Assembly: GCF_000019165.1 (NCBI RefSeq)
Contig: NC_010337.2
Location: forward strand, 2,862,001 to 2,926,000
From: Heliomicrobium modesticaldum Ice1
GTDB taxonomy: Bacteria > Bacillota > Desulfitobacteriia > Heliobacteriales > Heliobacteriaceae
Direction of reading: 5' to 3'
DNA: 64,000 nucleotides
The position numbers were made by a program, and so were the translations under genes. Shown here piece after piece: positions 1 through 64,000 of the stretch. The notes below the pieces were generated by a model that saw nothing but the letters and a program-made list of their open reading frames with translations, did no database searches and was not told the DNA's origin. The first letter of the stretch is position 1; every line of letters begins with the position of its first letter.

Positions 1-176
1 TCTTTGTTATCAGTAATCACCGTTAGCAAATCCCTTTGCCCCATTATTATTTTCGTATTATCAATTGACAGATATGAGTTGTAAGGCTGATTGAAATCAA
101 CAAAAAAAATTACAATCAATGCAATTAATAATATAAATATAACGATTAATAAACTGAGTGCCTTTGTTTTATTCAT
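1..176 (-). CDS. Truncated membrane-anchored or secreted protein, N-terminal part
   Basis: Only the first 58 or so codons are inside the window and the gene runs off the left edge. The ATG at 174-176 is preceded by a good Shine-Dalgarno (AGAGGTGAG on the minus strand, about 184-190). The N-terminus is MNKTKA followed by about 20 strongly hydrophobic residues (LLIVIFILLIALIVIFFV), which is a signal anchor or uncleaved signal peptide. The visible rest is polar. No family can be assigned from this fragment. It is A+T-rich like the next gene. Confidence 0.6.
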   Translation of the reverse strand, partial: MNKTKALSLLIVIFILLIALIVIFFVDFNQPYNSYLSIDNTKIIMGQRDLLTVITDNK

Positions 177-562
177 ATTCTCACCTCTTATTAAACAGAA
201 ATAGTAAAAAAGTTCTCACCCTTAGAATAGTGTAAATGCTTTATTACCAGCAGTCATTATATAAAGCTTGATGCGGTGGTATTTTTCAACACCGCCGTTA
301 GCATGGTATTAAAAATGTCTGAATTGCCTGAAAGCATGTACTTTTAGACAATTTTGCGGCAAACACCGCGTGACCTTTTCCTCTAATTTTGTTAAATTTT
401 AACTATCGTCCCCTTGAAAATCCCTCTATTCTTCGTCTGAATTTTCGTCAAGGCTGGGCTTTAATTTTGGCTTAACTGAAATTCAATGACACAGATCATC
501 AGAACAAATGTTGTTCATAAATCTTTGTACACTGCTTAAACAGGGGAAAACAGTTATAAGTC
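177..562. other. Intergenic region with no gene seen
   Basis: I see no coding stretch with a plausible ribosome binding site here on either strand. It is A+T-rich and would contain the promoter of the truncated gene at 1-176. No repeat or tRNA is recognisable. Confidence 0.4.
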
Positions 563-606
563 CTGCCTACTGAATAAATTTCAGACTTATTCAGTAGGCA
601 GTTTTT
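563..606. terminator. Stem-loop, probable terminator
   Basis: A perfect 15-bp stem (563-577 with 587-601, arm CTGCCTACTGAATAA) closes a 9-nt loop and is followed on the plus strand by TTTTT at 602-606. It lies 11 bp beyond the stop codon of the minus-strand amidase gene. The U-run is on the plus strand, so it is either a terminator for readthrough from the left or a bidirectional stem protecting the 3' end of the minus-strand message. Confidence 0.6.
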
Positions 607-617
607 GCTAGTTCTTA

Positions 618-1820
618 TTATTTTTCATTAGTTGCTTTGTCCATTTCATATCCATAAATTGTATATCCTTTATCATATAGATATTGTAGAGTATAATCCA
701 CTTCTTTCTTAGCCGATGAGTCCCAACGTGTTTCACACCTATCATAAGTATGCTGTGTTAACAATATTCTTTCATCGTAATCTGAACCAGTCGACTTAAT
801 TTTTGTTATAATTGCCGTATGATCTGTATCACCATCACCTGTCATATCTACAGAAACTACATCACCTGTTTGTAAATTCGAAGAACTTGGTGTTACACCT
901 GCTCGCTGACTCCAATGATTATAAAAATTTAAAGCACCTCCCCATGTGTAAGACGGTTTTGAATCGCTATAATACCAATTTGTAGATTTTGTGTGCGGCA
1001 GAAGTATTCCTGATTTTATTTCAATCATTCCGCCAGCTTTAAGACACTGAGATACAAAATTTGTACAATCCGAATACGTTCTTCTTGTAGTTTGTGAACG
1101 TCCGCTCATTGGATCATGCTCAAGGTCATTCATTGCATTTGTGGAGGTATCTAATCCATAATAATCCGTATAATAAGGATAATCATCATTATTGGTCTGA
1201 TACCACCATTTCTTAGCATATGTAACTGCAGCCGAAGCATCGTATCCATTTGTAGATGCTTCACCGAAAATAATATTGTTTATATCATCACTAGATTTTG
1301 ACTCGCTTGTTATCCGCGCGTCCGTTGGTATTGGTAATAATCCCAAAAATTCTTCATCAACCTTTTTAGAGTTGAGCTCGTCTGCAGAATAATAACTTAG
1401 GATTTTATTGTTTTTACCTATGTTTTCATAATAGTCTATAAATTTAACAAATTCGATCATCTGATTGTCAATTGCCGTTCCTGTGTCTATAAACATATAT
1501 TGTTTGACAAAAGATTGAAACTCTTCGCTATTAATGTTAAATTCAATTGGTATGTTGCCCTTAATATAATCAATTGCTTTAGAATACTTTCCTTGCCAAT
1601 TCTCAAAATATTTCATATCTGGTTCTGGATAAAGACGAATAACATTTATACCAATAGTTTCAGAATTATAAATAATATAATGATCTTCAATTTTTGATGA
1701 AAAAATATTCCTCGTTAGTTTTTTATTGTCGTCTATCGCTTTTGCAGGAACACTATAACCTGTTATAAATATACTAGCAATGACTAAAATTGACATAATA
1801 GAAAGTAAACACTTTTTCAT
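618..1820 (-). CDS. Secreted Amidase_6 (putative amidase domain) protein
   Basis: A protein of 400 residues. It begins MKKCLLSIMSILVIASIFITG, a Sec signal peptide with an AKA-type cleavage site. The middle third is low in recognisable motifs. The last 165 residues match the putative amidase domain (Amidase_6) in pattern: YDASAAVTYAKKWW, then DCTNFVSQCLKAGG, which holds the likely nucleophilic Cys, the HTKSTNWYYS region, and TGDVV...DHTAII with the likely catalytic His. The family is papain/NlpC-like and presumed to act on cell-wall peptides, but its substrate is not established. The ATG at 1820 is preferred to a GTG 12 bp upstream because GAGAGGTGG lies 8 bp before it. It is a stand-alone gene followed by a stem-loop. 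Confidence 0.75.
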   Translation of the reverse strand: MKKCLLSIMSILVIASIFITGYSVPAKAIDDNKKLTRNIFSSKIEDHYIIYNSETIGINVIRLYPEPDMKYFENWQGKYSKAIDYIKGNIPIEFNINSEEFQSFVKQYMFIDTGTAIDNQMIEFVKFIDYYENIGKNNKILSYYSADELNSKKVDEEFLGLLPIPTDARITSESKSSDDINNIIFGEASTNGYDASAAVTYAKKWWYQTNNDDYPYYTDYYGLDTSTNAMNDLEHDPMSGRSQTTRRTYSDCTNFVSQCLKAGGMIEIKSGILLPHTKSTNWYYSDSKPSYTWGGALNFYNHWSQRAGVTPSSSNLQTGDVVSVDMTGDGDTDHTAIITKIKSTGSDYDERILLTQHTYDRCETRWDSSAKKEVDYTLQYLYDKGYTIYGYEMDKATNEK

Positions 1821-1964
1821 TTTTCTATCCACCTCTCTAAAAAATTAAGGTTTTACACTTCAATAACTTTCCATAAGCCGCTACAGCCTGTGCGTTTTTA
1901 CGCAAGCCCTGTCTATGCAATATCCCAAAAAGCCCAATGAAATCATCCCCTCTGATTTTTGTTC

Positions 1965-2112
1965 TCACTAATAAAACAAATCAGAAGAGGCTTTTGTGAC
2001 GGGAAAAATAAATTTTTCAAAAAAATTTTGTGAATCCTACGGGCTTTTGTCCGCGCCCGCGGTTTCAACTTTTTCCGCAATCACTAATCCAGTCTCTATG
2101 CAGATTTGGCAG
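1965..2112 (-). pseudogene. Decayed 3' end of a DUF4367 gene, duplicate of 2593-2737
   Basis: Read on the minus strand, this stretch encodes IAEKVETAGADKSP followed by a stop at 2037-2039, which parallels the C-terminus KIAESVEITDTDLSP of the intact DUF4367 gene at 2662-3357. The similarity continues into the 3' flank: ATAAAACAAATCA followed by an AGAGG and TTTTGTGAC block occurs in both. Upstream of the last 25 or so codons homology is lost, and the small lipoprotein gene begins 8 bp further on. This is a remnant of a paralogue. Confidence 0.6.
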
Positions 2113-2119
2113 TAATTTG

Positions 2120-2422
2120 CTACTCAATGCTAAGTGTATTTGTTCCATCCTTGTCATTTATCCTGACCTTTTCTACTCTCATTTGATTATCATAATAGAA
2201 AACCATTTGCGTGCCATTGTCAAATGTATAGATCTCTCCCGAAAAGCCGGACAATTTTCCTGACGGTTCCCCAAGTATTCGGTGTACATCGTCCTGGAGA
2301 GTGCCAATTACTTGCTCTCTAATATTAGGCGATGTTTTAGTTACAGAGCCTTCTTTTGAACAACCAATTATTCCAATGATACATAAAATCAAAAACGTAA
2401 CCAATAACAATTTTTTTCTCAT
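2120..2422 (-). CDS. Small lipoprotein
   Basis: A protein of 100 residues beginning MRKKLLLVTFLILCIIGIIGCSK. This is a lipoprotein signal peptide with lipobox IIGC, so the product should be lipidated and held on the outer face of the membrane. The mature part (VIGTLQDDVHRILGEPSGKL, then a region ending MRVEKVRI) resembles small BLIP/SmpA-type folds, but that is only a pattern impression. An upstream ATG at 2437 is less likely: GAAGG lies about 8 bp before the chosen ATG, while the first ATG abuts its GGAG. It lies between a decayed and an intact DUF4367 gene, which suggests a local duplication. Confidence 0.65.
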   Translation of the reverse strand: MRKKLLLVTFLILCIIGIIGCSKEGSVTKTSPNIREQVIGTLQDDVHRILGEPSGKLSGFSGEIYTFDNGTQMVFYYDNQMRVEKVRINDKDGTNTLSIE

Positions 2423-2661
2423 TAAATTATCCTTCATCTCCTTTAATTTATATCATTCTCATTTCTTGAACTGCAAGATTAATTGATATAATCCATCCAG
2501 CCGCTTACACTTATACTCCATAAGCATGATAGAGATGTTATGTTTTTCAACTTCCTTATGGATCTCATAATAAAATCTCCTTGATTTTCTTTTCAATAAA
2601 ACAAATCAAAAGAGGTTTTTGTGACAAGGAAAATAAATTTTCTAAAAATTTTTTCTGAACC

Positions 2662-3357
2662 TTATGGACTTAAGTCTGTGTCTGTAATTTCAACACTTTC
2701 CGCGATCTTAAACACAATATCTCTATCCAGTGTTGATGACACCATATACATATACTTATCATCGTACCAGAGCAGGTTCTGGACGCCCCGGTTGGAATAG
2801 TATTTTGCGGGAAGGCCTTTAAACTCCAGTTCCTCAAGCTCGGCTCCCTCGGTGTTTATATCCATTGAAACGTCCTCAAGGCGCTGCTGGCTGTAGGATA
2901 TATAGTCGGATCCCTTTTCGTATACCAGCAGGACGGGCCCGGCCGTTTTTTCGTTGATAAGCTCAAAACCCTCCGGTATGAAGGACGGCCTGCGTACGAT
3001 AAATTTACCGGCCGCATCATTTGATGACTGGCTTTCATTAAAGAATATATGAGTGAATTTTTCGTACACCTCGGTTATGAATTCAAATACCGCGGCACGC
3101 ACGGCCGATACGCTCATCGCGGTTGCAAGCAGGATGACGATTGCTGCAGCCAGTGCGACCGCCCGCCTGCGCAAAAATACGACTCCGCCGGCCGCGCTTC
3201 CCGTTTTGCTCCGGCGTACAAGCTTTCTCATCCTCCGCTCAAACCTTTTTGAGAATTCGTGTTCTATCTCATGATCCGCCGGCAGGGCTTCCAGTTCGCA
3301 TATGTCCGCCTTGATGACGGCTTCCCTGAGCATGTCGTCGGTAAAATTAATCGTCAT
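2662..3357 (-). CDS. DUF4367 membrane protein, probable anti-sigma partner
   Basis: A protein of 231 residues. Residues 1-65 are cytoplasmic and charged (MTINFTDDML, then ERRMRKLVRRSK). One transmembrane segment follows (AVALAAAIVILLATAMSVSA). The extracytoplasmic C-terminal domain has the DUF4367 pattern: FIPEGFEL, then LVYEKGSDYISYSQ, LLWYDDKYMYMVSSTL and IVFKIAESVE. The start ATG overlaps the end of the ECF sigma gene by 11 bp, which indicates translational coupling. In Firmicutes this arrangement usually means a membrane-anchored regulator of the adjacent sigma factor. That role is inferred from context, because no zinc anti-sigma motif is seen. Confidence 0.75.
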   Translation of the reverse strand: MTINFTDDMLREAVIKADICELEALPADHEIEHEFSKRFERRMRKLVRRSKTGSAAGGVVFLRRRAVALAAAIVILLATAMSVSAVRAAVFEFITEVYEKFTHIFFNESQSSNDAAGKFIVRRPSFIPEGFELINEKTAGPVLLVYEKGSDYISYSQQRLEDVSMDINTEGAELEELEFKGLPAKYYSNRGVQNLLWYDDKYMYMVSSTLDRDIVFKIAESVEITDTDLSP

Positions 3358-3895
3358 CAGAGTTTCCCTCCATTCCCAGAATTTCCTCAAGCATGCGCCT
3401 CGCGCGCTCGAGCCGCTTTCTGACCGCCGCCTCGGAAATACCAAGCATCTCCGCTATTTCCGCGTTCGAAAACTCCTGGACGTATTTCAGCTTCAGTGCG
3501 TCTTTATATATGACGGGCAGCTTCAGCACGGCCTTTGTGAGGCTATCCAGATTTTCCGTTTGCTCCGGGAGATCTCCGGCGGCGCAAAACACAGCTTCCT
3601 CAATCGGAACGGCAGAATACCTTTTCCGGCTGTTATACATGTTGATGGCAACGTTCCTAACAATAATAACAACGTAGTTCCTCGTTTTGTGACAGGAAAT
3701 TTCGCCCACCTTATCGAAATTCTCAAGTATTTTTAGAAACGCTTGATGCACCGCGTCCTCCGCGAGGCCCTCGTCGTTCAGAATACCGTTTGCGACGTGG
3801 AACATGAGCTTTCTGTATGTAAGGTAAAGCGATTCGAATTTGCTCTTTTCGTCATCGCCATCAAGCATCGCCAGATATATCGGGAGCATCTCCAA
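3347..3895 (-). CDS. ECF-type RNA polymerase sigma factor
   Basis: A protein of 182 residues with the two ECF regions. Region 2 covers about residues 20-85 (FESLYLTYRKLMFHVANGIL, EDAVHQAFLKIL, then NYVVIIVRNVAINMYNSRKR). Region 4 covers about 120-175 (LPVIYKDALKLKYVQEFSNA, then IAEMLGISEAAVRKRLERAR), which is a clear helix-turn-helix. It directs RNA polymerase to a small regulon, often including its own promoter. It is translationally coupled to the DUF4367 membrane protein downstream. The inducing signal cannot be read from the sequence. Confidence 0.9.
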   Translation of the reverse strand: MEMLPIYLAMLDGDDEKSKFESLYLTYRKLMFHVANGILNDEGLAEDAVHQAFLKILENFDKVGEISCHKTRNYVVIIVRNVAINMYNSRKRYSAVPIEEAVFCAAGDLPEQTENLDSLTKAVLKLPVIYKDALKLKYVQEFSNAEIAEMLGISEAAVRKRLERARRMLEEILGMEGNSDDD

Positions 3896-4077
3896 CCATC
3901 CCTCCTTTGTGACCTGTGTTTTCCAACGCGCGGTTTTGCGTGCAGCCTGCGACCGGAAAACCGCGCATTAATGCAGCCGCCGACAGTAATATCGTATACT
4001 TGCTGGAAAATAATATCAAGCGGCAACATATAATTTGACGTTTTTTGCCGCGGCTGGTTCCCAAATACATATCGACT

Positions 4078-4177
4078 CGAACAAATCACACACATGAAAA
4101 TTCAAGGTTTCCCGGCATCTCCGCCGCCGGAAATCACTTTTTTTGAGGGCGGCAAATCACCGGGAAAACCTATATTC
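4078..4177. repeat. 100-bp structured repeat, copy 1
   Basis: This stretch is about 100 bp and closely resembles 7002-7100, and the two copies bracket the BlaI/M56 module. Both contain CATCTCCGCCGCC-type (copy 2: TATCTCCGCCGCC) and AAATCACCGG blocks. Copy 1 folds as nested inverted repeats: AGGTTTCCCGG with CCGGGAAAACCT, and GCCGCC with GGCGGC. There is no ORF. It fills the gap between the ECF sigma gene and the M56 gene. Candidates are a MITE-like palindromic element or a structured 3' UTR. Confidence 0.55.
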
Positions 4178-4243
4178 TAGTCATTCTTTACATTTTATTT
4201 TCAGCGTCAGATGCCGTACGGCAGATTTGCATCTGCGCCCCAA

Positions 4244-6397
4244 TTAATACCCCTGGTCATAAATAAGCCATGGGCTGTTTTTATCATCCCGTATTAGTAT
4301 CATGCTCCAGTTTTCATAGACTCCCTTATTCCAAGGCCCTGTAACTTTGTCGGGATAATCTATATTAAAGCTCACCTTGAAAACTATAATGTTTTCCGGT
4401 TCAACAAATTTCCCGCCAGACTTGTAGCTTTTACGCATACTATCCTGGGAATCATAATCAATGCTTAAAAGTGTGCGTTTTTCCGTACCGAAGAGCTGGA
4501 CATTGCCGCTTTTTACCCTCTCAAGCGTACGGCCCTCCCTCGGGTACATCGTTGCAAGTATTGCCTCCGCATCCTTTGCTGCAACAGCGCGATAGTATTC
4601 CTCCACAACCGCGCGGGCTGCGGCCACTTCTTCTTTCGTAAACTCCGGCATGACGACCTCTTGCGATTTATTTCCCTTTGTAGTATTCCATTTATCAACA
4701 GCCATTAGGGCTTCTTTGATTATTTTTTCTGTTTCAGGATCAACATCCTTGTTTTCATCCAATAACTTCTTTACAATATCTTCGCAAAGGGTCGCGGCAA
4801 TGTGGCCCCGCAACCCTTTATCCCCGCTTTCAAGTATGTCAATAAGATAAGGTAAAGCTTGGGTTTCTAATGCAAGAATCGCATTATATTCTGCTTGATG
4901 GGCATTGATATAGTCCTGAGGATTGGGAGAATTTTTAGGCGAGGACATAATTGTAGCAAGATTTTCCTCTATTAGGCTTGCAATTCTATCGGAGCTTTTT
5001 TCATCTCCTATCTGTTTTTTCAAGAAAGTTAATGTATTGCCGATCTGTTCTATATGTGCCTCATCAGCCCATAAAATAAGGTAATGGTACAGAGAACCGT
5101 TTATTTTAACAGCGTCCGGGTATTTTACAATCAATCCCGCCTGATTTTTCATCTCTTCTGGCTGGTCGGCCGAAGGCAAAATGAGCCTTGCCTCCTGTCC
5201 ATCAACCAGGCGTTTAACAATTTTCGGATCGGAACCGTAAGGATTCAGCTTGTGAAATGCGTCATTCTTCGTTACTTCATCGATTGACAAACTTTCGCCA
5301 TTAATTGCTCCGACCTGGAAAAAGCCATCTTCTCCTTCATATCTTTCAACAAAGTTGGGATTTAATTTCCAATAAGACGGATATTTAAAGGAGATTTTAT
5401 AGTCCTCAGATATGTATGCTGCACTTTCAGATGGATTTGCGGCAAAAGCAATCGCAGCCCCGCAAACAGCCACAACCGCAACCATTATGACCCAAAATGC
5501 AGGTTTCTTAAAATTGAGTATATTTTTTATTCTGGTTTTTACATAGCTCTCGCCGAATGCTAAAGGATTCGCCGCCAAAAGCCCTTTTCTTTTCACCGAT
5601 AGTGTTAGGAGGGAATTTGAATAGCCGCCCTTTGCGCTGTCACCCAGCCTATGCAGCACGCTCTCATCGCAGGACATCTCCATGTCCCGGCTCATGAGCG
5701 CAAAACACAGCCACATGAGCGGATTGAACCAGTGAAGGATGAGTGCAAGAAAAGCAAGCGGCTTTATCAGATAATCCTTCCTGCGGATATGTGTACGCTC
5801 GTGCTCCAGTATATAGGACAGGTTGGCATCTCCAATGTTTGCAGGCACATAGATTTTCGGGCGGATAAAGCCGCATACGAAGGCTGTGCCGATGGCATCA
5901 GTTTCAAAGACATTGGCCTCCACACGAATCGCAGTCTGAAGTTTTCTTTTAATTTTTACATAAGAAACAATACTATAAACCAGCAGGGCAATAACGCCAA
6001 AAATCCAAATAAGGCTAAAAACAGCCATCCATATTTGCATGGGATTCACGCTTGCCACCGGAATAGCGGGAGGCAGAGAAGCATTCGCCGCGCTGTCAAT
6101 GCTGCCAATGCCGGACTGAATCGCAGGCGTATGCATCAACCCTATATTCTGCGGTACAAACTCAGATACTCCGATTCCTTGCTTCGCATTCAGGTTTATC
6201 AGATTGAAAAAGCTAAAAGCTGAACCGAAAGAAAATGGGCATACAAGACGGAAAAGCACCGGTATCCAAAGAATATAGGAAAAAACCTTCGGCGCTTTTC
6301 TTAAAAACAGGCGGACAAGAATAATGCCAATAGCTACATATGATGCAGTGATACTCATGTTCACAATAGATATAAATAAATCTTGCAACAAGCTCAT
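4244..6397 (-). CDS. M56 family (BlaR1-like) membrane metallopeptidase with DUF4829 C-terminus
   Basis: A protein of 717 residues. The N-terminal 310 or so residues are a BlaR1-type M56 domain with several transmembrane helices. The zinc motif is HERTH in YILEHERTHIRRKDYL, with the downstream glutamate in SRDMEMSCDESVL. After a further membrane segment (FWVIMVAVVAVCGAAIAFAA) the sensor region is not a penicillin-binding domain. It has a stretch like KISFKYPSYWKL, an all-helical middle containing ALPYLIDILESGDKGLRG that looks HEAT-like, and a C-terminal DUF4829-like module (VVEEYYRAVAAKDAEAIL to the end). It probably senses an envelope signal and cleaves the adjacent BlaI-type repressor. The ligand is unknown. 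Its ATG overlaps the repressor stop by 4 bp (ATGA). Confidence 0.85.
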   Translation of the reverse strand: MSLLQDLFISIVNMSITASYVAIGIILVRLFLRKAPKVFSYILWIPVLFRLVCPFSFGSAFSFFNLINLNAKQGIGVSEFVPQNIGLMHTPAIQSGIGSIDSAANASLPPAIPVASVNPMQIWMAVFSLIWIFGVIALLVYSIVSYVKIKRKLQTAIRVEANVFETDAIGTAFVCGFIRPKIYVPANIGDANLSYILEHERTHIRRKDYLIKPLAFLALILHWFNPLMWLCFALMSRDMEMSCDESVLHRLGDSAKGGYSNSLLTLSVKRKGLLAANPLAFGESYVKTRIKNILNFKKPAFWVIMVAVVAVCGAAIAFAANPSESAAYISEDYKISFKYPSYWKLNPNFVERYEGEDGFFQVGAINGESLSIDEVTKNDAFHKLNPYGSDPKIVKRLVDGQEARLILPSADQPEEMKNQAGLIVKYPDAVKINGSLYHYLILWADEAHIEQIGNTLTFLKKQIGDEKSSDRIASLIEENLATIMSSPKNSPNPQDYINAHQAEYNAILALETQALPYLIDILESGDKGLRGHIAATLCEDIVKKLLDENKDVDPETEKIIKEALMAVDKWNTTKGNKSQEVVMPEFTKEEVAAARAVVEEYYRAVAAKDAEAILATMYPREGRTLERVKSGNVQLFGTEKRTLLSIDYDSQDSMRKSYKSGGKFVEPENIIVFKVSFNIDYPDKVTGPWNKGVYENWSMILIRDDKNSPWLIYDQGY

Positions 6398-6753
6398 TTC
6401 ACCGCCTCCTCTATAATCCGCTTCAGTTCCTCGGCCTCCTGTTCGGAAAGCTTACGGCCGCTCAGGAAGGCAGTCAGAAATTTCGGCAGCGACCCGTCAA
6501 ATGTTTTTTCCAACACGGCTCTGCTTTCATATCTCTGCACATCTTCACGCTTAACCAATGAAGTAACGGTCGCATCCTTGTTTTGCAGAATACCGCGCTC
6601 GCAAAGCTTTTTTAATACAGTGTAGGTGGTTGACTTTTTCCAGCCGAGTTTATCAGCGCATAACTTTACAAGCTCAGTGGAATTGATCGGTTCGTTGTCC
6701 CAGATTATACTGACAAATTTATATTCCGCATCAAACAGCTTATATTTTTCCAT
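6394..6753 (-). CDS. BlaI/MecI-family transcriptional repressor
   Basis: A protein of 119 residues with the family winged helix: LFDAEYKFVSIIWDNEPINS, KKSTTYTVLKKLCERGIL and a dimerisation/cleavage region ending in FLSGRKLSEQEAEELKRI. It should bind the dyad at 6781-6799 as a dimer and be inactivated by proteolysis triggered by the M56 partner. The ATG at 6753 has AAGGAGGCAAC about 5 bp upstream. It is the first gene of a two-gene operon. No beta-lactamase gene lies nearby, so the pair probably controls something else. Confidence 0.9.
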   Translation of the reverse strand: MEKYKLFDAEYKFVSIIWDNEPINSTELVKLCADKLGWKKSTTYTVLKKLCERGILQNKDATVTSLVKREDVQRYESRAVLEKTFDGSLPKFLTAFLSGRKLSEQEAEELKRIIEEAVK

Positions 6754-6780
6754 GCAGTTGCCTCCTTGGGTTTATTTTAA

Positions 6781-6822
6781 TAGACCTAATTAAAGTCTAT
6801 CGCGTTCGACCCAATATGTCAA
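6781..6822 (-). promoter_or_regulatory. Promoter and overlapping operator of the BlaI/M56 operon
   Basis: On the minus strand, TTGACA (6817-6822) is separated by 17 bp from TAGACT (6794-6799). A dyad with perfect TAGAC/GTCTA arms (6781-6799) covers the -10 box and the likely start point. This is an autoregulation layout for a BlaI-type dimer. Confidence 0.7.
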
Positions 6823-6984
6823 TAGCGAAATATGAATTAAATTGCATTTTTGCAGATCATATTGATTTTGTTAAAGCACAAAAAGATTCAAGTTATAGAC
6901 ATGTTCCCTCGAACATATCAAATCATTTCAAATTACGTCTTTTTCGTCAACACAACCCCTCCCGCCAAAATCCGCCCCGAAAGG

Positions 6985-7006
6985 CTGTGGATGTGTTTCC
7001 ACGAAC
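6985..7006 (-). repeat. Inverted copy of the 7254 repeat unit
   Basis: On the minus strand this reads GTTCGTGGAAACACATCCAC. Across 22 bp it matches the second tandem unit at 7255-7276 at 20 positions, in the opposite orientation. It abuts and slightly overlaps the 100-bp repeat at 7002-7100. Confidence 0.6.
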
Positions 7007-7100
7007 AACCATACACATAAAAATACAGGGCTTCCCAGTATCTCCGCCGCCAAAAAACACATTTTCAGCAGATGGTAAATCACCGGAAAACCCTGTATTC
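7002..7100. repeat. 100-bp structured repeat, copy 2
   Basis: This is the second copy of the element at 4078-4177, in the same orientation. It starts with CGAACAA, has TATCTCCGCCGCC in the middle and ends with CACCGG then CCTGTATTC. The outer stem is present (ACAGGGCTTCC with GGAAAACCCTGT), but the inner GCCGCC arm has lost its partner. It lies in the 580-bp gene-free region between the BlaI-type repressor gene and the ADP-ribosylglycohydrolase gene. Confidence 0.55.
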
Positions 7101-7210
7101 AAGCCGTTTTTCAGGCGCTTATTTATTTTTTACATTTGTCATCAATACTATGCACTCAACGTGGCACGATAGGCTCACCTTGATGTCTGGACTGTGTTTT
7201 TCTATTTATC

Positions 7211-7320
7211 CGTTCGCGGGAATAGGTCGATAGTGGTTTTTATGGGGTTTTTCCGTTCGTGGAAACATGTCCACAGCATTTTATGGCTTTTATTCGTTCT
7301 CGGAAACAAGTCGACATGGG
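7211..7320 (+). repeat. Three degenerate tandem units of 41-43 bp
   Basis: The units begin at 7211, 7254 and 7295 with CGTTCGCGGGAA, CGTTCGTGGAAACA and CGTTCTCGGAAACA. Each continues to a GTCGA or GTCCA block and then a less conserved half containing TTTTATGG in two units. No gene overlaps. The repeats lie just downstream of the end of the defence array at 7336. Confidence 0.5.
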
Positions 7321-7335
7321 CAAAATAAAAAGCTG

Positions 7336-9201
7336 CTATAGCATACGGTCCTCCTTATCAGGTCGTTTTCCTATAATGTGTTTTGTCTTATCTATAGGAA
7401 ACGGAACTTTAGCCGGTTCAAAGTATTCAATTCCTTCAACGATAGCGATCCGCTCAGCGTTGTTCGAGCCAACCGGCACAATCACTCTATCCCCAACCTT
7501 AATACTCTCGTCTTCGGTTTGGTAATAGTATGTATTGCCGTCCTCACCGAACGAAACACTGCAATAGATGACTTCACCTATCTTGCGTCCAGGCTTTTCA
7601 TCGTCGTCATAGTCATCATCTTCATCGTCATACTCTATTCCGAACAAGGCGAGGAGTGCCTCCCAGTTCTCCGGATAAGTATTGTCACCGCCGTACATCA
7701 ACCCGTGAGAACCCTCATAGCGCACAAACAGCGACCACTGAGTGCCGTCACAGATTAACATTTCGCCCTCTTGCGGATACCCGGACTTCCAATACTCCGT
7801 ATGGATGTTGTTCCATTCAGCAATAAGCTGCTCTGTCTCTCGAACGGAATACCGCTTCTGGGGTTGCGCCTCCGTCAGAAACTTTCCGGTAAACAGAAAT
7901 GCTCTTTTATCGGTAAACAAAAGATGGTAAATATCATAGCCGCCGTATCCGCCTATTTCAAAGTAAACTTCAGAGAGTTTCTTAGGCGTCGCCTGCCAGT
8001 CAATATCCTTAAGGCGCTTAAGCCATTTGACGAATTTCGCTTCTTTGAATGAGTCAATCTCGTTGTAGTTCCAGTGACATCCGGAAATGAGCTCTCTATG
8101 GATGATTGCCAACACGGTAAGCGCATCAAGAGCATCAACATTTCCTTTGGCTACTTCGGCTTCATTGAAGTTTTTACCCCGCAGGATGGAAGTATAAAAA
8201 ACTCCGTCTTTGCAATATTGCGGATAGTTTGTCTCGATAAAATGCATAAATTCATCATAAAATTCATGAAATAGTACTTCATACGGCGGTTCATGTATGT
8301 AATCGCTAACGGTTGATACTGTCGGTGACAGCTTTCCGATATATTTTGTCAGTAAATTGAAGCGAGAACCGTCCTTGCCGATAAAAACTTCCCATTCGTC
8401 ATAGATTGCCCGGAGTTCATCGTCCAAATAGCTCAAAGCTTTATCCCGGATATCATTCGGTACACCGTAATACGCTTCAGCAATTGCTCCCGTTATTGCG
8501 GCTATTGTGTCGCTGTCGCCGCCAAGTGATATTGCTATGCGAATAGCGTCCTCGAACGACTTTGATTCAAGGAAGCAGTCAATAGCTTGCGGCACGGTTT
8601 CCTGACAGGTCTCATTGAATTTATAAGTCGGGCGTATCTCATCAATAGTAAAATCAAGTGGATAGTAGTCTTTTGAGATTCTGTCTCGGATTTCGCTTTT
8701 CAGGAAGCCGCGGCGCGCCATGTAAACAGCGACCGAAACTGCTTCCGCGCCTTTGATACCTTCCTCATGATTGTGCGTGACTGAGGTTATTGTTTCTGAA
8801 AGACTGGCAGCTTCTGATTCGGTACGAGCAGCAAACCCGGCAGGGCTAATGCGCATAGCCGCTCCATTACCGAAGCTTAAATACGGCTCCGGATTATCAC
8901 TGAACACCCAGCGGGCAAACATTCCACCGTAACCGCAGTCCGGATACTTACGTCCAATTTCTTGCATATATTTTACCGTTAGTTTACCAAGCAACTGGTG
9001 ATAGTCACCATTTGAACCGTAACCACTTATCGACGGCTCAATGCTTTTTTCAGTTTCCATGATTGCCTTTGCGACGGCGAGGGTCATTATGCTGTCGTCG
9101 GTTGCAAAGCAGCCTTCAGCGAACAGGTCAAAGTCCTTATCCCTGTGGTTATTGAATTCGAAACGCGACCCTACAATGTCGCCGATAATTGCTCCGAGCA
9201 T
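7336..9201 (-). CDS. ADP-ribosylglycohydrolase (DraG-like) with two extra C-terminal domains
   Basis: A protein of 621 residues. Residues 1-280 are an ADP-ribosylglycohydrolase: MLGAIIGDIVGSRFEF, then FATDDSIMTLAVAKAI and the second metal-binding cluster in SLGGDSDTIAAITGAIAEAY. These DraG-type motifs bind two Mg ions and remove ADP-ribose from proteins or nucleic acids. The middle (about 285-510) contains DALDALTVLAIIHRELISGC and WLKRLKDI, which look like DUF6508, then a YGGYDIYHLLFTDKRAFLF stretch. The C-terminal 75 residues (IGEVIYCSVSFG, then VGDRVIVPVGSNN) look like a small beta domain, preceded by an acidic linker. The ATG at 9201 has GGGGTG before it; a TTG 21 bp upstream is the alternative. 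It is last in the defence array, 83 bp after the DUF262 gene, and could reverse an ADP-ribosylation event. Confidence 0.8.
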   Translation of the reverse strand: MLGAIIGDIVGSRFEFNNHRDKDFDLFAEGCFATDDSIMTLAVAKAIMETEKSIEPSISGYGSNGDYHQLLGKLTVKYMQEIGRKYPDCGYGGMFARWVFSDNPEPYLSFGNGAAMRISPAGFAARTESEAASLSETITSVTHNHEEGIKGAEAVSVAVYMARRGFLKSEIRDRISKDYYPLDFTIDEIRPTYKFNETCQETVPQAIDCFLESKSFEDAIRIAISLGGDSDTIAAITGAIAEAYYGVPNDIRDKALSYLDDELRAIYDEWEVFIGKDGSRFNLLTKYIGKLSPTVSTVSDYIHEPPYEVLFHEFYDEFMHFIETNYPQYCKDGVFYTSILRGKNFNEAEVAKGNVDALDALTVLAIIHRELISGCHWNYNEIDSFKEAKFVKWLKRLKDIDWQATPKKLSEVYFEIGGYGGYDIYHLLFTDKRAFLFTGKFLTEAQPQKRYSVRETEQLIAEWNNIHTEYWKSGYPQEGEMLICDGTQWSLFVRYEGSHGLMYGGDNTYPENWEALLALFGIEYDDEDDDYDDDEKPGRKIGEVIYCSVSFGEDGNTYYYQTEDESIKVGDRVIVPVGSNNAERIAIVEGIEYFEPAKVPFPIDKTKHIIGKRPDKEDRML

Positions 9202-9284
9202 AGTTTTCACCCCATTCTTCAATAGTTCGCATATTTATCTGCGCTTCGCTCCATATACGCCAGCCATTCATACTCCGTTTCTAT

Positions 9285-11027
9285 TTACTGCAACTCCTTT
9301 TTAAGTTTTTCAAGTAACAGTTTTTCTCTTTCCTCAAGAAAAACATCGAAATTACCAAATGACAAATCAACATCCGGTATATAGTGTTTCTTTTTATAAT
9401 CTGCAAGTTCTCCAGCAGGAACCTTTTTACTAAGCCATTTATCAAAATCCATAGCCTTCTTTTCAATATTAGGGATATTCTCCAATAATTGCAGATTGCC
9501 AATATAGTTGCAGTTTTCGATAAAATCGTTTATTTTGCTTTGAGGGACGCCTTTAGCAGCCAGCCGCTTGGCAGTAAATTCACTTTTGGGGAAAATATGG
9601 TCAACATGAAAATTATGCCGCAAATCAGCCCAGGGGTATAATATTGAAAGAATTACCAAAGTATCACCCTGTCCGTACTTCGAATACAGCAGATTGTTTA
9701 TGTCGTCCTCGGTAAATTGCAGAGTTCTGTTAGTACCTTTGAAGCGTTCAATGATTTTCTCCAATGGGAATCCGTTTGATCCGTATTGTTTGATTATGTC
9801 TCGAACCGGTTTTAATACACCGTCGGGTGAAAAACTGAATACTCGTTTAAGTAATGAAGATACAAACCACTGTTTAATATTGCGCCTATCCTCAATCCTT
9901 GAAGTGGATATTTCAAAGTTGTTTGGTAAGCCAATAGTTTTCAAGTAATAGGCAACCGGGATTATCAGGTTATTTGATGTGATGTTCTCCCGACTGAATC
10001 CAAAGCTGCTAATCAGCGTCAGTGCATCACGGATTGCCTTTGTAATGTTATCCCATTCGCTTTCTATTTTCAGCATATTGGTGCGGTTGAAATTATCTAC
10101 CTTAAATGTGATATCCTCCATATCACACAAAACGAGACATGCTTTCAGGACAGCATCCTTGTTGATGTTAAAGCCATGCCCGATTTCGTTTATCTCATCG
10201 ACAAAATCATTTATTTCCTCACGGGCATCCCGATTCTCCCACTGTGCCGTCGCAAAAGATAGCAAGAGGTCGGAATAACTGAGAGTAGTTCCTCCGCTGT
10301 TTACGCGAATAAAAATATTCAGCACCTTGTCAAGTTCCGCACTTTGCTCCAAGTAGTAACTGATTATAGGATTTACATGGATTACCTTATGTAGCTTGAA
10401 TAACGCTCGATTCGCAAATTTCCCTTTTTCTTTATCGGGAGTTGACAATAAGCCCGACTCAAGCAGGTAATCATTTACTTCGTCCTGTTCTTTTAAATCC
10501 AGTATTTTGCCGACAGGAAACCAGTGATGGTTATCATCATTTGCTTTCGCTTCCGTATCGGTAAGAAACTCAAAATCATATTCAAAGTCCTCATCTTCCG
10601 GCCTTGAAAGCAGATTCAAATATAATTTTTTCTTTGGGTATGCCTGGGGATTGTCCCAGCGTTTATATGGCAACTTATCAGCATATGTCCCTTTCAAGGA
10701 GATATAAAGCGATGTCAGCCGTTGTTGACCATCCAGCACTGCCATAACATCGTCGCTGCCGCTAATATTTGCTTTTGGGTTGTGACGATTATCCTTTTTG
10801 TGATAATCCCGCAGAAATTCATAGAACTTGAAGTCAGATGCCTTCTCTTTCGGGACCTTCCAAAATAAAAATGCGTTGATAGGATAATCACGCATAAGAC
10901 TGTCAAATAATTTTTTGATTTGCTCTTGACTCCATACAAATTCCCTTTGTATGGACGGCAAAAGATATTTTTTTGCATGAATGTCTGTTATAACCTCATT
11001 GATAGTTAGCGGCGTTTGAAACGACAT
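9285..11027 (-). CDS. DUF262/DUF1524 (GmrSD-like) nuclease
   Basis: A protein of 580 residues. The N-terminal DUF262 domain shows LLPSIQREFVWSQEQIKKLF, then the signature DGQQRLTSLY. The C-terminal DUF1524 domain has the HNH-type motif HVDHIFPKS followed by NYIGNLQLLE. DUF262-DUF1524 proteins include the type IV enzyme GmrSD, which uses nucleotide to cut modified DNA, and phosphorothioate-sensing relatives. Here S and D parts are in one chain. Its own target is not readable. The ATG at 11027 has GGAGG 8 bp upstream and is preferred to the earlier codons. It lies 94 bp after the Res gene. Confidence 0.85.
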   Translation of the reverse strand: MSFQTPLTINEVITDIHAKKYLLPSIQREFVWSQEQIKKLFDSLMRDYPINAFLFWKVPKEKASDFKFYEFLRDYHKKDNRHNPKANISGSDDVMAVLDGQQRLTSLYISLKGTYADKLPYKRWDNPQAYPKKKLYLNLLSRPEDEDFEYDFEFLTDTEAKANDDNHHWFPVGKILDLKEQDEVNDYLLESGLLSTPDKEKGKFANRALFKLHKVIHVNPIISYYLEQSAELDKVLNIFIRVNSGGTTLSYSDLLLSFATAQWENRDAREEINDFVDEINEIGHGFNINKDAVLKACLVLCDMEDITFKVDNFNRTNMLKIESEWDNITKAIRDALTLISSFGFSRENITSNNLIIPVAYYLKTIGLPNNFEISTSRIEDRRNIKQWFVSSLLKRVFSFSPDGVLKPVRDIIKQYGSNGFPLEKIIERFKGTNRTLQFTEDDINNLLYSKYGQGDTLVILSILYPWADLRHNFHVDHIFPKSEFTAKRLAAKGVPQSKINDFIENCNYIGNLQLLENIPNIEKKAMDFDKWLSKKVPAGELADYKKKHYIPDVDLSFGNFDVFLEEREKLLLEKLKKELQ

Positions 11028-11121
11028 AACGAAATCCTCCATTATCAATAATTATTTATCACCAAGGGGAAATCCTGTATCTCAATATAATTTATTGCAG
11101 AATGGCTGTCCCCATCAGAAG

Positions 11122-13629
11122 TTAATCCTCTCGCTCAGCATTTTCATCAAAAATTCTATCAAGTTCTTCATTTGAAGTAATGCCGCGCACTCTATTTCTA
11201 ACAGGCGTTTTCGACATATCAAGGCGATAAAAATGGTCGCGGCCATCTACTCCTCGTTTTTGTCGAATCAACTGAATCCGTCCAAAAACATCCCAATGCT
11301 TCTCAGCAAACTTCGCTAAGCCCACTGCCTTGGGGTAATTATCCTTGCGACTTGGGTCATGCGGTTCCAATATATCAAAAATGTACCCTTGTGCATCGGC
11401 GCGGACAATCACTAAATCCGGGAACATGGAAGTGGTTATACCGCCGACTTCATACGGGATTTCAAGTGACCATTTTTTACGGTCGAGATTACGAAGCCAG
11501 CAAACAGCACCATTGTTCAGCTCTTCTGCAACAACTCCGCTTTCCCAGGGGTTCAGCGTTGCTTGGAATATCCCGTCCTCAGAGCAAAAGAGGTGCTGTT
11601 CAAGCTTAATGCTATCATCCGATACAGAGAAATCGATTGAATCCGGCAATACCCACGGTACAGCTATCGGTTGGGCTGAAGCATTGATTAATCTTTCATA
11701 GACAATCTTTCGCGCTTCGTTCAGCTTTGCGATGGCGCGTTTGTTGTTTTCGTAAAGATTAATAAATTCTTTCTCCGCATAGGTATCTATCCGCTCCATA
11801 GCGTCCGTATCACTTGTGAGAACAATAATTTCTTTTTTTATATCGATATGGTCGCGGGTACTGTGCCGGATCCAATACTCCTTATGCAAGCCCTCTCCCA
11901 AGAGCTTTCCGGCTTGTTCAAAATGCCGGGAAATATCAAATTCGGATACCGTCATAGTCTGTGTCGTCTCATCAAAGGAATAGGCATTGTCTCCATATTC
12001 AAATATCAGCGTCCCAAGAGGAAATCCGGTGATTGCAGCCGCCCGGCTGGCAAAGTCTCCGCTTTCTTTTATCCGTGCAATCTCCTCATCCATTTTTGAT
12101 AAAACCGCATTTTTTACAGATTTCTGTGCTCCCAAGTCAATGCCATCCATTGTCAGCGCGCGGGAAAGCTGTATTAACAATTTGAGCGGTGCCTGCTTGC
12201 GGGACGAATCCACCCGATATGTGATAAGTTTATCCATTGCATCAAACACATCAGCATAGGCAAGATTGCGCCCAAGTGTAACAAGCTCTTTGTTAGTACC
12301 TGTTTCTGTAGGAATAATCGCTTCACTGTCACGTAAAGCATTGACCACATTCTTCACTGTATCTTCATCAAAGTACGGAAGAAATAGACTTACACTATTA
12401 AGCTCAGCATCGGAGGAAATCCTTCTTGCCAAGGGAGTACGAATCATGCGTCCCAAAAGCTGCGCAATATAAGTGTAGTCCTGCGCACTGCGGAATGACA
12501 TCATCGTTTCAGCACGTGGGCAGTCCCAACCTGTGGAAAGGTTCATTTTGAAGAACACGACCTTTACATTTTCCTCGTCCTCAATTCGGGAGGCTTCAAT
12601 TTGCTGAATATCAACGTCACGGACTTTAATCGTGCCGCGGTCATTGAATGTATGTACTACTTCGCCGGGCAGTAATTTGCGTCCCAGTGCTTCCTCCAGT
12701 AAATCAATGCAAGCACCCAAATCAGTATGGGTTACTTCACGCTCGTTGCCGTCCTCAACCTGAACAACAAGAATAGGATTTATCATTTTTTCGTCTTCGC
12801 GCTCACAGTAAGCTTTCCAGTGAGTGCACATTTTAAGCCAATTATCTACTGCACCTTTGAACATGGTCATATCGGCACTCAGCTGAATGTCTGGGTAGTG
12901 AATGATGATTCTGTCTTTCAAAAGCCCTGACTCACGCACTTCCTCAGGCGGAACGATGACTTTTTGAACTGTCGATGTCGTTCCAGCGATTAAGTTATCA
13001 AATCTCTGGGGTGTTGCGGTTACACCGATAACCAGGGGCATGACGCAAAGCCCGTCGTCCCTGCTTCCTTTGATGAATTTCTGCATAATGGACTGCGCCT
13101 TGTTCTCCGCCTGAACGGATGTGAATGTGCCTCTATGTGCCTCATCAATCACCACATAAAGCTGCTTTGGGTTACGTCTGGCAGTATTAGTGAGCGTCTC
13201 CCAAATAGAATACTGCCGCGTATCAGACGTTCCTGTCAGCAGCTTGTCAGAACCGAGTTTTTGTGTGTTCAGAAAATAGATGCGGCCGCCTTCAAAATAC
13301 TCGGCGCTAAAGGTTGAATCGATAGTCACTAAGTCCCGCACACGGATTTTATCAGACTTGCTTTCGATTTTTAGTCGTGTTTGTTCATTGAGTTCGGGTG
13401 AATCGGAAAGCCAAATAAATACTGAATCTGGCTCACCTATGTGATCTGCACTTCCATATAGAATTTCCTCAAAAAGTGTGGTCATGATGATGGTTTTACC
13501 CGAACCTGTAGGCGCGGAAAAGGAAATCACTTGCGGGTCACGTTCGCTCCACATCAAGTGTGCCTTATTGATTTTTTCATGCAATTCGGCAAGAGCCGTT
13601 TCCTGAAATGGAAATAGTGTATCCCTCAT
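11122..13629 (-). CDS. res: Type III restriction-modification system, Res subunit
   Basis: A protein of 835 residues. This is the ATP-dependent translocating endonuclease subunit. The SF2 helicase core has Walker A APTGSGKT (about 39-46), DEAH in VVIDEAHRG (about 160-168), GVTATPQRF, and TGWDCPRAETM with a following QLLGRMIRTP. The C-terminal nuclease region is FPDLVIV followed by GYIFDILEPHDP. The acidic residues of PD-(D/E)xK are visible, but the lysine of ExK is not (EPH instead). The start ATG follows the Mod stop codon with no gap, so the two are translated in tandem. It needs Mod for sequence recognition. Confidence 0.9.
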   Translation of the reverse strand: MRDTLFPFQETALAELHEKINKAHLMWSERDPQVISFSAPTGSGKTIIMTTLFEEILYGSADHIGEPDSVFIWLSDSPELNEQTRLKIESKSDKIRVRDLVTIDSTFSAEYFEGGRIYFLNTQKLGSDKLLTGTSDTRQYSIWETLTNTARRNPKQLYVVIDEAHRGTFTSVQAENKAQSIMQKFIKGSRDDGLCVMPLVIGVTATPQRFDNLIAGTTSTVQKVIVPPEEVRESGLLKDRIIIHYPDIQLSADMTMFKGAVDNWLKMCTHWKAYCEREDEKMINPILVVQVEDGNEREVTHTDLGACIDLLEEALGRKLLPGEVVHTFNDRGTIKVRDVDIQQIEASRIEDEENVKVVFFKMNLSTGWDCPRAETMMSFRSAQDYTYIAQLLGRMIRTPLARRISSDAELNSVSLFLPYFDEDTVKNVVNALRDSEAIIPTETGTNKELVTLGRNLAYADVFDAMDKLITYRVDSSRKQAPLKLLIQLSRALTMDGIDLGAQKSVKNAVLSKMDEEIARIKESGDFASRAAAITGFPLGTLIFEYGDNAYSFDETTQTMTVSEFDISRHFEQAGKLLGEGLHKEYWIRHSTRDHIDIKKEIIVLTSDTDAMERIDTYAEKEFINLYENNKRAIAKLNEARKIVYERLINASAQPIAVPWVLPDSIDFSVSDDSIKLEQHLFCSEDGIFQATLNPWESGVVAEELNNGAVCWLRNLDRKKWSLEIPYEVGGITTSMFPDLVIVRADAQGYIFDILEPHDPSRKDNYPKAVGLAKFAEKHWDVFGRIQLIRQKRGVDGRDHFYRLDMSKTPVRNRVRGITSNEELDRIFDENAERED

Positions 13630-15942
13630 TTACGAATCCCTCCTGCTTCCCAACACAAAGTTATCAATGTAATCGCGGTATAGTTGGTATGTGTTATTTA
13701 TTTTTATGCCAGCGGTCATTTCGCGGAAAGCTTCCTCGGAGTATGTCACGAAATAGACCACTTTAATATTATCTTCTTCCGAAATCTTTTCGGCAAACTC
13801 GGCATATTTTGTTTCATCAACCAGAACTGCGAAGCCGTTCTGTGGAAGTATCAGCATCTCCGGTTCCTCATCACTGCTTATCTCCGGCCGCTGGCCAATT
13901 GCTCCGGATTTGAGCCACAGCAGCGGCAGTATCTCACGAAACTGTCGGCCAAGTGAAACACTGTTTTTATCCAAGAAGCCCAGCTTAAAGTATTCGACAT
14001 TGGCAGGAAAGCCATCGCTCATGGGCCGTTTAACTTGCGATGTTACATTTATTGGACCAAGTAAGTCAGAAATCCGTGATTTAATTTCTTTGAATTTCCC
14101 CGTTTCTTTGACCACTATGTAAAAGTCTATGATGTGGTCTTGATCTTCTAACGCTTCCAGCCATGCATCAACAGCATTTACGTCGAATAAAATCGATGCT
14201 GAATGTTTCTCCGAAACAATGAATTTAGTGTCCGTTTTTACCAACGTTTGCGGTAGTTGTGTTTTTCCTTCCTTATCGCGAAGTAAAGAAACAAGCTGTT
14301 TTTTAGTACTAGTTGTTAGTTCTGTGGGATTTTCTATAAAACCAAGCTGATAGAATGAACGATCGACTTCCTTTGTTACAATCTGGTTTGTGAAATACTC
14401 TCCTGTTAGGACTGTACCGTCGTCACGTCTTCCAAGGATACTATACTTTGTCCTAGGCCAAGTTACCGAGCGGCAAATACCATGTTTTTCCCATTCAAGG
14501 TCACCGGGTTGATATCCTTTTTTTTGTAGAGCTTTTGATTCAGCATCCGATACCTCGTTATTCGTCACTAAAATGCAGCGGCGGTTACCATTATCCTCTA
14601 TGTTCAGTAAATTTACCGCATGGAGCGTTGTTCCACTGCCAGCAAAGAAGTCGACAATAAGGGCGTTAGGTTTCCCTGAAACAACATGCCATAATGCATC
14701 ATGAACAGCATAAAGCGATTTCGGATAAGAGAAAGTTGTATCTAGCATTGAATTGATCATTTTAGTGCCATATTCTTCAGCATTATATAATGGGTCAGTC
14801 CATATCGTTTTTGTATTTTCACTTTCGCGCTGAATATGTATTTCTATTGTTCCTGAGTTATTTACTGCTCTTAAGAATGGTAGCACTTCATCTTCATTCT
14901 TTTTGCTATATCTCCATTTTCGCTCGATACCTTGTGAATCGATAGGGTAAACATATATATAATCTCCAATTTTAACATTGGCCCCTTCAGGATGTTCGTC
15001 AAGAGGTAGAACATCACCAAACTTAACGATATTAAGTTCTGCGTCAACAATAACAGGATAAAATGTGGTTGCTCGAGCCGTCTGGCTTCGTTTTGACTGA
15101 TTTCCCCATTTTCTAAAATTACTAATCTCACCACCCAAATGACTTTTTTTATAAATCTCGCTCGTTTTTGAAACTACAAATATTGCTGTTTCATGAGTAA
15201 CTGCAAATTTTTCTCCTTGTGTACCTCTAGGATTATGTTGAATAGGCACTGAAAATAGTTTTCTATCAGGGAATATTTCATTAAGGAGCATAGTAAGATG
15301 AGCGTGTTCATTATCATCAATAGTAACAATCAAAACACCATCATCGGCAAGAATTCTCTTTGCAATCCTCAGCCGTTTTTGCATCATTGAGAGCCACTTA
15401 CTGTGACGCCAATTATCACTGGAATCTACATAGTCATTATTGTATTTCCAATCCCGGGCACCTGTGTTGTATGGTGGGTCAATATAAATACAATCAACTT
15501 TCTTAGGGTAGAGATATTCCAGTAACTGAAGAGCGTGGTAGTTGTCTGCTTCAATGAGAGTATGCCATAAGCTACTATCAGGCGCATTCTCTACAGAAGC
15601 AATCGGCTGGAGCATGGGAAATATCGGTTCGCCGAACTGAGCAACCGAAACCAGCTCCGTAAGCGGGATGGTCAAAGTATCGCCTGTTGCCTTGTTACGG
15701 CAAAGGGCGGTATCACCATCTAGTTTCACCACTGTGTAAATATCATTGATGTGTCCAGTTTTCCGTGCAACGGTTGAACCACGTTTAACAGGAACATCGT
15801 AAAGCGGCGTGCACTCAGGGATGTGCTCCTCGAATACAAGTCCGAATTTTTTATTTTTAGATAGGCGGGCAAATTCCTGTTCCAATCGACTACGTAAAGA
15901 TGCGTCAGGGATTTGTCGCAGTAAATCATTGATTGCAGCCAT
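13630..15942 (-). CDS. mod: Type III restriction-modification system, Mod methyltransferase
   Basis: A protein of 770 residues. It methylates adenine N6 and supplies the sequence specificity of the complex. The catalytic motif DPPY is at 155-158 (IYIDPPYNTGARDWKYNNDY) and the S-adenosylmethionine site FFAGSGTT lies about 280 residues later (VDFFAGSGTTLHAVNLL). The order DPPY before FxGxG is that of beta-class enzymes. The region between them is the target recognition part. The C-terminal 250 residues probably contact Res. The ATG at 15942 is 19 bp after the DUF2326 gene stop and has TAGGAGGAG before it, so it reads as part of the same operon. Confidence 0.92.
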   Translation of the reverse strand: MAAINDLLRQIPDASLRSRLEQEFARLSKNKKFGLVFEEHIPECTPLYDVPVKRGSTVARKTGHINDIYTVVKLDGDTALCRNKATGDTLTIPLTELVSVAQFGEPIFPMLQPIASVENAPDSSLWHTLIEADNYHALQLLEYLYPKKVDCIYIDPPYNTGARDWKYNNDYVDSSDNWRHSKWLSMMQKRLRIAKRILADDGVLIVTIDDNEHAHLTMLLNEIFPDRKLFSVPIQHNPRGTQGEKFAVTHETAIFVVSKTSEIYKKSHLGGEISNFRKWGNQSKRSQTARATTFYPVIVDAELNIVKFGDVLPLDEHPEGANVKIGDYIYVYPIDSQGIERKWRYSKKNEDEVLPFLRAVNNSGTIEIHIQRESENTKTIWTDPLYNAEEYGTKMINSMLDTTFSYPKSLYAVHDALWHVVSGKPNALIVDFFAGSGTTLHAVNLLNIEDNGNRRCILVTNNEVSDAESKALQKKGYQPGDLEWEKHGICRSVTWPRTKYSILGRRDDGTVLTGEYFTNQIVTKEVDRSFYQLGFIENPTELTTSTKKQLVSLLRDKEGKTQLPQTLVKTDTKFIVSEKHSASILFDVNAVDAWLEALEDQDHIIDFYIVVKETGKFKEIKSRISDLLGPINVTSQVKRPMSDGFPANVEYFKLGFLDKNSVSLGRQFREILPLLWLKSGAIGQRPEISSDEEPEMLILPQNGFAVLVDETKYAEFAEKISEEDNIKVVYFVTYSEEAFREMTAGIKINNTYQLYRDYIDNFVLGSRRDS

Positions 15943-15961
15943 ACTTTAGCTCCTCCTATGC

Positions 15962-17599
15962 TTAATCATTCGATTCATACTTGCTCCACGAACGGCCGAA
16001 AAGCTCATTTCCGTCCGACAATCGCAAAACTGCCGTAGTTTCTAAAATCTCATGTGCCTTTGCGGTCGTAGAATCAGCCTTATCAAATGCAATGAAAATC
16101 TGTCGTCCACTGTCCATATAACGTTCCAATATGTGTTCCAGATGTATATCCTCAATACGCTTAAGAATATTGGAATCATGAATGAGTGCTGGAATCGGGC
16201 GTAATTCAAGTACACTCAAATCATATATCACAAGGCTCTTGAACGCAGTACCTTCACTGGTATTACCGGGCGTTCCAAAAAAGATGTCCTTTTGCGGTGT
16301 GATTTGCAAAAGAGGCGCTGTTTCCTGTTGCTCGGTCACAACACCGTTTATTAATTCCATGCGCATATTGATGGCGTCTTGTATCTCTTCCAGCTTTTCG
16401 GTTTGCTGTTGTAATAGTTCTGCCAGCCTATGCTCTGCTTCGGCGCGGGCTTCCTGTAATTCTTTCTGGTGAATCAGCTCAGCGGTTTCTTCTTCAAGCC
16501 TGTCAATGCTTTTTGACACGTTGACACATTGAGAGAGCACTCGTTCCGACATCTCCTTTGCCAAACCGGACTCCTCGATCTTTTGATGTAGGCGTTTGAT
16601 TTCCTTATCGCAATGCTCAATAAGCGGTTGCAAACGTTCTATTTCTTGAGCCATCTCTTCACTCAGAATTTCCCTGATTTTCTTATGGAAATGCTCAATC
16701 TCCTCGAACGCTTTTATATCAGTATTTGGGAAGAAATGCACCAAGGAATCAAATTCACTGGCGGTTTCGGGATTACTGTCAGCAATATTACTCTCAATAG
16801 CATTAAGCTGCGACTGCAGACGGTTACGCTTGCGGATAAAACTGTTCAACTCTTTTTGAGCCACTGTTATCCGTTCAAATGTCTGAGTATCAAAACCGAA
16901 CATCGCTAATTGGGCTTCTTCACTGTTTTTCATCAGCTTTTGAAGTCTTTTCTTCAGTGACTCTATAGTCTTCCGATTCATTTCGATTTTCTCGATGTCC
17001 ACCTGCTGACGCTGGCGCGATTTGAGCTGCGAGAATTTAACACCAAGTTCTTCCTCCATGCTCTTGATGGCAGCGAGAATATTGTGGTGACCAAACAGCT
17101 TCATTAGAAAATCAACGGCTTTTTCATCCTGTTCCCGGGGCTTTACCAGCAGAGGATACTTTTCCAGTGTATTTTCACGCCCATAAATACGAAAGTAACG
17201 CTCTGTGATTTCTGGAAATGTGAGAGCTGGCAGCCCAACCTTGTATTCCTGAAAGAGAAAGCTCCGGAATTCGTCCAGCGTCAATTTCGCAATGAAATGG
17301 TGATCCTTATCACAGCGATAAACATTTTTAGGATTATCGGTACTCCGGTAAAAGTAATGGGGCTGTTCTTCAAATTGGTGAGTGAAATAGATGGTATGGG
17401 GACCTATTTCCTTTTTAATATCATCCGACAGGGAGTAGTAGCTTTCGCCACCGAATGCATAGTCAATAATCCACAGAAATGTTGATTTGCCGATGGCATT
17501 GCTGCCGCCCGCACTGCCTAAAACCGTATTAAGGCCCGAATTAAAGCGGATGGTTTGATGCTCCGGCGCAAATTTCTCACTTCGAATTTCTGTCAACAT
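15962..17599 (-). CDS. ABC-three-component system SMC-like ATPase (DUF2326)
   Basis: A protein of 545 residues. The N-terminus is an SMC/RecN-like ATPase half: IRFNSGLNTVLGSAG, then SNAIGKSTFLWIIDYAFGG with Walker A GKST. The middle (about 190-410) is charged coiled coil, for example KQLKSRQRQQVDIEKI-like heptads and an EEETAELIHQKELQEARAEA stretch. The C-terminal DUF2326 part carries IFIAFDKADSTTAKAHEIL and ends in LSDGNELFGRSW. ABC-3C systems are predicted anti-phage modules in which an ATPase of this kind works with a middle component and a CTD protein. The two partners are directly upstream, with 23 bp overlap. Confidence 0.85.
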   Translation of the reverse strand: MLTEIRSEKFAPEHQTIRFNSGLNTVLGSAGGSNAIGKSTFLWIIDYAFGGESYYSLSDDIKKEIGPHTIYFTHQFEEQPHYFYRSTDNPKNVYRCDKDHHFIAKLTLDEFRSFLFQEYKVGLPALTFPEITERYFRIYGRENTLEKYPLLVKPREQDEKAVDFLMKLFGHHNILAAIKSMEEELGVKFSQLKSRQRQQVDIEKIEMNRKTIESLKKRLQKLMKNSEEAQLAMFGFDTQTFERITVAQKELNSFIRKRNRLQSQLNAIESNIADSNPETASEFDSLVHFFPNTDIKAFEEIEHFHKKIREILSEEMAQEIERLQPLIEHCDKEIKRLHQKIEESGLAKEMSERVLSQCVNVSKSIDRLEEETAELIHQKELQEARAEAEHRLAELLQQQTEKLEEIQDAINMRMELINGVVTEQQETAPLLQITPQKDIFFGTPGNTSEGTAFKSLVIYDLSVLELRPIPALIHDSNILKRIEDIHLEHILERYMDSGRQIFIAFDKADSTTAKAHEILETTAVLRLSDGNELFGRSWSKYESND

Positions 17600-17816
17600 A
17601 GCGTAGTACCCTCCCTTCCTCGATTATTTCAATTTTTCCCAAAGCAAACAGGCAGTCTAAAGCGCTTAGAAAATCACCCATATCCTTTTTGGCTGACGTG
17701 GTCAGTTCAAACAGCTCTTTAGGGGACATATCTCTCTGCGTCAATGCTTCTAAGATGTCTGGGAAACGGGCAATGACGCTGTTTGAATAGGATGTAACTT
17801 TATTCGGCAATCTCAT
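17577..17816 (-). CDS. ABC-three-component system middle component
   Basis: A protein of 79 residues beginning MRLPNKVTSYSNSVIARFPD. It continues LTQRDMSPKELFELT, then a small winged-helix-like end (ALDCLFALGKIEIIEEGRVL). In size and pattern it matches the short middle components of ABC-3C systems, closest in my recollection to the type called MC6; that subtype is tentative. It links the ATPase and the CTD protein. GTGAGGTG precedes the ATG at 17816, which lies inside the end of the CTD gene. Its end overlaps the DUF2326 gene. Confidence 0.75.
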   Translation of the reverse strand: MRLPNKVTSYSNSVIARFPDILEALTQRDMSPKELFELTTSAKKDMGDFLSALDCLFALGKIEIIEEGRVLRYVDRNSK

Positions 17817-19038
17817 CGAACACCTCACACCTTTGCACGAAATAGGAGATTATTATCTTGCAGGCTTCTCTATATTTGCGGCTAGTCTTTTCAAACAATG
17901 TATCAGCAAGCAGGTTGTAAATATCGCTTTGGGATGTCAGCTTTTCGCTTGCATCCTCATACATCCGCTTAACGCTCTTGGCAAATCTGTCTACATTCAG
18001 TTTGTTTTCCCCGGATAATCGATCTAATGCATTATTGACGCCTTCGTACAACTGCCTGACATCAAAAAGCACTCGCTCTTTCAACCGCTTTTCAGTGATT
18101 TTTCTCTCAACCTTTACAGGTTCAATTTTGAGTCGTGTATCGTCAGTAACATCCATCAACTGGACTTCACGAAGCACATATTCAACTTGCTTTTCTAACG
18201 CATATCGTGACGTTGCATCCCTTGCCGCCATAAGATTTTCCAAGTCATGCTTGTCCGAAAGCAAAGCCGATTTTTCTTCTTCAGAGGCATTGCGCATTTC
18301 GCGTTCACAGTCAACACAAAGAACAACATCATCGGTTTCGGAAAGGTGAACGACCTTAGCGTAGTTAACGTCGTTACCTTCCTTTTTTATGCCCAACAGT
18401 CTTCCGCATTTTTGACACTTACCCCCAGTTTCTGCTAGAAGCACTAAGGAGTGAGTGTCAATCGCGATTTCATCGGCTGTCTCCGTAGAAAATCTGCTAT
18501 ATGCCGTAAGGAAGCTTATATTCGTTTTTTGAGCCTCAAAAGATTGTATGTACTCGTCAGTTATCTTTTTTACATTTTCTTCACAATTTCTGTTTTCAAC
18601 ATTGACTGCTGTATAAAGGAAAATTCCGGCAAGAAAATCCTCCAGAACAAAAGCATCACGTCCTGCGATATTTTTCTTTGTCATGTCATTCACTTTTTCA
18701 ACAACTGTGTCTGGCTCAATTGTGTCATCAGAAGCAATCATGTCCTTCAACGCAAGAACGATGAGGCTCTTTTTGTTGCTATCCAACAAGGGAAGGATGT
18801 TCTGTTTAAAGTAATTTGAAGCAGCACGAGCATCTGCTGTCGGAGCAACATCAGTCACATAGGGCGATAGATTTTTTTTACCGAGTATCAAATCTGAAAC
18901 AGTACCATCATCGCTACGAATATCATAATCAGGCGCAATAGAGAGCAGTATGGTACCGCATAGCCGCTTCTGCGTAACTCTTTTTGCCATGCATATTTTC
19001 AGAATTGTTGCAAACGTACCAAAGCACAGCCTTTTCAA
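17800..19038 (-). CDS. ABC-three-component system CTD protein with zinc ribbon
   Basis: A protein of 412 residues. The N-terminus KRLCFGTFATILKICMAKRV is followed by a mostly helical region. At about 217-290 there is a zinc ribbon or HNH-like finger: CQKCGRLLGIKKEG, then VHLSETDDVVLCVDCEREM, giving two Cys pairs (CxxC and CxxC). The C-terminal 110 residues are the helical ABC-3C CTD (RVLFDVRQLYEGVNNALDRL, later IYNLLADTLFEKTS). The start is a TTG at 19038 with AAAGGGGG upstream; an out-of-frame ATG just before it is ignored because the conserved N-terminus needs the TTG frame. It is presumed to be the sensor or effector part. Confidence 0.8.
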   Translation of the reverse strand: MKRLCFGTFATILKICMAKRVTQKRLCGTILLSIAPDYDIRSDDGTVSDLILGKKNLSPYVTDVAPTADARAASNYFKQNILPLLDSNKKSLIVLALKDMIASDDTIEPDTVVEKVNDMTKKNIAGRDAFVLEDFLAGIFLYTAVNVENRNCEENVKKITDEYIQSFEAQKTNISFLTAYSRFSTETADEIAIDTHSLVLLAETGGKCQKCGRLLGIKKEGNDVNYAKVVHLSETDDVVLCVDCEREMRNASEEEKSALLSDKHDLENLMAARDATSRYALEKQVEYVLREVQLMDVTDDTRLKIEPVKVERKITEKRLKERVLFDVRQLYEGVNNALDRLSGENKLNVDRFAKSVKRMYEDASEKLTSQSDIYNLLADTLFEKTSRKYREACKIIISYFVQRCEVFDEIAE

Positions 19039-19062
19039 ACATTGCGCCCCCTTTCAATGAAT

Positions 19063-19281
19063 TTAGATAGTCGGAGTCTCATCATCGACATAGTCAACAA
19101 TATCGCCAATGTTGACATCAAGCGCCTTACATATTCTGGCTAACACATCCATGCTTACCGGCAAGTCCTTACTCATCTTCGCCATCGTTGTCGATGTCAA
19201 ATTCGTCTTCGCCATCAAATCTTTTTTCATCATCTTTTTATCAATTAAAAGTTTCCATAGTTTGTTATAACTAAATGCCAT
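19063..19281 (-). CDS. XRE/Cro-type helix-turn-helix regulator
   Basis: A protein of 72 residues beginning MAFSYNKLWKLLIDKKMMKK. The HTH is DLMAKTNLTSTTMAKMSKD, followed by MDVLARICKALDVNIGDIVD, the typical tail of small Cro-like proteins. The ATG at 19281 has GGAGG 8 bp upstream. It is first in the minus-strand array, 24 bp before the ABC-3C CTD gene, and stands at the divergent junction with the prophage. It probably controls the defence operon. A role as a prophage lysogeny regulator cannot be excluded. Confidence 0.88.
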   Translation of the reverse strand: MAFSYNKLWKLLIDKKMMKKDLMAKTNLTSTTMAKMSKDLPVSMDVLARICKALDVNIGDIVDYVDDETPTI

Positions 19282-19328
19282 TCTATCGCCTCCAAGCACT
19301 ACACGGTATTCAAAGACGCGTTTCTATT

Positions 19329-19357
19329 ATTTTAGCAAACTACTAAGCGAATTTCAA
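19329..19357 (-). promoter_or_regulatory. Promoter of the defence array
   Basis: On the minus strand, TTGAAA (19352-19357), a 17-bp spacer and TAAAAT (19329-19334) lie about 50 bp before the XRE start. This is the only good sigma-A-type promoter I find for the 12-kb array. Confidence 0.6.
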
Positions 19358-19549
19358 TAATAAATTTGATTATGCTGATTCTACCTCTGCAAACGCTTAG
19401 TTCCTTTGGCGATAAAAAGCGAATCGAAATTTGCTGAGCCACGGCGGAGGGGCAGCGGAGTTGTGGCTGAGGACTTATCATGTTCGAATCAATAAAATTA
19501 ACACAGACGGTCAGACAAGTCGTACTTTTTGCAAAAAGGAGGACAACCC

Positions 19550-19759
19550 ATGGAAGAGATTCGCGATTGTAACGGTCGTATTGCCTGTAAGGGAAACGCA
19601 GCTACAGGACTTGTGGAAGTTGTATATAAACGATGCAAAACCAGTACACAAATACCTATCGGAGGAACGTTCAGGATTGAACGTGAAGGCATTGTGACAA
19701 TAGTCACACGAATAAATGATACTGCTTTCCACGTAGAAAGCCATTTCTGCGTAGCGTAA
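19550..19759 (+). CDS. Small conserved prophage protein of unknown function
   Basis: A protein of 69 residues beginning MEEIRDCNGRIACKGNAATG and ending in HVESHFCVA. The middle (IPIGGTFRIEREGIVTIVTR) predicts short beta strands, perhaps a small barrel. The ATG at 19550 has AAAAGGAGGACAACCC upstream. No function is known to me. It is the first plus-strand gene and is followed by a strong stem-loop terminator, so it may form a separate short transcript. Confidence 0.65.
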   Translation: MEEIRDCNGRIACKGNAATGLVEVVYKRCKTSTQIPIGGTFRIEREGIVTIVTRINDTAFHVESHFCVA

Positions 19760-19795
19760 GCGTTAATCAACTGAATAGAGAATCCGCAGAGCTGC

Positions 19796-19850
19796 ACGAC
19801 GGTCTGGATTAGTTCTCATATAAGAGGACTATCCCGGCCGTCGTTTTTTG
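19796..19850 (+). terminator. Two-tier stem-loop terminator
   Basis: The outer stem ACGACGG/CCGTCGT (19796-19802 with 19838-19844) encloses an inner hairpin AGTTCTC/GAGGACT (19811-19830) and is followed by TTTTTT. It separates the first small prophage gene from the sigma-like gene and could act as an attenuator. Confidence 0.7.
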
Positions 19851-19911
19851 TTCTACGGATTTATTCGGCTCCTCCGGAATTCAAAAATTTGAAAACCAAA
19901 GGAGTCAAATT

Positions 19912-20391
19912 ATGGAAAACCAAAAACATTACATCCCCATCGATGGTCAACAAATCACTGTTACCGAAGAAAGTTACCGCGCTTACAAGCGTCCGGCATG
20001 GGCAGAACGCAAGCGCAAAGAACGTGAAAAGCGCTGTGTTATCAGCAACGGAAAGGGTGGCATAAAACGCTGCACCGGCGACTGCAGCAAGTGCGAGAAA
20101 CAGCGGACAGGCAGTATCCTCTCGCTCGACAGCCTTACTGAAGAAAGCGGCTTTGAACCTTCCGACCCCATTGATATCGCCGAACTCATAGCGGACAAGC
20201 TGCTTTTCGAAGAGCTTTACGCCGCTCTGGAGGAACTGGACCCGGACAACCGCAGAATCATGGAACTCTTCAGCATTGGCAAATCCGAGCGGGAAATCGC
20301 CGCCGAAATCGGCCTGTCGCAGAAGGCGGTCAACAAGCGCAAGAACAAGCTGTTTGCCCAGTTACGCCAACGCCTCAAAGACTTTATCTGA
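19912..20391 (+). CDS. Sigma-70 region 4-like phage regulator
   Basis: A protein of 159 residues. A basic N-terminal half carries a cysteine cluster (CVISNGKGGIKRC, then CSKCEKQRTG) that could bind metal. The C-terminal 70 residues are a sigma region 4-type helix-turn-helix: LDPDNRRIMELFSIGKSERE then IAAEIGLSQKAVNKRKNKL. No region 2 is present, so it is more likely a transcription regulator than a full sigma factor. The ATG is preceded by AAAGGAG. It stands at the head of the early region. Confidence 0.75.
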   Translation: MENQKHYIPIDGQQITVTEESYRAYKRPAWAERKRKEREKRCVISNGKGGIKRCTGDCSKCEKQRTGSILSLDSLTEESGFEPSDPIDIAELIADKLLFEELYAALEELDPDNRRIMELFSIGKSEREIAAEIGLSQKAVNKRKNKLFAQLRQRLKDFI

Positions 20392-20404
20392 TCCTTACAC
20401 TCAC

Positions 20405-20435
20405 GCCCTCTGGTGTCCTATGGATATCAGAGGGC
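20405..20435 (+). promoter_or_regulatory. Hairpin with GTCCTATGGAT loop (copy A1)
   Basis: A 10-bp stem (20405-20414 with 20426-20435, GCCCTCTGGT/ATCAGAGGGC) closes an 11-nt loop GTCCTATGGAT. It lies just after the sigma-like gene stop. The loop matches the TGTCCTGTGGA loops of copies A2 and B. Confidence 0.6.
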
Positions 20436-20462
20436 AGCACCAAAAAAGAAAATTTCCAATAC

Positions 20463-20520
20463 CAGTACTCAACTTTCCATCTTCTGTCCTGTGGAAGATG
20501 AGGGAAATAAAAGAGCCCTC
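20463..20520 (+). promoter_or_regulatory. Conserved-loop leader element (copy A2)
   Basis: CAGTACTCAA (20463-20472) is followed by a hairpin CATCTT/AAGATG (20478-20483 with 20495-20500) around CTGTCCTGTGG, then a GCCCTC (20515-20520) that can pair with GAGGG at 20501-20504 and nearby. It ends 17 bp before the ATG of the next gene, so it is in the leader of that message. Confidence 0.55.
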
Positions 20521-20537
20521 GGAACGGAGGTTTAAAA

Positions 20538-20720
20538 ATGGATACACAAGCAAAACAAGCCGACATCGAATGCCGTGACCGTGAGATGGACGAGGAATTG
20601 GCGGATGTCCTCACGGCAATCAGCGTGGTGTCAAAACGCCTAGCCCGGAAGCTGACAATGCTTTCACGGCAGGACGAACATAAGGAGGAAGGAGGAAAAT
20701 CGGATGAGCAAAATGAGTGA
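20538..20720 (+). CDS. Small prophage protein of unknown function
   Basis: A protein of 60 residues (MDTQAKQADIECRDREMDEE, then LADVLTAISVVSKRLARKL), probably one amphipathic helix with charged ends. GGAGG stands 8 bp before the ATG. It overlaps the next gene by 17 bp, which favours a real translated gene. It may be an assembly or anti-host peptide, but nothing in it shows which. Confidence 0.6.
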   Translation: MDTQAKQADIECRDREMDEELADVLTAISVVSKRLARKLTMLSRQDEHKEEGGKSDEQNE

Positions 20721-21036
20721 ACTGTCCCTTGCGGTAACGGAACTGAAGCGCTGCGGTGAAGCCCTTATCGGCATATCGGAATCGCTTGCAGCCTTGTTCA
20801 GCGGTAATGAGGATGTTCAGACTGCGGATCAGCCGAATGCAGAAGTCTCTGCGCAGGTTGAGAAGCCCATTACACTTGAGGCAGTCAGGGCTGTGCTTGC
20901 GGAAAAGAGCCGCGCCGGGCATACCGCCGAAGTCCGCGCTCTGCTTGAAAAGCACGGTGCTGCGAAGTTGTCGGAAATCGACCCTTCAGAATATCCGGCA
21001 CTGCTTGCGGAAGCCGAGGTGCTGGGAAATGGGTAA
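20704..21036 (+). CDS. Conserved prophage protein (rrp5-like annotation in clostridial phages)
   Basis: A protein of 110 residues. An N-terminal helix (MSELSLAVTELKRCGEALIG) is followed by a linker, then TLEAVRAVLAEKSRAGHTAE and VRALLEKHGAAKLSEIDPSE, a helical C-terminal motif common in clostridial prophages. Homologues are often labelled rRNA biogenesis protein rrp5, but that label has no functional basis I can see. AAGGAGG precedes the ATG. It overlaps the DUF2800 gene by 8 bp in the replication operon, so a role in replication or recombination is plausible. Confidence 0.7.
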   Translation: MSKMSELSLAVTELKRCGEALIGISESLAALFSGNEDVQTADQPNAEVSAQVEKPITLEAVRAVLAEKSRAGHTAEVRALLEKHGAAKLSEIDPSEYPALLAEAEVLGNG

Positions 21037-22150
21037 ACACTCTCTCCTTTCGGCCTCCTCTTCTCACAGGTGGCTGAACTGCCCGCCTTCCGCAAGGCTT
21101 TGTGAGAGTTATGAGGACAAGGGCAGCGACTATGCCGCCGAAGGAACGGACGCTCATACGCTCTGCGAGTATAAGCTGAAGACCGCGCTCGGTATCCGTG
21201 CCAAAGACCCAACCTCCGACCTTACCTACTACAACGAAGAGATGGAGGACTGCGCTAACGGCTATGCCGCCTACATCCTCGAAATTGTGGAAACGGCAAA
21301 GCAGACCTGTGCTGACCCGGTTGTCCTCATCGAACAACGGCTCGACTTCTCCAAATATGTTGAGGGCGGCTTCGGCACCGGCGACTGTTTGGTTATCGCA
21401 GACGGTACGCTCTACATCGTGGATTACAAGCATGGCCAGGGCGTTTTGGTGGAAGCCGAGGATAACCCGCAAATGATGCTATATGCACTGGGAGCCTTGG
21501 AAATCTTCGATGACATCTATGACATCGTTACGGTTTCCATGACCATCTACCAACCAAGGCGCGACAACGTATCCACCTACACGGTTTCCAAGGAATCATT
21601 GTACCAATGGGCTGAGGAAGTCCTGAAACCGGCAGCCGAACTCGCTTACGCCGGTGGCGGGCGATTTAACTGCGGCGAATGGTGTCAGTTCTGCAAAGTA
21701 AAGCACGAGTGCCGCGCCAGAGCCGAACACAACCTGGAACTCGCCCGATATGACTTCAAGCTTCCCCCTCTGCTGGAGGACGCCGAGGTTGAGGATATCC
21801 TCGGGAAAATTGATGACTTGGTCTCATGGGCCAACGACATCAAGGACTACGCCCTGCAGGCTGCCCTCGGCGGTAAGCAGTGGAACGGGTGGAAACTGGT
21901 CGAAGGCCGATCCAACCGCAGATACACCGACGAGTCCGCAGTGGCTGACGCAGTCAGCGCGGCGGGATTCGATCCATACGAACGCAAGGTTCTGGGCATC
22001 ACCGCCATGACATCTCTGCTCGGGAAAAAACGCTTTGAAGAAGTTCTCGGCGGCTTCATTGATAAGCCACCCGGCAAACCGACGCTTGTGCCGGAAAGCG
22101 ATAAACGCCCGGCAATCCATACCGCGCAACAAGACTTTAGTGAATTTTAA
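21029..22150 (+). CDS. DUF2800 PD-(D/E)xK nuclease
   Basis: A protein of 373 residues beginning MGKHSLLSASSSHRWLNCPP. The core reads GGFGTGDCLVIADGTLYIVD followed at once by YKHGQG. This is the D...DxK pattern of Cas4/RecB-like nucleases, followed by NPQMMLYALGALE. A C-terminal cysteine cluster (CGEWCQFCKVKHEC) is reminiscent of the iron-sulfur site in AddB/Cas4-like enzymes. It probably processes DNA ends in recombination or replication. The start was chosen at 21029 because the conserved N-terminus begins there; upstream in-frame sequence is antiparallel to the previous gene. It pairs with the DUF2815 gene downstream. Confidence 0.85.
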   Translation: MGKHSLLSASSSHRWLNCPPSARLCESYEDKGSDYAAEGTDAHTLCEYKLKTALGIRAKDPTSDLTYYNEEMEDCANGYAAYILEIVETAKQTCADPVVLIEQRLDFSKYVEGGFGTGDCLVIADGTLYIVDYKHGQGVLVEAEDNPQMMLYALGALEIFDDIYDIVTVSMTIYQPRRDNVSTYTVSKESLYQWAEEVLKPAAELAYAGGGRFNCGEWCQFCKVKHECRARAEHNLELARYDFKLPPLLEDAEVEDILGKIDDLVSWANDIKDYALQAALGGKQWNGWKLVEGRSNRRYTDESAVADAVSAAGFDPYERKVLGITAMTSLLGKKRFEEVLGGFIDKPPGKPTLVPESDKRPAIHTAQQDFSEF

Positions 22151-22163
22151 GGAGGAAAATCTT

Positions 22164-22742
22164 ATGTCAAACAACACAAACAAAGCCAACGCAAACCCTA
22201 TGAAGGTTATCACCGGCCCCGACACCCGCTGGTCTTATGCCAACGTCTGGGAGGCCAAGTCCATAAACGGAGGCACTCCGAAGTTCTCCGTATCGCTTAT
22301 CATCCCCAAGTCCGATACTCGCACCATAGCAAAACTCAAGGCCGCAATTGAAGCCGCCTACCACGAGGGTGAAGCCAAGCTGAAAGGCAACGGCAAAACC
22401 GTACCGCCCCTTTCCGCTATCAAGACACCTCTGCGTGACGGTGATACCGAACGCCCTGACGATCCTGCCTATGCCAACGCCTACTTCATTAACGCCAACT
22501 CCTCGACCGCACCCGGCATCGTGGATGCCGACCGCCAGCCCATCCTTGACCGTTCCGAGGTTTACAGCGGCGTCTACGGCAGGGCAAGTATCAACTTTTA
22601 TGCCTTTAACAGCAACGGAAACAGGGGCATCGCCTGCGGACTGAACAATCTGCAGAAAATCCGTGATGGCGAACCACTCGGCGGCAAGTCCAGGGCTGAA
22701 GACGATTTTGCTACCGAAATCGATGAGGACTTCCTCTCGTGA
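22164..22742 (+). CDS. DUF2815 single-strand DNA binding-like protein
   Basis: A protein of 192 residues. MKVITGPDTRWSYANVWEAK and the KFSVSLIIPKSDTRTIAKLK stretch are the family hallmarks. The end is acidic (DDFATEIDEDFLS), as in SSB-type proteins such as T7 gp2.5, to which DUF2815 is thought to be related. It would coat single-stranded DNA and recruit the polymerase encoded next. TAAGGAGGAAAA precedes the ATG at 22164. Its stop overlaps the GTG start of the polymerase gene by 4 bp. Confidence 0.85.
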   Translation: MSNNTNKANANPMKVITGPDTRWSYANVWEAKSINGGTPKFSVSLIIPKSDTRTIAKLKAAIEAAYHEGEAKLKGNGKTVPPLSAIKTPLRDGDTERPDDPAYANAYFINANSSTAPGIVDADRQPILDRSEVYSGVYGRASINFYAFNSNGNRGIACGLNNLQKIRDGEPLGGKSRAEDDFATEIDEDFLS

Positions 22743-24679
22743 GGGCGCTCAATATCGACATAGAAACGTACAGCAGTGTAGACCTCGCCAAAAGCGGGGT
22801 CTATCGCTATACGGAATCCCCGGACTTTGCAATCCTGCTCTTCGGATATTCCGTTGATGGCGGCGAGGTTCAGGTGGTTGACCTCATGTGTAGCGAAGCA
22901 ATCCCATCCAAAGTCGTCGATGCACTAACCGATAAGGATGTGACGAAGTGGGCTTTCAACGCCCAGTTTGAACGCATCTGCTTGTCAAAGTGGTTAGGGT
23001 TGCCCACAGGTCAATATCTTGATCCAATGTCATGGCGCTGCACGATGGTGTGGTCGGCATACATGGGCCTGCCCCTCTCCCTTGAAGGAACCGGCGCCGT
23101 CCTTGGCCTTGAAAAGCAGAAGCTCACGGAGGGCAAAGACTTAATTCGGCATTTTTCTGTGCCGTGCAAACCTACAGTCTCCAATGAAGGCCGTACAAGA
23201 AACCTGCCAATCCACGCCCCGGACAAATGGGCTGCATTCAAGGCCTACAACCTTCGCGATGTTGAAACTGAGATGGCGATACAGCAGAAGCTGGCTAAGT
23301 TTCCCGTACCCGAGGGCGTTTGGGGGGAATACCACCTCGATCAAGAGATTAACGACCGTGGCGTTGCTCTGGATATGGATCTCGTGCGTCAAGCCATCGA
23401 AATGGATAACCGATCCCGTTCCAAACTGACTGGCATGATACGTGAATTGACTGAGCTGGAGAATCCCAACTCCGTGGTTCAGATGAAGCAGTGGCTTTCC
23501 GACCACGGCCTTGAAACCGATACGCTTGGCAAGAAGGCTGTGGTGGAACTTTTAAAGACTGCATCAGAACCGCTCGGTAAGGTGTTGGAACTCAGGCAGT
23601 CACTGGCAAAGTCATCGGTCAAGAAATATACGGCCATGGAAAACGTAGTCTGCACCGACGGTCGCGCCCGTGGAATGTTCCAATTTTACGGCGCCAACCG
23701 AACCGGCAGATGGGCAGGCAGATTAATACAATTGCAGAACCTGCCCCAGAACCACATGCCCGACCTGGAACAGGCCCGAAGCCTTGTGCGTTCCGGCAAC
23801 TTCGCAGCTTTGGAAATGCTCTACGACTCAGTGCCGGAGGTACTGTCGGAACTCATCCGTACCGCCTTTGTGCCGAAAAAAGGCTGTAAATTCATCGTGG
23901 CGGACTTCTCGGCGATTGAAGCGAGGGTCATCGCCTGGCTTGCGGGCGAAAAATGGCGGCAGGAGGTCTTTGAATCCGGCGGCGATATCTACTGTGCTTC
24001 CGCTTCCCAGATGTTCCATGTTCCTGTGGAAAAGAACGGTGTCAACGGCCACCTGCGGCAAAAAGGCAAAATCGCGGAACTCGCCCTCGGATACGGCGGG
24101 TCGGTCGGTGCGCTCAAAGCTATGGGCGCATTGGAGATGGGGCTTGAAGAGGAGGAACTTCAACCACTTGTTTCCGCCTGGAGATCCTCGAACCCCAAAA
24201 TCGTGAGACTCTGGTGGGATATTGACCGTGCCGCCATGAAGGCAGTCAGGGAGCGCACCACCACAGAAACACACGGCATCCGCTTTTCCTATCAGAGCGG
24301 GATGTTCTTTATAACGCTCCCTTCCGGCAGGCGTCTTGCCTATGTGAAGCCGCGTATTGGTCAGAACCGCTTCGGTTCGGACTGCATCACCTACGAAGGT
24401 GTCGGCGGCGCAAAGAAATGGGAACGGATTGAAAGCTATGGCCCGAAACTCACGGAAAATATCGTGCAGGCCACGAGCCGGGACATCCTCTGCTATGCCA
24501 TGCGGAATCTTAGGCACTGCTCCATCGTGATGCACGTTCACGATGAGATTGTTATCGAAGCTGACCGCCGAATGTCCACCGAGGCTGTATGCAAACAAAT
24601 GGGCCAAACACCACCCTGGGCAAAAGGCCTTTTACTGCGGGCGGATGGATATGAAACAGATTTTTACAAAAAAGATTGA
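22739..24679 (+). CDS. Phage DNA polymerase, family A
   Basis: A protein of 646 residues. The N-terminal 200 residues are a DEDD 3'-5' exonuclease: NIDIETYSSVDL with D and E of motif I, then FNAQFERICL and the RDVETEMAI region. The polymerase domain shows motif A in VADFSAIEARVIAWLAGE, the O-helix region in RQKGKIAELALGYGGSVGAL and motif C in VMHVHDEIVIEA. There is no 5'-3' exonuclease, as is usual for phage PolA. The start is a GTG overlapping the DUF2815 stop (GTGA). It is the replicative polymerase of the prophage. Confidence 0.93.
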   Translation: MRALNIDIETYSSVDLAKSGVYRYTESPDFAILLFGYSVDGGEVQVVDLMCSEAIPSKVVDALTDKDVTKWAFNAQFERICLSKWLGLPTGQYLDPMSWRCTMVWSAYMGLPLSLEGTGAVLGLEKQKLTEGKDLIRHFSVPCKPTVSNEGRTRNLPIHAPDKWAAFKAYNLRDVETEMAIQQKLAKFPVPEGVWGEYHLDQEINDRGVALDMDLVRQAIEMDNRSRSKLTGMIRELTELENPNSVVQMKQWLSDHGLETDTLGKKAVVELLKTASEPLGKVLELRQSLAKSSVKKYTAMENVVCTDGRARGMFQFYGANRTGRWAGRLIQLQNLPQNHMPDLEQARSLVRSGNFAALEMLYDSVPEVLSELIRTAFVPKKGCKFIVADFSAIEARVIAWLAGEKWRQEVFESGGDIYCASASQMFHVPVEKNGVNGHLRQKGKIAELALGYGGSVGALKAMGALEMGLEEEELQPLVSAWRSSNPKIVRLWWDIDRAAMKAVRERTTTETHGIRFSYQSGMFFITLPSGRRLAYVKPRIGQNRFGSDCITYEGVGGAKKWERIESYGPKLTENIVQATSRDILCYAMRNLRHCSIVMHVHDEIVIEADRRMSTEAVCKQMGQTPPWAKGLLLRADGYETDFYKKD

Positions 24680-24687
24680 TGCTTTTG

Positions 24688-24750
24688 GTACTCACAGCGA
24701 CAGTTTCTGTCCTGAGAGTTTTAGAGGGCAATGATGCCTTCAAGAATGGA
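24688..24750 (+). promoter_or_regulatory. Degenerate conserved-loop leader element (copy C)
   Basis: GTACTCA (24688-24694) and TGTCCTG (24708-24714) occur in the same order and spacing class as in copies A2 and B, followed by AGAGGGC and a GCC before a GGAGG. The hairpin arms are poor. It lies in the only sizeable gap of the replication operon, before the zinc-ribbon gene. Confidence 0.4.
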
Positions 24751-24759
24751 GGTTTGCCT

Positions 24760-24966
24760 ATGTTCTATGTAAGAGAAAAGATCAACGACACAGTGGGGAT
24801 CACCGTGGAAATCCACGATGACAATGTGTTCTGTACCTGCCCCGGCTGTGGGTGTGAGGTCAGGATTGACCTTGCGGAACTGTTCAACGACGGTGAAGGT
24901 GATCTGTACGGTACGGCGGTTTACTGCCCGGAATGCAGCAGGTCAAGATTGGAGGGAAACAGATGA
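24760..24966 (+). CDS. Small zinc-ribbon prophage protein
   Basis: A protein of 68 residues: MFYVREKINDTVGITVEIHD, then CTCPGCGCEVRIDLAELF and AVYCPECSRSR. The CPxCGC and CPEC pairs form a four-cysteine zinc ribbon. AATGGAGG precedes the ATG at 24760. The stop overlaps the ATG of the Rha gene (ATGA). No specific function is visible. Confidence 0.7.
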   Translation: MFYVREKINDTVGITVEIHDDNVFCTCPGCGCEVRIDLAELFNDGEGDLYGTAVYCPECSRSRLEGNR

Positions 24967-25631
24967 AGGAATTAATTCCAAAAGACAAATACGGCGTTTT
25001 CGCCGATACCAACGACACTGCGAGGGTCGACAGCCTGTTTGTTGCCCGGTATTTCGAGAAGGAACATTTCCACGTTCTTCGCGATATAGCAAAAATCACT
25101 GACACCAAATCTGGATTGAGTGAGGACTTCACTAAATCCAATTTTGAGCAGACCTTTTACAAGGACAGTACCGGGAGAAAACTGCCGTGCTACATGATGA
25201 CCCGCGACGGTTTCACCATGCTGGTCATGGGATATACGGGGCAGAAAGCGATGAGGTTCAAGGAACTGTATATCAGGCGCTTTAACGAGATGGAACAGTT
25301 TATCAAAACACTTGTCGCCGCCCGTAAGGAATTCCCGCTGCTGACCGAAAACATCAAGCTGCTGCATGAAAATCCCAAGCCATACCATTTCAGCAACGAG
25401 TGCGACATGATAAACCGCATTGTTACCGGGATGTCGGCAAAACAGTTCAGGCAGGCACACGGCCTTGAAAAAGGCACCAGCATCCGCCCTTACCTGACGG
25501 ACGAGCAGGTCAGGATGATGGAAACGCTACAGAAGGTCGATATCGGCTTGCTGGTTGCCGTACCGGATTACGAACAGCGCAAGCGCCACCTGGAATGGTA
25601 TAAGCTGAAGCTGCTCGAAAAGCCGGCGTGA
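24963..25631 (+). CDS. Rha family phage regulatory protein
   Basis: A protein of 222 residues. The N-terminal 110 match phage pRha: VDSLFVARYFEKEHFHVLRD, then SNFEQTFYKDSTGRKLPCYM and MTRDGFTMLVMGYTGQKAMR with FKELYI. The C-terminal part (ECDMINRIVTGMSAKQFRQA) resembles a second DNA-binding module. Rha proteins interfere with phage growth in hosts lacking some integration factors; the mechanism is not well understood. It is coupled by a 4-bp overlap to the zinc-ribbon gene. Confidence 0.88.
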   Translation: MKELIPKDKYGVFADTNDTARVDSLFVARYFEKEHFHVLRDIAKITDTKSGLSEDFTKSNFEQTFYKDSTGRKLPCYMMTRDGFTMLVMGYTGQKAMRFKELYIRRFNEMEQFIKTLVAARKEFPLLTENIKLLHENPKPYHFSNECDMINRIVTGMSAKQFRQAHGLEKGTSIRPYLTDEQVRMMETLQKVDIGLLVAVPDYEQRKRHLEWYKLKLLEKPA

Positions 25632-25646
25632 AAGCGAGGTCGACCT

Positions 25647-26072
25647 ATGGGCATCAATAAATTCAACTCGGAAGGTTATTACGACCCCACCGCCTATGAG
25701 GCCTTGACAGCTGTAGAGCAAGAGGAAAAAGCCGCAAAAGCTTTCAGGCCCCTTGTATATATCTGTTCCCCATATTCCGGGAATGTCGAAAGCAACATCA
25801 AGTCGGCCAGGCGGTACAGCCGGTTTGCGGTTGAAATGGGATATATCCCTTTCACACCGCACCTGCTTTACCCTCAATTTTTAGATGACGACAACCCGGC
25901 TGAATGCAGCCTGGGTTTACTCTTTGGCAATGTACTTATGTCAAAATGCGCGGAAGTCTGGGTGTTTGGCGGCTATATCTCCTCCGGAATGAACGCTGAG
26001 ATTGAAAGAGCCAAGCGAAAGAAATACACCATCAGATATTTTTCTGATGACTGCAAGGAGGTCTCGGAATGA
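25647..26072 (+). CDS. DUF4406/DUF7768-like nucleoside deoxyribosyltransferase fold protein
   Basis: A protein of 141 residues. After a 30-residue lead come PLVYICSPYSGNVESNIKSA, then EMGYIPFTPHLLYPQFLDDD and VWVFGGYISSGMNAEIERAK. These are the three blocks of the family related to nucleoside 2-deoxyribosyltransferases. Possible roles are base exchange or nucleotide salvage for phage DNA synthesis; activity is not proven for this family. AGCGAGGTCGACC precedes the ATG, and the gene overlaps the primase gene by 4 bp. Confidence 0.82.
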   Translation: MGINKFNSEGYYDPTAYEALTAVEQEEKAAKAFRPLVYICSPYSGNVESNIKSARRYSRFAVEMGYIPFTPHLLYPQFLDDDNPAECSLGLLFGNVLMSKCAEVWVFGGYISSGMNAEIERAKRKKYTIRYFSDDCKEVSE

Positions 26073-28456
26073 AGATTTCATACGGTAACAGCCGCATGGA
26101 TAAGAAGTGGAAAAACAGCGACATCTCCTGGGATGACTTTTGCACACGGGTTAATACCACTGTCCGCACCACGGAAACCGTGGAGGAATACCGAAAACTG
26201 AAGAAAGGTCAGCAGGACGCTATCAAGGATGTCGGCGGCTATGTGGCCGGCCACCTAAAGTCGGGCCGCCGTAAAAAGGGATTTGTACTCTGCCGCTCCA
26301 TGATCCTTCTGGATATGGACTACGGCACTCCGGGCGTTTGGGACGAAGTCATTATGAAGTGCGACTTTAGGTGCTGTGCCTACTCTACACATAAGCACAC
26401 TCCTGAAAAGCCCCGTATCCGCCTTGCCATCCCGCTCTCCCGTGATGTCAGCGAAGCGGAATATCCTGCGGTAGCCCGGATGGTGGCAAAGGACATTGGA
26501 ATTGACCTTTTTGACGATACGACCTATGAAGCCCACCGGCTCATGTACTGGCCGTCCACCTCTATGAACGGCGAATTCTGGTTCCGGAAGAAGGATGGAA
26601 TCGACATTAACCCGGATGAATACCTTACCCGCTATGACGATTGGCAGGACGAGTCCACTTGGCCGCGCTCCAGCCGTCAATCCGAGGTGGTGCGGAGCGG
26701 TGTCGCCGAAGCAGGGAATCCGCTCACCAAGCCGGGCATCATCGGTGCGTTCAACCGTACCTATACCGTTGAGGAGGCAATCGAAGCTTTCCTCTCCGAT
26801 GTATATGAGCCATCCGCCATGAACGGCAGATACGACTATATCCCAGCTGACAGCAGTGCGGGCGTGGTTATCTATGACAGCGTGTATGTGTACAGCCATC
26901 ACGCCACCGACCCCGCCTGCGGAAAACTGCTGAATGCTTTTGACCTGGTACGGCTTCATAAATTCCGCGCCCTTGACGATAAGTCCGCCGAAGATACCCC
27001 GGTGAGCAAGCTGCCGTCCTATAAGGCAATGACGGAGCTTGCGGTAAATGACGAGCGTGTGAAGCTGCTTTTGGCAGAAGAACGCCGGGCGCAGGCATCG
27101 GCCGAATTTGCCGAAGAAGATACGGACTGGGAGAAAAACCTCGAGTATGAACCGCGCTCCACCGTGCTTAAAAACTCCCTTGGCAATCTTCTGCTCATCC
27201 TGAAAAACGACCCAAAGCTGCAAGGCATCCGCTATAACCGCCTTGCGAATCAGATTTACGGCGATGACGCCCTGCCGTGGGAACGCCCCTACCAGGCATG
27301 GCGGGATGCGGATATGGCGCAGCTTGTGGCTTATGTGGATAAAACCTACGGCACGTTTTCTTCCCGCAACTATGAGCTTGCGCTCACTAAGGCTGCGGAC
27401 GACCGTGCCTATCATCCTATCCGCGATTACCTCGACAATCTGCCCGAATGGGATGGCACCAAGCGGGTGGAAACCTTGCTTGTCCGGTATTTTGGCGCGG
27501 AGGATACGGAGTATACCAGGATGGTTACCCGAAAAACTCTCGCGGCGGCGGTGGCCCGTATCTATCAGCCGGGCATTAAGTTCGACTCCATGCTGGTGCT
27601 GAACGGACGGACCGACCTCGGCAAGTCCACCTTCTTTGCCCGGCTTGCCGGGGAATGGTTTTCCGACAGCCTGAATTTTACCGATATGGGCAAAGGCAAA
27701 GATGCCGCAGAGAAAATCCAGGGTGTCTGGATTGTGGAAATCCCCGAACTGGCGGGCCTGTCAAAAATGGATGTCAACAACATCAAAGGCTTCCTTTCCC
27801 GGCAGGACGACCAGTACCGCCCTTCCTACGGGCGAACAGTAGAAAGCCATCCGCGCCAATGTATTATCGTCGGCTCCACGAATGCGGAAAATGCTGGATT
27901 CCTTCGTGATACCACCGGAAACCGCCGTTTCTGGGTCGTGCGTGTCTGGGGTGGCAGTAAAAAAGGCTGGGATTTGCCCGAAACCGATGTGCCTCAAATT
28001 TGGGCGGAAGCGAAGCACTACTGGAAGCAAGGCGAAAAGCTTTATCTTGAAGGCAGCGCGGCAGAACAGGCAAAAGCTGAACAGACGACGGCCCTTGAAG
28101 CCGATGAGCGCGAAGGCGTGGTTCGCGAATACCTCGATATGCTTCTGCCGGATAACTGGTACGACATGGATTTATACAACCGGAAACATTACTTTTCCTC
28201 GGACGACCCATTGCATCCGGAAGGCAAAAACCAGCGTGAGTTTGTCAGCAATATGGAAATCTGGTGCGAATGCTTCGGCAATGACCGAGGTAAGTTCGAG
28301 CGCCAGGCTGACAGCTACAAAATCAAGCTGATCATGCAAAAGATTGGCGGCTGGGTATATTCAGGCCAGAAAAAGAAAATCAAGGGCTATGGCGCCCAGT
28401 ATGTGTGGGTACGAACCATAGACGGAACCGGAAATTCCAATCTTGGAATCTCTTAG
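26069..28456 (+). CDS. VapE-type primase-helicase
   Basis: A protein of 795 residues. The N-terminal 190 or so look like an archaeo-eukaryotic-type primase: ILLDMDYGTPGVWDE with paired aspartates, then AYSTHKHTPEKPRIRLAIPL. The C-terminal 450 residues are a virulence-associated E (D5-like SF3/AAA) helicase: MLVLNGRTDLGKSTFFARLA with Walker A GKST, IQGVWIVEIPELAGLSK with Walker B and CIIVGSTNAENAGFLRDTTG as sensor 1. It initiates prophage DNA replication. The name reflects Dichelobacter virulence-region homologues, not a virulence role. Confidence 0.9.
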   Translation: MKISYGNSRMDKKWKNSDISWDDFCTRVNTTVRTTETVEEYRKLKKGQQDAIKDVGGYVAGHLKSGRRKKGFVLCRSMILLDMDYGTPGVWDEVIMKCDFRCCAYSTHKHTPEKPRIRLAIPLSRDVSEAEYPAVARMVAKDIGIDLFDDTTYEAHRLMYWPSTSMNGEFWFRKKDGIDINPDEYLTRYDDWQDESTWPRSSRQSEVVRSGVAEAGNPLTKPGIIGAFNRTYTVEEAIEAFLSDVYEPSAMNGRYDYIPADSSAGVVIYDSVYVYSHHATDPACGKLLNAFDLVRLHKFRALDDKSAEDTPVSKLPSYKAMTELAVNDERVKLLLAEERRAQASAEFAEEDTDWEKNLEYEPRSTVLKNSLGNLLLILKNDPKLQGIRYNRLANQIYGDDALPWERPYQAWRDADMAQLVAYVDKTYGTFSSRNYELALTKAADDRAYHPIRDYLDNLPEWDGTKRVETLLVRYFGAEDTEYTRMVTRKTLAAAVARIYQPGIKFDSMLVLNGRTDLGKSTFFARLAGEWFSDSLNFTDMGKGKDAAEKIQGVWIVEIPELAGLSKMDVNNIKGFLSRQDDQYRPSYGRTVESHPRQCIIVGSTNAENAGFLRDTTGNRRFWVVRVWGGSKKGWDLPETDVPQIWAEAKHYWKQGEKLYLEGSAAEQAKAEQTTALEADEREGVVREYLDMLLPDNWYDMDLYNRKHYFSSDDPLHPEGKNQREFVSNMEIWCECFGNDRGKFERQADSYKIKLIMQKIGGWVYSGQKKKIKGYGAQYVWVRTIDGTGNSNLGIS

Positions 28457-28621
28457 AACCTTGATATATCAACGCTTTTTCCAAGGGTTCCATAGTTCCA
28501 ATATAAATAAAGAATTATGGATATAGGAAAAGAGCTATCGTGTGTACCCGCATATACGCGCGTATAGGTTATATGGAATTCGTGGAACTTTAGAACCTTG
28601 GAACTGGCAGAAAGGACTTGT
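28457..28621. repeat. Inverted-repeat region after the primase gene, candidate replication origin
   Basis: TTCCAAGGGTTCCATAGTTC (from about 28479) and the reverse complement of the block ending near 28606 (GTTCCAAGGTTCTAAAGTTC) form an imperfect 22-bp inverted repeat about 100 bp apart. Between them are an A+T-rich stretch and the perfect palindrome ATACGCGCGTAT (about 28553-28564). The end of the primase gene carries further GGAATTCCAA-type units. There is no gene. Confidence 0.5.
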
Positions 28622-28903
28622 ATGAGAGAAAAAACCATAGAAATAAAACTCAAAAACACAGTCAAGTCAATGGGCGGCATCGCCCTGAAGCTGATATCAC
28701 CGGGTTTCGATGGGGTGCCTGACCGCTTAGTACTGCTCCCCCATGGGAAGCTGGCGTTCATAGAACTCAAGGCATCGGGCAAACGGCCGCGCCCGTTGCA
28801 GGAAAAACGAAAAAGACAACTGGAAGCGTTAGGCTTTTTAGTATTCTGCATTGACGGTGCCGGGCAGATTGGAGGAATCCTTGATGAAATACAGTCCTCA
28901 TGA
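28622..28903 (+). CDS. VRR-NUC domain nuclease
   Basis: A protein of 93 residues. REKTIEIKLKNTVKSMGGIA is followed by GFDGVPDRLVLLPHGKLAFI then ELKASGKRPRPLQEK, the VRR-NUC PD...ExK core with catalytic D, E and K visible. Stand-alone phage VRR-NUCs are Holliday-junction-type resolvases or structure-specific nucleases. The ATG at 28622 follows AGAAAGGACTTGT. It overlaps the helicase gene by 20 bp. Confidence 0.9.
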   Translation: MREKTIEIKLKNTVKSMGGIALKLISPGFDGVPDRLVLLPHGKLAFIELKASGKRPRPLQEKRKRQLEALGFLVFCIDGAGQIGGILDEIQSS

Positions 28904-30242
28904 CTATCAATCCTATGTGACAAATTTCATACTGGAACACCCTATCTCAGCGGTATTTCTGGATATGGGGCTTGGCAAAAGCGTTATTACCCTTACCGCC
29001 ATCTTCGACCTTGCGCTTGACAGCTTCCTCATCCGCAAAGTGCTGGTTATCGCCCCGCTGCGGGTTGCAAGGGACACATGGCCTGCGGAAATCGAAAAGT
29101 GGGACCACCTAAAAGGCCTGACATACTCGGTGGCTGTCGGTACGGAGCAGGAACGCAGGTTTGCGCTTATGCAAAACGTCGATGTGTATCTGATCAACCG
29201 TGAAAACGTGGACTGGCTGGTAAACAAGAGCAAGCTGCCCTTCGACTACGACATGGTGGTGGTTGATGAGCTTTCCTCCTTCAAGGCATACGGTTCAAAG
29301 CGGTTCAAGGCACTGCGCCGTGTCCGTCCGAAGGTAAAACGCATCGTGGGGCTGACAGGTACCCCTTCCGGTAACGGCCTCATGGATTTATGGGCGGAAA
29401 TCGGCATTCTCGACATGGGCCAGCGGCTCGGCCGATTCATCACCCATTACCGTAACAGCTTCTTTACCCCGGATAAGCGCAATCAGCAGGTTGTTTTCAG
29501 TTATAAGCCCCTGCCCGGGGCGGAGGACGAGATTTACCGCCGTATTTCCGACATCACGATAAGTATGAAAAGCACAGACTACCTCAAGATGCCGGAATGC
29601 GTGATAAACGAGATCCCCGTGCGGCTGTCGGAAAAAGAGAAAAAAGTTTACGAAACCATGAAGCGAGAGCTCGTCCTTTCACTGGAAGGGCAAGAGATTG
29701 ATGCCGGAAGCGCCGCGAGCCTGTCGAACAAGCTGCTGCAGATGGCTAATGGTGCAGTTTATGCCGATGATGGCTCAGTTGTCAATATCCACGGCCGTAA
29801 GCTTGACGCCTTAGAAGATATCCTTGAAGCCGCCAATGGCAAGCCCGTTCTGATCGCCTACTGGTATAAGCATGACCTAAACCGTATACTTAAGCGTTTC
29901 CCCGCCGAGCGGCTGGATAGCGTCGATTCCATCAGGCGATGGAATGACGGCGAAATCCCGGTAGCAGTCATCCACCCGGCTTCTGCCGGCCACGGTTTGA
30001 ACCTGCAGGCCGGTGGTTCCACCCTCGTATGGTTTGGGCTGACATGGTCGTTGGAACTCTACCAGCAGACCAACGCCCGGCTCTGGCGTCAGGGGCAAAA
30101 AGAAACCGTGGTCATCCACCACATTATCACCAAGGGTACGATTGACGAGCAGGTTATGAAAGCATTACGGCTCAAAGACAAAACCCAGACCGCTTTGATT
30201 GATGCGGTCAAGGCAAACCTTGAAAAGGAGGCTGGCATATGA
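28884..30242 (+). CDS. SNF2-type DNA helicase
   Basis: A protein of 452 residues: KYSPHDYQSYVTNFILEHPI, then Walker A in FLDMGLGKSVITLTAI, DEAH-box variant DELS in DMVVVDELSSFK, LTGTPSGNGLMDLWAEI and C-terminal QAGGSTLVWFGLTWSLELYQ then QTNARLWRQGQ. This is the compact SNF2 family helicase found beside VRR-NUC in many clostridial prophages. It presumably remodels or unwinds DNA for replication or recombination. The start was chosen at 28884 with GGAGGAATCCTTG upstream. Confidence 0.92.
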   Translation: MKYSPHDYQSYVTNFILEHPISAVFLDMGLGKSVITLTAIFDLALDSFLIRKVLVIAPLRVARDTWPAEIEKWDHLKGLTYSVAVGTEQERRFALMQNVDVYLINRENVDWLVNKSKLPFDYDMVVVDELSSFKAYGSKRFKALRRVRPKVKRIVGLTGTPSGNGLMDLWAEIGILDMGQRLGRFITHYRNSFFTPDKRNQQVVFSYKPLPGAEDEIYRRISDITISMKSTDYLKMPECVINEIPVRLSEKEKKVYETMKRELVLSLEGQEIDAGSAASLSNKLLQMANGAVYADDGSVVNIHGRKLDALEDILEAANGKPVLIAYWYKHDLNRILKRFPAERLDSVDSIRRWNDGEIPVAVIHPASAGHGLNLQAGGSTLVWFGLTWSLELYQQTNARLWRQGQKETVVIHHIITKGTIDEQVMKALRLKDKTQTALIDAVKANLEKEAGI

Positions 30243-30688
30243 TTGCGCTGAAATATATCAATAAGAACGCCGCTACGGTAGCCGCCATACGCGACTACGA
30301 AAACATGCGGTTTATCATCAACAACACGCCCCAGGAAATCAAGGATGTGTATGAGCAAATGGCTTCACCCAGGGGTCCCAAACTGTCCGGGCTGCCGTCC
30401 GCAAGGAACCCCCAGGCGGGGGCCGATAAGCTGGCCGCGCAGATTGACAAGCTGGACATCCTGCGGGAACGCTACAGCCAGGCGATAGAGTACATGGCTT
30501 GGTTTGAGCCTGCGTGGTCTAGCATGACCGACACCGAACAGCATATCCTATCTGAATTCTACATGGGTGATAACCAGAAGTCCGGCGCAACCTACCGCCT
30601 GATGAGTGAACTCAGCTACAGCGAGCGGAAGATTGAGCAGATGCGCAGTGACGCCCTGAAACACCTGCGGATTCTTCTCTTCGGATAA
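30239..30688 (+). CDS. ArpU/sigma-like late transcription regulator
   Basis: A protein of 149 residues: IALKYINKNAATVAAIRDYE, a loop with PRGPKLSGLPSARNPQAGAD, then DKLDILRERYSQAIEYMAWF and a C-terminal helix-turn-helix (ATYRLMSELSYSERKIEQMR then SDALKHL). Proteins with this pattern between replication and packaging genes in Firmicute phages are ArpU/RinA-like activators of the late operon. It overlaps the helicase by 4 bp and is followed by a terminator, so it ends the early transcript. Confidence 0.8.
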   Translation: MIALKYINKNAATVAAIRDYENMRFIINNTPQEIKDVYEQMASPRGPKLSGLPSARNPQAGADKLAAQIDKLDILRERYSQAIEYMAWFEPAWSSMTDTEQHILSEFYMGDNQKSGATYRLMSELSYSERKIEQMRSDALKHLRILLFG

Positions 30689-30759
30689 AGTGTGCGGAAT
30701 TCATGCGGTTTGTTTGCGGACGGGCGTTGTATAATGGTAGCATCGAAAACTGTGATCAG

Positions 30760-30793
30760 AGCCTTCACGGGGAAACTCGCGGGGGCTTTTTGT
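30760..30793 (+). terminator. Terminator between early and late regions
   Basis: The stem AGCCTTC/GGGGGCT with an inner CGGG/CTCG and a GAAA tetraloop (30760-30787) is followed by TTTTTGTTT. It lies between the ArpU-like gene and the HNH gene. A TATAAT at 30730-30735 upstream could be a -10 box, but there is no convincing -35. Confidence 0.7.
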
Positions 30794-30815
30794 TTGCCCC
30801 AAGCGAGGTGGCCCA

Positions 30816-31172
30816 ATGCCATACAGACCAAAGCGTCCGTGTTCCCACCCCGGCTGCTCGAAGCTGACGGGCGGCAGATTCTGTGAGAAGCACGCCAAGG
30901 AAGAAGCAAAACGATACGAACGCTACCAGCGCGACCCCGCCGTAAGGAAACGCTACGGCAGGACGTGGAAGAGAATCCGCGACCGCTACATCGCGGCGCA
31001 CCCGCTTTGCGAGCAATGCGAGAAGCAAGGACGGATCACACCCGCCGAGGAAGTACACCACATCAAGCCGCTGTCCCAAGGCGGCACCAACGATATGAGC
31101 AACCTCATGTCGTTATGTACCCCCTGCCACTCCGAGATCACCGCCCGAGAAGGCGGACGCTGGGACCGGTAG
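30816..31172 (+). CDS. HNH endonuclease
   Basis: A protein of 118 residues. An N-terminal zinc finger (CSHPGCSKLTGGRFCEKH) is followed by WKRIRDRYIAAHPLCEQCEK, then VHHIKPLSQGGTNDMSNLMS and LCTPCHSEITAREGG, the HNH core with its structural CxxC pairs. Such genes sit next to the terminase in HK97-type phages and are needed for DNA packaging with the large terminase. The ATG is taken at 30816 with AAGCGAGGTGGCCCA upstream. Confidence 0.92.
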   Translation: MPYRPKRPCSHPGCSKLTGGRFCEKHAKEEAKRYERYQRDPAVRKRYGRTWKRIRDRYIAAHPLCEQCEKQGRITPAEEVHHIKPLSQGGTNDMSNLMSLCTPCHSEITAREGGRWDR

Positions 31173-31287
31173 GGGCGGTCGAAATCTCTGTGACTTCTCT
31201 CGCGTGCAACGGGCGTGGGGTCACGCGCGAAAAAATACCGGTTCAAACAGGGGATTAAAGCCCTGCCACGAAGGGAGGTGACGGCGC

Positions 31288-31866
31288 GTGGCAAAAGACG
31301 GAACAAACAGAGGAGGCCGCCGCGTGCGCGCCGGGGACAAACCACAACCCCTTGCAGAGAAGATCGCAACGGGGAAAGCCGCCCGGATTTTAGAAGCCAC
31401 GGATCTGCACCCCGAGTCGATGCTCGAAGCAAGCGACCTTGACGGCGCGGCGGATTTATATGGCGAAGACATGCCGGAGCCGAGTGACTACCTCCGGGCA
31501 AGACAAAAAGACGGGAAACCGCTGGGCGCCGATGCGCTGTTTATTGAAACGTGGAAGTGGCTCAAAGAGCGCGGTTGCGAGAAGTTCGTCAACCCCAGGC
31601 TGATTGAAGCCTATGCGCAGGCATTTACGCGTTATATCCAGTGCGAAGAGGCTATTAGCACCTACGGGCTTCTGGGCAAGCACCCTACTACAGGCGGTGC
31701 GATCACCAGCCCCTTTGTGCAAATGAGCCAGTCGTTCCAGAAGCAGGCAAATCTCATCTGGTATGAGATTTTTGACATAGTCAAGCAAAACTGCACCACG
31801 GCTTTCGTCGGCAATCCGCAGGACGATATCATGGAAGCCCTCCTGTCGGGCAGGAAAGGACGGTAA
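31288..31866 (+). CDS. terS: Terminase small subunit, P27 family
   Basis: A protein of 192 residues. After a basic lead come ADALFIETWKWLKERGCEKF and VNPRLIEAYAQAFTRYIQCE, then PFVQMSQSFQKQANLIWYEI, the P27 signature. It recognises phage DNA and hands it to the large subunit. The start is a GTG with GAAGGGAGGTGACGGC upstream. Two methyltransferase genes and the accessory cassette separate it by 11 kb from the large subunit gene, although much of that distance is later insertions. Confidence 0.88.
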   Translation: MAKDGTNRGGRRVRAGDKPQPLAEKIATGKAARILEATDLHPESMLEASDLDGAADLYGEDMPEPSDYLRARQKDGKPLGADALFIETWKWLKERGCEKFVNPRLIEAYAQAFTRYIQCEEAISTYGLLGKHPTTGGAITSPFVQMSQSFQKQANLIWYEIFDIVKQNCTTAFVGNPQDDIMEALLSGRKGR

Positions 31867-31872
31867 CGCTTT

Positions 31873-33105
31873 ATGAATACAACCGAGCGTTTTGAAAAAG
31901 TGAATACAGACAAACTGGTGCCGTATGCCCGCAACGCTCGTACCCATAGTAAGGAACAGATACTCCAGCTTCGGGCGAGCCTTCGCGAGTTCGGTTTTGT
32001 CAATCCGGTCATCGTGGATAAAGACCTGAACATTATTGCCGGACACGGCCGCGTCCTCGCCGCTAAGGAGGAAGGCATTGCGGAGGTTCCCTGCGTGTTC
32101 GCAGAACACCTGACCGAAGCCCAGAAAAGAGCCTACATTATCGCAGACAACCGCCTTGCGCTGAATGCAGGCTGGGATGCTGAGATGCTTTCGGTGGAGC
32201 TCTCTGACCTGCAGGGAGCGGACTTCGATATTTCGCTCCTTGGCTTCGATGATGCCGAACTGAATAAGCTGATGGGCAACATCGAAGATATTAAAGACGA
32301 TGACTTTGACGTGGAGGGCGAACTGCAAAAGCCCGCCGTCACAAAACCGGGCGACCTGTGGCTGCTGGGGCGTCACCGCCTTGTCTGCGGCGACAGCACC
32401 AAACCGGAGACCTTCTCCCTGCTCATGGACGGAAAACTCGCCAACCTCGTGGTCACAGACCCTCCGTATAACGTCAATTACGAGGGAAAGGCGGGAAAAA
32501 TTAAGAACGACAACATGGCGGATGACAAGTTTTACCGGTTCCTGCTGGACGCTTTCACATTGACCGAAAAGGCGATGGCGAAGGAAGCGTCCATCTATAT
32601 ATTCCATGCGGACACCGAGGGCCTGAACTTCCGCAGGGCATTTTCCGACGCCGGGTTTTATCTGTCGGGGACGTGCATCTGGAAGAAGCAATCGCTGGTA
32701 TTGGGCCGGTCGCCCTACCAGTGGCAGCATGAACCCATTCTCTTCGGCTGGAAGAAAGCGGGCAAGCATGCCTGGTACTCCGACCGCAAGCAGTCCACCG
32801 TCTGGGAATTCGACAAGCCGAAGAAGAACGCCGACCACCCCACGATGAAGCCTGTGCCGCTTATTGCCTACCCGATCCTCAACTCCAGTATGACAGGCTG
32901 TATTGTCCTCGACCCCTTCGGAGGTTCGGGCAGCACCCTCATCGCCTGCGAGCAGACCGACCGAATTTGCCACACGGTCGAACTGGATGAGAAATTCTGC
33001 GATGTTATCGTGAAGCGGTACATCGAACAGGCAGGTACAGATAATGTAATCCTTATACGGGGTGGTGCAAAGATTCCCTACAGTGAGGTGACTGCTGATG
33101 GATAG
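31873..33105 (+). CDS. DNA methyltransferase with ParB-like N-terminus
   Basis: A protein of 410 residues. Residues 1-100 are a ParB/Srx-type domain: LVPYARNARTHSKEQILQLR, then IIAGHGRVLAAKEEG and KRAYIIADNRLALNAGWD. The methyltransferase follows with catalytic TDPPYNVNYEG and, at the C-terminus, LDPFGGSGSTLIACE, then HTVELDEKFCDVIVKRY. DPPY before FxGxG marks a beta-class amino-methyltransferase (N6-adenine or N4-cytosine). This fusion is typical of phages and probably protects phage DNA from host restriction or marks it for packaging. It overlaps the cytosine methyltransferase gene by 8 bp. Confidence 0.92.
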   Translation: MNTTERFEKVNTDKLVPYARNARTHSKEQILQLRASLREFGFVNPVIVDKDLNIIAGHGRVLAAKEEGIAEVPCVFAEHLTEAQKRAYIIADNRLALNAGWDAEMLSVELSDLQGADFDISLLGFDDAELNKLMGNIEDIKDDDFDVEGELQKPAVTKPGDLWLLGRHRLVCGDSTKPETFSLLMDGKLANLVVTDPPYNVNYEGKAGKIKNDNMADDKFYRFLLDAFTLTEKAMAKEASIYIFHADTEGLNFRRAFSDAGFYLSGTCIWKKQSLVLGRSPYQWQHEPILFGWKKAGKHAWYSDRKQSTVWEFDKPKKNADHPTMKPVPLIAYPILNSSMTGCIVLDPFGGSGSTLIACEQTDRICHTVELDEKFCDVIVKRYIEQAGTDNVILIRGGAKIPYSEVTADG

Positions 33106-35101
33106 ACAGCTTACCCTCGGCTCGCTCTTCGACGGCTCCGGCGGCTTTCCGCTCGGAGCCGTTTTAAATGGGATAACCCCGGTCTGGGCTTCGGAAATAG
33201 AGCCGTTCCCCATCCGTGTGACCACCAGGCGGCTGCCGCAGATGAAGCACTACGGCGACATCTCCTGTATAAACGGAACGGAAATCGAACCAGTGGACAT
33301 TATATCCTTTGGCTCGCCCTGCACCGATATGTCGGTCGCGGGCAAGAGAGCCGGCCTTAAAGGCCCACAATCCGTTCTATTTTACGAGGCAATCAGGATC
33401 ATTAAAGAAATGAGGTGCGCTACAAATGGGCGGTACCCAAGATTTATCCTGTGGGAGAACGTGCCCGGCGCGTTTTCCTCAAACAAAGGACGCGACTTCA
33501 AGGCCGTCCTCGACTCAATCGTACAAATCGCCGAGCCGGAAGCCCAGGTGCCTGCGCCTGACAAAAACGGCTGGCCTTACGCCGACATTCTCGTGGGCGA
33601 CGGATGGAGCGTTGCTTACAGGACTGTTGACGCGCAATATTTCGGGGTCGCCCAACGGCGCAAAAGAATCTACCTTGTCGCTGATTTTGGAAGCGAACGC
33701 GCCGGAGAGGTTCTATTTGAGCCCGAAGGCGTGTCAAGGGATTTTACGCCGGGCTTCCCTACGGGGCAAAGAACTTCCGTCAATTTTAAGGACTGCCCTG
33801 GAGAGCCAATCCGCGTCTTAAACGACCAAGGCGGCTCTTGCATGTCGGTCACGGAAGGACTGACCGCCACGCTCCGTGCAGAAGAACACGGGCATCAGCC
33901 CATTGTGTTTGAACCGGGCGCCGTTTCAAGGATTGGCGGCCACTTGGACGAGGGCATGGCGGGAACGCTGCGCGCCGATATGGGCGACAACCAGTTGGCT
34001 GTCGCCATCCCTATAAACACACAGGTTGCTACAAGGCATATCTCCCTTGGCGAAAGCACGGGATTCGGAGTGGGAGAAGACGGTGACCCCGCATACACGT
34101 TGCAAGCCAACCACTCCCATGCCGTGGTAGTTGAAAATCACCCTGCGGATTGCAGAGTTACGCTGGACAAAAGCGGCAAGGTACAGACCCTTACTTCCCG
34201 CATGGGGACAGGGGGCAACAACGTACCTCTGACCCTGAAGATACGTTCCGGCTGCGAAGGCGGCGGCAAGGGCGCACTGATTCAGGATGATATGTCCGCA
34301 ACCCTGTCCTGCAACAACGACCAGACGGTGTTCGTACCGAAGGTATTTGGGATTTGTTCCAAGGACAGTAACGCCATGAAGTCTGCTAACCCACGCAGCG
34401 GAATTTATGAAGCCGATACCTCCCGAACACTGAATGCCAACGGCGGCAACCCCTCCTGCAACCAGGGAGGCATGGCTATTGTGGCATTCACCCAGAACCA
34501 ACGGGAGGAAGTCCGGGATTTGGATAACCGTGCCGGAGCAATCGCCGCTGAACCGGGCATCCACCGGCAGACTTACGTACTCCAAGGAAGCATGATCGGG
34601 CGTGAGGAAAAGAATGGCCCGCAAGGTGATGGAGTAAATAAAGATGTGTCCTTTACCCTCAACACCTGTGATAAACATGCTGTGGCTTATGCCATGACCA
34701 CTGGCGGCTTCACCGAGGTGCATGAGGAAAAGGCATCCACCCTCATGGCCCGGGACTATAAGGACGTGCAAATCGTAAACCGCCCGCTGTATATCGTCCG
34801 CAGGCTCACGCCAACCGAATGCGCAAGGCTTCAAGGCTTCCCTGATTGGTGGTGTAGCGGACTGGAAACACCGGAGCCGACCGATGGGGAAATCGAATGG
34901 TGGGCTGACGTGTTCGAGACATACCGCAGAATCATGGGTACATCCTCAAAGCCCAAAAGCCGGAAGCAGATTGTGAAATGGCTTCAGAACCCGCACAGCG
35001 ACAGTGCGGAATATAAGATGTGGGGCAACGGCGTGGCCCTCCCGTGCGTATGCTTCGTCCTTTGCGGCATTGTGTCATTGGCGCAAAAAGAGCCGGGGTA
35101 A
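33098..35101 (+). CDS. DNA (cytosine-5)-methyltransferase with long repetitive central region
   Basis: A protein of 667 residues. Motif I is LGSLFDGSGGFPLGA, motif IV FGSPCTDMSVAGKR with catalytic Cys75 and motif VI LWENVPGAF (120-122). Motif VIII is AQYFGVAQRRKRIYLVADF, and the C-terminal motifs are YIVRRLTPTECARLQGFPDW then KMWGNGVALPC. Between about residues 225 and 555 lies a long insertion with about eight repeats of the form TL-x-A followed some residues later by a valine (TATLRAEEHGHQPIV, AGTLRADMGDNQLAV, AYTLQANHSHAVVV, SATLSCNNDQTVFV, SFTLNTCDKHAVAYA). It is likely the target recognition region. It probably protects phage DNA, and no cognate nuclease is adjacent. Confidence 0.92.
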   Translation: MDRQLTLGSLFDGSGGFPLGAVLNGITPVWASEIEPFPIRVTTRRLPQMKHYGDISCINGTEIEPVDIISFGSPCTDMSVAGKRAGLKGPQSVLFYEAIRIIKEMRCATNGRYPRFILWENVPGAFSSNKGRDFKAVLDSIVQIAEPEAQVPAPDKNGWPYADILVGDGWSVAYRTVDAQYFGVAQRRKRIYLVADFGSERAGEVLFEPEGVSRDFTPGFPTGQRTSVNFKDCPGEPIRVLNDQGGSCMSVTEGLTATLRAEEHGHQPIVFEPGAVSRIGGHLDEGMAGTLRADMGDNQLAVAIPINTQVATRHISLGESTGFGVGEDGDPAYTLQANHSHAVVVENHPADCRVTLDKSGKVQTLTSRMGTGGNNVPLTLKIRSGCEGGGKGALIQDDMSATLSCNNDQTVFVPKVFGICSKDSNAMKSANPRSGIYEADTSRTLNANGGNPSCNQGGMAIVAFTQNQREEVRDLDNRAGAIAAEPGIHRQTYVLQGSMIGREEKNGPQGDGVNKDVSFTLNTCDKHAVAYAMTTGGFTEVHEEKASTLMARDYKDVQIVNRPLYIVRRLTPTECARLQGFPDWWCSGLETPEPTDGEIEWWADVFETYRRIMGTSSKPKSRKQIVKWLQNPHSDSAEYKMWGNGVALPCVCFVLCGIVSLAQKEPG

Positions 35102-35127
35102 ACCTTATCATTCTGCGAATATATAGC

Positions 35128-35160
35128 TTGCTATTCCACAGCTTCTGAGTGATATATGTA
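35128..35160 (+). promoter_or_regulatory. Bipartite upstream element, copy 1
   Basis: TTGCTATT, 11 variable bases, then GAGTGATATATGTA. An identical arrangement stands at 38050-38082. It ends 31 bp before the ATG at 35192 and 9 bp or so before AAAGGAGGC. It could be a promoter (TTGCTA as -35 and a TATATG-like -10) or a protein-binding site. Confidence 0.55.
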
Positions 35161-35191
35161 ATCACCAAGGAAGCAAAGGAGGCTTTTAAAG

Positions 35192-35860
35192 ATGGAAGTA
35201 AAATACAATGTGACCGGTGCGCGCCGCAAGGAACTGGCCAAGGCGGTCGGCGAGATTGCCGGCTGGCCTGCAACCTACAAAGGGGCGCCGACCTTCGCCT
35301 ACGAGATAGGCGATTTCACAATCGACAAGGACGGGACGCTCTCCTTCGGAAGTATGACGGACAGTGAACTGGTGGAAAAGCTGCTGGAGGGGCTTTCCGA
35401 ACGGTGCTTTGAATTCGAGGAACCCTCGGAGGGCTTGGTGATTGAGATACCGCTTGAGGGATTCACCGACGCGGCGCTCGAGAACCTCGACAGGCTCATC
35501 GCAAGCAAGGCCGGCCTTATCAAGAAAGCGGTCGGCGCGGATGCACTCCCCGTCATTAGGACGGAAACCACGCTGAAGTTCCCCTGGTTTTCCTTCAACG
35601 CGACCGGTGACGAGGTCAGCGCCTACTCCCGTTTTATCGGCGCGCTGTGTACGGCGGCAAAAGAACAGAAACGGGTCACCGCCAAAGAGAAGCCCGTGGA
35701 CAACGAGAAGTTCGCCTTCCGCGTGTTCCTTATCAGGCTGGGCTTTGTGGGCGACGAGTACAAGCAGGCGAGGAAAATCCTGCTGCGGAACCTTTCCGGC
35801 AACAGTGCCTTCAAGAATGTGGTGCGGCCAAAAGCGGCGGTGGTAACAGCCAATGAATAA
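35192..35860 (+). CDS. Prophage protein of unknown function, amidoligase-type C-terminal module
   Basis: A protein of 222 residues. The N-terminus (MEVKYNVTGARRKELAKAVG, then DFTIDKDGTLSFGSM) resembles proteins labelled virulence-related in clostridial prophages. A central SDSEL-like helical part follows. The C-terminus has PVDNEKFAFRVFLIRLGFVG with DEYKQARKILLRNLSGNSAF, which parallels the end of the neighbouring amidoligase (TENEKFAMRTYLNRIGFIGD). Its role is unknown. It belongs to the cassette with DUF4314, amidoligase, GGCT and DUF5049, so it may act on the same substrate. It overlaps the DUF4314 gene by 8 bp. Confidence 0.7.
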   Translation: MEVKYNVTGARRKELAKAVGEIAGWPATYKGAPTFAYEIGDFTIDKDGTLSFGSMTDSELVEKLLEGLSERCFEFEEPSEGLVIEIPLEGFTDAALENLDRLIASKAGLIKKAVGADALPVIRTETTLKFPWFSFNATGDEVSAYSRFIGALCTAAKEQKRVTAKEKPVDNEKFAFRVFLIRLGFVGDEYKQARKILLRNLSGNSAFKNVVRPKAAVVTANE

Positions 35861-36077
35861 ATTTCCTTCAAAGGAGACCGTGGAGAGGCTCCGAAAACAA
35901 TACCCGGCGGGAACTCGTGTGGAGTTGGTGCGGATGAGTGACCGGTACTCTAAATTGAGGCCTGGAGACAAAGGAACCGTGGACTTCGTGGATGACACGG
36001 GTACGATATTCTGCTCCTGGGACAACGGCTCCACCCTTGGCGTGGTATTCGGCGAGGATGCCGTGAAAAAGCTGTAA
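35853..36077 (+). CDS. DUF4314 protein
   Basis: A protein of 74 residues: VERLRKQYPAGTRVELVRMS, then LRPGDKGTVDFVDDTGTIFC and SWDNGSTLGVVFGEDAV. This is the small DUF4314 beta-barrel (KOW or SH3-like). It is a constant member of the amidoligase cassette in clostridial phages and its function is unknown. The IS1182-like element is inserted 47 bp after its stop. Confidence 0.85.
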   Translation: MNKFPSKETVERLRKQYPAGTRVELVRMSDRYSKLRPGDKGTVDFVDDTGTIFCSWDNGSTLGVVFGEDAVKKL

Positions 36078-36124
36078 AAGTACGCAACCTCCCCCCCTAT
36101 AAAATTGTGTGGGTTATACCTCAT

Positions 36125-38039
36125 AGAGGCCGTCTAGAAAATAAGCAAATTCCTAGCCAGCCCTTGCAAAAGCATGATTTTTTAATACAAACAGCAAAAA
36201 ACTAGAGTCTTTTTATCGGTCTCACCAGCCCTTTTTGAGGATTTTCCTCAAAAAGGGCAGATCTCCCCCTTGCACCTTATGCGGCTTTTTTGAAAGCAAC
36301 ACCGCGTAAGGCGCTCACCTCCAACACCATGGTTGCATTCTTATCATTTCGTAGACGGTTGAGTTTTTGAAAGTTCGCCGCTAACGCGCTGAGCCGGGCG
36401 GCATAAGCCAGATTTCGTTTTCCGATACGGCGAACCCGGCGCAGTCCGTAACGGTTGACCAGTTCATTTTGCTTGGCTTCGATGCGGCTGCGAAGACGCA
36501 TCTGTTCCTTATAGATTTTCGTTTGGGAGTGCTTTGCCGCCTCGAGCATGACACCATAGGCGTTGTGAATAAAAATCGTGCGCCGATGTTTCTTTTCTTT
36601 AAAACAGGTCGTGTAACGAGGGCAGTGCTTGCAATCATGGTCCTTGGCGCGAAGCACGAAGTTCTTCCCATCTGCCACTTCCGAATAGGTGGTGATGACT
36701 TTTCCTCTCGGGCAGATCAGTTGTGTTTGGTCTTCGGAAACTTGAAATCCCTCGCCCGCGAGGATATCACATTTTGTCTTTGGTGAAAGTGGCGCCACTA
36801 CGTCAATGCCTTTTTCCTTGAGGGTGACACGGTCATCGCCCGCACCATAGTGGGTATCTCCAATGATCGTCGGGTTTTCTACACAATCGGTGGGAAGCTG
36901 ATCCGCTAACGGCACCAGACTGGAGCCGTCATAGTCGTTGGCTTTCATGGCCTCGGCGGCGGCGATAAATCCGGAATTTCCGACTTCGACGATGGCCATC
37001 TTATACCCGCGCCATTTCGTCTTGCCCTTACAACCGAAACGGGCTTCGCTGTCTACAGCCGAAACTATCATATCTTTGACAGAACCGCCGGGGGCTATCT
37101 CAAGAGTTCCATCATCTTTCCGAATGATTCGTTCACGGAGGATACGGCAAAGCAAAAGGGCGTAATGAATGACATCGGGCTTCTTCTTCCACGAAGCCTC
37201 CGATGACTCCACGTAGGCCAGCAGTTCGTCAGCCTCGCTGACCACTTCAACAAGCCGTTCCATTTTGGCCTTATCGTCCAGGTTATGCTCTTTCACTTCC
37301 GTCACTGTTTCCAGGTAACGTACCGCCCGAGGGGCATGGGGGATTGCATGCCATGGAACACTGTATTGCTTCGCCAAAAGACGCACCAACAGGCGCATGG
37401 CTTGGCGGATCAGTTCGATGGTCGTGGGGGCACTGATGGGAGCTATGACATGGGTCGTGTCCGTTATCCAAGGTTCTTTCCCTGTCAAAACGCCCAGGTA
37501 GTACATCAACCGGATAAAGCGATCGAGATAGACCTTATCAAGTTCCTTTTGGATGAGCCGTTGCCGGTGGACGCCAAAATTGGCGTGATCAATGCCCGGT
37601 TCATCGAGGGCCATTCCTAACGCAAACTTGACCTCGATGTTCACACGTGTCTGTGCTTCCATCCCCCGGTCTGTTTCGCCCAGCATTTCCTGTAACATGC
37701 AGGCCATCGTCATCTGCCGGGCCGCATGACTGGGACGTCCGTTGTCAAGGCAATAGAGACCTGTAAAATCCTCCGGTTGTATTAATAGGGGCGCCAATTC
37801 ACGAAACAGGCGAAAGACGGAATCGGCAGGCACAAGTTGGTCCCAGAGGGCTGCAAAGTCGTAAAAGCTAACTTGGGGGTCCACATCGAATCGAAACAAG
37901 GTACATCGCCTCGCTATAAACAGTCTTTGTACCTATATCCTTCGACGCGAAGAGTCAAATTCCCTTTAAATTCCACCAATTTCCATATAAAAACGTCTTG
38001 CTTTTTGCCCTCTCTTGAGGGGGTTTTTAGACAGACTCT
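36125..38039 (-). mobile_element. IS1182-family insertion sequence
   Basis: About 1.9 kb with one transposase gene on the minus strand. The ends are imperfect inverted repeats: AGAGGCCGTCTAGAAA at 36125-36140 against AGAGTCTGTCTAAAAA read inward from 38039. CAT occurs on both sides (36122-36124 and 38040-38042) and may be a short target duplication. It sits between the DUF4314 stop and the upstream element of the amidoligase gene, so it may cut co-transcription of the cassette. A strong hairpin CCCTTTTTGAGG/CCTCAAAAAGGG (36230-36259) near the left end could terminate transcription. Confidence 0.75.
36277..37899 (-). CDS. IS1182-family transposase
   Basis: A protein of 540 residues. The N-terminal DUF772-like region has LYCLDNGRPSHAARQMTMAC, then GIDHANFGVHRQRLIQ. 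The DDE catalytic core includes ITDTTHVIAPI for the first aspartate, IIGDTHYGAGDDR for the second and a RSRIEAKQNELVNRYGLRRV stretch for the glutamate. A cysteine motif DHDCKHCPRYTTCFKEKKHR precedes the last block. It is intact with no frameshift, so the element may be recent and active. Confidence 0.9.
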   Translation of the reverse strand: MFRFDVDPQVSFYDFAALWDQLVPADSVFRLFRELAPLLIQPEDFTGLYCLDNGRPSHAARQMTMACMLQEMLGETDRGMEAQTRVNIEVKFALGMALDEPGIDHANFGVHRQRLIQKELDKVYLDRFIRLMYYLGVLTGKEPWITDTTHVIAPISAPTTIELIRQAMRLLVRLLAKQYSVPWHAIPHAPRAVRYLETVTEVKEHNLDDKAKMERLVEVVSEADELLAYVESSEASWKKKPDVIHYALLLCRILRERIIRKDDGTLEIAPGGSVKDMIVSAVDSEARFGCKGKTKWRGYKMAIVEVGNSGFIAAAEAMKANDYDGSSLVPLADQLPTDCVENPTIIGDTHYGAGDDRVTLKEKGIDVVAPLSPKTKCDILAGEGFQVSEDQTQLICPRGKVITTYSEVADGKNFVLRAKDHDCKHCPRYTTCFKEKKHRRTIFIHNAYGVMLEAAKHSQTKIYKEQMRLRSRIEAKQNELVNRYGLRRVRRIGKRNLAYAARLSALAANFQKLNRLRNDKNATMVLEVSALRGVAFKKAA

Positions 38040-38049
38040 CATAATTGAC

Positions 38050-38082
38050 TTGCTATTAATCCCCTTCAGAGTGATATATGTA
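38050..38082 (+). promoter_or_regulatory. Bipartite upstream element, copy 2
   Basis: TTGCTATT, 11 variable bases, GAGTGATATATGTA: the same parts and spacing as at 35128-35160. It is located 45 bp before the amidoligase ATG at 38128 and just right of the IS end. TTGACT overlaps its left edge. Confidence 0.55.
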
Positions 38083-38127
38083 CATGCCGGAAGGCACACA
38101 CAACCACTTTGAAGGAGGATAAAGCAC

Positions 38128-38475
38128 ATGCTTTACAAGCAAATTCGGGATTGAGATTGAATTCACGGGCATCACAAGGAGCGAGGCGGCAAGGGTCGCA
38201 GCTGAGTACCTCGGCGGTATGGTCAGCAGCGCGGGCGATTATTACGACACCAAGAAAGTCACGGCGCCGGACGGGAGGGTCTGGAAGTTCATGAGCGACG
38301 CTTCCATCGACTGCCGCAGGAAGGACGGCAGGCAAAAGGTTCCGGCAGGCAGGGACTACAGCGTGGAACTGGTCAGCCCGATACTGACCTACCGCGAGGA
38401 CATCGCCACATTGCAGGAACTGGTCAGGCGGCTTCGCCGGGCAGGAGCCTTTGCCAACAACTCCTGCGGCATCCA
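38128..38475 (+). pseudogene. Amidoligase gene, 5' fragment (frameshifted and interrupted)
   Basis: The ATG at 38128 with GAAGGAGG upstream opens MLYKQIRD and then hits TGA. One frame over, the sequence continues KFGIEIEFTGITRSEAARVA, later KFMSDASIDC and YSVELVSPILTYRED, typical of the phage amidoligase family (predicted COOH-NH2 ligases of the glutamine synthetase fold). A 1- or 2-base indel in the A-rich start (GCAAATTC) is the likely cause. The frame then runs to NNSCGIH, where the RIT element is inserted. The 3' part is at 41970-42569. Confidence 0.8.
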
Positions 38476-38502
38476 TTATGACAAGAAGAACATTATGCTG
38501 AG
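38471..38502 (+). repeat. RIT element left inverted repeat
   Basis: This 32-bp end starts ATCCATTATGACAAGAAG. It matches the reverse complement of 41916-41947 at 29 of 32 positions. Confidence 0.8.
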
Positions 38503-38562
38503 TCAATGGCGGCAAGCCGCATAGCATGCGGCTTAACCGTCAAATGACTTTGCATAACATTT

Positions 38563-39588
38563 TCACTTACCGAGAGAACTTAGCCACTTCATCAGCTCAA
38601 CGTCTTCTGACCACGATGATTGCCGACTATGCTGCGGCATAACTGTGGAAGCCGCTTTCTGCAAGGCTGCACGTTTCATTTCGGAGTCTGCCCTTGCGTA
38701 GATTTCCGTAGTTTTGACGCTGGCGTGTCCCAGCCAATCTCGAATATATACGAGATTCACCCCGGCTTGGAGCAAGTGCATGGCCTTGCTGTGCCGGAGC
38801 ATATGCGGCGACACTATGGTTGGGATAATGCTTGCATCTTTCTCACGAGCGGCGGATGCGTATTTACTAAGGATATACGCGACACCGGCTCGTGTCAGTT
38901 TTTCGGCATTATGACCGACAAACAGCGGATGATCGGACTTAGCCGGAGCATCTAAACCCCAAGCAGACAAGTACTTCACGAGATGACCTGTCATTTCTGA
39001 GGAGAGCGGGCATTGCCGGGATTTTCGGCCCTTGCCAAAGAGCGTCACAACCGGCGGCGCGGCCAGACGCAAATCTTTCGGTCTTAACTCTATGAGTTCA
39101 CTAACGCGCGCGCCCGTGTCATAAAGGAGACCGAGCAAGGCGAGATCGCGCATTCCGTAAACGGTTGAAGTATCCGGCATGGCCAGAATGGTTTTTACCG
39201 CGTCCACCGTCAGATAATTCACGGTTGGCTTCACTGTTCTTTTTACCGGGATGCTGAGCACTTGCTGGCACTGAAGCATCATATCCGGCTTTTCGCTCTG
39301 CAAATACCGGAAAAAGGCGTGAATTCCCGCAAGCCGGTGATTTCGTGTGGACACAGCGTTGCCCTGCACAGTTTCAAGCCATGACAGGAAGCCCTCAACA
39401 AATGATTTGTCAACATCCGCGAGGGTTAGACGTTCCGGACAAATGCCTCGCTGCGTATCCGCAAAGCGCAGCAGGAGCTTAAACGTATCCCTGTACGCGC
39501 GGACAGTGTTTTCGCTGGCATTGCATTGTCCGGGAAGATAAGCGGATAAATATTTCGTCAGCGCGTAAGCGAAATCCGAAGGTTTCAT
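38563..39588 (-). CDS. RIT tyrosine recombinase, third gene
   Basis: A protein of 341 residues beginning MKPSDFAYALTKYLSAYLPG. The N-terminal SAM-like DNA-binding domain is followed by the catalytic domain with R in YDTGARVSELIELRPKDL, HxxR in SPHMLRHSKAMHLLQ, H in WLGHASVKTTEIY and the nucleophilic Tyr of that last block. The start was chosen at 39588, because ATGA overlaps the previous stop by 4 bp and the upstream in-frame extension is antisense-like. It is last in the three-gene operon, and its stop lies 88 bp from the left end of the element. Confidence 0.88.
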   Translation of the reverse strand: MKPSDFAYALTKYLSAYLPGQCNASENTVRAYRDTFKLLLRFADTQRGICPERLTLADVDKSFVEGFLSWLETVQGNAVSTRNHRLAGIHAFFRYLQSEKPDMMLQCQQVLSIPVKRTVKPTVNYLTVDAVKTILAMPDTSTVYGMRDLALLGLLYDTGARVSELIELRPKDLRLAAPPVVTLFGKGRKSRQCPLSSEMTGHLVKYLSAWGLDAPAKSDHPLFVGHNAEKLTRAGVAYILSKYASAAREKDASIIPTIVSPHMLRHSKAMHLLQAGVNLVYIRDWLGHASVKTTEIYARADSEMKRAALQKAASTVMPQHSRQSSWSEDVELMKWLSSLGK

Positions 39589-40574
39589 TGTGCCACCTCC
39601 AAATCCGCCGCCGGCAGCATGTTGCCGTAAACGCACTGAAGCTGTCCGAGGATTTCGGGGTGAACCGCCGCAGTCATGCGAAGATATTTCTCGGTCGCGG
39701 AAATATTCTCGTGTCCCAAATACATGGACAGCGCCGGAAGCGCACAATACAAATCCATGCCGTCCCCGGCCATTTTTCGCAGGCTGTGAACGGCGAACGT
39801 GTGCCGGAGATCGTGTACGCGCGGCCCCTTGCCCCGCCCATGGTGCGATATACCTGCTTCAAAGAGGAACCGGCGAAACCATGGATAAATCGTAAACGGT
39901 TCAACGCAGCCACCGTATTTGTTCGGAAAGAAATATGCGGTATCCGGGCACAGGAGTTCCATCCGCTCAGAATACGCGCGGCATCTGTCAGCAAGGGAAT
40001 CGGACATCGGCACCAGACGATCCTTTTCGTTCTTTGCGTTCAGGATGGTCAGCACACCGTCGTCCAGCGAAACATCACATTTTTTGAGATGACATGCCTC
40101 GGCGCTCCGCAGACCGCAGCCGTACAGAAGCCGGAGGATCATCGGCATCACTTCGTGGATAAACGGTGATACCGTGCAAGGCGTCATTTGGTCGGCAGCA
40201 TGAAAAATCGCCTTCAATTCCTCTGCGCTGAAGATGTACGGCGCATAACTCTGGGACACCGTGTTCTTTCGAACCGGTAAAACATATGCCGCCAGCCCGC
40301 ATGACGAAAGAAACAGTGCGAACTGACGGATTGCAGAACAACGGAGATGCTGGCTTTTGGCTGCTTCCCCGGCTCGTTTTTCAATCCACTGTTCCGTTAA
40401 TTCTTTTGTCAGCGTAGGTTCGGTAATTTTCTGTTCCACGCAAAAAACATCAAACCGCCGAAGCTGATGTTCTTCTGCGCCGTAGCGGTATCCTAATGCT
40501 CGCTTTTGCGAGATGAACGCCTCAATATGCGCCGCAAACGGGCTTTGTAAGGAAGTTTTGCATGGTTTCATCAC
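39585..40574 (-). CDS. RIT tyrosine recombinase, second gene
   Basis: A protein of 329 residues. The catalytic residues are R in LLYGCGLRSAEACHLKKCDV, HxxR in RVHDLRHTFAVHSLRKM, and H plus Tyr in YLGHENISATEKYLRM. The N-terminal half is the usual core-binding domain (HIEAFISQKRALGYRYGAEE). It overlaps both neighbours by 4 bp, so the three recombinases should be made in fixed ratio. Confidence 0.9.
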   Translation of the reverse strand: MMKPCKTSLQSPFAAHIEAFISQKRALGYRYGAEEHQLRRFDVFCVEQKITEPTLTKELTEQWIEKRAGEAAKSQHLRCSAIRQFALFLSSCGLAAYVLPVRKNTVSQSYAPYIFSAEELKAIFHAADQMTPCTVSPFIHEVMPMILRLLYGCGLRSAEACHLKKCDVSLDDGVLTILNAKNEKDRLVPMSDSLADRCRAYSERMELLCPDTAYFFPNKYGGCVEPFTIYPWFRRFLFEAGISHHGRGKGPRVHDLRHTFAVHSLRKMAGDGMDLYCALPALSMYLGHENISATEKYLRMTAAVHPEILGQLQCVYGNMLPAADLEVAQ

Positions 40575-41794
40575 TCGCTCACCTCCAACGCGCAGCTCCG
40601 CAGTTGCTCTACAGCAATTTTAAGATATCTGGCGGTGGTATTCGTCTCGCTGTGACCAAGGGCTTCCGACACAACCGGCAGCGGCGTTCCATTTGCCAGC
40701 ATGCTGCTCGCCAGGCTGTGGCGGAACACATGCATTCCGTGCCTTTTGCCCGGAGGCACATAGATGTTGGCTGCTTTAAAGTACTTGGAAATAATGCTAT
40801 TAAGATTGTTGTTTTTCCCGAATGCATCATATGGGGCGATGTGGCGCACAAATATGACTTTGCTGTCGGTTATGGGACGTCCGTTTTTCACATAGTCAAT
40901 GAGCGCCCATCCAAGCTCATGGGAAAGCGGAAGGACAATCTCGTTGCCGGTTTTGCTTTGAATAAAACGGATTTCAGCCTCATCCCAGCGAATATTTTCA
41001 AAGCGCAGTTCGCGGATGTCGCCGACACGCAATCCAAGCCGGGCGGCAAGCAACAGGATTGCGTAATCGCGTTTTCCCTGCGGGTTTTCCCTGTCCACGG
41101 CATCCAGAATCGCCTGAATATCTTCCGGCGAGTATGCTGATGGGATTTTGGCTCTAGCTGGGACGCGCACCGAAGGGCAGAGCAATGACAAGTCCGACGA
41201 GGCGACGCCGTCCGCAAACAGCAGGGGCAGAACAGAACGCAATACATAAAGATCAAAGGCAACAGTGGTCTTCGCCAGCGGCTCAAGCGTAAGGAAATAC
41301 TCGCGCATATGAGCCGCCTCAATCGCTTCTATCCGCAGGTTCCGTGATTCCAAGAAGGATACGAATCTGCGTAGGTGTACGCTAAACTGCCGTCGTGTTC
41401 TCTCTGCTATGCGGTTTTGTGCGCAATATTTCTCCGCTGCTTCAAATATGCACTGGTATCGCCGGGGGAATATCTCCCGCTTAGTATGATTGCGACGCAA
41501 TACATACCCATACCGCTGAAAATCGCAGAGCATACCGGCGGCGCGGTAATAGGTTTTTTGCGTTCTGGTAAGCGAGTTCCCATCGCTGATGCCGTAATGT
41601 TCGCGCAAAAACTGCGTCATCCACTCGGCGTCAGCAGTTACGATTCCTTTCTCATCGGCGTAACAGGCAAGCTGTCGCCAGACGTGCCGATAGTGCCGTA
41701 GGGTGTCAACGGTGTAATTTTGTGTCACCAGATACGATTCAAGTCTGTTGACAAGTGCTTGAACCGGTGATTGATTCGGGGTTGGTTGATTCAT
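40571..41794 (-). CDS. RIT tyrosine recombinase, first gene
   Basis: A protein of 407 residues and the first of the trio. The core-binding domain spans about 10-190 (VNRLESYLVTQNYTVDTLRH). The catalytic residues are R in AARLGLRVGDIRELRFENI, HxxR in HGMHVFRHSLASSMLANG and H/Tyr in ALGHSETNTTARYLK. GGAGG stands before the ATG at 41794. It is 122 bp from the right inverted repeat, which leaves room for a promoter reading inward. Confidence 0.9.
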   Translation of the reverse strand: MNQPTPNQSPVQALVNRLESYLVTQNYTVDTLRHYRHVWRQLACYADEKGIVTADAEWMTQFLREHYGISDGNSLTRTQKTYYRAAGMLCDFQRYGYVLRRNHTKREIFPRRYQCIFEAAEKYCAQNRIAERTRRQFSVHLRRFVSFLESRNLRIEAIEAAHMREYFLTLEPLAKTTVAFDLYVLRSVLPLLFADGVASSDLSLLCPSVRVPARAKIPSAYSPEDIQAILDAVDRENPQGKRDYAILLLAARLGLRVGDIRELRFENIRWDEAEIRFIQSKTGNEIVLPLSHELGWALIDYVKNGRPITDSKVIFVRHIAPYDAFGKNNNLNSIISKYFKAANIYVPPGKRHGMHVFRHSLASSMLANGTPLPVVSEALGHSETNTTARYLKIAVEQLRSCALEVSE

Positions 41795-41915
41795 TTCGAT
41801 ACCTCCACAAAAATATTTCCCTTGATTGGGATGATATGAGTGTGGAATATTATGCGAAGAAAATCAATCAACCGTGAGAGTTAGAGCGTGCCATACTGCT
41901 GAAAATGCAGAATAA

Positions 41916-41947
41916 CTTAGCATAACGTTCTTCTTGCCATAATGGAT
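41916..41947 (-). repeat. RIT element right inverted repeat
   Basis: This is the reverse-complement partner of 38471-38502 (29 of 32). Just outside it, GGATGTTATG (41944-41953) and CATAACATCC (41964-41973) form a second perfect 10-bp inverted repeat around TGAAGCTTTG at the right junction; this may be the strand-exchange site. Confidence 0.8.
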
Positions 41948-41969
41948 GTTATGTGAAGCTTTGCATAAC

Positions 41970-42569
41970 ATCCACATCCACCTCGACGGAGCGGGCCATA
42001 CGCCGAGAAGCATCCGGAACTTCATCAACATTATCGCCAGCAAGAACGACCTTTTCTATAAAGCACTGCAGATTGCGCCGGAAAGGATGCGGTACTGCAA
42101 GAAGATGGACGGCATCCTGGTAGAAAAGATGAACCGCCGCAAGCCTAAGACCATGCGTGAAATCGAGGAAATCTGGTACGAGGGATACAGCGAGAGCCGA
42201 AACCAGCATTACCACCACAGCAGGTACCATTTCCTCAACCTGCACAGCTTCTTCACGGGCAACCACACGGTTGAGCTTCGCGGCTTCAATGCGGGATCCC
42301 CGCAAAGTCGCAAGACTTTGGGGGGTGAGAGCAGCGAACTCCACGCCGGAAAGATTAGAAGCTACATCGTCCTCGCCCTGGCGCTGAACCACCAGGCTCT
42401 GACACAGAAATGCGCATCGGCGAGGAAGCCGCAGACCGAGAACGAAAAATTCGCCATGAGGACATACCTGAACCGCATCGGCTTTATCGGCGACGAATTT
42501 GCAAACTGCAGAGAGCACCTGACCGCCTACCTGGACGGCAGTGCGGCATGGCGGTTTCGGGCGGCCTGA
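41970..42569 (+). pseudogene. Amidoligase gene, 3' fragment
   Basis: From the RIT junction the frame reads IHIHLDGAGHTPRSIRNFIN, later MDGILVEKMNRRKPKTM and HTVELRGFN, then an unusual AGSPQSRKTLGGESS stretch before ELHAGKIRSYIVLALALNHQ and the end QTENEKFAMRTYLNRIGFIG with DEFANC. It completes the interrupted amidoligase. Predicted members of this family form amide bonds between an amine and a carboxylate and are linked in phages with gamma-glutamylcyclotransferase-like proteins such as the next gene. The fragment has no start of its own and is unlikely to be functional while the RIT element is present. Confidence 0.8.
42298..42324 (+). repeat. Hairpin inside the amidoligase coding frame
   Basis: CCCCGCAAAGTC and GACTTTGGGG pair (11 bp with one bulged G) around a GCAA tetraloop. 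It falls exactly in the stretch AGSPQSRKTLGGESS that interrupts the otherwise family-like FN...ELHAG sequence, so a small palindromic insertion of about 42 nt is likely. Confidence 0.5.
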
Positions 42570-42611
42570 GCCGCCTGAAAAACCAAGGCTGGAAAAGGAG
42601 GATTTAAGACA

Positions 42612-43076
42612 ATGAATGGAAACAAGAAGTTATACGTTGCATACGGTTCAAACCTGAACCTCAGGCAGATGGCGGACAGATGCCCCACGGCAAAACCCGT
42701 TGGGGCCGGCGTTATGAAAGGCTGGCGGCTTCGATTCAGGGGCGCGCACGCAAACGCCGTGGCAACCGTGGAGCCATTCCTCGGCGGCAGTGTCCCCGTG
42801 CTGGTCTGGGAGATAACCCCCGCCGACGAGGCGGCACTTGACCGATATGAAGGCTGGCCGTTTTTTTACCGCAAGGAAACGGTCAATGTCAGGCTGGGCG
42901 GCAAGACCGTAAAGGCGATGGCCTACATCATGAATGAGGGCAGACCGCTGGGCCAGCCAAGCTGCTATTACTACGCCACCATTTTGGAGGGTTACAAGGA
43001 CGCGGGCTTCGACGTGGATATCCTGTGCCGTGCAACCGGTGATTCGGTGGAGACGGATGAAAACGGCCATGACTGA
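42612..43076 (+). CDS. Gamma-glutamylcyclotransferase (AIG2-like) protein
   Basis: A protein of 154 residues. The N-terminal YVAYGSNLNLRQMADRCPTA carries the substrate-binding YGSNL motif, and the catalytic glutamate is in EAALDRYEGWPFFYRKETV. These enzymes release 5-oxoproline from gamma-glutamyl amines. In phages they neighbour amidoligases, which suggests making and breaking of a gamma-glutamyl or peptide tag. AAGGAGG precedes the ATG. It overlaps the DUF5049 gene by 8 bp. Confidence 0.9.
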   Translation: MNGNKKLYVAYGSNLNLRQMADRCPTAKPVGAGVMKGWRLRFRGAHANAVATVEPFLGGSVPVLVWEITPADEAALDRYEGWPFFYRKETVNVRLGGKTVKAMAYIMNEGRPLGQPSCYYYATILEGYKDAGFDVDILCRATGDSVETDENGHD

Positions 43077-43254
43077 AAAGATAAGGGAGCAGATCCTCTC
43101 CATCCGCGCAAGCGGAGTAACGAACATGTTTGATGTGCCCCGCGTCAGGCATGAGGCGTATGTACGAGGATTCCACGAACTGGTGGTTTACCTCGAAGAA
43201 CACAGAGCGGAATACTGCCGTTTCATCCTGACGGGCGAAACGGATAACAGCTAA
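43069..43254 (+). CDS. DUF5049 small protein
   Basis: A protein of 61 residues: TEKIREQILSIRASGVTNMF, then DVPRVRHEAYVRGFHELVVY and LEEH. This is the DUF5049 pattern, a small helical protein that closes the amidoligase/GGCT cassette in clostridial prophages. An in-frame ATG 12 bp earlier (43057) is a possible start. It is followed by a terminator. Confidence 0.8.
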   Translation: MTEKIREQILSIRASGVTNMFDVPRVRHEAYVRGFHELVVYLEEHRAEYCRFILTGETDNS

Positions 43255-43286
43255 TAGTACTGATGAAACTATAGGCCAACGGAAAC

Positions 43287-43315
43287 AGGGCTTCTACGGG
43301 AGTCCTTTTTCTTTT
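43287..43315 (+). terminator. Terminator with C(TACG)G tetraloop
   Basis: The 8-bp stem AGGGCTTC/GGAGTCCT (43287-43294 with 43299-43306, two wobble pairs) has a TACG loop, the hyperstable UNCG class, and is followed by TTTTTCTTTT. It closes the accessory cassette and lies just before the large terminase gene. Confidence 0.8.
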
Positions 43316-43340
43316 GCCAATTTTCATAAAGGAGGCGGCC

Positions 43341-44945
43341 ATCATACGAAAACTGAAGAAATATAAACCGACGGCGTTCATGGCGGCTGGCTCCGTGTAC
43401 GACAAAGCAGCCGCCGACTACGCTGTGGCGTTTATCGAGGCCCTCTGCCACACCAAAGGCTCGTGGGCTGGGAAACCGTTTGAGCTTATCGACTGGCAGG
43501 AGCAGATTGTCCGGGATGTGTTCGGCATCCTGAAACCAAACGGCTACAGGCAGTTTAACACGGCATATGTCGAGATCCCGAAAAAGATGGGCAAGTCGGA
43601 ACTGGCGGCGGCAATCGCCCTTCTCCTCACCTGCGGCGACAACGAGGAGCGCGCCGAGGTGTACGGATGCGCCGCCGACCGCCAGCAGGCTTCCATCGTA
43701 TTCGAGGTGGCCGCCGACATGGTGAGGATGTGTCCGGCGCTGAACCGCCGGGTGAAGCTCTTATCTTCCACCAAGCGGCTTATTTATCTTCCGACCAACA
43801 GCTTCTACCAGGTTTTGAGCGCGGAAGCATACTCAAAGCACGGCTTCAACATCCACGGCGTGGTTTTCGACGAACTGCACACTCAGCCCAACCGCAAACT
43901 GTTCGACGTCATGACGAAAGGCTCCGGCGATGCCCGTATGCAACCGCTGTATTTCCTCATCACCACGGCTGGGACGGACACCCAGAGCATCTGTTACGAA
44001 ACGCACCAAAAAGCAAAGGACATCTTAGACGGCAGGAAGTCCGACCCAACCTTTTACCCGGTCATTTACGGCGCGGACGAGGCGGACGACTGGACTGACC
44101 CCAAGGTATGGAAAAAAGCCAACCCATCCCTCGGCATCACGGTCAGCATTGACAAGGTGAAAGCCGCCTGCGAGAGCGCGAAGCAAAACCCGGCGGAGGA
44201 AAACAGCTTCCGGCAGCTTCGCCTCAACCAATGGGTCAAACAGGCGGTGCGCTGGATGCCGATGTTGAAGTGGGATGCCTGCGCGTTCCCTGTCGATACC
44301 GAAAGCCTTGAGGGGCGTGTATGCTACGGCGGGCTTGACCTCTCCTCCACTACCGACATCACGGCATTCGTGCTTGTGTTCCCGCCGGTGGATGAAACGG
44401 ATAAATACACCGTCCTGCCTTTTTTCTGGATGCCGGAAGATAATATAGACCTTCGCGTCCGGCGCGACCATGTGCAGTACGACCTATGGGAGCGGCAGTG
44501 TTATCTTATGACCACCGAAGGGAATGTGGTGCATTACGGCTACATCGAGAAGTTCATCGAGGATTTGGGCGGGAAGTTCAACATCCGCGAAATCGCCTTT
44601 GACCGCTGGGGCGCGGTACAGATGGTACAGAACCTTGAGGGGCTGGGATTTACGGTTGTCCCGTTCGGGCAGGGCTTCAAGGATATGTCGCCCCCTACAA
44701 AGGAACTGATGAAGCTGACGCTGGAACAGCGTATCGCCCACGGCGGGCACCCCGTCCTGCGCTGGATGATGGACAACATCTATATCAAGACCGACCCGGC
44801 GGGCAACATCAAGCCCGACAAGGAAAAATCCACCGAGAAAATCGACGGCGCCGTAGCGACGATTATGGCGCTCGACCGGGCTATCCGCTGCGGTAATGAC
44901 AACAGCGAGAGCGTTTACAACGAAAGGGGGTTACTGATCCTATGA
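43341..44945 (+). CDS. terL: Terminase large subunit
   Basis: A protein of about 535 residues from the position indicated. It is the packaging ATPase and nuclease. The ATPase shows YVEIPKKMGKSELAAAIALL as Walker A, Walker B in IHGVVFDELHTQPN and the coupling motif in LYFLITTAGTDTQSICYET. The nuclease has RVCYGGLDLSSTTDITAFVL and a C-terminal KIDGAVATIMALDRAI. The start is uncertain. AAAGGAGGCGGCC at 43328-43340 is followed directly by ATC ATA and no ATG/GTG/TTG. A TTG at 43314 lies inside the preceding terminator, and the first ATG is at 43380. The family N-terminus (KLKKYKPTAFMAAGSVYDKA) supports a start near 43341. Confidence 0.9.
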   Translation: MIRKLKKYKPTAFMAAGSVYDKAAADYAVAFIEALCHTKGSWAGKPFELIDWQEQIVRDVFGILKPNGYRQFNTAYVEIPKKMGKSELAAAIALLLTCGDNEERAEVYGCAADRQQASIVFEVAADMVRMCPALNRRVKLLSSTKRLIYLPTNSFYQVLSAEAYSKHGFNIHGVVFDELHTQPNRKLFDVMTKGSGDARMQPLYFLITTAGTDTQSICYETHQKAKDILDGRKSDPTFYPVIYGADEADDWTDPKVWKKANPSLGITVSIDKVKAACESAKQNPAEENSFRQLRLNQWVKQAVRWMPMLKWDACAFPVDTESLEGRVCYGGLDLSSTTDITAFVLVFPPVDETDKYTVLPFFWMPEDNIDLRVRRDHVQYDLWERQCYLMTTEGNVVHYGYIEKFIEDLGGKFNIREIAFDRWGAVQMVQNLEGLGFTVVPFGQGFKDMSPPTKELMKLTLEQRIAHGGHPVLRWMMDNIYIKTDPAGNIKPDKEKSTEKIDGAVATIMALDRAIRCGNDNSESVYNERGLLIL

Positions 44946-46201
44946 GCAGGCTATCACGGCTTTTCGGTTTCCATTCGCGCGATAAGCCCAAGAACAGTGT
45001 CGGCAGTACGTTCTCCTTCCTGTTCGGCGGCACGACCAGCGGTAAGGCGGTCAACGAACGGACGGCCATGCAGGCCACGGCAGTGTATGCCTGCGTCCGC
45101 ATATTGGCCGAAGCCGTCGCTGGGCTGCCACTGCACCTTTACCGGTACAGAAAGGACGGCGGCAAGGAGCGCGTTACCGACCACCCTTTATATTACCTGC
45201 TCCATGACGAGCCAAACCCGGAGATGACTTCATTCGTGTTCAGGGAAACACTGATGAGTCATCTTTTGCTTTGGGGCAACGCCTACGCCCAGGTAATCCG
45301 TGACGGGCGCGGGCGTGTGCTGGCGCTCTACCCCCTGCTGCCGAACAAGATGGAAGTCAGCCGTACAGCAGGCGGCGAGCTTATCTACACCTACCGCCGT
45401 GATTCAGAGGAAAGCCGTGTAAATCCAAACAGCGGTACCGTCACATTGCGGCGCGATGAGATTCTGCATATCCCCGGCCTGGGCTTTGACGGTCTTATCG
45501 GCTACAGCCCAATCGCCATGGCGAAGAACGCCATCGGCATGGCGCTGGCCACCGAGGAATACGGGGCCGCCTTTTTTGCCAACGGCGCAAACCCGGGCGG
45601 CGTGCTGGAGCACCCCGGCGTCATCAAAGACATCCAGCGGGTTAAGGATAGCTGGAACAGCGCCTATCAGGGCAGCGGCAACGCCCACCGTGTGGCTGTG
45701 CTGGAAGAGGGCATGAAATTCCAGGCAATCGGGATACCGCCTGAACAGGCGCAGTTTCTGGAGACACGGAAATTCCAGATCAATGAGATCGCCCGCATTT
45801 TCCGGGTGCCGCCCCATATGGTCGGCGATTTGGAGAAATCAAGCTTCAGCAATATCGAGCAGCAAAGCCTTGAGTTCGTGAAATACACCCTCGACCCCTG
45901 GGTGGTGCGCTGGGAGCAGTCGCTCCGGCAATCACTGATATTGCCGTCCGAAAAGCCGTCGCTTTTCGTGAAATTCAACCTGGACGGCCTGCTGCGCGGC
46001 GACTACCAAAGCCGGATGACAGGCTATGCCACGGCTCGTCAGAACGGCTGGATGTCGGCCAACGACATCCGCGAGCTGGAGGATATGAACCGCATTTCCG
46101 CCGAGGAAGGCGGCGACTTATACCTGGTCAACGGCAATATGACAAAGCTGGCTGATGCGGGTGCGTTTGCAAACAATCAACCGAAGGAGGTTAGCAAATG
46201 A
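44942..46201 (+). CDS. Portal protein, HK97 family
   Basis: A protein of 419 residues. Typical blocks are NERTAMQATAVYACVRILAE then AVAGLPLHLY, HPLYYLLHDEPNPEMTSFVF, LLLWGNAYAQVIRDGRG and RKFQINEIARIFRVPPHMVG. It forms the dodecameric portal through which DNA enters the capsid. It overlaps the terminase gene and the protease gene by 4 bp each, as expected for a packaging operon. Confidence 0.95.
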   Translation: MSRLSRLFGFHSRDKPKNSVGSTFSFLFGGTTSGKAVNERTAMQATAVYACVRILAEAVAGLPLHLYRYRKDGGKERVTDHPLYYLLHDEPNPEMTSFVFRETLMSHLLLWGNAYAQVIRDGRGRVLALYPLLPNKMEVSRTAGGELIYTYRRDSEESRVNPNSGTVTLRRDEILHIPGLGFDGLIGYSPIAMAKNAIGMALATEEYGAAFFANGANPGGVLEHPGVIKDIQRVKDSWNSAYQGSGNAHRVAVLEEGMKFQAIGIPPEQAQFLETRKFQINEIARIFRVPPHMVGDLEKSSFSNIEQQSLEFVKYTLDPWVVRWEQSLRQSLILPSEKPSLFVKFNLDGLLRGDYQSRMTGYATARQNGWMSANDIRELEDMNRISAEEGGDLYLVNGNMTKLADAGAFANNQPKEVSK

Positions 46202-46911
46202 GGAAATTCTGGAACTGGGTGCGGGATTCGGATGAGGAACGCACCCTTTATCTTAACGGCCCAATCGCTGAGGAAACATGGTGGGGCGACGAAGTTACGC
46301 CCAAGCTGTTTAAGGACGAACTACTGTCGGGTTCCGGCGATATCACGGTGTGGATTAATTCCCCCGGCGGCGACGTATTCGCCGCGGCGCAAATATACAA
46401 CATGCTTATGGACTATTCCGGCAATGTCACAGTCAAGATTGACGGCCTCGCGGCCAGCGCCGCCTCTGTCATCGCAATGGCCGGCGGCGATGTGTACATG
46501 TCGCCCGTGAGCATGCTCATGATCCATAACCCCAGCACCATCGCCATCGGCGACAGCGAGGAAATGCTCCGCGCGAAGGCGCTGCTGGATGAGGTTAAGG
46601 AAAGCATCATCAACGCGTATGAACTGAAATCCGGCCTGTCACGCGCGAAGCTGTCCCACCTGATGGACGCCGAGACATGGATGAACGCCAAAAAGGCTGT
46701 GGAACTCGGCTTTGCGGACAAAATCCTGTTTATGGGCGGCGAGGAGCCGCAGGATACGGGCCAGGGGCTGATTTTCAGCCGTATGGCGGTCACGGCGTCG
46801 CTGCTTGGGAAGATCCCCAAGCCTAAGACGGAAACGGGTACCCCGATGGAAGCCGCCAAAGCTACTCCTGTGGATTGGCTTTATAAGCGGCTTTCTTTAA
46901 TTTCCCACTAA
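46198..46911 (+). CDS. Head maturation protease, ClpP-like
   Basis: A protein of 237 residues. ITVWINSPGGDVFAAAQIYN precedes the nucleophile serine in DGLAASAASVIAMAGGDVYM, and the catalytic histidine is in MLMIHNPSTIAIGDSEEML. It is the ClpP-fold protease that trims the capsid precursor and scaffold. It is followed 20 bp later by the capsid gene. Confidence 0.93.
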   Translation: MRKFWNWVRDSDEERTLYLNGPIAEETWWGDEVTPKLFKDELLSGSGDITVWINSPGGDVFAAAQIYNMLMDYSGNVTVKIDGLAASAASVIAMAGGDVYMSPVSMLMIHNPSTIAIGDSEEMLRAKALLDEVKESIINAYELKSGLSRAKLSHLMDAETWMNAKKAVELGFADKILFMGGEEPQDTGQGLIFSRMAVTASLLGKIPKPKTETGTPMEAAKATPVDWLYKRLSLISH

Positions 46912-46931
46912 ATTTAAGGAGGACTGACACA

Positions 46932-48131
46932 ATGAGCAAGATTCTTGAACTGCGCGAAAAACGCGCAAAGGCATGGGACGCGGCAAAGGCGTTCCTTGAC
47001 AGCAAGCGCGGCGGAGACGGGCTTTTGTCCGCCGAGGACACAGCGACTTACGACAAAATGGAAGCCGATGTGGTGGCGCTCGGCAAGGAAATCGACCGCC
47101 TGGAACGGCAGGCCGCCATCGATGCGGAGCTCTTAAAGCCGACCAATACGCCTATCACGAATACCCCTACCGGCGTACCCTTCGAGGACAAGACCGGCAG
47201 GGCCGGCGCGGAGTACAAGCGCGCCTTCTGGAACGCCATGCGCGGCAAGGGCGACGTGGCCGTACGCAACGCCCTGCAGATAGGCACCGATTCCGAGGGC
47301 GGATACCTCGTCCCGGATGAATTCGAGCGGACACTGGTGGAAGCCCTGGAGGAGGAAAACATCTTCCGCAGGCTGGCCAATGTCATCACCACATCCACCG
47401 GCGACCGTAAGATTCCTGTTGTGGCAAGCAAGGGTACGGCTTCCTGGGTCGATGAAGAGGGCGCCATTCCCGAAAGCGACGACAGCTTCGGGCAGGTGTC
47501 CATCGGCGCCTACAAGCTGGCCACCATGATTAAGGTTTCCGAGGAACTCTTAAACGACAGCGTATTCAACCTCGAAAGCTACATTACCAAGGAGTTCGCC
47601 CGCCGCATCGGCAACAAGGAAGAGGAAGCCTTCTTCACAGGCGACGGCACCGGCAAGCCGCTGGGCATCCTTGCCGCCACGGGCGGCGGCCAGGTCGGCG
47701 TTACCACGGCGGGTGCTACCGCCATCACGCTGGATGAGATCCTCGACCTGTTCTACAGCCTGAAAGCGCCCTACCGCAACAAGGCGGCGTTCGTTATGAA
47801 CGACTCCACCATCAAGGCCATCCGCAAGCTGAAGGACAGCACCGGGCAGTATCTCTGGCAGCCATCCGTCAAGGAAGCGACGCCCGACACCATCCTCAAC
47901 CGCCCGCTGTACACCTCGTCGTACGTGCCTGCCATCGAGGCCGGTGCCAAGACCGTGGTATTCGGCGATTTCAGCTACTACTGGGTAGCCGACCGTCAGG
48001 GACGCGTATTTAAGCGGTTGAACGAACTCTATGCCGCCACGGGCCAGGTGGGTTTCATTGCCACACAGCGTGTGGACGGCAAGCTGATCCTGCCGGAAGC
48101 CGTCAAGGTACTCCAGCAGAAAGCAGCCTAA
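46932..48131 (+). CDS. Major capsid protein, HK97 family
   Basis: A protein of 399 residues. The N-terminal 90 or so are a coiled-coil delta/scaffold domain (LELREKRAKAWDAAKAFLDS, then DKMEADVVALGKEIDRLE), probably removed by the upstream protease. The capsid fold starts near GTDSEGGYLVPDEFERTLVE and includes YKLATMIKVSEELLNDSVFN, AFFTGDGTGKPLGIL and VFGDFSYYWVADRQG. AAGGAGG precedes the ATG. Confidence 0.95.
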   Translation: MSKILELREKRAKAWDAAKAFLDSKRGGDGLLSAEDTATYDKMEADVVALGKEIDRLERQAAIDAELLKPTNTPITNTPTGVPFEDKTGRAGAEYKRAFWNAMRGKGDVAVRNALQIGTDSEGGYLVPDEFERTLVEALEEENIFRRLANVITTSTGDRKIPVVASKGTASWVDEEGAIPESDDSFGQVSIGAYKLATMIKVSEELLNDSVFNLESYITKEFARRIGNKEEEAFFTGDGTGKPLGILAATGGGQVGVTTAGATAITLDEILDLFYSLKAPYRNKAAFVMNDSTIKAIRKLKDSTGQYLWQPSVKEATPDTILNRPLYTSSYVPAIEAGAKTVVFGDFSYYWVADRQGRVFKRLNELYAATGQVGFIATQRVDGKLILPEAVKVLQQKAA

Positions 48132-48150
48132 TCGAAAGGTGGCGGTTGTA

Positions 48151-48471
48151 ATGGGCGTGATTGATACCCTGCTCCCCAAGGTCAAGGCAAACCTGATTCT
48201 GGAACACAGCGCGGACGACGAACTCTTGCGGGGGATCATCCGCGCCGCTGTTTCCTACGCCGAAAGCTACCAGCACATCGCCGAAGGCTGGTACTCCGAA
48301 AACGCCATGCCGCCCACCACCGAGCAGGCCGTGATTATGCTGTCGAGCCATTTTTACGAAAGCAGGGATGGCTCGACGGCAGGTTTCTTTGCGGACAACG
48401 TGCAGGCAAGCCAACAGGTGTGGGACACGGTTAACCTGCTTCTACGGCTTGACCGGGACTGGAGGCCATGA
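48151..48471 (+). CDS. Head-tail connector (HK97 gp6-like)
   Basis: A protein of 106 residues, all helical: DTLLPKVKANLILEHSADDE, then LLRGIIRAAVSYAESYQHIA and QAVIMLSSHFYESRDGST. This is the gp6/YqbG-like adaptor that forms a ring on the portal. The ATG at 48151 with AAAGGTGG 8 bp upstream is preferred to a GTG at 48139. It overlaps the next gene by 4 bp. Confidence 0.85.
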   Translation: MGVIDTLLPKVKANLILEHSADDELLRGIIRAAVSYAESYQHIAEGWYSENAMPPTTEQAVIMLSSHFYESRDGSTAGFFADNVQASQQVWDTVNLLLRLDRDWRP

Positions 48472-48806
48472 ATATGGGCTTCGGAAAAATGAACAGCTTC
48501 ATCGACATCATTACAACCGTCCCGGTCAAAGATCCGGAAGGTTTTGTCGGCGGGGGCGATACCGTCCTCGCCAGTATCCGGGCCTACAAGGAGGACAAAC
48601 ACGGGAATGAGCGCTGGGCAAACATGGCGGCGTTTTCCGAAGCCTCGTCTCTGTTCCGCTTCCGTAAGCCGCCGGGCCTTGATATCACAACGGACAATGT
48701 CATTGCCTGCGCAGACGGCAGATACAACATCCTGAGTGTTGAGGATGTGCGCGGGCGCGGGATGTACATCGAGGTTCTGGCAAAGAAGGTGGATGCAGGT
48801 GGCTAA
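48468..48806 (+). CDS. Head closure protein
   Basis: A protein of 112 residues: NSFIDIITTVPVKDPEGFVG, then TVLASIRAYKEDKHGNERWA and ADGRYNILSVEDVRGRGMYI then EVLAKK. It matches the small beta-barrel head closure family (SPP1 gp16-like) by pattern and position after the connector. Confidence 0.85.
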   Translation: MNMGFGKMNSFIDIITTVPVKDPEGFVGGGDTVLASIRAYKEDKHGNERWANMAAFSEASSLFRFRKPPGLDITTDNVIACADGRYNILSVEDVRGRGMYIEVLAKKVDAGG

Positions 48807-49230
48807 AGTCGATATAAAAATGCCGGATGATTTTCTCATTAAAGTATCCAAACTGGCGGACCAGACCGACGTAATTATCCCGAAGGTTCTGGATGCAGGC
48901 GGCGAGGTTGTGCTGGAGAAGGTAAAAAGCAACCTTCGCTCGGTCATCGGCAGGGATACGAAATACCCATCCGAGTCCACGGGCGAACTGCTTTCCTCCC
49001 TCGGCGTCACCCCGGCAAAGCAGGACAGGGACGGAAACTTTAATGTCAAGGTCGGCTTTGCCGAACCGAGGAGCGATGGCGGCAGCAACGCCAAGATCGC
49101 CAACATCATCGAATACGGAAAACACGGCCAGCCCGCGAAACCTTTCCTCAAACCCGCGAAATCCGCGTCAAAGAAAGCCTGCATCGAGGCTATGGCCGCC
49201 AAGCTGGATGAGGAGATAAAGAACCTATGA
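48793..49230 (+). CDS. HK97 gp10-like tail-completion protein
   Basis: A protein of 145 residues: MPDDFLIKVSKLADQTDVII, GGEVVLEKVKSNLRSVIGRD and YPSESTGELLSSLGVTP, with an IANIIEYGKHGQPAKPFLKP block typical of the family. GAAGGTGG precedes the ATG at 48793; a GTG at 48799 is an alternative. It overlaps the head closure gene by 14 bp and the next gene by 4 bp. Confidence 0.85.
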   Translation: MQVAKVDIKMPDDFLIKVSKLADQTDVIIPKVLDAGGEVVLEKVKSNLRSVIGRDTKYPSESTGELLSSLGVTPAKQDRDGNFNVKVGFAEPRSDGGSNAKIANIIEYGKHGQPAKPFLKPAKSASKKACIEAMAAKLDEEIKNL

Positions 49231-49571
49231 GCGTTTTATCTGAACTGAACACTATGCTGGATGCACTGGATATTCCTGTGGAGACCGGTGTTTTCAAGGG
49301 CAAAGCGCCGGATGAATATGTGGTCATTACACCCCTGACCGACACCTTCGGGATACACGCGGACAACCGCCCGCGATTCGAAGTGCAGGAAGCACGGCTG
49401 TCGCTGTTTTCCAAAAGCAACTACCAGCAGCGCAAAAAGCAAATTGTGGGGGCACTGCTGGATAACGGCTTCACGGTGACCGACCGGAGGTATATCGGCC
49501 ATGAGGACGACACCGGCTACCACCACTACGCCATTGATGTGGCGAAAGAATACGAATTACGGGAGGATTGA
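49227..49571 (+). CDS. Tail-completion/terminator protein
   Basis: A protein of 114 residues: ALDIPVETGVFKGKAPDEYV, VITPLTDTFGIHADNRPRFE and LSLFSKSNYQQRKKQIVGAL. It is the small alpha/beta protein in the tail-terminator position of HK97-type phages (DUF3168-like by location). It stops tail tube growth and joins tail to head. It overlaps its upstream neighbour by 4 bp. Confidence 0.78.
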   Translation: MSVLSELNTMLDALDIPVETGVFKGKAPDEYVVITPLTDTFGIHADNRPRFEVQEARLSLFSKSNYQQRKKQIVGALLDNGFTVTDRRYIGHEDDTGYHHYAIDVAKEYELRED

Positions 49572-49573
49572 TT

Positions 49574-50164
49574 ATGGCAACGATAGGACTTGACCGGCTC
49601 TACTACGCGCCGATCACGGAGGTGCCCGTCACGGGCGAGGAAACCTACGGACCGCCCGTGCTGCTTGCAAAGGCGATATCGGCGGAGTTATCCGTCGAAC
49701 TCGCCGAAGCAACGCTTTACGCCGATGACGGGGCGGCCGAAATCATCAAAGAATTTAAAAACGGAAAGCTGACCCTGGGGGTGGACGACATCGGGCGAGC
49801 CGCCGCAGAAACACTCACGGGCGCGACCACGGACGACAACGGCGTACTCATCTCCGCCAGCGAGGACGGCGGCGCACCCGTCGCCATTGGGTTCAGGGCG
49901 AAGAAGGCCAACGGCAAATACCGTTACTTCTGGCTTTACCGCGTAAAGTTCGGGGTACCCTCCACGAACCTGGCGACGAAGGGCGACTCCATCACCTTCT
50001 CCACACCGACCATCGAGGGTACGGTGTCGCGCAGGAACAAGCCCGACGGCAACGGGAAGCATCCATGGAAAGCCGAAGTCAACGAGGACGACTCGGGCGT
50101 CCTGCCCGCGACCATCACAGGCTGGTATACGGCGGTCTACGAGCCGACGTTCGCGGCCGGATAA
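49574..50164 (+). CDS. Major tail protein
   Basis: A protein of 196 residues: MATIGLDRLYYAPITEVPVT, then AELSVELAEATLYADDGAAE and FKNGKLTLGVDDIGRAAAET, followed by PVAIGFRAKKANGKYRYFWL with YRVKFG. This is the phi13-type major tail tube family. The ATG at 49574 has GGGAGGATTGATT upstream; an in-frame TTG two codons earlier is less likely. Confidence 0.9.
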   Translation: MATIGLDRLYYAPITEVPVTGEETYGPPVLLAKAISAELSVELAEATLYADDGAAEIIKEFKNGKLTLGVDDIGRAAAETLTGATTDDNGVLISASEDGGAPVAIGFRAKKANGKYRYFWLYRVKFGVPSTNLATKGDSITFSTPTIEGTVSRRNKPDGNGKHPWKAEVNEDDSGVLPATITGWYTAVYEPTFAAG

Positions 50165-50178
50165 AGGGGGGCTGACAA

Positions 50179-50562
50179 ATGGCTGACGAGAGAAGCGCGG
50201 TTATTAATATCGGCGGCACAGACTTTGAACTTGTGCTGACCACCCGCGCAACCAAGGAAATCGCCAGACGCTACGGCGGGCTGGAAAACCTCGGCGAGAA
50301 GCTGATGAAGTCGGAAAACTTCGAGATGGCGCTGGATGAGATTGTATGGTTGATTACAATGCTGGCGAACCAGTCAATTTTGATTTATAACCTTAAGCAC
50401 AAAGACGCTCCGAAAGATGTGCTGACCGAGGACGAGGTGGAGCTTCTGACCTCGCCGCTTGATCTGGCGGCGTACAAGGCCGCTATCACCGAGGCGATGT
50501 TTAAGGGTACCAGACGCAATGTTGAAAGCGAGGGCAGCCCAAAAAACACGGGAGCCGAGTAA
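50179..50562 (+). CDS. Tail assembly chaperone, short form (gpG-like)
   Basis: A protein of 127 residues: SAVINIGGTDFELVLTTRAT, then EIARRYGGLENLGEKL and EIVWLITMLANQSILIYNLK. It lies between the tail tube and tape measure genes, the place of the lambda gpG-type chaperone. A slippery run near its end (50538-50547) allows a longer product. AAAGGGGGGCTGACAA precedes the ATG. Confidence 0.85.
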   Translation: MADERSAVINIGGTDFELVLTTRATKEIARRYGGLENLGEKLMKSENFEMALDEIVWLITMLANQSILIYNLKHKDAPKDVLTEDEVELLTSPLDLAAYKAAITEAMFKGTRRNVESEGSPKNTGAE

Positions 50563-50750
50563 ACGACGACGAGTTGTTTACCCGGCTTTTATATTACGGG
50601 ACGGTTCACCTGAATCGCTCCGAGGAGGAAACATGGCTCACCCCCATCGGTCTGCTGATGGACTTATGGGAGTGCCATAAGCAATTCCTGGGGCTGGCAA
50701 AGCCAAAACGGGAGGTATTTATTGAAGATGTGATACCAGACGGGATTTGA
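50179..50750 (+). CDS. Tail assembly chaperone, -1 frameshift product (gpGT-like)
   Basis: A -1 shift at C CCA AAA AAC extends the gpG-like frame past its stop to 50750 and gives about 190 residues. The added part reads VNDDELFTRLLYYGTVHLNR, then EEETWLTPIGLLMDLWECHK and QFLGLAKPKREVFIEDVIPD. It has no start codon or ribosome binding site of its own. The length, composition and position match the T domain that recruits tail tube subunits to the tape measure protein. Confidence 0.75.
50538..50547 (+). other. Programmed -1 frameshift slippery site
   Basis: CCCAAAAAAC contains two overlapping X-XXY-YYZ heptamers in the zero frame (C CCA AAA and A AAA AAC). It is 13 bp before the zero-frame stop at 50560-50562. 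Confidence 0.75.
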
Positions 50751-50796
50751 TTGGGTATCCGCACATGGGCACCGGGTTCATGAACGGATACCCAAT
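50750..50796 (+). other. Long stem-loop before the tape measure gene
   Basis: Arms ATTGGGTATCCG (50750-50761) and CGGATACCCAAT (50785-50796) are perfectly complementary over 12 bp, with a 23-nt loop. No U-run follows, so it is not a standard terminator. It lies in the 85-bp gap after the chaperone stop. Confidence 0.6.
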
Positions 50797-50835
50797 CCCT
50801 AATATACCGGAAGGCACGCGGAAGGAGGTGGCGGC

Positions 50836-53394
50836 ATGGCGGACAATTTCGGTTTGAAAATAGGGGTCGAGGGCGAAAAGGAGTTTAAGAACGCCCTCCG
50901 GGACATCAACCAGTCCTTCAAGGTGCTGGGCAGTGAGATGAACCTCGTGGCTTCCCAGTTCGACAAAAACGACAAGAGCATTCAGGCTGTCACAGCCCGA
51001 AACGAGGTTCTAAATAAGGAGATCGACGCGCAGAGGAAAAAAATCTCCACCCTGCAAGCCGCGCTGAAAAACGCCGCCGAATCCTTCGGCGAGAACGACA
51101 GGCGCACCCAAGGCTGGCAGATCCAGCTTAACAACGCCAAAGCCGAGCTAAACGGCATGGAGCGTGAACTGGAGCAGAACAACAAAGCCCTCGGCAAAGC
51201 CGGAGACGGGTTCAACGACGTGGAAAAGCGGGCCGGCCGGTTCGGTGACGAACTGAAGGCCGCCGGCAAGGACGCGGACGAGGCGGGTTCCAAGTTTGAA
51301 AGGCTTGGCGGCATCCTCAAGGGCGTGGGTGCCGCGATGGGCGGCGCTTTTGTAGCCGTCGGAACGGCGGCGGTCGGCGCGGCAAAGGCTCTCGGCGACA
51401 TGACCGTCGGGGCTTCCCAATATGCGGACGATATCCTCACCATGTCCACGGTTACAGGCATGAGCACAGAAAGCCTGCAGGCATACAAATATGCAGCTGA
51501 ACTGGTGGACGTGTCGCTGGATACCCTTACGGGGAGCATGGCAAAGAACGTCAAGTCCATGTCCGCAGCCCGCGACGGCACCGGCACGGTTGCGGACGCC
51601 TACAAGATGTTGGGCGTTTCCGTGACGGACGCAAACGGACAGCTCCGGGATTCCCAAACGGTTTATTGGGAAGCCATCGACGCCCTGGGCAAGGTATCCA
51701 ATGAAACCGAACGCGACGCTTTGGCCATGCAGCTGTTCGGAAAATCCGCCCGGGATTTAAACCCGCTGATAGCCCAAGGTTCGGCCGGGATCGCAGAACT
51801 GACCGAGGAAGCCAAGCGGATGGGCGCGGTCATGAGCGAGGATTCATTGAACGCCCTCGGCGCCTTCGATGATTCCATGCAGCGGCTCAAGTCAGGCGGG
51901 GAGGCGGCGAAGAACGCCCTCGGGATGGTTCTTTTGCCGCAGCTTCAAGTGCTGGCCGACGACGGCGTAAGCCTGCTGGGCGAATTCACGCGGGGCTTGA
52001 ATGAAGCGAACGGCGACTGGAATAAAATCAGCGAGGTCATCGGAAATACTGTGGGGGGTATTGTCGATTCCGTCATGAAAACCCTGCCGGACATTATTCG
52101 GCTTGGTATGGATATTGTCATGTCCATCGGCGGGGCGGTTATGGACAATCTTCCGATGCTGGTAGACGCCGCGTCCCAGATTATCGTGACTTTGCTGCAG
52201 GGGCTGATCGGCGCCCTGCCCGGATTGACCGAGGGCGCGCTTCAGCTTGTACTGGCGCTGGTGAACGGGATAATCGAAAATCTTCCCGCGCTTGTGGAAG
52301 CCGCCGTGCAAATGGTCGCCACGCTGGTCGGCGGTATCGGCGAAGCACTTCCCCAGCTTATACCCGCCATCGTGCAAGCCGTGGTGCTAATCTGCCAGAC
52401 ATTGGTTGAGAACCTCCCCCTCCTGCTGGATGCGGCCTTACAGATAATATTGGGTTTGGCGCAGGGGCTTTTAAACGCCCTGCCGGAACTCATCGCGGCA
52501 CTGCCCGCCGTCATTACGGCTATAGTGGACTTTGTCATCGGCGCTATCCCCCTGATAATCGATGCGGGCATACAGCTTTTAGTGTCGCTGGTGGGGGCGC
52601 TGCCGGAAATCATCACGGCAATCGTGGCGGCTATCCCGCAAATCATTGACGGAATCATCACGGCGGTGCTGGGTTCCATCCCGCAGTTGATTGAAGCGGG
52701 CGTCAAGCTTCTGGTGGCGCTGATACAAAACCTGCCGCAGATTATCATCGCCATCGTTCAGGCCATACCGCAGATCATCACGTCCATCGTGGACGCCCTC
52801 ATCGGGAATATCGACAAAATCATCCTCGCGGGCGTCCGGCTTTTCGTCGCCCTGATTCAAAACCTGCCGGCCATCATAGTGGAAATCGTCAGGGCGGTGC
52901 CGCAGATTATCTCCGCCCTGGTCAAGGGTTTCACAGGCTCTATCGGCCAAATCGCACAGGTGGGCGGCAATCTCATCAGGGGCTTATGGCAGGGCATTTC
53001 CGACGCCGGGGCGTGGCTGTGGGATAAGATCTCCGGGTTCTTCGGCGGCGTGGTGGACAGAATCAAGGACTTCTTCGGTATCCATTCGCCCTCCACCCTG
53101 TTCGCCAGGCTTGGCGAGAACATGGGCGAAGGCGTCGGCGTTGGCTTTGAGCGTGCAATGGCCCAGGTGAGCGACGATATGCAAAACGCCATCCCCACCC
53201 GCTTCGATCTACCGGGCGTCAATATAAACGCCGGCGTTTCCGGTACTACCGGAAGTATCCCGCCCAGCGGCCCCCTGATAACTATCCAGCAGATGGTTGT
53301 GCGCAGCGAGGATGATATCCGGAGGATTTCCCAGGAACTTTACAACCTGATGCAGACAGGTTCAAGGGCGCAAGGCCGGTTCAGCCCGGCATAG
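50836..53394 (+). CDS. Tape measure protein
   Basis: A protein of 852 residues. The N-terminal 165 are coiled coil (NQSFKVLGSEMNLVASQFDK, then NEVLNKEIDAQRKKISTLQA). A TP901-type core follows (VGAAKALGDMTVGASQYADD, ILTMSTVTGMSTESLQAYKY). From about 420 to 710 there is a very hydrophobic tract of repeated modules of the kind LPQIIIAIVQAIPQIITSIV and AGVKLLVALIQNLPQ. The end (KDFFGIHSPSTLFARLGENM) is the usual C-terminal motif. It sets tail length and may insert into the host membrane during DNA entry. GGAGGTGGCGGC precedes the ATG. Confidence 0.95.
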   Translation: MADNFGLKIGVEGEKEFKNALRDINQSFKVLGSEMNLVASQFDKNDKSIQAVTARNEVLNKEIDAQRKKISTLQAALKNAAESFGENDRRTQGWQIQLNNAKAELNGMERELEQNNKALGKAGDGFNDVEKRAGRFGDELKAAGKDADEAGSKFERLGGILKGVGAAMGGAFVAVGTAAVGAAKALGDMTVGASQYADDILTMSTVTGMSTESLQAYKYAAELVDVSLDTLTGSMAKNVKSMSAARDGTGTVADAYKMLGVSVTDANGQLRDSQTVYWEAIDALGKVSNETERDALAMQLFGKSARDLNPLIAQGSAGIAELTEEAKRMGAVMSEDSLNALGAFDDSMQRLKSGGEAAKNALGMVLLPQLQVLADDGVSLLGEFTRGLNEANGDWNKISEVIGNTVGGIVDSVMKTLPDIIRLGMDIVMSIGGAVMDNLPMLVDAASQIIVTLLQGLIGALPGLTEGALQLVLALVNGIIENLPALVEAAVQMVATLVGGIGEALPQLIPAIVQAVVLICQTLVENLPLLLDAALQIILGLAQGLLNALPELIAALPAVITAIVDFVIGAIPLIIDAGIQLLVSLVGALPEIITAIVAAIPQIIDGIITAVLGSIPQLIEAGVKLLVALIQNLPQIIIAIVQAIPQIITSIVDALIGNIDKIILAGVRLFVALIQNLPAIIVEIVRAVPQIISALVKGFTGSIGQIAQVGGNLIRGLWQGISDAGAWLWDKISGFFGGVVDRIKDFFGIHSPSTLFARLGENMGEGVGVGFERAMAQVSDDMQNAIPTRFDLPGVNINAGVSGTTGSIPPSGPLITIQQMVVRSEDDIRRISQELYNLMQTGSRAQGRFSPA

Positions 53395-53407
53395 GAGGTG
53401 TTACGGC

Positions 53408-54181
53408 ATGGGATTTACATTCGGCGGCATAACGTCGCAGAGCATGAACATCAAGGTGCGGCTGACGGGCTGGCAGGCATCGCCTTCCCTGCGGAACTCT
53501 TTTGTCACCATTCCCGGCAAACCCGGTGTGGCGGACTTCGGCAGCGACATCACGGAAAAAATCATCACGGTGCGGTGCAATATCCCACCGCAATACAGCT
53601 TAGCCTCGCTGGTGTCCATCCTCGACAGCATGGCCGAATGGCTTAATCCGGAGCGCGGTTTACGGCAACTGGTCCTGGATGACATCCCGGACAGGTACTT
53701 CACCGCCCGGCTGACCGATGGGGTGGACTGCGACAGGCTGGTTCTTTCGGCGGGTGCGTTCGATCTGAAATTCGTCTGCCCCGACCCGCATGCCTATGCG
53801 CTGACGGATGAGGTTTTCACCATCACATCCGAGGGCGTAAACACGGTGAGCAGGACGAAGGGCAACACGGATTCCGAGCCTGTCTACCTTTTAAAGGGAA
53901 CCATCCCCTCCGGCCCCTCGACTTATATTTCGCTGCGGACGAACGACGAGGAACTTCGGGTAATCGGCGCGCTGGCCGGCGGCGAAACACTGGTCATAGA
54001 CACCGGCAGGGTCACTGCGAAAGTAGTGGACGAAACGGGCGAAACATTGAGGAACGGGCTCCCACTATTGCAGGAGCTTAACTTTCCCGTTCTGCACAAA
54101 GGTACGAACACCGTGACAATTACGGCGGCCGGCGCGACATTTACGGAACTTAAGGTTCAGGCAATGAGCCGCTGGAGGTGA
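53408..54181 (+). CDS. Distal tail protein (Dit-like)
   Basis: A protein of 257 residues: FTFGGITSQSMNIKVRLTGW, RNSFVTIPGKPGVADFGSDI, then FDLKFVCPDPHAYALTDEVF. These are siphovirus tail component blocks. A C-terminal galectin-like part ends FPVLHKGTNTVTITAAGATF. It forms the hub between tail tube and tip. GGAGGTGTTACGGC precedes the ATG. Confidence 0.9.
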   Translation: MGFTFGGITSQSMNIKVRLTGWQASPSLRNSFVTIPGKPGVADFGSDITEKIITVRCNIPPQYSLASLVSILDSMAEWLNPERGLRQLVLDDIPDRYFTARLTDGVDCDRLVLSAGAFDLKFVCPDPHAYALTDEVFTITSEGVNTVSRTKGNTDSEPVYLLKGTIPSGPSTYISLRTNDEELRVIGALAGGETLVIDTGRVTAKVVDETGETLRNGLPLLQELNFPVLHKGTNTVTITAAGATFTELKVQAMSRWR

Positions 54182-54185
54182 TAAA

Positions 54186-56705
54186 ATGGCTGTCAAATCA
54201 GTTTTAACAAATCAGACGGACTTCACGGGCGAGATCCCCGTGACTAAAAATACGTCTGCCCTGTGGCGGTTCAACGAACCGCAGCCGGACGGCAACATGC
54301 AGCTTGCCGATTCCAGCGGCAACGGCCGCCATCTTACCGTCTCCGGCTGGAGCGGCACCACGGCGAGCCTCATAAGCGGGCGCTTCGGCCGATATTTCCG
54401 CATGAACATCAACAACCCGGCCACGGAAAAGACGCACCTTGTCGCGGCAAACGACGGTACGTTCTTTTCGGATTTGGGCGATAAAATAGCCGTCGGCGGA
54501 TGGATTAACCCGACCACCTATTCGGTCGGGCAGACCTATGTCCCGCTATTCAACACCCGGCAGGGTCCGGGGCAGCCGCTGTTCTACTTGTCGCTTTACC
54601 AGGGGCGTCCGAGGATGATGCTGTATAACTCTGCGGGAACCCTAATCCTCGACCAGTCTGAAACACCTTCCTTCACGATGGTCAACGGCGGCTGGTATTT
54701 CATTGCGGCGGTAATCGAGGTGACAGCCAAAACCTCGCAGATAATCCTCTGCAACCGTGCGGACGGTACGGTCTGGGTCGCCCCTAAACGTGCTTTCACA
54801 GGGACGCCGAACCCCTCCTGCATTGCGGATATCGTGCTGGGAATGCACGCCAACCAATATTACTTCGCGGGCGGTTTTGACGACTGGTTCCTGGAGGTTG
54901 GCTCGGAATTGACAATCGAAGATTTGCGAAGGTATTTCCAACAGGCGATGCTCGGGAACGGCGGCGACACAAATTCGGCGGTGGACGCCATTACCGAACC
55001 CGGTGCGGTCACCCTGAAAAAAGGGGCGGACAACAACTATCCCGCAAGCGGCGTACTGACCACCATCGCGGCGCAGTGCTCGCTCGCGGGCAGCGGCCGC
55101 GTTTCGGTGGCCAGCGAATATGCCGCCGGGATAACGGCTGTTTCCCTGGTTGAAACCTCCACCTCCGACGACCTTGCCGACTGGTCGGCGTGGCAGGCGG
55201 TGGGTACGAACGGCGAACTCGCTTCGCCCAACAGGGAATATATCTGTTACCGCATCACCCTTTCCACCAACGATGCGGCCAGGACGCCAAAACTCCTCGA
55301 CATCACGCTCCATGATATCCCCAAAGCGCCCTATGAGAGGCTCGGCTTTTCCCGGCCCGTCGTACTGGACGCAAACGGCGCATGGGAAGCCGTACTGGAG
55401 AACGCTTATGATATCATCGCCACGGGGGAGGTAAACGGAGCGGACACCCTGGATTTCAAATTCCCTTACAATGACCCCAAACGGGCGTCACTGGACAACG
55501 AAAAGCAGGTGCAGATTGCCGGGGACATCTACCGGATCCGCACCCTTACCGACGAGAAAGGCTCGGACGGCAGCGGCATCCTGACCACCGTATATGCGGA
55601 AGCTGCGTTCTACGACCTGACCTTCTCGGCCGAGAAGCAGCCCGTGGAATTCAACGCCGACCTGCCGTCCGCCCCGATGCGCTATGCATTGGAGGGAACC
55701 AGCTGGTCGCTGGGCACGGTGGACGTAACTACCCTGAGGACTTGGCAGTGCAATGAGAAAAACGCCCTGGCGATCTTGCGGCGGGTCCAGCAGCTGCATG
55801 GCGGTGACCTCGTCTTTGACAGCCGCAACCGTCTAGTGAGCCTTTTGGCTTTCAGCGGCAGGGACAACGGCGCGCTGTTCGCATACCGGAAGAACCTTAC
55901 CGGCATCAAGCGTGTGGTGGATACACGCTCGCTGGTAACAAGGCTCTATGCCTTCGGCAAGGACGGTATGACCTTCTCCTCCATCAACGGCGGCAAGGAG
56001 TATGTGGAGGATTATACCTATTCAAATGAAGTCAGGGTTTCCACGCTGGACTGCCCCAACTTCACCAACCCGTACCAGATGCTGGAGTTCGCCAACATGC
56101 GCCTTGCCGAATACGCAAGGCCCCGGGTGTCCTATGTGCTGTCGGCGATGGATTTGTCCGTGCTGACGGGGTACGAACACGAGCAGTGGTCATTGGGCGA
56201 CATTGTGACCGTAGACGACCGCGACCTGAACCTGTCAATAAAGACCCGTATTGTACGCAGGCAGTATAACCTGCAGGAACCGTGGAAGACAGTGCTGGAG
56301 CTGTCCAGCAAGCTTCGGGAGCTGGGCGATTCCCCCACTGACGCGTTTGCCGACCAGCTTGGGCAGTCCAACCTTATCGGGCAGGAAATCAAGGATATGG
56401 TCCCGTTCAACCACCTCCGCAATTCCCGCGCGGACGACGGCTTCGCCTACTGGCAGAACTCCGGCTTCGAGGTGGATACCGAAAACGGTTTGACGGGGAC
56501 GGCTTCCTTTAAGGCAACCGGTTCCTTGGGCGCCACCAAGAGCATGGCGCAGACGGTTTACCCGGCTTCCCGCCGCAGCTATACCATCTCCGCGCAGATC
56601 GGCTCGGATAACCTGCAAAAGGGCGCCAACGGCCAGGTGGGCATTGAGCTTGTTTTTGAGTATGAGGACGGGACCACGGAAACACGGTTTATAGATTTGT
56701 TATGA
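54186..56705 (+). CDS. Tail tip/spike protein with N-terminal LamG domain
   Basis: A protein of 839 residues. Residues 20-250 are a LamG/concanavalin-like domain (TSALWRFNEPQPDGNMQLAD, then DKIAVGGWINPTTYSVGQTY and FAGGFDDWFLEVGSELTIED). The middle (about 400-720) is the prophage tail-hub (Tal-like) domain: GEVNGADTLDFKFPYNDPKR, RIRTLTDEKGSDGSGILTTV and ALEGTSWSLGTVDVTTLRTW. The C-terminal 100 residues look like a carbohydrate-binding jelly roll (AYWQNSGFEVDTENGLTGTA). It should recognise the cell surface. A LamG module at the N-terminus rather than the tip end is unusual. Confidence 0.85.
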   Translation: MAVKSVLTNQTDFTGEIPVTKNTSALWRFNEPQPDGNMQLADSSGNGRHLTVSGWSGTTASLISGRFGRYFRMNINNPATEKTHLVAANDGTFFSDLGDKIAVGGWINPTTYSVGQTYVPLFNTRQGPGQPLFYLSLYQGRPRMMLYNSAGTLILDQSETPSFTMVNGGWYFIAAVIEVTAKTSQIILCNRADGTVWVAPKRAFTGTPNPSCIADIVLGMHANQYYFAGGFDDWFLEVGSELTIEDLRRYFQQAMLGNGGDTNSAVDAITEPGAVTLKKGADNNYPASGVLTTIAAQCSLAGSGRVSVASEYAAGITAVSLVETSTSDDLADWSAWQAVGTNGELASPNREYICYRITLSTNDAARTPKLLDITLHDIPKAPYERLGFSRPVVLDANGAWEAVLENAYDIIATGEVNGADTLDFKFPYNDPKRASLDNEKQVQIAGDIYRIRTLTDEKGSDGSGILTTVYAEAAFYDLTFSAEKQPVEFNADLPSAPMRYALEGTSWSLGTVDVTTLRTWQCNEKNALAILRRVQQLHGGDLVFDSRNRLVSLLAFSGRDNGALFAYRKNLTGIKRVVDTRSLVTRLYAFGKDGMTFSSINGGKEYVEDYTYSNEVRVSTLDCPNFTNPYQMLEFANMRLAEYARPRVSYVLSAMDLSVLTGYEHEQWSLGDIVTVDDRDLNLSIKTRIVRRQYNLQEPWKTVLELSSKLRELGDSPTDAFADQLGQSNLIGQEIKDMVPFNHLRNSRADDGFAYWQNSGFEVDTENGLTGTASFKATGSLGATKSMAQTVYPASRRSYTISAQIGSDNLQKGANGQVGIELVFEYEDGTTETRFIDLL

Positions 56706-56717
56706 GGAGGTGCGGCT

Positions 56718-56912
56718 ATGCCTGCATTTCAACAAATAGCAAGAGACGCGACGCCCAAGGGCTATGGGACGCTGCGCTCCATCACCATAAGGCTTGTGGT
56801 GTCCGACTGCACCGGGGCGGTATATTTTACCGACCTCATGCTGCAGGCAGGCTCCGTCGCCACCGGCTGGGTCGGCCACGTCAGCGAGATTCAGTGGACG
56901 CTGGATGGGTAG
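56718..56912 (+). CDS. Small tail-associated protein with DCTGAVYFTDLMLQ module
   Basis: A protein of 64 residues: TPKGYGTLRSITIRLVVSDC, then TGAVYFTDLMLQAGSVATGW. The second half is nearly repeated in the next gene (DCTGAVYYTDLMLQEGG), so the two share one structural module. GAGGAGGTGCGGCT precedes the ATG. Its function is unknown; position suggests a tail tip component. Confidence 0.7.
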   Translation: MPAFQQIARDATPKGYGTLRSITIRLVVSDCTGAVYFTDLMLQAGSVATGWVGHVSEIQWTLDG

Positions 56913-56921
56913 GTGAAGGCA

Positions 56922-57491
56922 ATGCAAATCAATAATTTCATCCGTTTTGCGGAAACCGTAAAGGTCAAGGAGGACAAGCGTGTGGTCAGCATCACGGTCC
57001 GTCCGCTTATCGCCGATTGCACGGGCGCCGTCTACTACACCGACCTTATGCTGCAGGAGGGTGGCAAGCTGACGGGCTACACGCCGCATACCACGGCCAT
57101 GCTCAAAAGCTCGCCCAACCCGCCCCGCTTCCATAACGGTATTGTGCGGACAAGCGAAACGGTGATCATTTTCAACCTCGGCGAAACTTCGTCGGGGCTG
57201 GACTGCTACATCTACCCCATCCAGAGCATGGCGGCAGGCAGCATCTTGCTCTCCCAGGGTATGGGTTCGCACCAAGTCAGCTTTGACGCGGCGATGAGTG
57301 CGGGCGATGAGCTTGCGCTGAAAGCTTCCACCCGCGAGTGCCTGCGAAACGGCAGCCCGACACCGAAGCGCGGTTTTTTCCAATACACCGCCGCCCATGA
57401 CAGCAAGCACCAGGTAAAGCTGGAGGACAGAAAGTCCGCAAGGGTCCGCTTCGAATACAGAGAAATGCTGAAAGGGGATTCCCGCCCATGA
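56922..57491 (+). CDS. Tail-associated structural protein
   Basis: A protein of 189 residues. It opens QINNFIRFAETVKVKEDKRV, has the shared module RPLIADCTGAVYYTDLMLQE and continues MAAGSILLSQGMGSHQVSFD and AGDELALKASTRECLRNGSP. It has no enzyme motif and is likely a tail accessory protein. The ATG at 56922 has AGGTGAAGG directly upstream; a GTG at 56913 is an alternative. It overlaps the GH18 gene by 4 bp. Confidence 0.7.
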   Translation: MQINNFIRFAETVKVKEDKRVVSITVRPLIADCTGAVYYTDLMLQEGGKLTGYTPHTTAMLKSSPNPPRFHNGIVRTSETVIIFNLGETSSGLDCYIYPIQSMAAGSILLSQGMGSHQVSFDAAMSAGDELALKASTRECLRNGSPTPKRGFFQYTAAHDSKHQVKLEDRKSARVRFEYREMLKGDSRP

Positions 57492-59956
57492 TGGACTATT
57501 TAAAGGGGAAACGCTGCATGGTCTGGTCGTTCATGGGCAACACCCGGATGTACCAGGCGCTGAACGACTATGGTGACCGTCTGGATACGGTGGGCATCTT
57601 CACCTTCGAGGTCGACGCAACGGGAACTATTTCAGAAACCGGCACCGATGTCTCAAGCCTTACAGCTTACCGCACCAAGTGGCCGCACATCAAGTGGATG
57701 CTGACTGTCATGAACCACGGCACGGCTTCAATCTTTACCGCCCTGCGGAACAATACGGACGGCGCGAAGGATACCTTCCTCTCGGAAATCGTGCGCATTA
57801 TGCAGAAATACCCGTGGTGCGCCGGCGTGGACATCGACCTGGAGCGCGGCGGCGGGTATGAGAACCGCACTGCGGCAAACGCCCTCTTCCGTGATATCTT
57901 CCGGACGGTCAAATCATATAACCCCGCCAAGCTAGTCAACATCTGCCTGCCGGGCATGACGGGCGTGGAAGGCTCCGTCGGCGGCGAGAACTGGTGTGTA
58001 TACTCCGACCTCAACGCATACTGTGACACGGCGGCCATCATGAGCTACGGCATGGCGTGGGCCGGCTCCGCGCCGGGACCCGTGTCTCCCCGAAGCTGGC
58101 TGGAGGGCATCTACGACTACGCCGTGCAGTCCATGTCCCCAGATAAGGTGTTCATGGGCTTGCCCGCCTATGGCTGGAACTGGCAGATTTACGACACGCC
58201 CGAAAACCTCGGCAAGGCTTACCGGGGAACATCCAATACCTATTATGCCGCAAAGAACTGGATGACGGGGGTTTACAACTTTACGGACGACCAGCCGCCC
58301 CAGCCGCGTATCCCCATCATTGCATACTGGGACGATTACGACAAAGTGCCGTGGGCCCTTCCCCATGTTTATGACTATATGGAAGGCTGGGATGCCGTAT
58401 CAAGGACTGACCCCATAACCGCCGAGGTGTATAACCGGCGGCATTACCTGACCTGTTACGGCAAGGCGCAAAAAGCGGAATTCGGCGCCATCCTCATAGA
58501 CCGCGACGGTGTCCCCGATTCCTACGAGGGTAACATCATCGTAGGCGAAGCGGCGGTCAGTTTGGGTGATGGCGGGACGGCTGATTACAGCTTTACCATC
58601 GGCCAAGCGGGAACCTATGATGTGGCTGTGCGGTTATGTTATCCGTTTTGGGATAAGAATGGAATCACCATTTCACTTGACGAAGGCCCCGGCGTGACCT
58701 TTACGGAGGATCGCCTGTGGTGGCCATACTGGAGGAAAACCTTCTGGGCGGCGCTTGCCACGGAAGTGAGCCTGTCGGCCGGGGAGCACACCATTACCAT
58801 TGAGGGCGGCATTCCGGGGACGCAGTTTTATGGTTTCAGGGTATGCGGCTCCTTTTCGGAGGAGCCCTCGGCCGGGGAGGCGACATTCGCCCTTTCGCCG
58901 CGCAGCTTCAAGGATGTGGACGGCAACATGGTCGTGCCGGACAGGGGTTTCAAGCTGACAACCGAGGTGCTGCGCCGAAAGCCGGATTCCGCGCTGGTAT
59001 GGTATGAAGATTTCCGTGACCCGATCACCCTCCAGGAAAGCTATTGGATTACCCTTTCCGGGAGCTGGAGCGTCTGGCACGACACTAATGGTAACGGCAA
59101 CCGGCCATATTCACAGCTTGAGGGCAGCGGGCAGCTTGCCTGGAAGTATGAAGGGTTCAACGATGTGCATGTCAGGGCGAGGGTTGCTTTCCCGGAAAAC
59201 GGCAACGGCCGCGCGGGGGTATTCCTCGGGGATGTGTTCTGCTGCATCAACATCGACAACCAGCGGGTGGAACTCTATCAAGGCACAACCCTGCTCGAGA
59301 ACTGGCAAGGCAGTTACTCAAGGACACCGGACGCCGATATCCGCACCAACCCGAATATGTACCTCATTGAAATGAGGAAACGCGGGGGTACGGTTCGTGT
59401 CTACTCCGGCAACAGCAACACACTCCGGTTTACGGCAGCCATATCGGCGGTGGGCGGGTATTGCGGCATCCGGTCGGACGGGCAAATCAAGTGCGAACTG
59501 CTCCGGTTGGGCGATGCATGGACATATGAGCCATATGAAGCCTTTGATGTGTACATGCCGGACGGGACATCGATGAATTACGGGAGGATTCCGAGGGCGG
59601 GTGTGACCTGGGACTCGGAGTTTGGGGTGTTCACCCTCCAAAACGATGTGGAGGAATCCTCCAGCCGGAGCGAAGACATATCGATGGACTATGACTTCTA
59701 CCACAGCGGGCTTTTGCAAATACCCTGCAACGCCGACTACATTGCAAAGATAGTGCCGAGGGACATCAACGTCTGGATATCCCGGCTGTTCCTCGGCGAC
59801 GCGGACGGTTTCTCGATCCTCTACTACCAGGATGTGGACTCCCTCGTCTACTGGTCTAACGAGGCGGCTTACCGCTGGGGGCTTCGCGGCATCGCCATCT
59901 GGTCGCTGGGCCAGGAGGATTTGCGGCTGTGGGAGGCACTCCCAAAACAGATATAA
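57488..59956 (+). CDS. Tail lysin: GH18 glycosidase split by carbohydrate-binding modules
   Basis: A protein of 822 residues. Residues 8-320 are a GH18 (YaaH-like) barrel with the catalytic motif GVDIDLER (Glu119) and strands TAAIMSYGMAW and VFMGLPAYGWNW. Residues 345-456 look like a galactose-binding (CBM6/35-type) module (GEAAVSLGDGGTADYSFTIG, then SLSAGEHTITIEGGIPGTQF). Residues 503-685 look like a concanavalin-type module (LVWYEDFRDPITLQESYWIT). The last GH18 strand, RGIAIWSLGQEDLRLWEAL, comes only at 800-818, so the barrel appears to be interrupted by the inserted modules. It would cut N-acetylglucosaminyl bonds of peptidoglycan or surface glycan during infection. It has no signal peptide, consistent with delivery on the virion. 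Confidence 0.88.
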   Translation: MMDYLKGKRCMVWSFMGNTRMYQALNDYGDRLDTVGIFTFEVDATGTISETGTDVSSLTAYRTKWPHIKWMLTVMNHGTASIFTALRNNTDGAKDTFLSEIVRIMQKYPWCAGVDIDLERGGGYENRTAANALFRDIFRTVKSYNPAKLVNICLPGMTGVEGSVGGENWCVYSDLNAYCDTAAIMSYGMAWAGSAPGPVSPRSWLEGIYDYAVQSMSPDKVFMGLPAYGWNWQIYDTPENLGKAYRGTSNTYYAAKNWMTGVYNFTDDQPPQPRIPIIAYWDDYDKVPWALPHVYDYMEGWDAVSRTDPITAEVYNRRHYLTCYGKAQKAEFGAILIDRDGVPDSYEGNIIVGEAAVSLGDGGTADYSFTIGQAGTYDVAVRLCYPFWDKNGITISLDEGPGVTFTEDRLWWPYWRKTFWAALATEVSLSAGEHTITIEGGIPGTQFYGFRVCGSFSEEPSAGEATFALSPRSFKDVDGNMVVPDRGFKLTTEVLRRKPDSALVWYEDFRDPITLQESYWITLSGSWSVWHDTNGNGNRPYSQLEGSGQLAWKYEGFNDVHVRARVAFPENGNGRAGVFLGDVFCCINIDNQRVELYQGTTLLENWQGSYSRTPDADIRTNPNMYLIEMRKRGGTVRVYSGNSNTLRFTAAISAVGGYCGIRSDGQIKCELLRLGDAWTYEPYEAFDVYMPDGTSMNYGRIPRAGVTWDSEFGVFTLQNDVEESSSRSEDISMDYDFYHSGLLQIPCNADYIAKIVPRDINVWISRLFLGDADGFSILYYQDVDSLVYWSNEAAYRWGLRGIAIWSLGQEDLRLWEALPKQI

Positions 59957-60034
59957 ACCGCTATTGGGTAAGGATGCTTGCCGGAAACGGCAGGCTTTTT
60001 TTTATACACACATTCAGAAACGGAGGTTTTATGT

Positions 60035-60466
60035 ATGAAAGAAATCTGGTCCTGGATTCAGGCGGCGTTTGCCGGGTTAGGCGGATGGCTGGGTTGGGTG
60101 CTGGGCGGCGCGGACGGTTTTATCTACGCCCTGATTGCTTTTGTGGCCGTGGATTATCTGACCGGTGTGCTTTGCGCTATTGCAGATAAGAAGCTGTCCA
60201 GCGAGATCGGCGCGAAGGGTATCTTCAAAAAGGTGCTCATCTTCGTGATGGTAGGCGTCGCGCATATCCTCGACACGCAGGTATTGGGCGGCAACAGCAG
60301 CGCCCTCCGCACAGCGGTGATCTTCTTCTATCTGAGCAACGAGGGCGTATCCATCCTCGAAAACTCAGCGCATATCGGGCTGCCCATCCCCGAAAAACTC
60401 AAGGAGGTTTTGCAGCAGCTTCATGGGCGCGACGGGGAGCCGCCAAAGACAGGTGACGGAACATGA
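60035..60466 (+). CDS. Holin, phage holin_4 (Cph1-like) family
   Basis: A protein of 143 residues: AFAGLGGWLGWVLGGADGFI, then YALIAFVAVDYLTGVLCAIA and VLIFVMVGVAHILDTQVLGG, ending RTAVIFFYLSNEGVSILENS. Three or so membrane segments with the DYLTG motif are the signature. It makes membrane lesions at lysis. The ATG at 60035 follows GGAGGTTTTATGT. It overlaps the next gene by 4 bp. Confidence 0.93.
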   Translation: MKEIWSWIQAAFAGLGGWLGWVLGGADGFIYALIAFVAVDYLTGVLCAIADKKLSSEIGAKGIFKKVLIFVMVGVAHILDTQVLGGNSSALRTAVIFFYLSNEGVSILENSAHIGLPIPEKLKEVLQQLHGRDGEPPKTGDGT

Positions 60467-60798
60467 TCGACCTGACGAAAGCGGCGACGGTGTTTATCGG
60501 GCGGCGCGGAGAGCACCACTACCGCAGCCTTGAATTTGACGTTTCCGACCTGCTGGGGGACGAATACCCCAGCGCCGCACTGCACGCCATATACAAGAGG
60601 CCTGATGGCATCGCCTATCCCTTGGTTACAAGCTACGCGTACGGTGTTCTGACATGGTCGCCCAGCGCGACGGATACAGAAAACGTCGGCGTCGGACGGC
60701 TGGAGATCAGGGTCGTGCATAGCGAGGTGGTCGGGAAAAGTGCGGGTGCTCACCATCGTCGAGGAAGCCATTGCGGACGGTATAGCCGAACTGTTTGA
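60463..60798 (+). pseudogene. BppU-like structural protein, frameshifted near the C-terminus
   Basis: The reading frame is normal for 90 residues (TVFIGRRGEHHYRSLEFDVS, then YPSAALHAIYKRPDGIAYPL and ENVGVGRLEIRVVHSEVVGK). Then it turns into low-quality sequence ending GRYSRTV. The expected continuation VRVLTIVEEAIADG is present in the next frame from 60740. A 1- or 2-base indel near 60736-60740 (GGGAAAAGTGCGG) explains this. The shifted frame then degrades. The family appears in baseplate or tail-fibre position next to lysis genes; this copy is probably inactive or C-terminally altered. Confidence 0.65.
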
Positions 60799-60936
60799 GA
60801 TACGTCATGTCTGGCAATGTCACATGTGCGGGCGGCGTCAACAGCATCAGAGGGCCTTTATACACAATACTGCCCGTCGGCAGCGTGCCTATAGACGGGC
60901 AAAGCGGTCTGCTTTTACCTGTGGAGGTGATTTACG

Positions 60937-61635
60937 ATGAATCTGCGAAAACAAATACTCACAAACAACTCCTGCTTCAAGGTGGGAAAAACCATCACGC
61001 CGAAGGGCATCATGGTTCACTCTACCGGGGCGAACAACCCGTGGCTGAAACGCTACGTGGCGCCCGACGACGGATTTCTGGGAAAGAACCAGTACGGTAA
61101 CCACTGGAATCAGGATAAGCCCGACGGCCGTCAGGTCTGCGTCCATGCCTTTATCGGCAAGCTGGCGGACGGATCAATCGCAACATACCAGACCCTTCCG
61201 TGGAACCATCGCGGCTGGCACTGCGGTGGTTCAGGCAACGATACTCACATCGGCTTCGAGATCTGCGAGGATGGCTTGACTGATGCGTCTTATTTCGGCA
61301 AGGTATACTCGGAAGCCGTGGAGCTTTGCGTATATCTCTGCAAGCTCTATAGCTTGACTGAGAAAGACATCATTTGCCACTCCGAAGGCTATAAACAAGG
61401 TATCGCATCGAACCACTCTGATGTGATGCATTGGTTCCCGAAGTTTGGGAAATCTATGGATACTTTCCGTGCCGATGTTAAAAGACTTCTTACCGCCCCG
61501 GCGCCTACGCCCGGCGAGCCAAATAGGCTCTACCGCGTTCAGGTTGGGGCTTACAGCGTCAAGGCCAACGCTGAGGCGATGCTCGCCAAGGTTAAGGCGG
61601 CTGGATTTACGGACGCTTTTATCAAAACTGAATAA
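60937..61635 (+). CDS. Endolysin: N-acetylmuramoyl-L-alanine amidase with SPOR domain
   Basis: A protein of 232 residues. The Amidase_2 domain covers 1-180: TPKGIMVHSTGANNPWLKRY with a zinc histidine, WNHRGWHCGGSGNDTHIGFE and HSDVMHWFPKFGKSMDTFRA with the second zinc histidine and lysine. The C-terminal SPOR-type repeat is LYRVQVGAYSVKANAEAMLA. It cleaves the peptide stem from MurNAc at lysis. GGAGGTGATTTACG precedes the ATG. It is followed by a strong terminator that ends the late operon. Confidence 0.93.
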   Translation: MNLRKQILTNNSCFKVGKTITPKGIMVHSTGANNPWLKRYVAPDDGFLGKNQYGNHWNQDKPDGRQVCVHAFIGKLADGSIATYQTLPWNHRGWHCGGSGNDTHIGFEICEDGLTDASYFGKVYSEAVELCVYLCKLYSLTEKDIICHSEGYKQGIASNHSDVMHWFPKFGKSMDTFRADVKRLLTAPAPTPGEPNRLYRVQVGAYSVKANAEAMLAKVKAAGFTDAFIKTE

Positions 61636-61650
61636 ATTAATCTATCGATG

Positions 61651-61688
61651 CCGCCGCGTGATTGATTTCACTCGGCGGTTATTTTTTT
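61651..61688 (+). terminator. Terminator of the late operon
   Basis: The stem CCGCCG/CGGCGG (61651-61656 with 61673-61678) extends inward by GTGA/TCAC and is followed by TTATTTTTTT. It lies 16 bp after the endolysin stop. Confidence 0.85.
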
Positions 61689-61708
61689 GCTCCGGAAATC
61701 CATGTTTT

Positions 61709-61765
61709 CAGTACTCAATCCGCCCTCTACTGTCCTGTGGATGGTGAGAGGGTTAATTGCCCTCC
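61709..61765 (+). promoter_or_regulatory. Conserved-loop leader element (copy B)
   Basis: CAGTACTCAA (61709-61718) is followed by CCCTCT/AGAGGG (61723-61728 with 61747-61752) enclosing TGTCCTGTGGA, then GCCCTCC (61759-61765) just before GGGAGG. It is the same order of parts as copy A2 at 20463-20520, and 18 bp before the SHOCT-like gene ATG. Confidence 0.6.
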
Positions 61766-61783
61766 GATGGGAGGAAACGACAT

Positions 61784-62005
61784 ATGACAAACGTTACAGA
61801 TGAAAAGCCGGGCATAAATTATGAGAAAAAGCCTGTTTCTCAGGAGCAGCTTCAGCATGAGTATGATTATTTTCTGGCTCAGCAAATATTAGAATCTATC
61901 TTGAAAAACGGCTTGATTACTATGGATGAATTCAACAAGATAACCACATTAAACCGCCAGTCTTTCTCTCCGGCGCTGGCACGGATTATGCCAGGAAATC
62001 GTTGA
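61784..62005 (+). CDS. SHOCT-like small protein of the recombinase module
   Basis: A protein of 73 residues: SQEQLQHEYDYFLAQQILES, then ILKNGLITMDEFNKITTLNR. The LxxLLxxGxIxxxEF pattern is that of SHOCT-type short helical domains. Proteins like this precede large serine recombinases in many clostridial elements and may be recombination directionality or accessory factors, although this is inference from position. GGGAGGAAACGACAT precedes the ATG. Confidence 0.7.
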   Translation: MTNVTDEKPGINYEKKPVSQEQLQHEYDYFLAQQILESILKNGLITMDEFNKITTLNRQSFSPALARIMPGNR

Positions 62006-62055
62006 TATTACTTGGGTTCAGAGGTAATATGTCATGCTGACAAGGAGGTGAGAAT

Positions 62056-63618
62056 TTGAAAAAGGTAACGAAAATCGCCCAAAATACAGCTGATTTTACC
62101 GAACGGCCCAAGCTACGTGTTGCGGCTTACTGCCGTGTGTCCACCGACAGCGATGAGCAGCTGGTCAGCCTTGAAACCCAAATTAGGCACTACGAATCCT
62201 ATATCAATGCAAATCCTGATTGGGAGTTTGCCGGTCTTTATTATGACGAGGGCATCACAGGTACGAAAAAGGAAAAACGGCATGAGCTGCTTCGGATGAT
62301 ATCCGACTGTGAAAATAAAAAAATCGACTTCATCGTAACCAAGTCTATCAGCCGGTTTGCACGAAATACCACCGACTGTCTTGAACTGGTCAGGAAGCTG
62401 ATTGACCTTGGCATCTTCATTTATTTTGAGAAAGAAAACATCAACACCGGGTCAATGGAAAGCGAACTCATGCTGTCAATCCTGAGTGGACTGGCTGAAA
62501 GCGAGTCGGTCTCCATCTCGGAAAACAATAAGTGGTCGGTAAAGCGCAGGTTTCAAAGCGGCACTTTCAAAATCTCCTATCCGCCCTATGGCTACGATGC
62601 CGTTGACGGGAAGATGGTCGTGAATGAATCCCAGGCTGAAATCGTCCGGTTCATCTTTGCTGAAATCTTGTCAGGCAAAGGCACCCATAAAATTGCGGAT
62701 GACCTGAACCGCCGAAAGGTACCGACCAAGAAAGGCGGGCGCTGGACGGCAACAACCATTCGCGGGATGGTCAGCAACGAAAAATATACCGGCGACGCAA
62801 TTTTTCAAAAGACCTATACCGATGAGCACTTCAACCGACACAACAACTACGGCGAGAAAGACCAGTATCTGATCAAAAACCATCATGAACCGATTATCAG
62901 CCATGAAGATTTTGAAGCCGCACAGATGATCATCGAACAGCGCGGCAAGGAAAAAGGTGTAGTAAAGTATAACGAAAAATACCAGAGCCGTTATCCTTTT
63001 TCCGGTAAAATCATCTGCGGTCAGTGTGGCAGTAAATTCAAACGCCGAATTCACGGGAGCGGCAGAAAATACATCGCATGGTGCTGCTCCACTCACATTG
63101 CGGACATCAAGAAATGTCCTATGAAATATATCCCGGAGTCCGATTTTGAATACGCATTCGTCACCATGATGAACAAGCTCATCTTCGGACATGAAACCGT
63201 CCTAAAGCCACTGCTTGCGAGCCTGCGCGGCATGAATTCCGACGACAGTCTGACAAGCATTCGGGAGCTTGACAAGAAACTCGAAGAAAACACGGAACAG
63301 CGAAAGGTGCTGGTGGGGCTTCTCACCAAAGGATACCTTGAGCCTGCCGTTTACAATAAGGGCAACAATGAACTTCTGCAGGAGGCCGAAAGGTTACACC
63401 GTCAAAAGGAATCCTTAGTACGCTTCTTAAACAGTGACACCCAACACTTAAGCGAAGTCAGTGAGTTGCTGCACTATACCACAAAAACACCGATGCTGAC
63501 CTGCTTTGACAGAGACATTTTTAAACGCTTTGTGGAGCGGATTATTGTTTATTCCAGGACAGAAATAGGATTTGAGTTAAAATGCGGCATAACGCTGAAA
63601 GAAAGGCTGGTGAAATAG
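62056..63618 (+). CDS. Large serine recombinase (integrase)
   Basis: A protein of 520 residues. The N-terminal resolvase domain shows RVAAYCRVSTDSDEQLVSLE with the nucleophilic serine in CRVSTD, then DEGITGTKKEKRHELLRMIS and ITKSISRFARNTTDCLELVR-like arginines. The Recombinase domain follows (GYDAVDGKMVVNESQAEIVR, then TIRGMVSNEKYTGDAIFQKT). A zinc ribbon has SGKIICGQCGSKFKRR and WCCSTH...C, and a C-terminal coiled coil comes next. It catalyses attP x attB integration. The start is a TTG with AAGGAGGTGAGAAT upstream. Confidence 0.92.
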   Translation: MKKVTKIAQNTADFTERPKLRVAAYCRVSTDSDEQLVSLETQIRHYESYINANPDWEFAGLYYDEGITGTKKEKRHELLRMISDCENKKIDFIVTKSISRFARNTTDCLELVRKLIDLGIFIYFEKENINTGSMESELMLSILSGLAESESVSISENNKWSVKRRFQSGTFKISYPPYGYDAVDGKMVVNESQAEIVRFIFAEILSGKGTHKIADDLNRRKVPTKKGGRWTATTIRGMVSNEKYTGDAIFQKTYTDEHFNRHNNYGEKDQYLIKNHHEPIISHEDFEAAQMIIEQRGKEKGVVKYNEKYQSRYPFSGKIICGQCGSKFKRRIHGSGRKYIAWCCSTHIADIKKCPMKYIPESDFEYAFVTMMNKLIFGHETVLKPLLASLRGMNSDDSLTSIRELDKKLEENTEQRKVLVGLLTKGYLEPAVYNKGNNELLQEAERLHRQKESLVRFLNSDTQHLSEVSELLHYTTKTPMLTCFDRDIFKRFVERIIVYSRTEIGFELKCGITLKERLVK

Positions 63619-64000
63619 ATGGGACACACACCATTTGGCTACCGGATTGAAAACGGTAAAGCCGTGATAGACAAGGCCGCCGCTGAGCAGATAAAGATTC
63701 TGTATCAATCCTATCTATCCGGCGATTCTTTGGATACTGCCGCCAAAAAGGCCGGCATCCAATCCTTCCATGCCGGTATTAGCAGGATACTGCGGAATGC
63801 TTGTTACCTTGGCAACGAGTATTATCCTGCAATCATTGACCCCAACATATTTGCGGCTGCCGAAGCCGAGCGTATCAAGCGGGCGGAAAAGCTTGGCCGC
63901 ATCCTTGAACCAAAAGAAGAAACCGAGGTGGTCTTTCCCACTGTCTTCTATATAAAAGAAGCAGCACAGCGGTTTGATGACCCGTTCCAGCAGGCGGAAT
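63619..64000 (+). CDS. Second recombinase-like protein without catalytic domain, partial
   Basis: The ATG at 63619 follows the integrase TAG directly. The visible 127 residues (GHTPFGYRIENGKAVIDKAA, then AEQIKILYQSYLSGDSLDTA and ISRILRNACYLGNEYYPAII) correspond to the Recombinase (DNA-binding) domain of serine recombinases, but no resolvase catalytic domain precedes it. The gene runs off the right edge. It may be an accessory DNA-binding partner of the integrase. Confidence 0.75.
   Translation, partial: MGHTPFGYRIENGKAVIDKAAAEQIKILYQSYLSGDSLDTAAKKAGIQSFHAGISRILRNACYLGNEYYPAIIDPNIFAAAEAERIKRAEKLGRILEPKEETEVVFPTVFYIKEAAQRFDDPFQQAE

Follow-up and report, generated by a model that had tools for sequence, protein, structure and literature searches.

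The 822-aa protein encoded near the 3' end of the window (the whole stretch of DNA analysed, 64,000 nt of the Heliomicrobium modesticaldum Ice1 genome) is quite probably a prophage tail-tip enzyme that cuts a surface glycan, in which residues 1-233 and 776-822 make up a single GH18 barrel with further modules nested between them. Sequence comparison and structure prediction support a barrel that is split by an insert, with strands β1-β7 before it and α7-β8-α8 after it. The coordinates of the gene, its segments and its neighbors are compiled in Table 1.

Table 1 Features of the GH18 gene and the surrounding prophage genes (window positions)
Feature	Position	Strand	Basis
Distal tail protein Dit	53408..54181	+	Profile matches
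Tail tip protein (Tal / Prophage_tail)	54186..56705	+	Profile matches
Two small tail ORFs (56718-56912, 56913-57491), kept 5' of the GH18 gene in relatives	56718..57491	+	Gene order
Complete gene (822-aa GH18 tail-tip protein, nested modules)	57488..59956	+	ORF; PHROG 3432 match, residues 5-822
Residues 1-233, predicted barrel strands β1-β7 and helices α1-α6	57488..58186	+	Pfam GH18; AlphaFold strand order; fold matches 5jh8, SleL, YdhD
DIDLE, residues 115-119, catalytic DxDxE on β4, E119 expected acid	57830..57844	+	Conservation, 49 sequences
Residues 234-322, similar to the region of the chitinase insertion domain (CID)	58187..58453	+	Profile match to OfChtIV
Residues 323-464, module 1, CBM35-like β sandwich	58454..58879	+	Pfam CBM_35 in relatives; missing in actinophage relatives
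Residues 465-507, conserved β-rich linker	58880..59008	+	Near-constant length
Residues 508-683, module 2, CBM66-like (concanavalin-type) β sandwich	59009..59536	+	Fold match only
Residues 684-775, conserved β-rich segment back to the barrel, no family assigned	59537..59812	+	AlphaFold, alignment
Residues 776-822, predicted last CID-type strand, α7, β8 and α8	59813..59953	+	C-terminal profile matches; AlphaFold; host GH18 alignment
IAIWSLGQED, residues 802-811, β8 motif with W805	59891..59920	+	W805 in 49/49
Holin	59978..60466	+	Profile matches
Amidase endolysin with a short SPOR match, the prophage's actual lysin	60937..61635	+	Endolysin family matches

Genomic context of the GH18 gene

The gene is one intact ORF of 822 codons whose ATG overlaps the stop codon of the upstream tail ORF. 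The tape measure, Dit and Tal genes and the two small tail ORFs are encoded upstream, and the holin, the amidase endolysin and a serine recombinase downstream. The profile of PHROG 3432 matches residues 5-822 over positions 2-803 of 812 (E 0), and this full-length match together with the tail-tip gene context places the protein in that family. No NCBIfam family was found for it. Judged by family and gene order, it is a siphovirus-type tail-tip component and would be located accordingly in the virion. It is not the phage lysin that the first-pass annotation had made of it, since its best family is a tail protein and the adjacent amidase gene (60937-61635) is the one that matches endolysin families.

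The genome also contains a second prophage at a distance of about 96 kb, which carries the same tail module with a GH18 protein that is 75% identical. The segment from capsid to recombinase at window positions 46932-63618 is syntenic with locus L202 (G000:C1:2815000-2834000), the encoded proteins being 57-81% identical. The host thus contains two related prophages. No full-length copy of the GH18 gene was detected in any of 60 genomes related to that of the host; the best matches had E values no better than 1e-17 and covered N-terminal parts only, as expected for ordinary cellular GH18 proteins. The gene is therefore considered phage-borne.

Several further features were noted in the window and at L202. 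The two small ORFs at 56718-57491 share a repeated motif (CTGAVYFTDLMLQ / CTGAVYYTDLMLQ), with a cross-match in the second prophage, and are possibly duplicated small tail modules. The SPOR match of the endolysin spans profile positions 2-34 of 76 only and the protein ends there, a possible truncation of the domain; alignment with the related endolysin of L202 is limited to residues 1-204. At 7336-15942, a minus-strand ADP-ribosylglycohydrolase-like ORF is found near a type III restriction helicase-like ORF and an N6/N4 methylase-like ORF, possibly a defence island. Directly upstream of the packaging genes, the region 36277-41794 contains ORFs for a DDE transposase and for two or more tyrosine integrases.

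The two barrel segments

The Pfam GH18 profile (PF00704) matches with 56.1 bits (cut-off 29.6). The match is confined to residues 38-290, corresponding to profile positions 28-279 of 317, and the end of the barrel is therefore missing from this region. AlphaFold was run with an alignment of 49 sequences (pLDDT 87.6, pTM 0.80). In the resulting model, strands at residues 9-15, 34-42, 69-75, 113-117, 149-155, 181-185 and 221-226 precede the insert, which is followed by a strand (776-780), a helix (783-796), a strand (801-805) and a helix (813-817). All eight barrel strands are thereby predicted in sequential order, distributed over two segments. In a fold search with this model, GH18 enzymes rank first (5jh8, SleL, YdhD). 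The distance from the Tyr-Gly of β7 to the Trp of β8 is 577 residues, compared to 76-84 residues in seven cellular GH18 proteins.

When the C-terminal piece was scanned alone, Pfam returned a single weak, sub-threshold match to DUF7538, and profile searches and hhalign were therefore used. A profile covering the C-terminal ~67 residues plus short natural extensions was built from 35 relatives and searched against 177,635 distinct PDB sequences. The top two matches are the GH18 enzymes 5jh8 (264-311, E 0.016) and 4q6t (295-338, E 0.021), both of which are aligned at their own last helix and strand. Against the host's own uninterrupted GH18 protein, the profile aligned α7-β8-α8 with 39% identity (P = 1e-7). 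A chance look-alike of the C-terminal motif was ruled out by these PDB matches and the host alignment. Within residues 234-322, no eighth strand or α/β unit was found; AlphaFold gives short strands and one short helix past β7. Likewise, a profile of residues 216-345 was aligned with the host's ordinary GH18 protein at β7 only. A barrel complete in the N-terminal part was discarded on these grounds.

According to the model, residues 776-822 would close the (β/α)8 barrel in space. An MI-APC covariation analysis (186 sequences, effective number 51) lists the pairs 225-803 and 10-802, which are expected for such a closure, among the top pairs. The enrichment for β1 and β7 reaches a p value of 0.05-0.07 at one weighting and is absent at another, and because of this dependence covariation was left out of the evidence for closure.

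The coordinates of the ORF in the first-pass annotation are exact. It had placed the DIDLE motif in the N-terminal part and the IAIWSLGQED motif at the far C-terminus, and they are found at residues 115-119 and 802-811. Its central proposal, that the binding modules are nested between strands of one barrel, agrees with an N-terminal part that ends after β7 and with α7-β8-α8 at the C-terminus. An N-terminal barrel complete by itself, which it had named as the outcome contrary to nesting, appeared neither in the AlphaFold model nor with the 216-345 profile. The single barrel that it had expected from residues 8-320 and 770-822 is predicted in this split order, but with the boundaries 1-233 and 776-822, since residues 234-322 resemble the CID region of OfChtIV and not a barrel strand. 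Similarly, the long insert is present, but instead of about 450 residues of binding modules it comprises about 540 residues (234-775), of which about 320 are module-like.

The insert between β7 and α7

The CID of GH18 enzymes is located between β7 and α7 (PMC2805709). The profile of residues 216-345 (segment 216-330) matches residues 239-339 of OfChtIV across β7 and the CID region (E 2.6e-4). As the insert follows β7 in a CID-like segment, the interruption appears to use an insertion slot that is established in GH18. For module 1, Pfam CBM_35 matches 24 of 49 relatives (best 4.4e-5), the 822-aa copy itself not being among those reported. The segment 471-507 between the modules has a length of 37-38 aa across 49 sequences. 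Residues 465-779 were modelled alone with a pLDDT of 93.6, and their best fold match is the CBM66 structure 4b1m (TM 0.73, E 9e-7), followed by galactocerebrosidase. The profile of the insert gave no match to PDB sequences, so the CBM66 likeness of module 2 is one of fold. By sequence in relatives (module 1) or by fold (module 2), both modules look like carbohydrate binders. Length hardly varies in the segments 465-507 and 684-775, which also have many invariant residues and are therefore regarded as a conserved part of the protein.

Conservation and distribution

The DxDxE motif of GH18 is present as D115-I-D117-L-E119 on β4, and W805 is aligned with the β8 Trp of solved and cellular GH18 proteins. 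None of the 49 sequences deviates at D117, E119, Y187 or W805, and 47 of them have D115. We take E119 to be the catalytic residue and W805 to form the floor of the -1 sugar site. In the MxYD motif on β6, the Asp following Tyr187 is replaced by Gly188 (window 58049-58051) in 34 of the 49 sequences, including the 822-aa protein. The adjacent loop 188-199 is highly conserved, yet its AlphaFold pLDDT is below 50. In all three sets of relatives (Bacillota, actinophage-type, TP-84 type), conservation is higher in the two barrel pieces than in the intervening modules, and the C-terminal piece equals the remaining barrel in this respect.

In public phages, 189 records match the protein, 181 of them over at least 80% of its length. 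These include phages of Microbacterium, Bacillus, Geobacillus, gut clostridia, Streptococcus and Erysipelothrix. Across 84,980 species genomes, 125 pattern matches encode relatives; among the matches listed (80 of 125), nearly all are from Bacillota and one record title names a Latescibacterota MAG. With the BSTP12 protein as query, a scan of viral contigs yielded no relatives. The gene order of the tail module is kept across phages. The spacing between the β7 Tyr-Gly and the β8 Trp is shortest in the actinophage-type set (440-457 residues), followed by the Bacillota set (569-580) and the TP-84 type (680-717). The actinophage-type relatives lack module 1, having 28-31 residues in its place compared to 146-148. 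The nested layout, which had been called unusual in the first-pass annotation, is by sequence the rule in this tail-protein family, with its 189 phage records and numerous prophages, mostly from Gram-positive bacteria, and thus a real and widespread variant of a known enzyme.

Proposed function and alternative explanations

The barrel would be a GH18 (β/α)8 fold related to the cellular YaaH/YdhD/SleL enzymes and assembled from both ends of the chain. After β7, the chain is predicted to leave the barrel and to pass through the CID-like segment, the CBM35-like module, the linker, the CBM66-like sandwich and the β-rich segment before it closes the barrel. Flanked by barrel pieces, the modules would be anchored close to the barrel on either side, unlike modules appended to a terminus. 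In the virion, they probably hold the surface glycan beside the barrel, which probably hydrolyses N-acetylhexosamine linkages of a GlcNAc-containing surface polymer. The outcome would be the passage of the phage through a capsule or another surface polymer, or a local opening of the peptidoglycan.

Given the analogy to TP84_26 and the conserved catalytic residues, the protein is most likely a tail-tip depolymerase; sugar binding and substrate are part of this analogy-based reading. Peptidoglycan must be taken seriously as the substrate instead, given that SleL and YdhD are the enzymes most similar to the barrel and that what the hosts have in common is mainly the Gram-positive wall. The same nested protein would then be an ectolysin that opens the wall for DNA entry, much like the SleL/YaaH enzymes to which its barrel is similar. 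This is a tentative but substantial possibility: among solved structures, the closest are those of YdhD, SleL and further GH18 proteins of spores or walls, and the hosts vary in capsule and share a wall of Gram-positive type. TP84_26, the sole characterised relative, degrades capsule instead (PMC10131341, PMC10815759), and two modules of glycan-binding type fit a branched surface polymer.

Catalytically dead GH18 lectins exist, and the Gly at position 188 of the MxYD motif in 34 of 49 sequences would also fit a protein that has lost catalysis and serves mainly as an adhesin, with barrel and modules as a receptor-binding platform. This is improbable in view of D117, E119 and Y187 (49/49) and D115 (47/49), and of the activity of TP84_26 (PMC10815759). 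Because the binding modules are located between β7 and β8, the nesting could also be imagined as a switch, in which gripping the polymer moves α7-β8 and Trp805 so that the enzyme is fully formed or active only once the host is bound; this is given very little credence. Still slighter is the probability of no nesting at all, i.e., a complete N-terminal barrel and an unrelated tail element that resembles β8. Such a reading could draw on the pairing of strand 8 with strands 1 and 7, which is deduced from strand order, and on the weighting-dependent covariation enrichment. Against it stand the C-terminal profile, which matches GH18 at β8 only, the absence of an eighth α/β unit from residues 234-322, the invariant W805, and a C-terminal piece as conserved as the other barrel parts.

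For a split-barrel depolymerase, constructs designed as an N-terminal enzyme and a C-terminal binder would disrupt the barrel and yield false negatives in depolymerase screens. The actinophage relatives without module 1 offer a natural comparison for the role of the nested module.

Comparison with known systems

TP84_26 of phage TP-84 occurs both in virions and in free form and is tetrameric in its behaviour; the recombinant protein strips Geobacillus of its capsules (PMC10131341, PMC10815759). It is a distant full-length relative of the 822-aa protein (tblastn 6-819 of the query, ~23% identity), and shares the gene order Dit-Tal-small ORF-tail protein-GH18-holin-endolysin, the overall predicted fold (TM 0.76) and GH18 motifs at both ends. 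By full-length homology and conserved gene order, the 822-aa protein is thus of the TP84_26 type. In contrast, TP84_26 has 991 aa with a longer insert (680-717 residues between the β7 and β8 landmarks in its clade) and belongs to a phage of a thermophile, and capsule degradation, known for TP84_26 (PMC10131341, PMC10815759), is predicted for the 822-aa protein by analogy. These papers give a GH18/YaaH match, and their accessible parts mention no nested layout (PMC10131341, PMC10815759). PHROG 3432 is described merely as 'minor tail protein', with no function or architecture given. Tail proteins annotated only in this way or as 'hypothetical' would thereby receive a defined architecture and an activity open to assay. 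Their family, whose phages infect clostridia, bacilli, streptococci and actinobacteria, also includes the TP-84 capsule depolymerase.

The cellular GH18 proteins of the YaaH/YdhD/SleL type (3cz8, 4s3j, 4s3k, 5jh8) match the barrel best in both sequence and fold and have the same β8 motif, but their barrel is uninterrupted, and the substrate of these nearest solved relatives is spore peptidoglycan, not capsule. The CID of GH18 subfamily A is likewise inserted between β7 and α7 (PMC2805709). It is a small domain, however, compared to about 540 residues with two sandwich modules here, suggesting that this slot can house several hundred residues of binding modules. CBMs nested within TIM-barrel hydrolases are found in the GH10 xylanases Xyn10C and Pm25, with two CBM4s between β3 and α3, and in SusG (GH13), with CBM58 in the B domain (PMC7848910). 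These are cellular enzymes with other GH and CBM families and another insertion point. Literature searches found no account of a nested layout in GH18 tail proteins, although one may still exist. While CBMs nested in TIM barrels and GH18 insertions at β7/α7 (CID) are already known, such nesting in GH18 tail proteins, as it emerges from sequence comparison and modelling, appears to be new.
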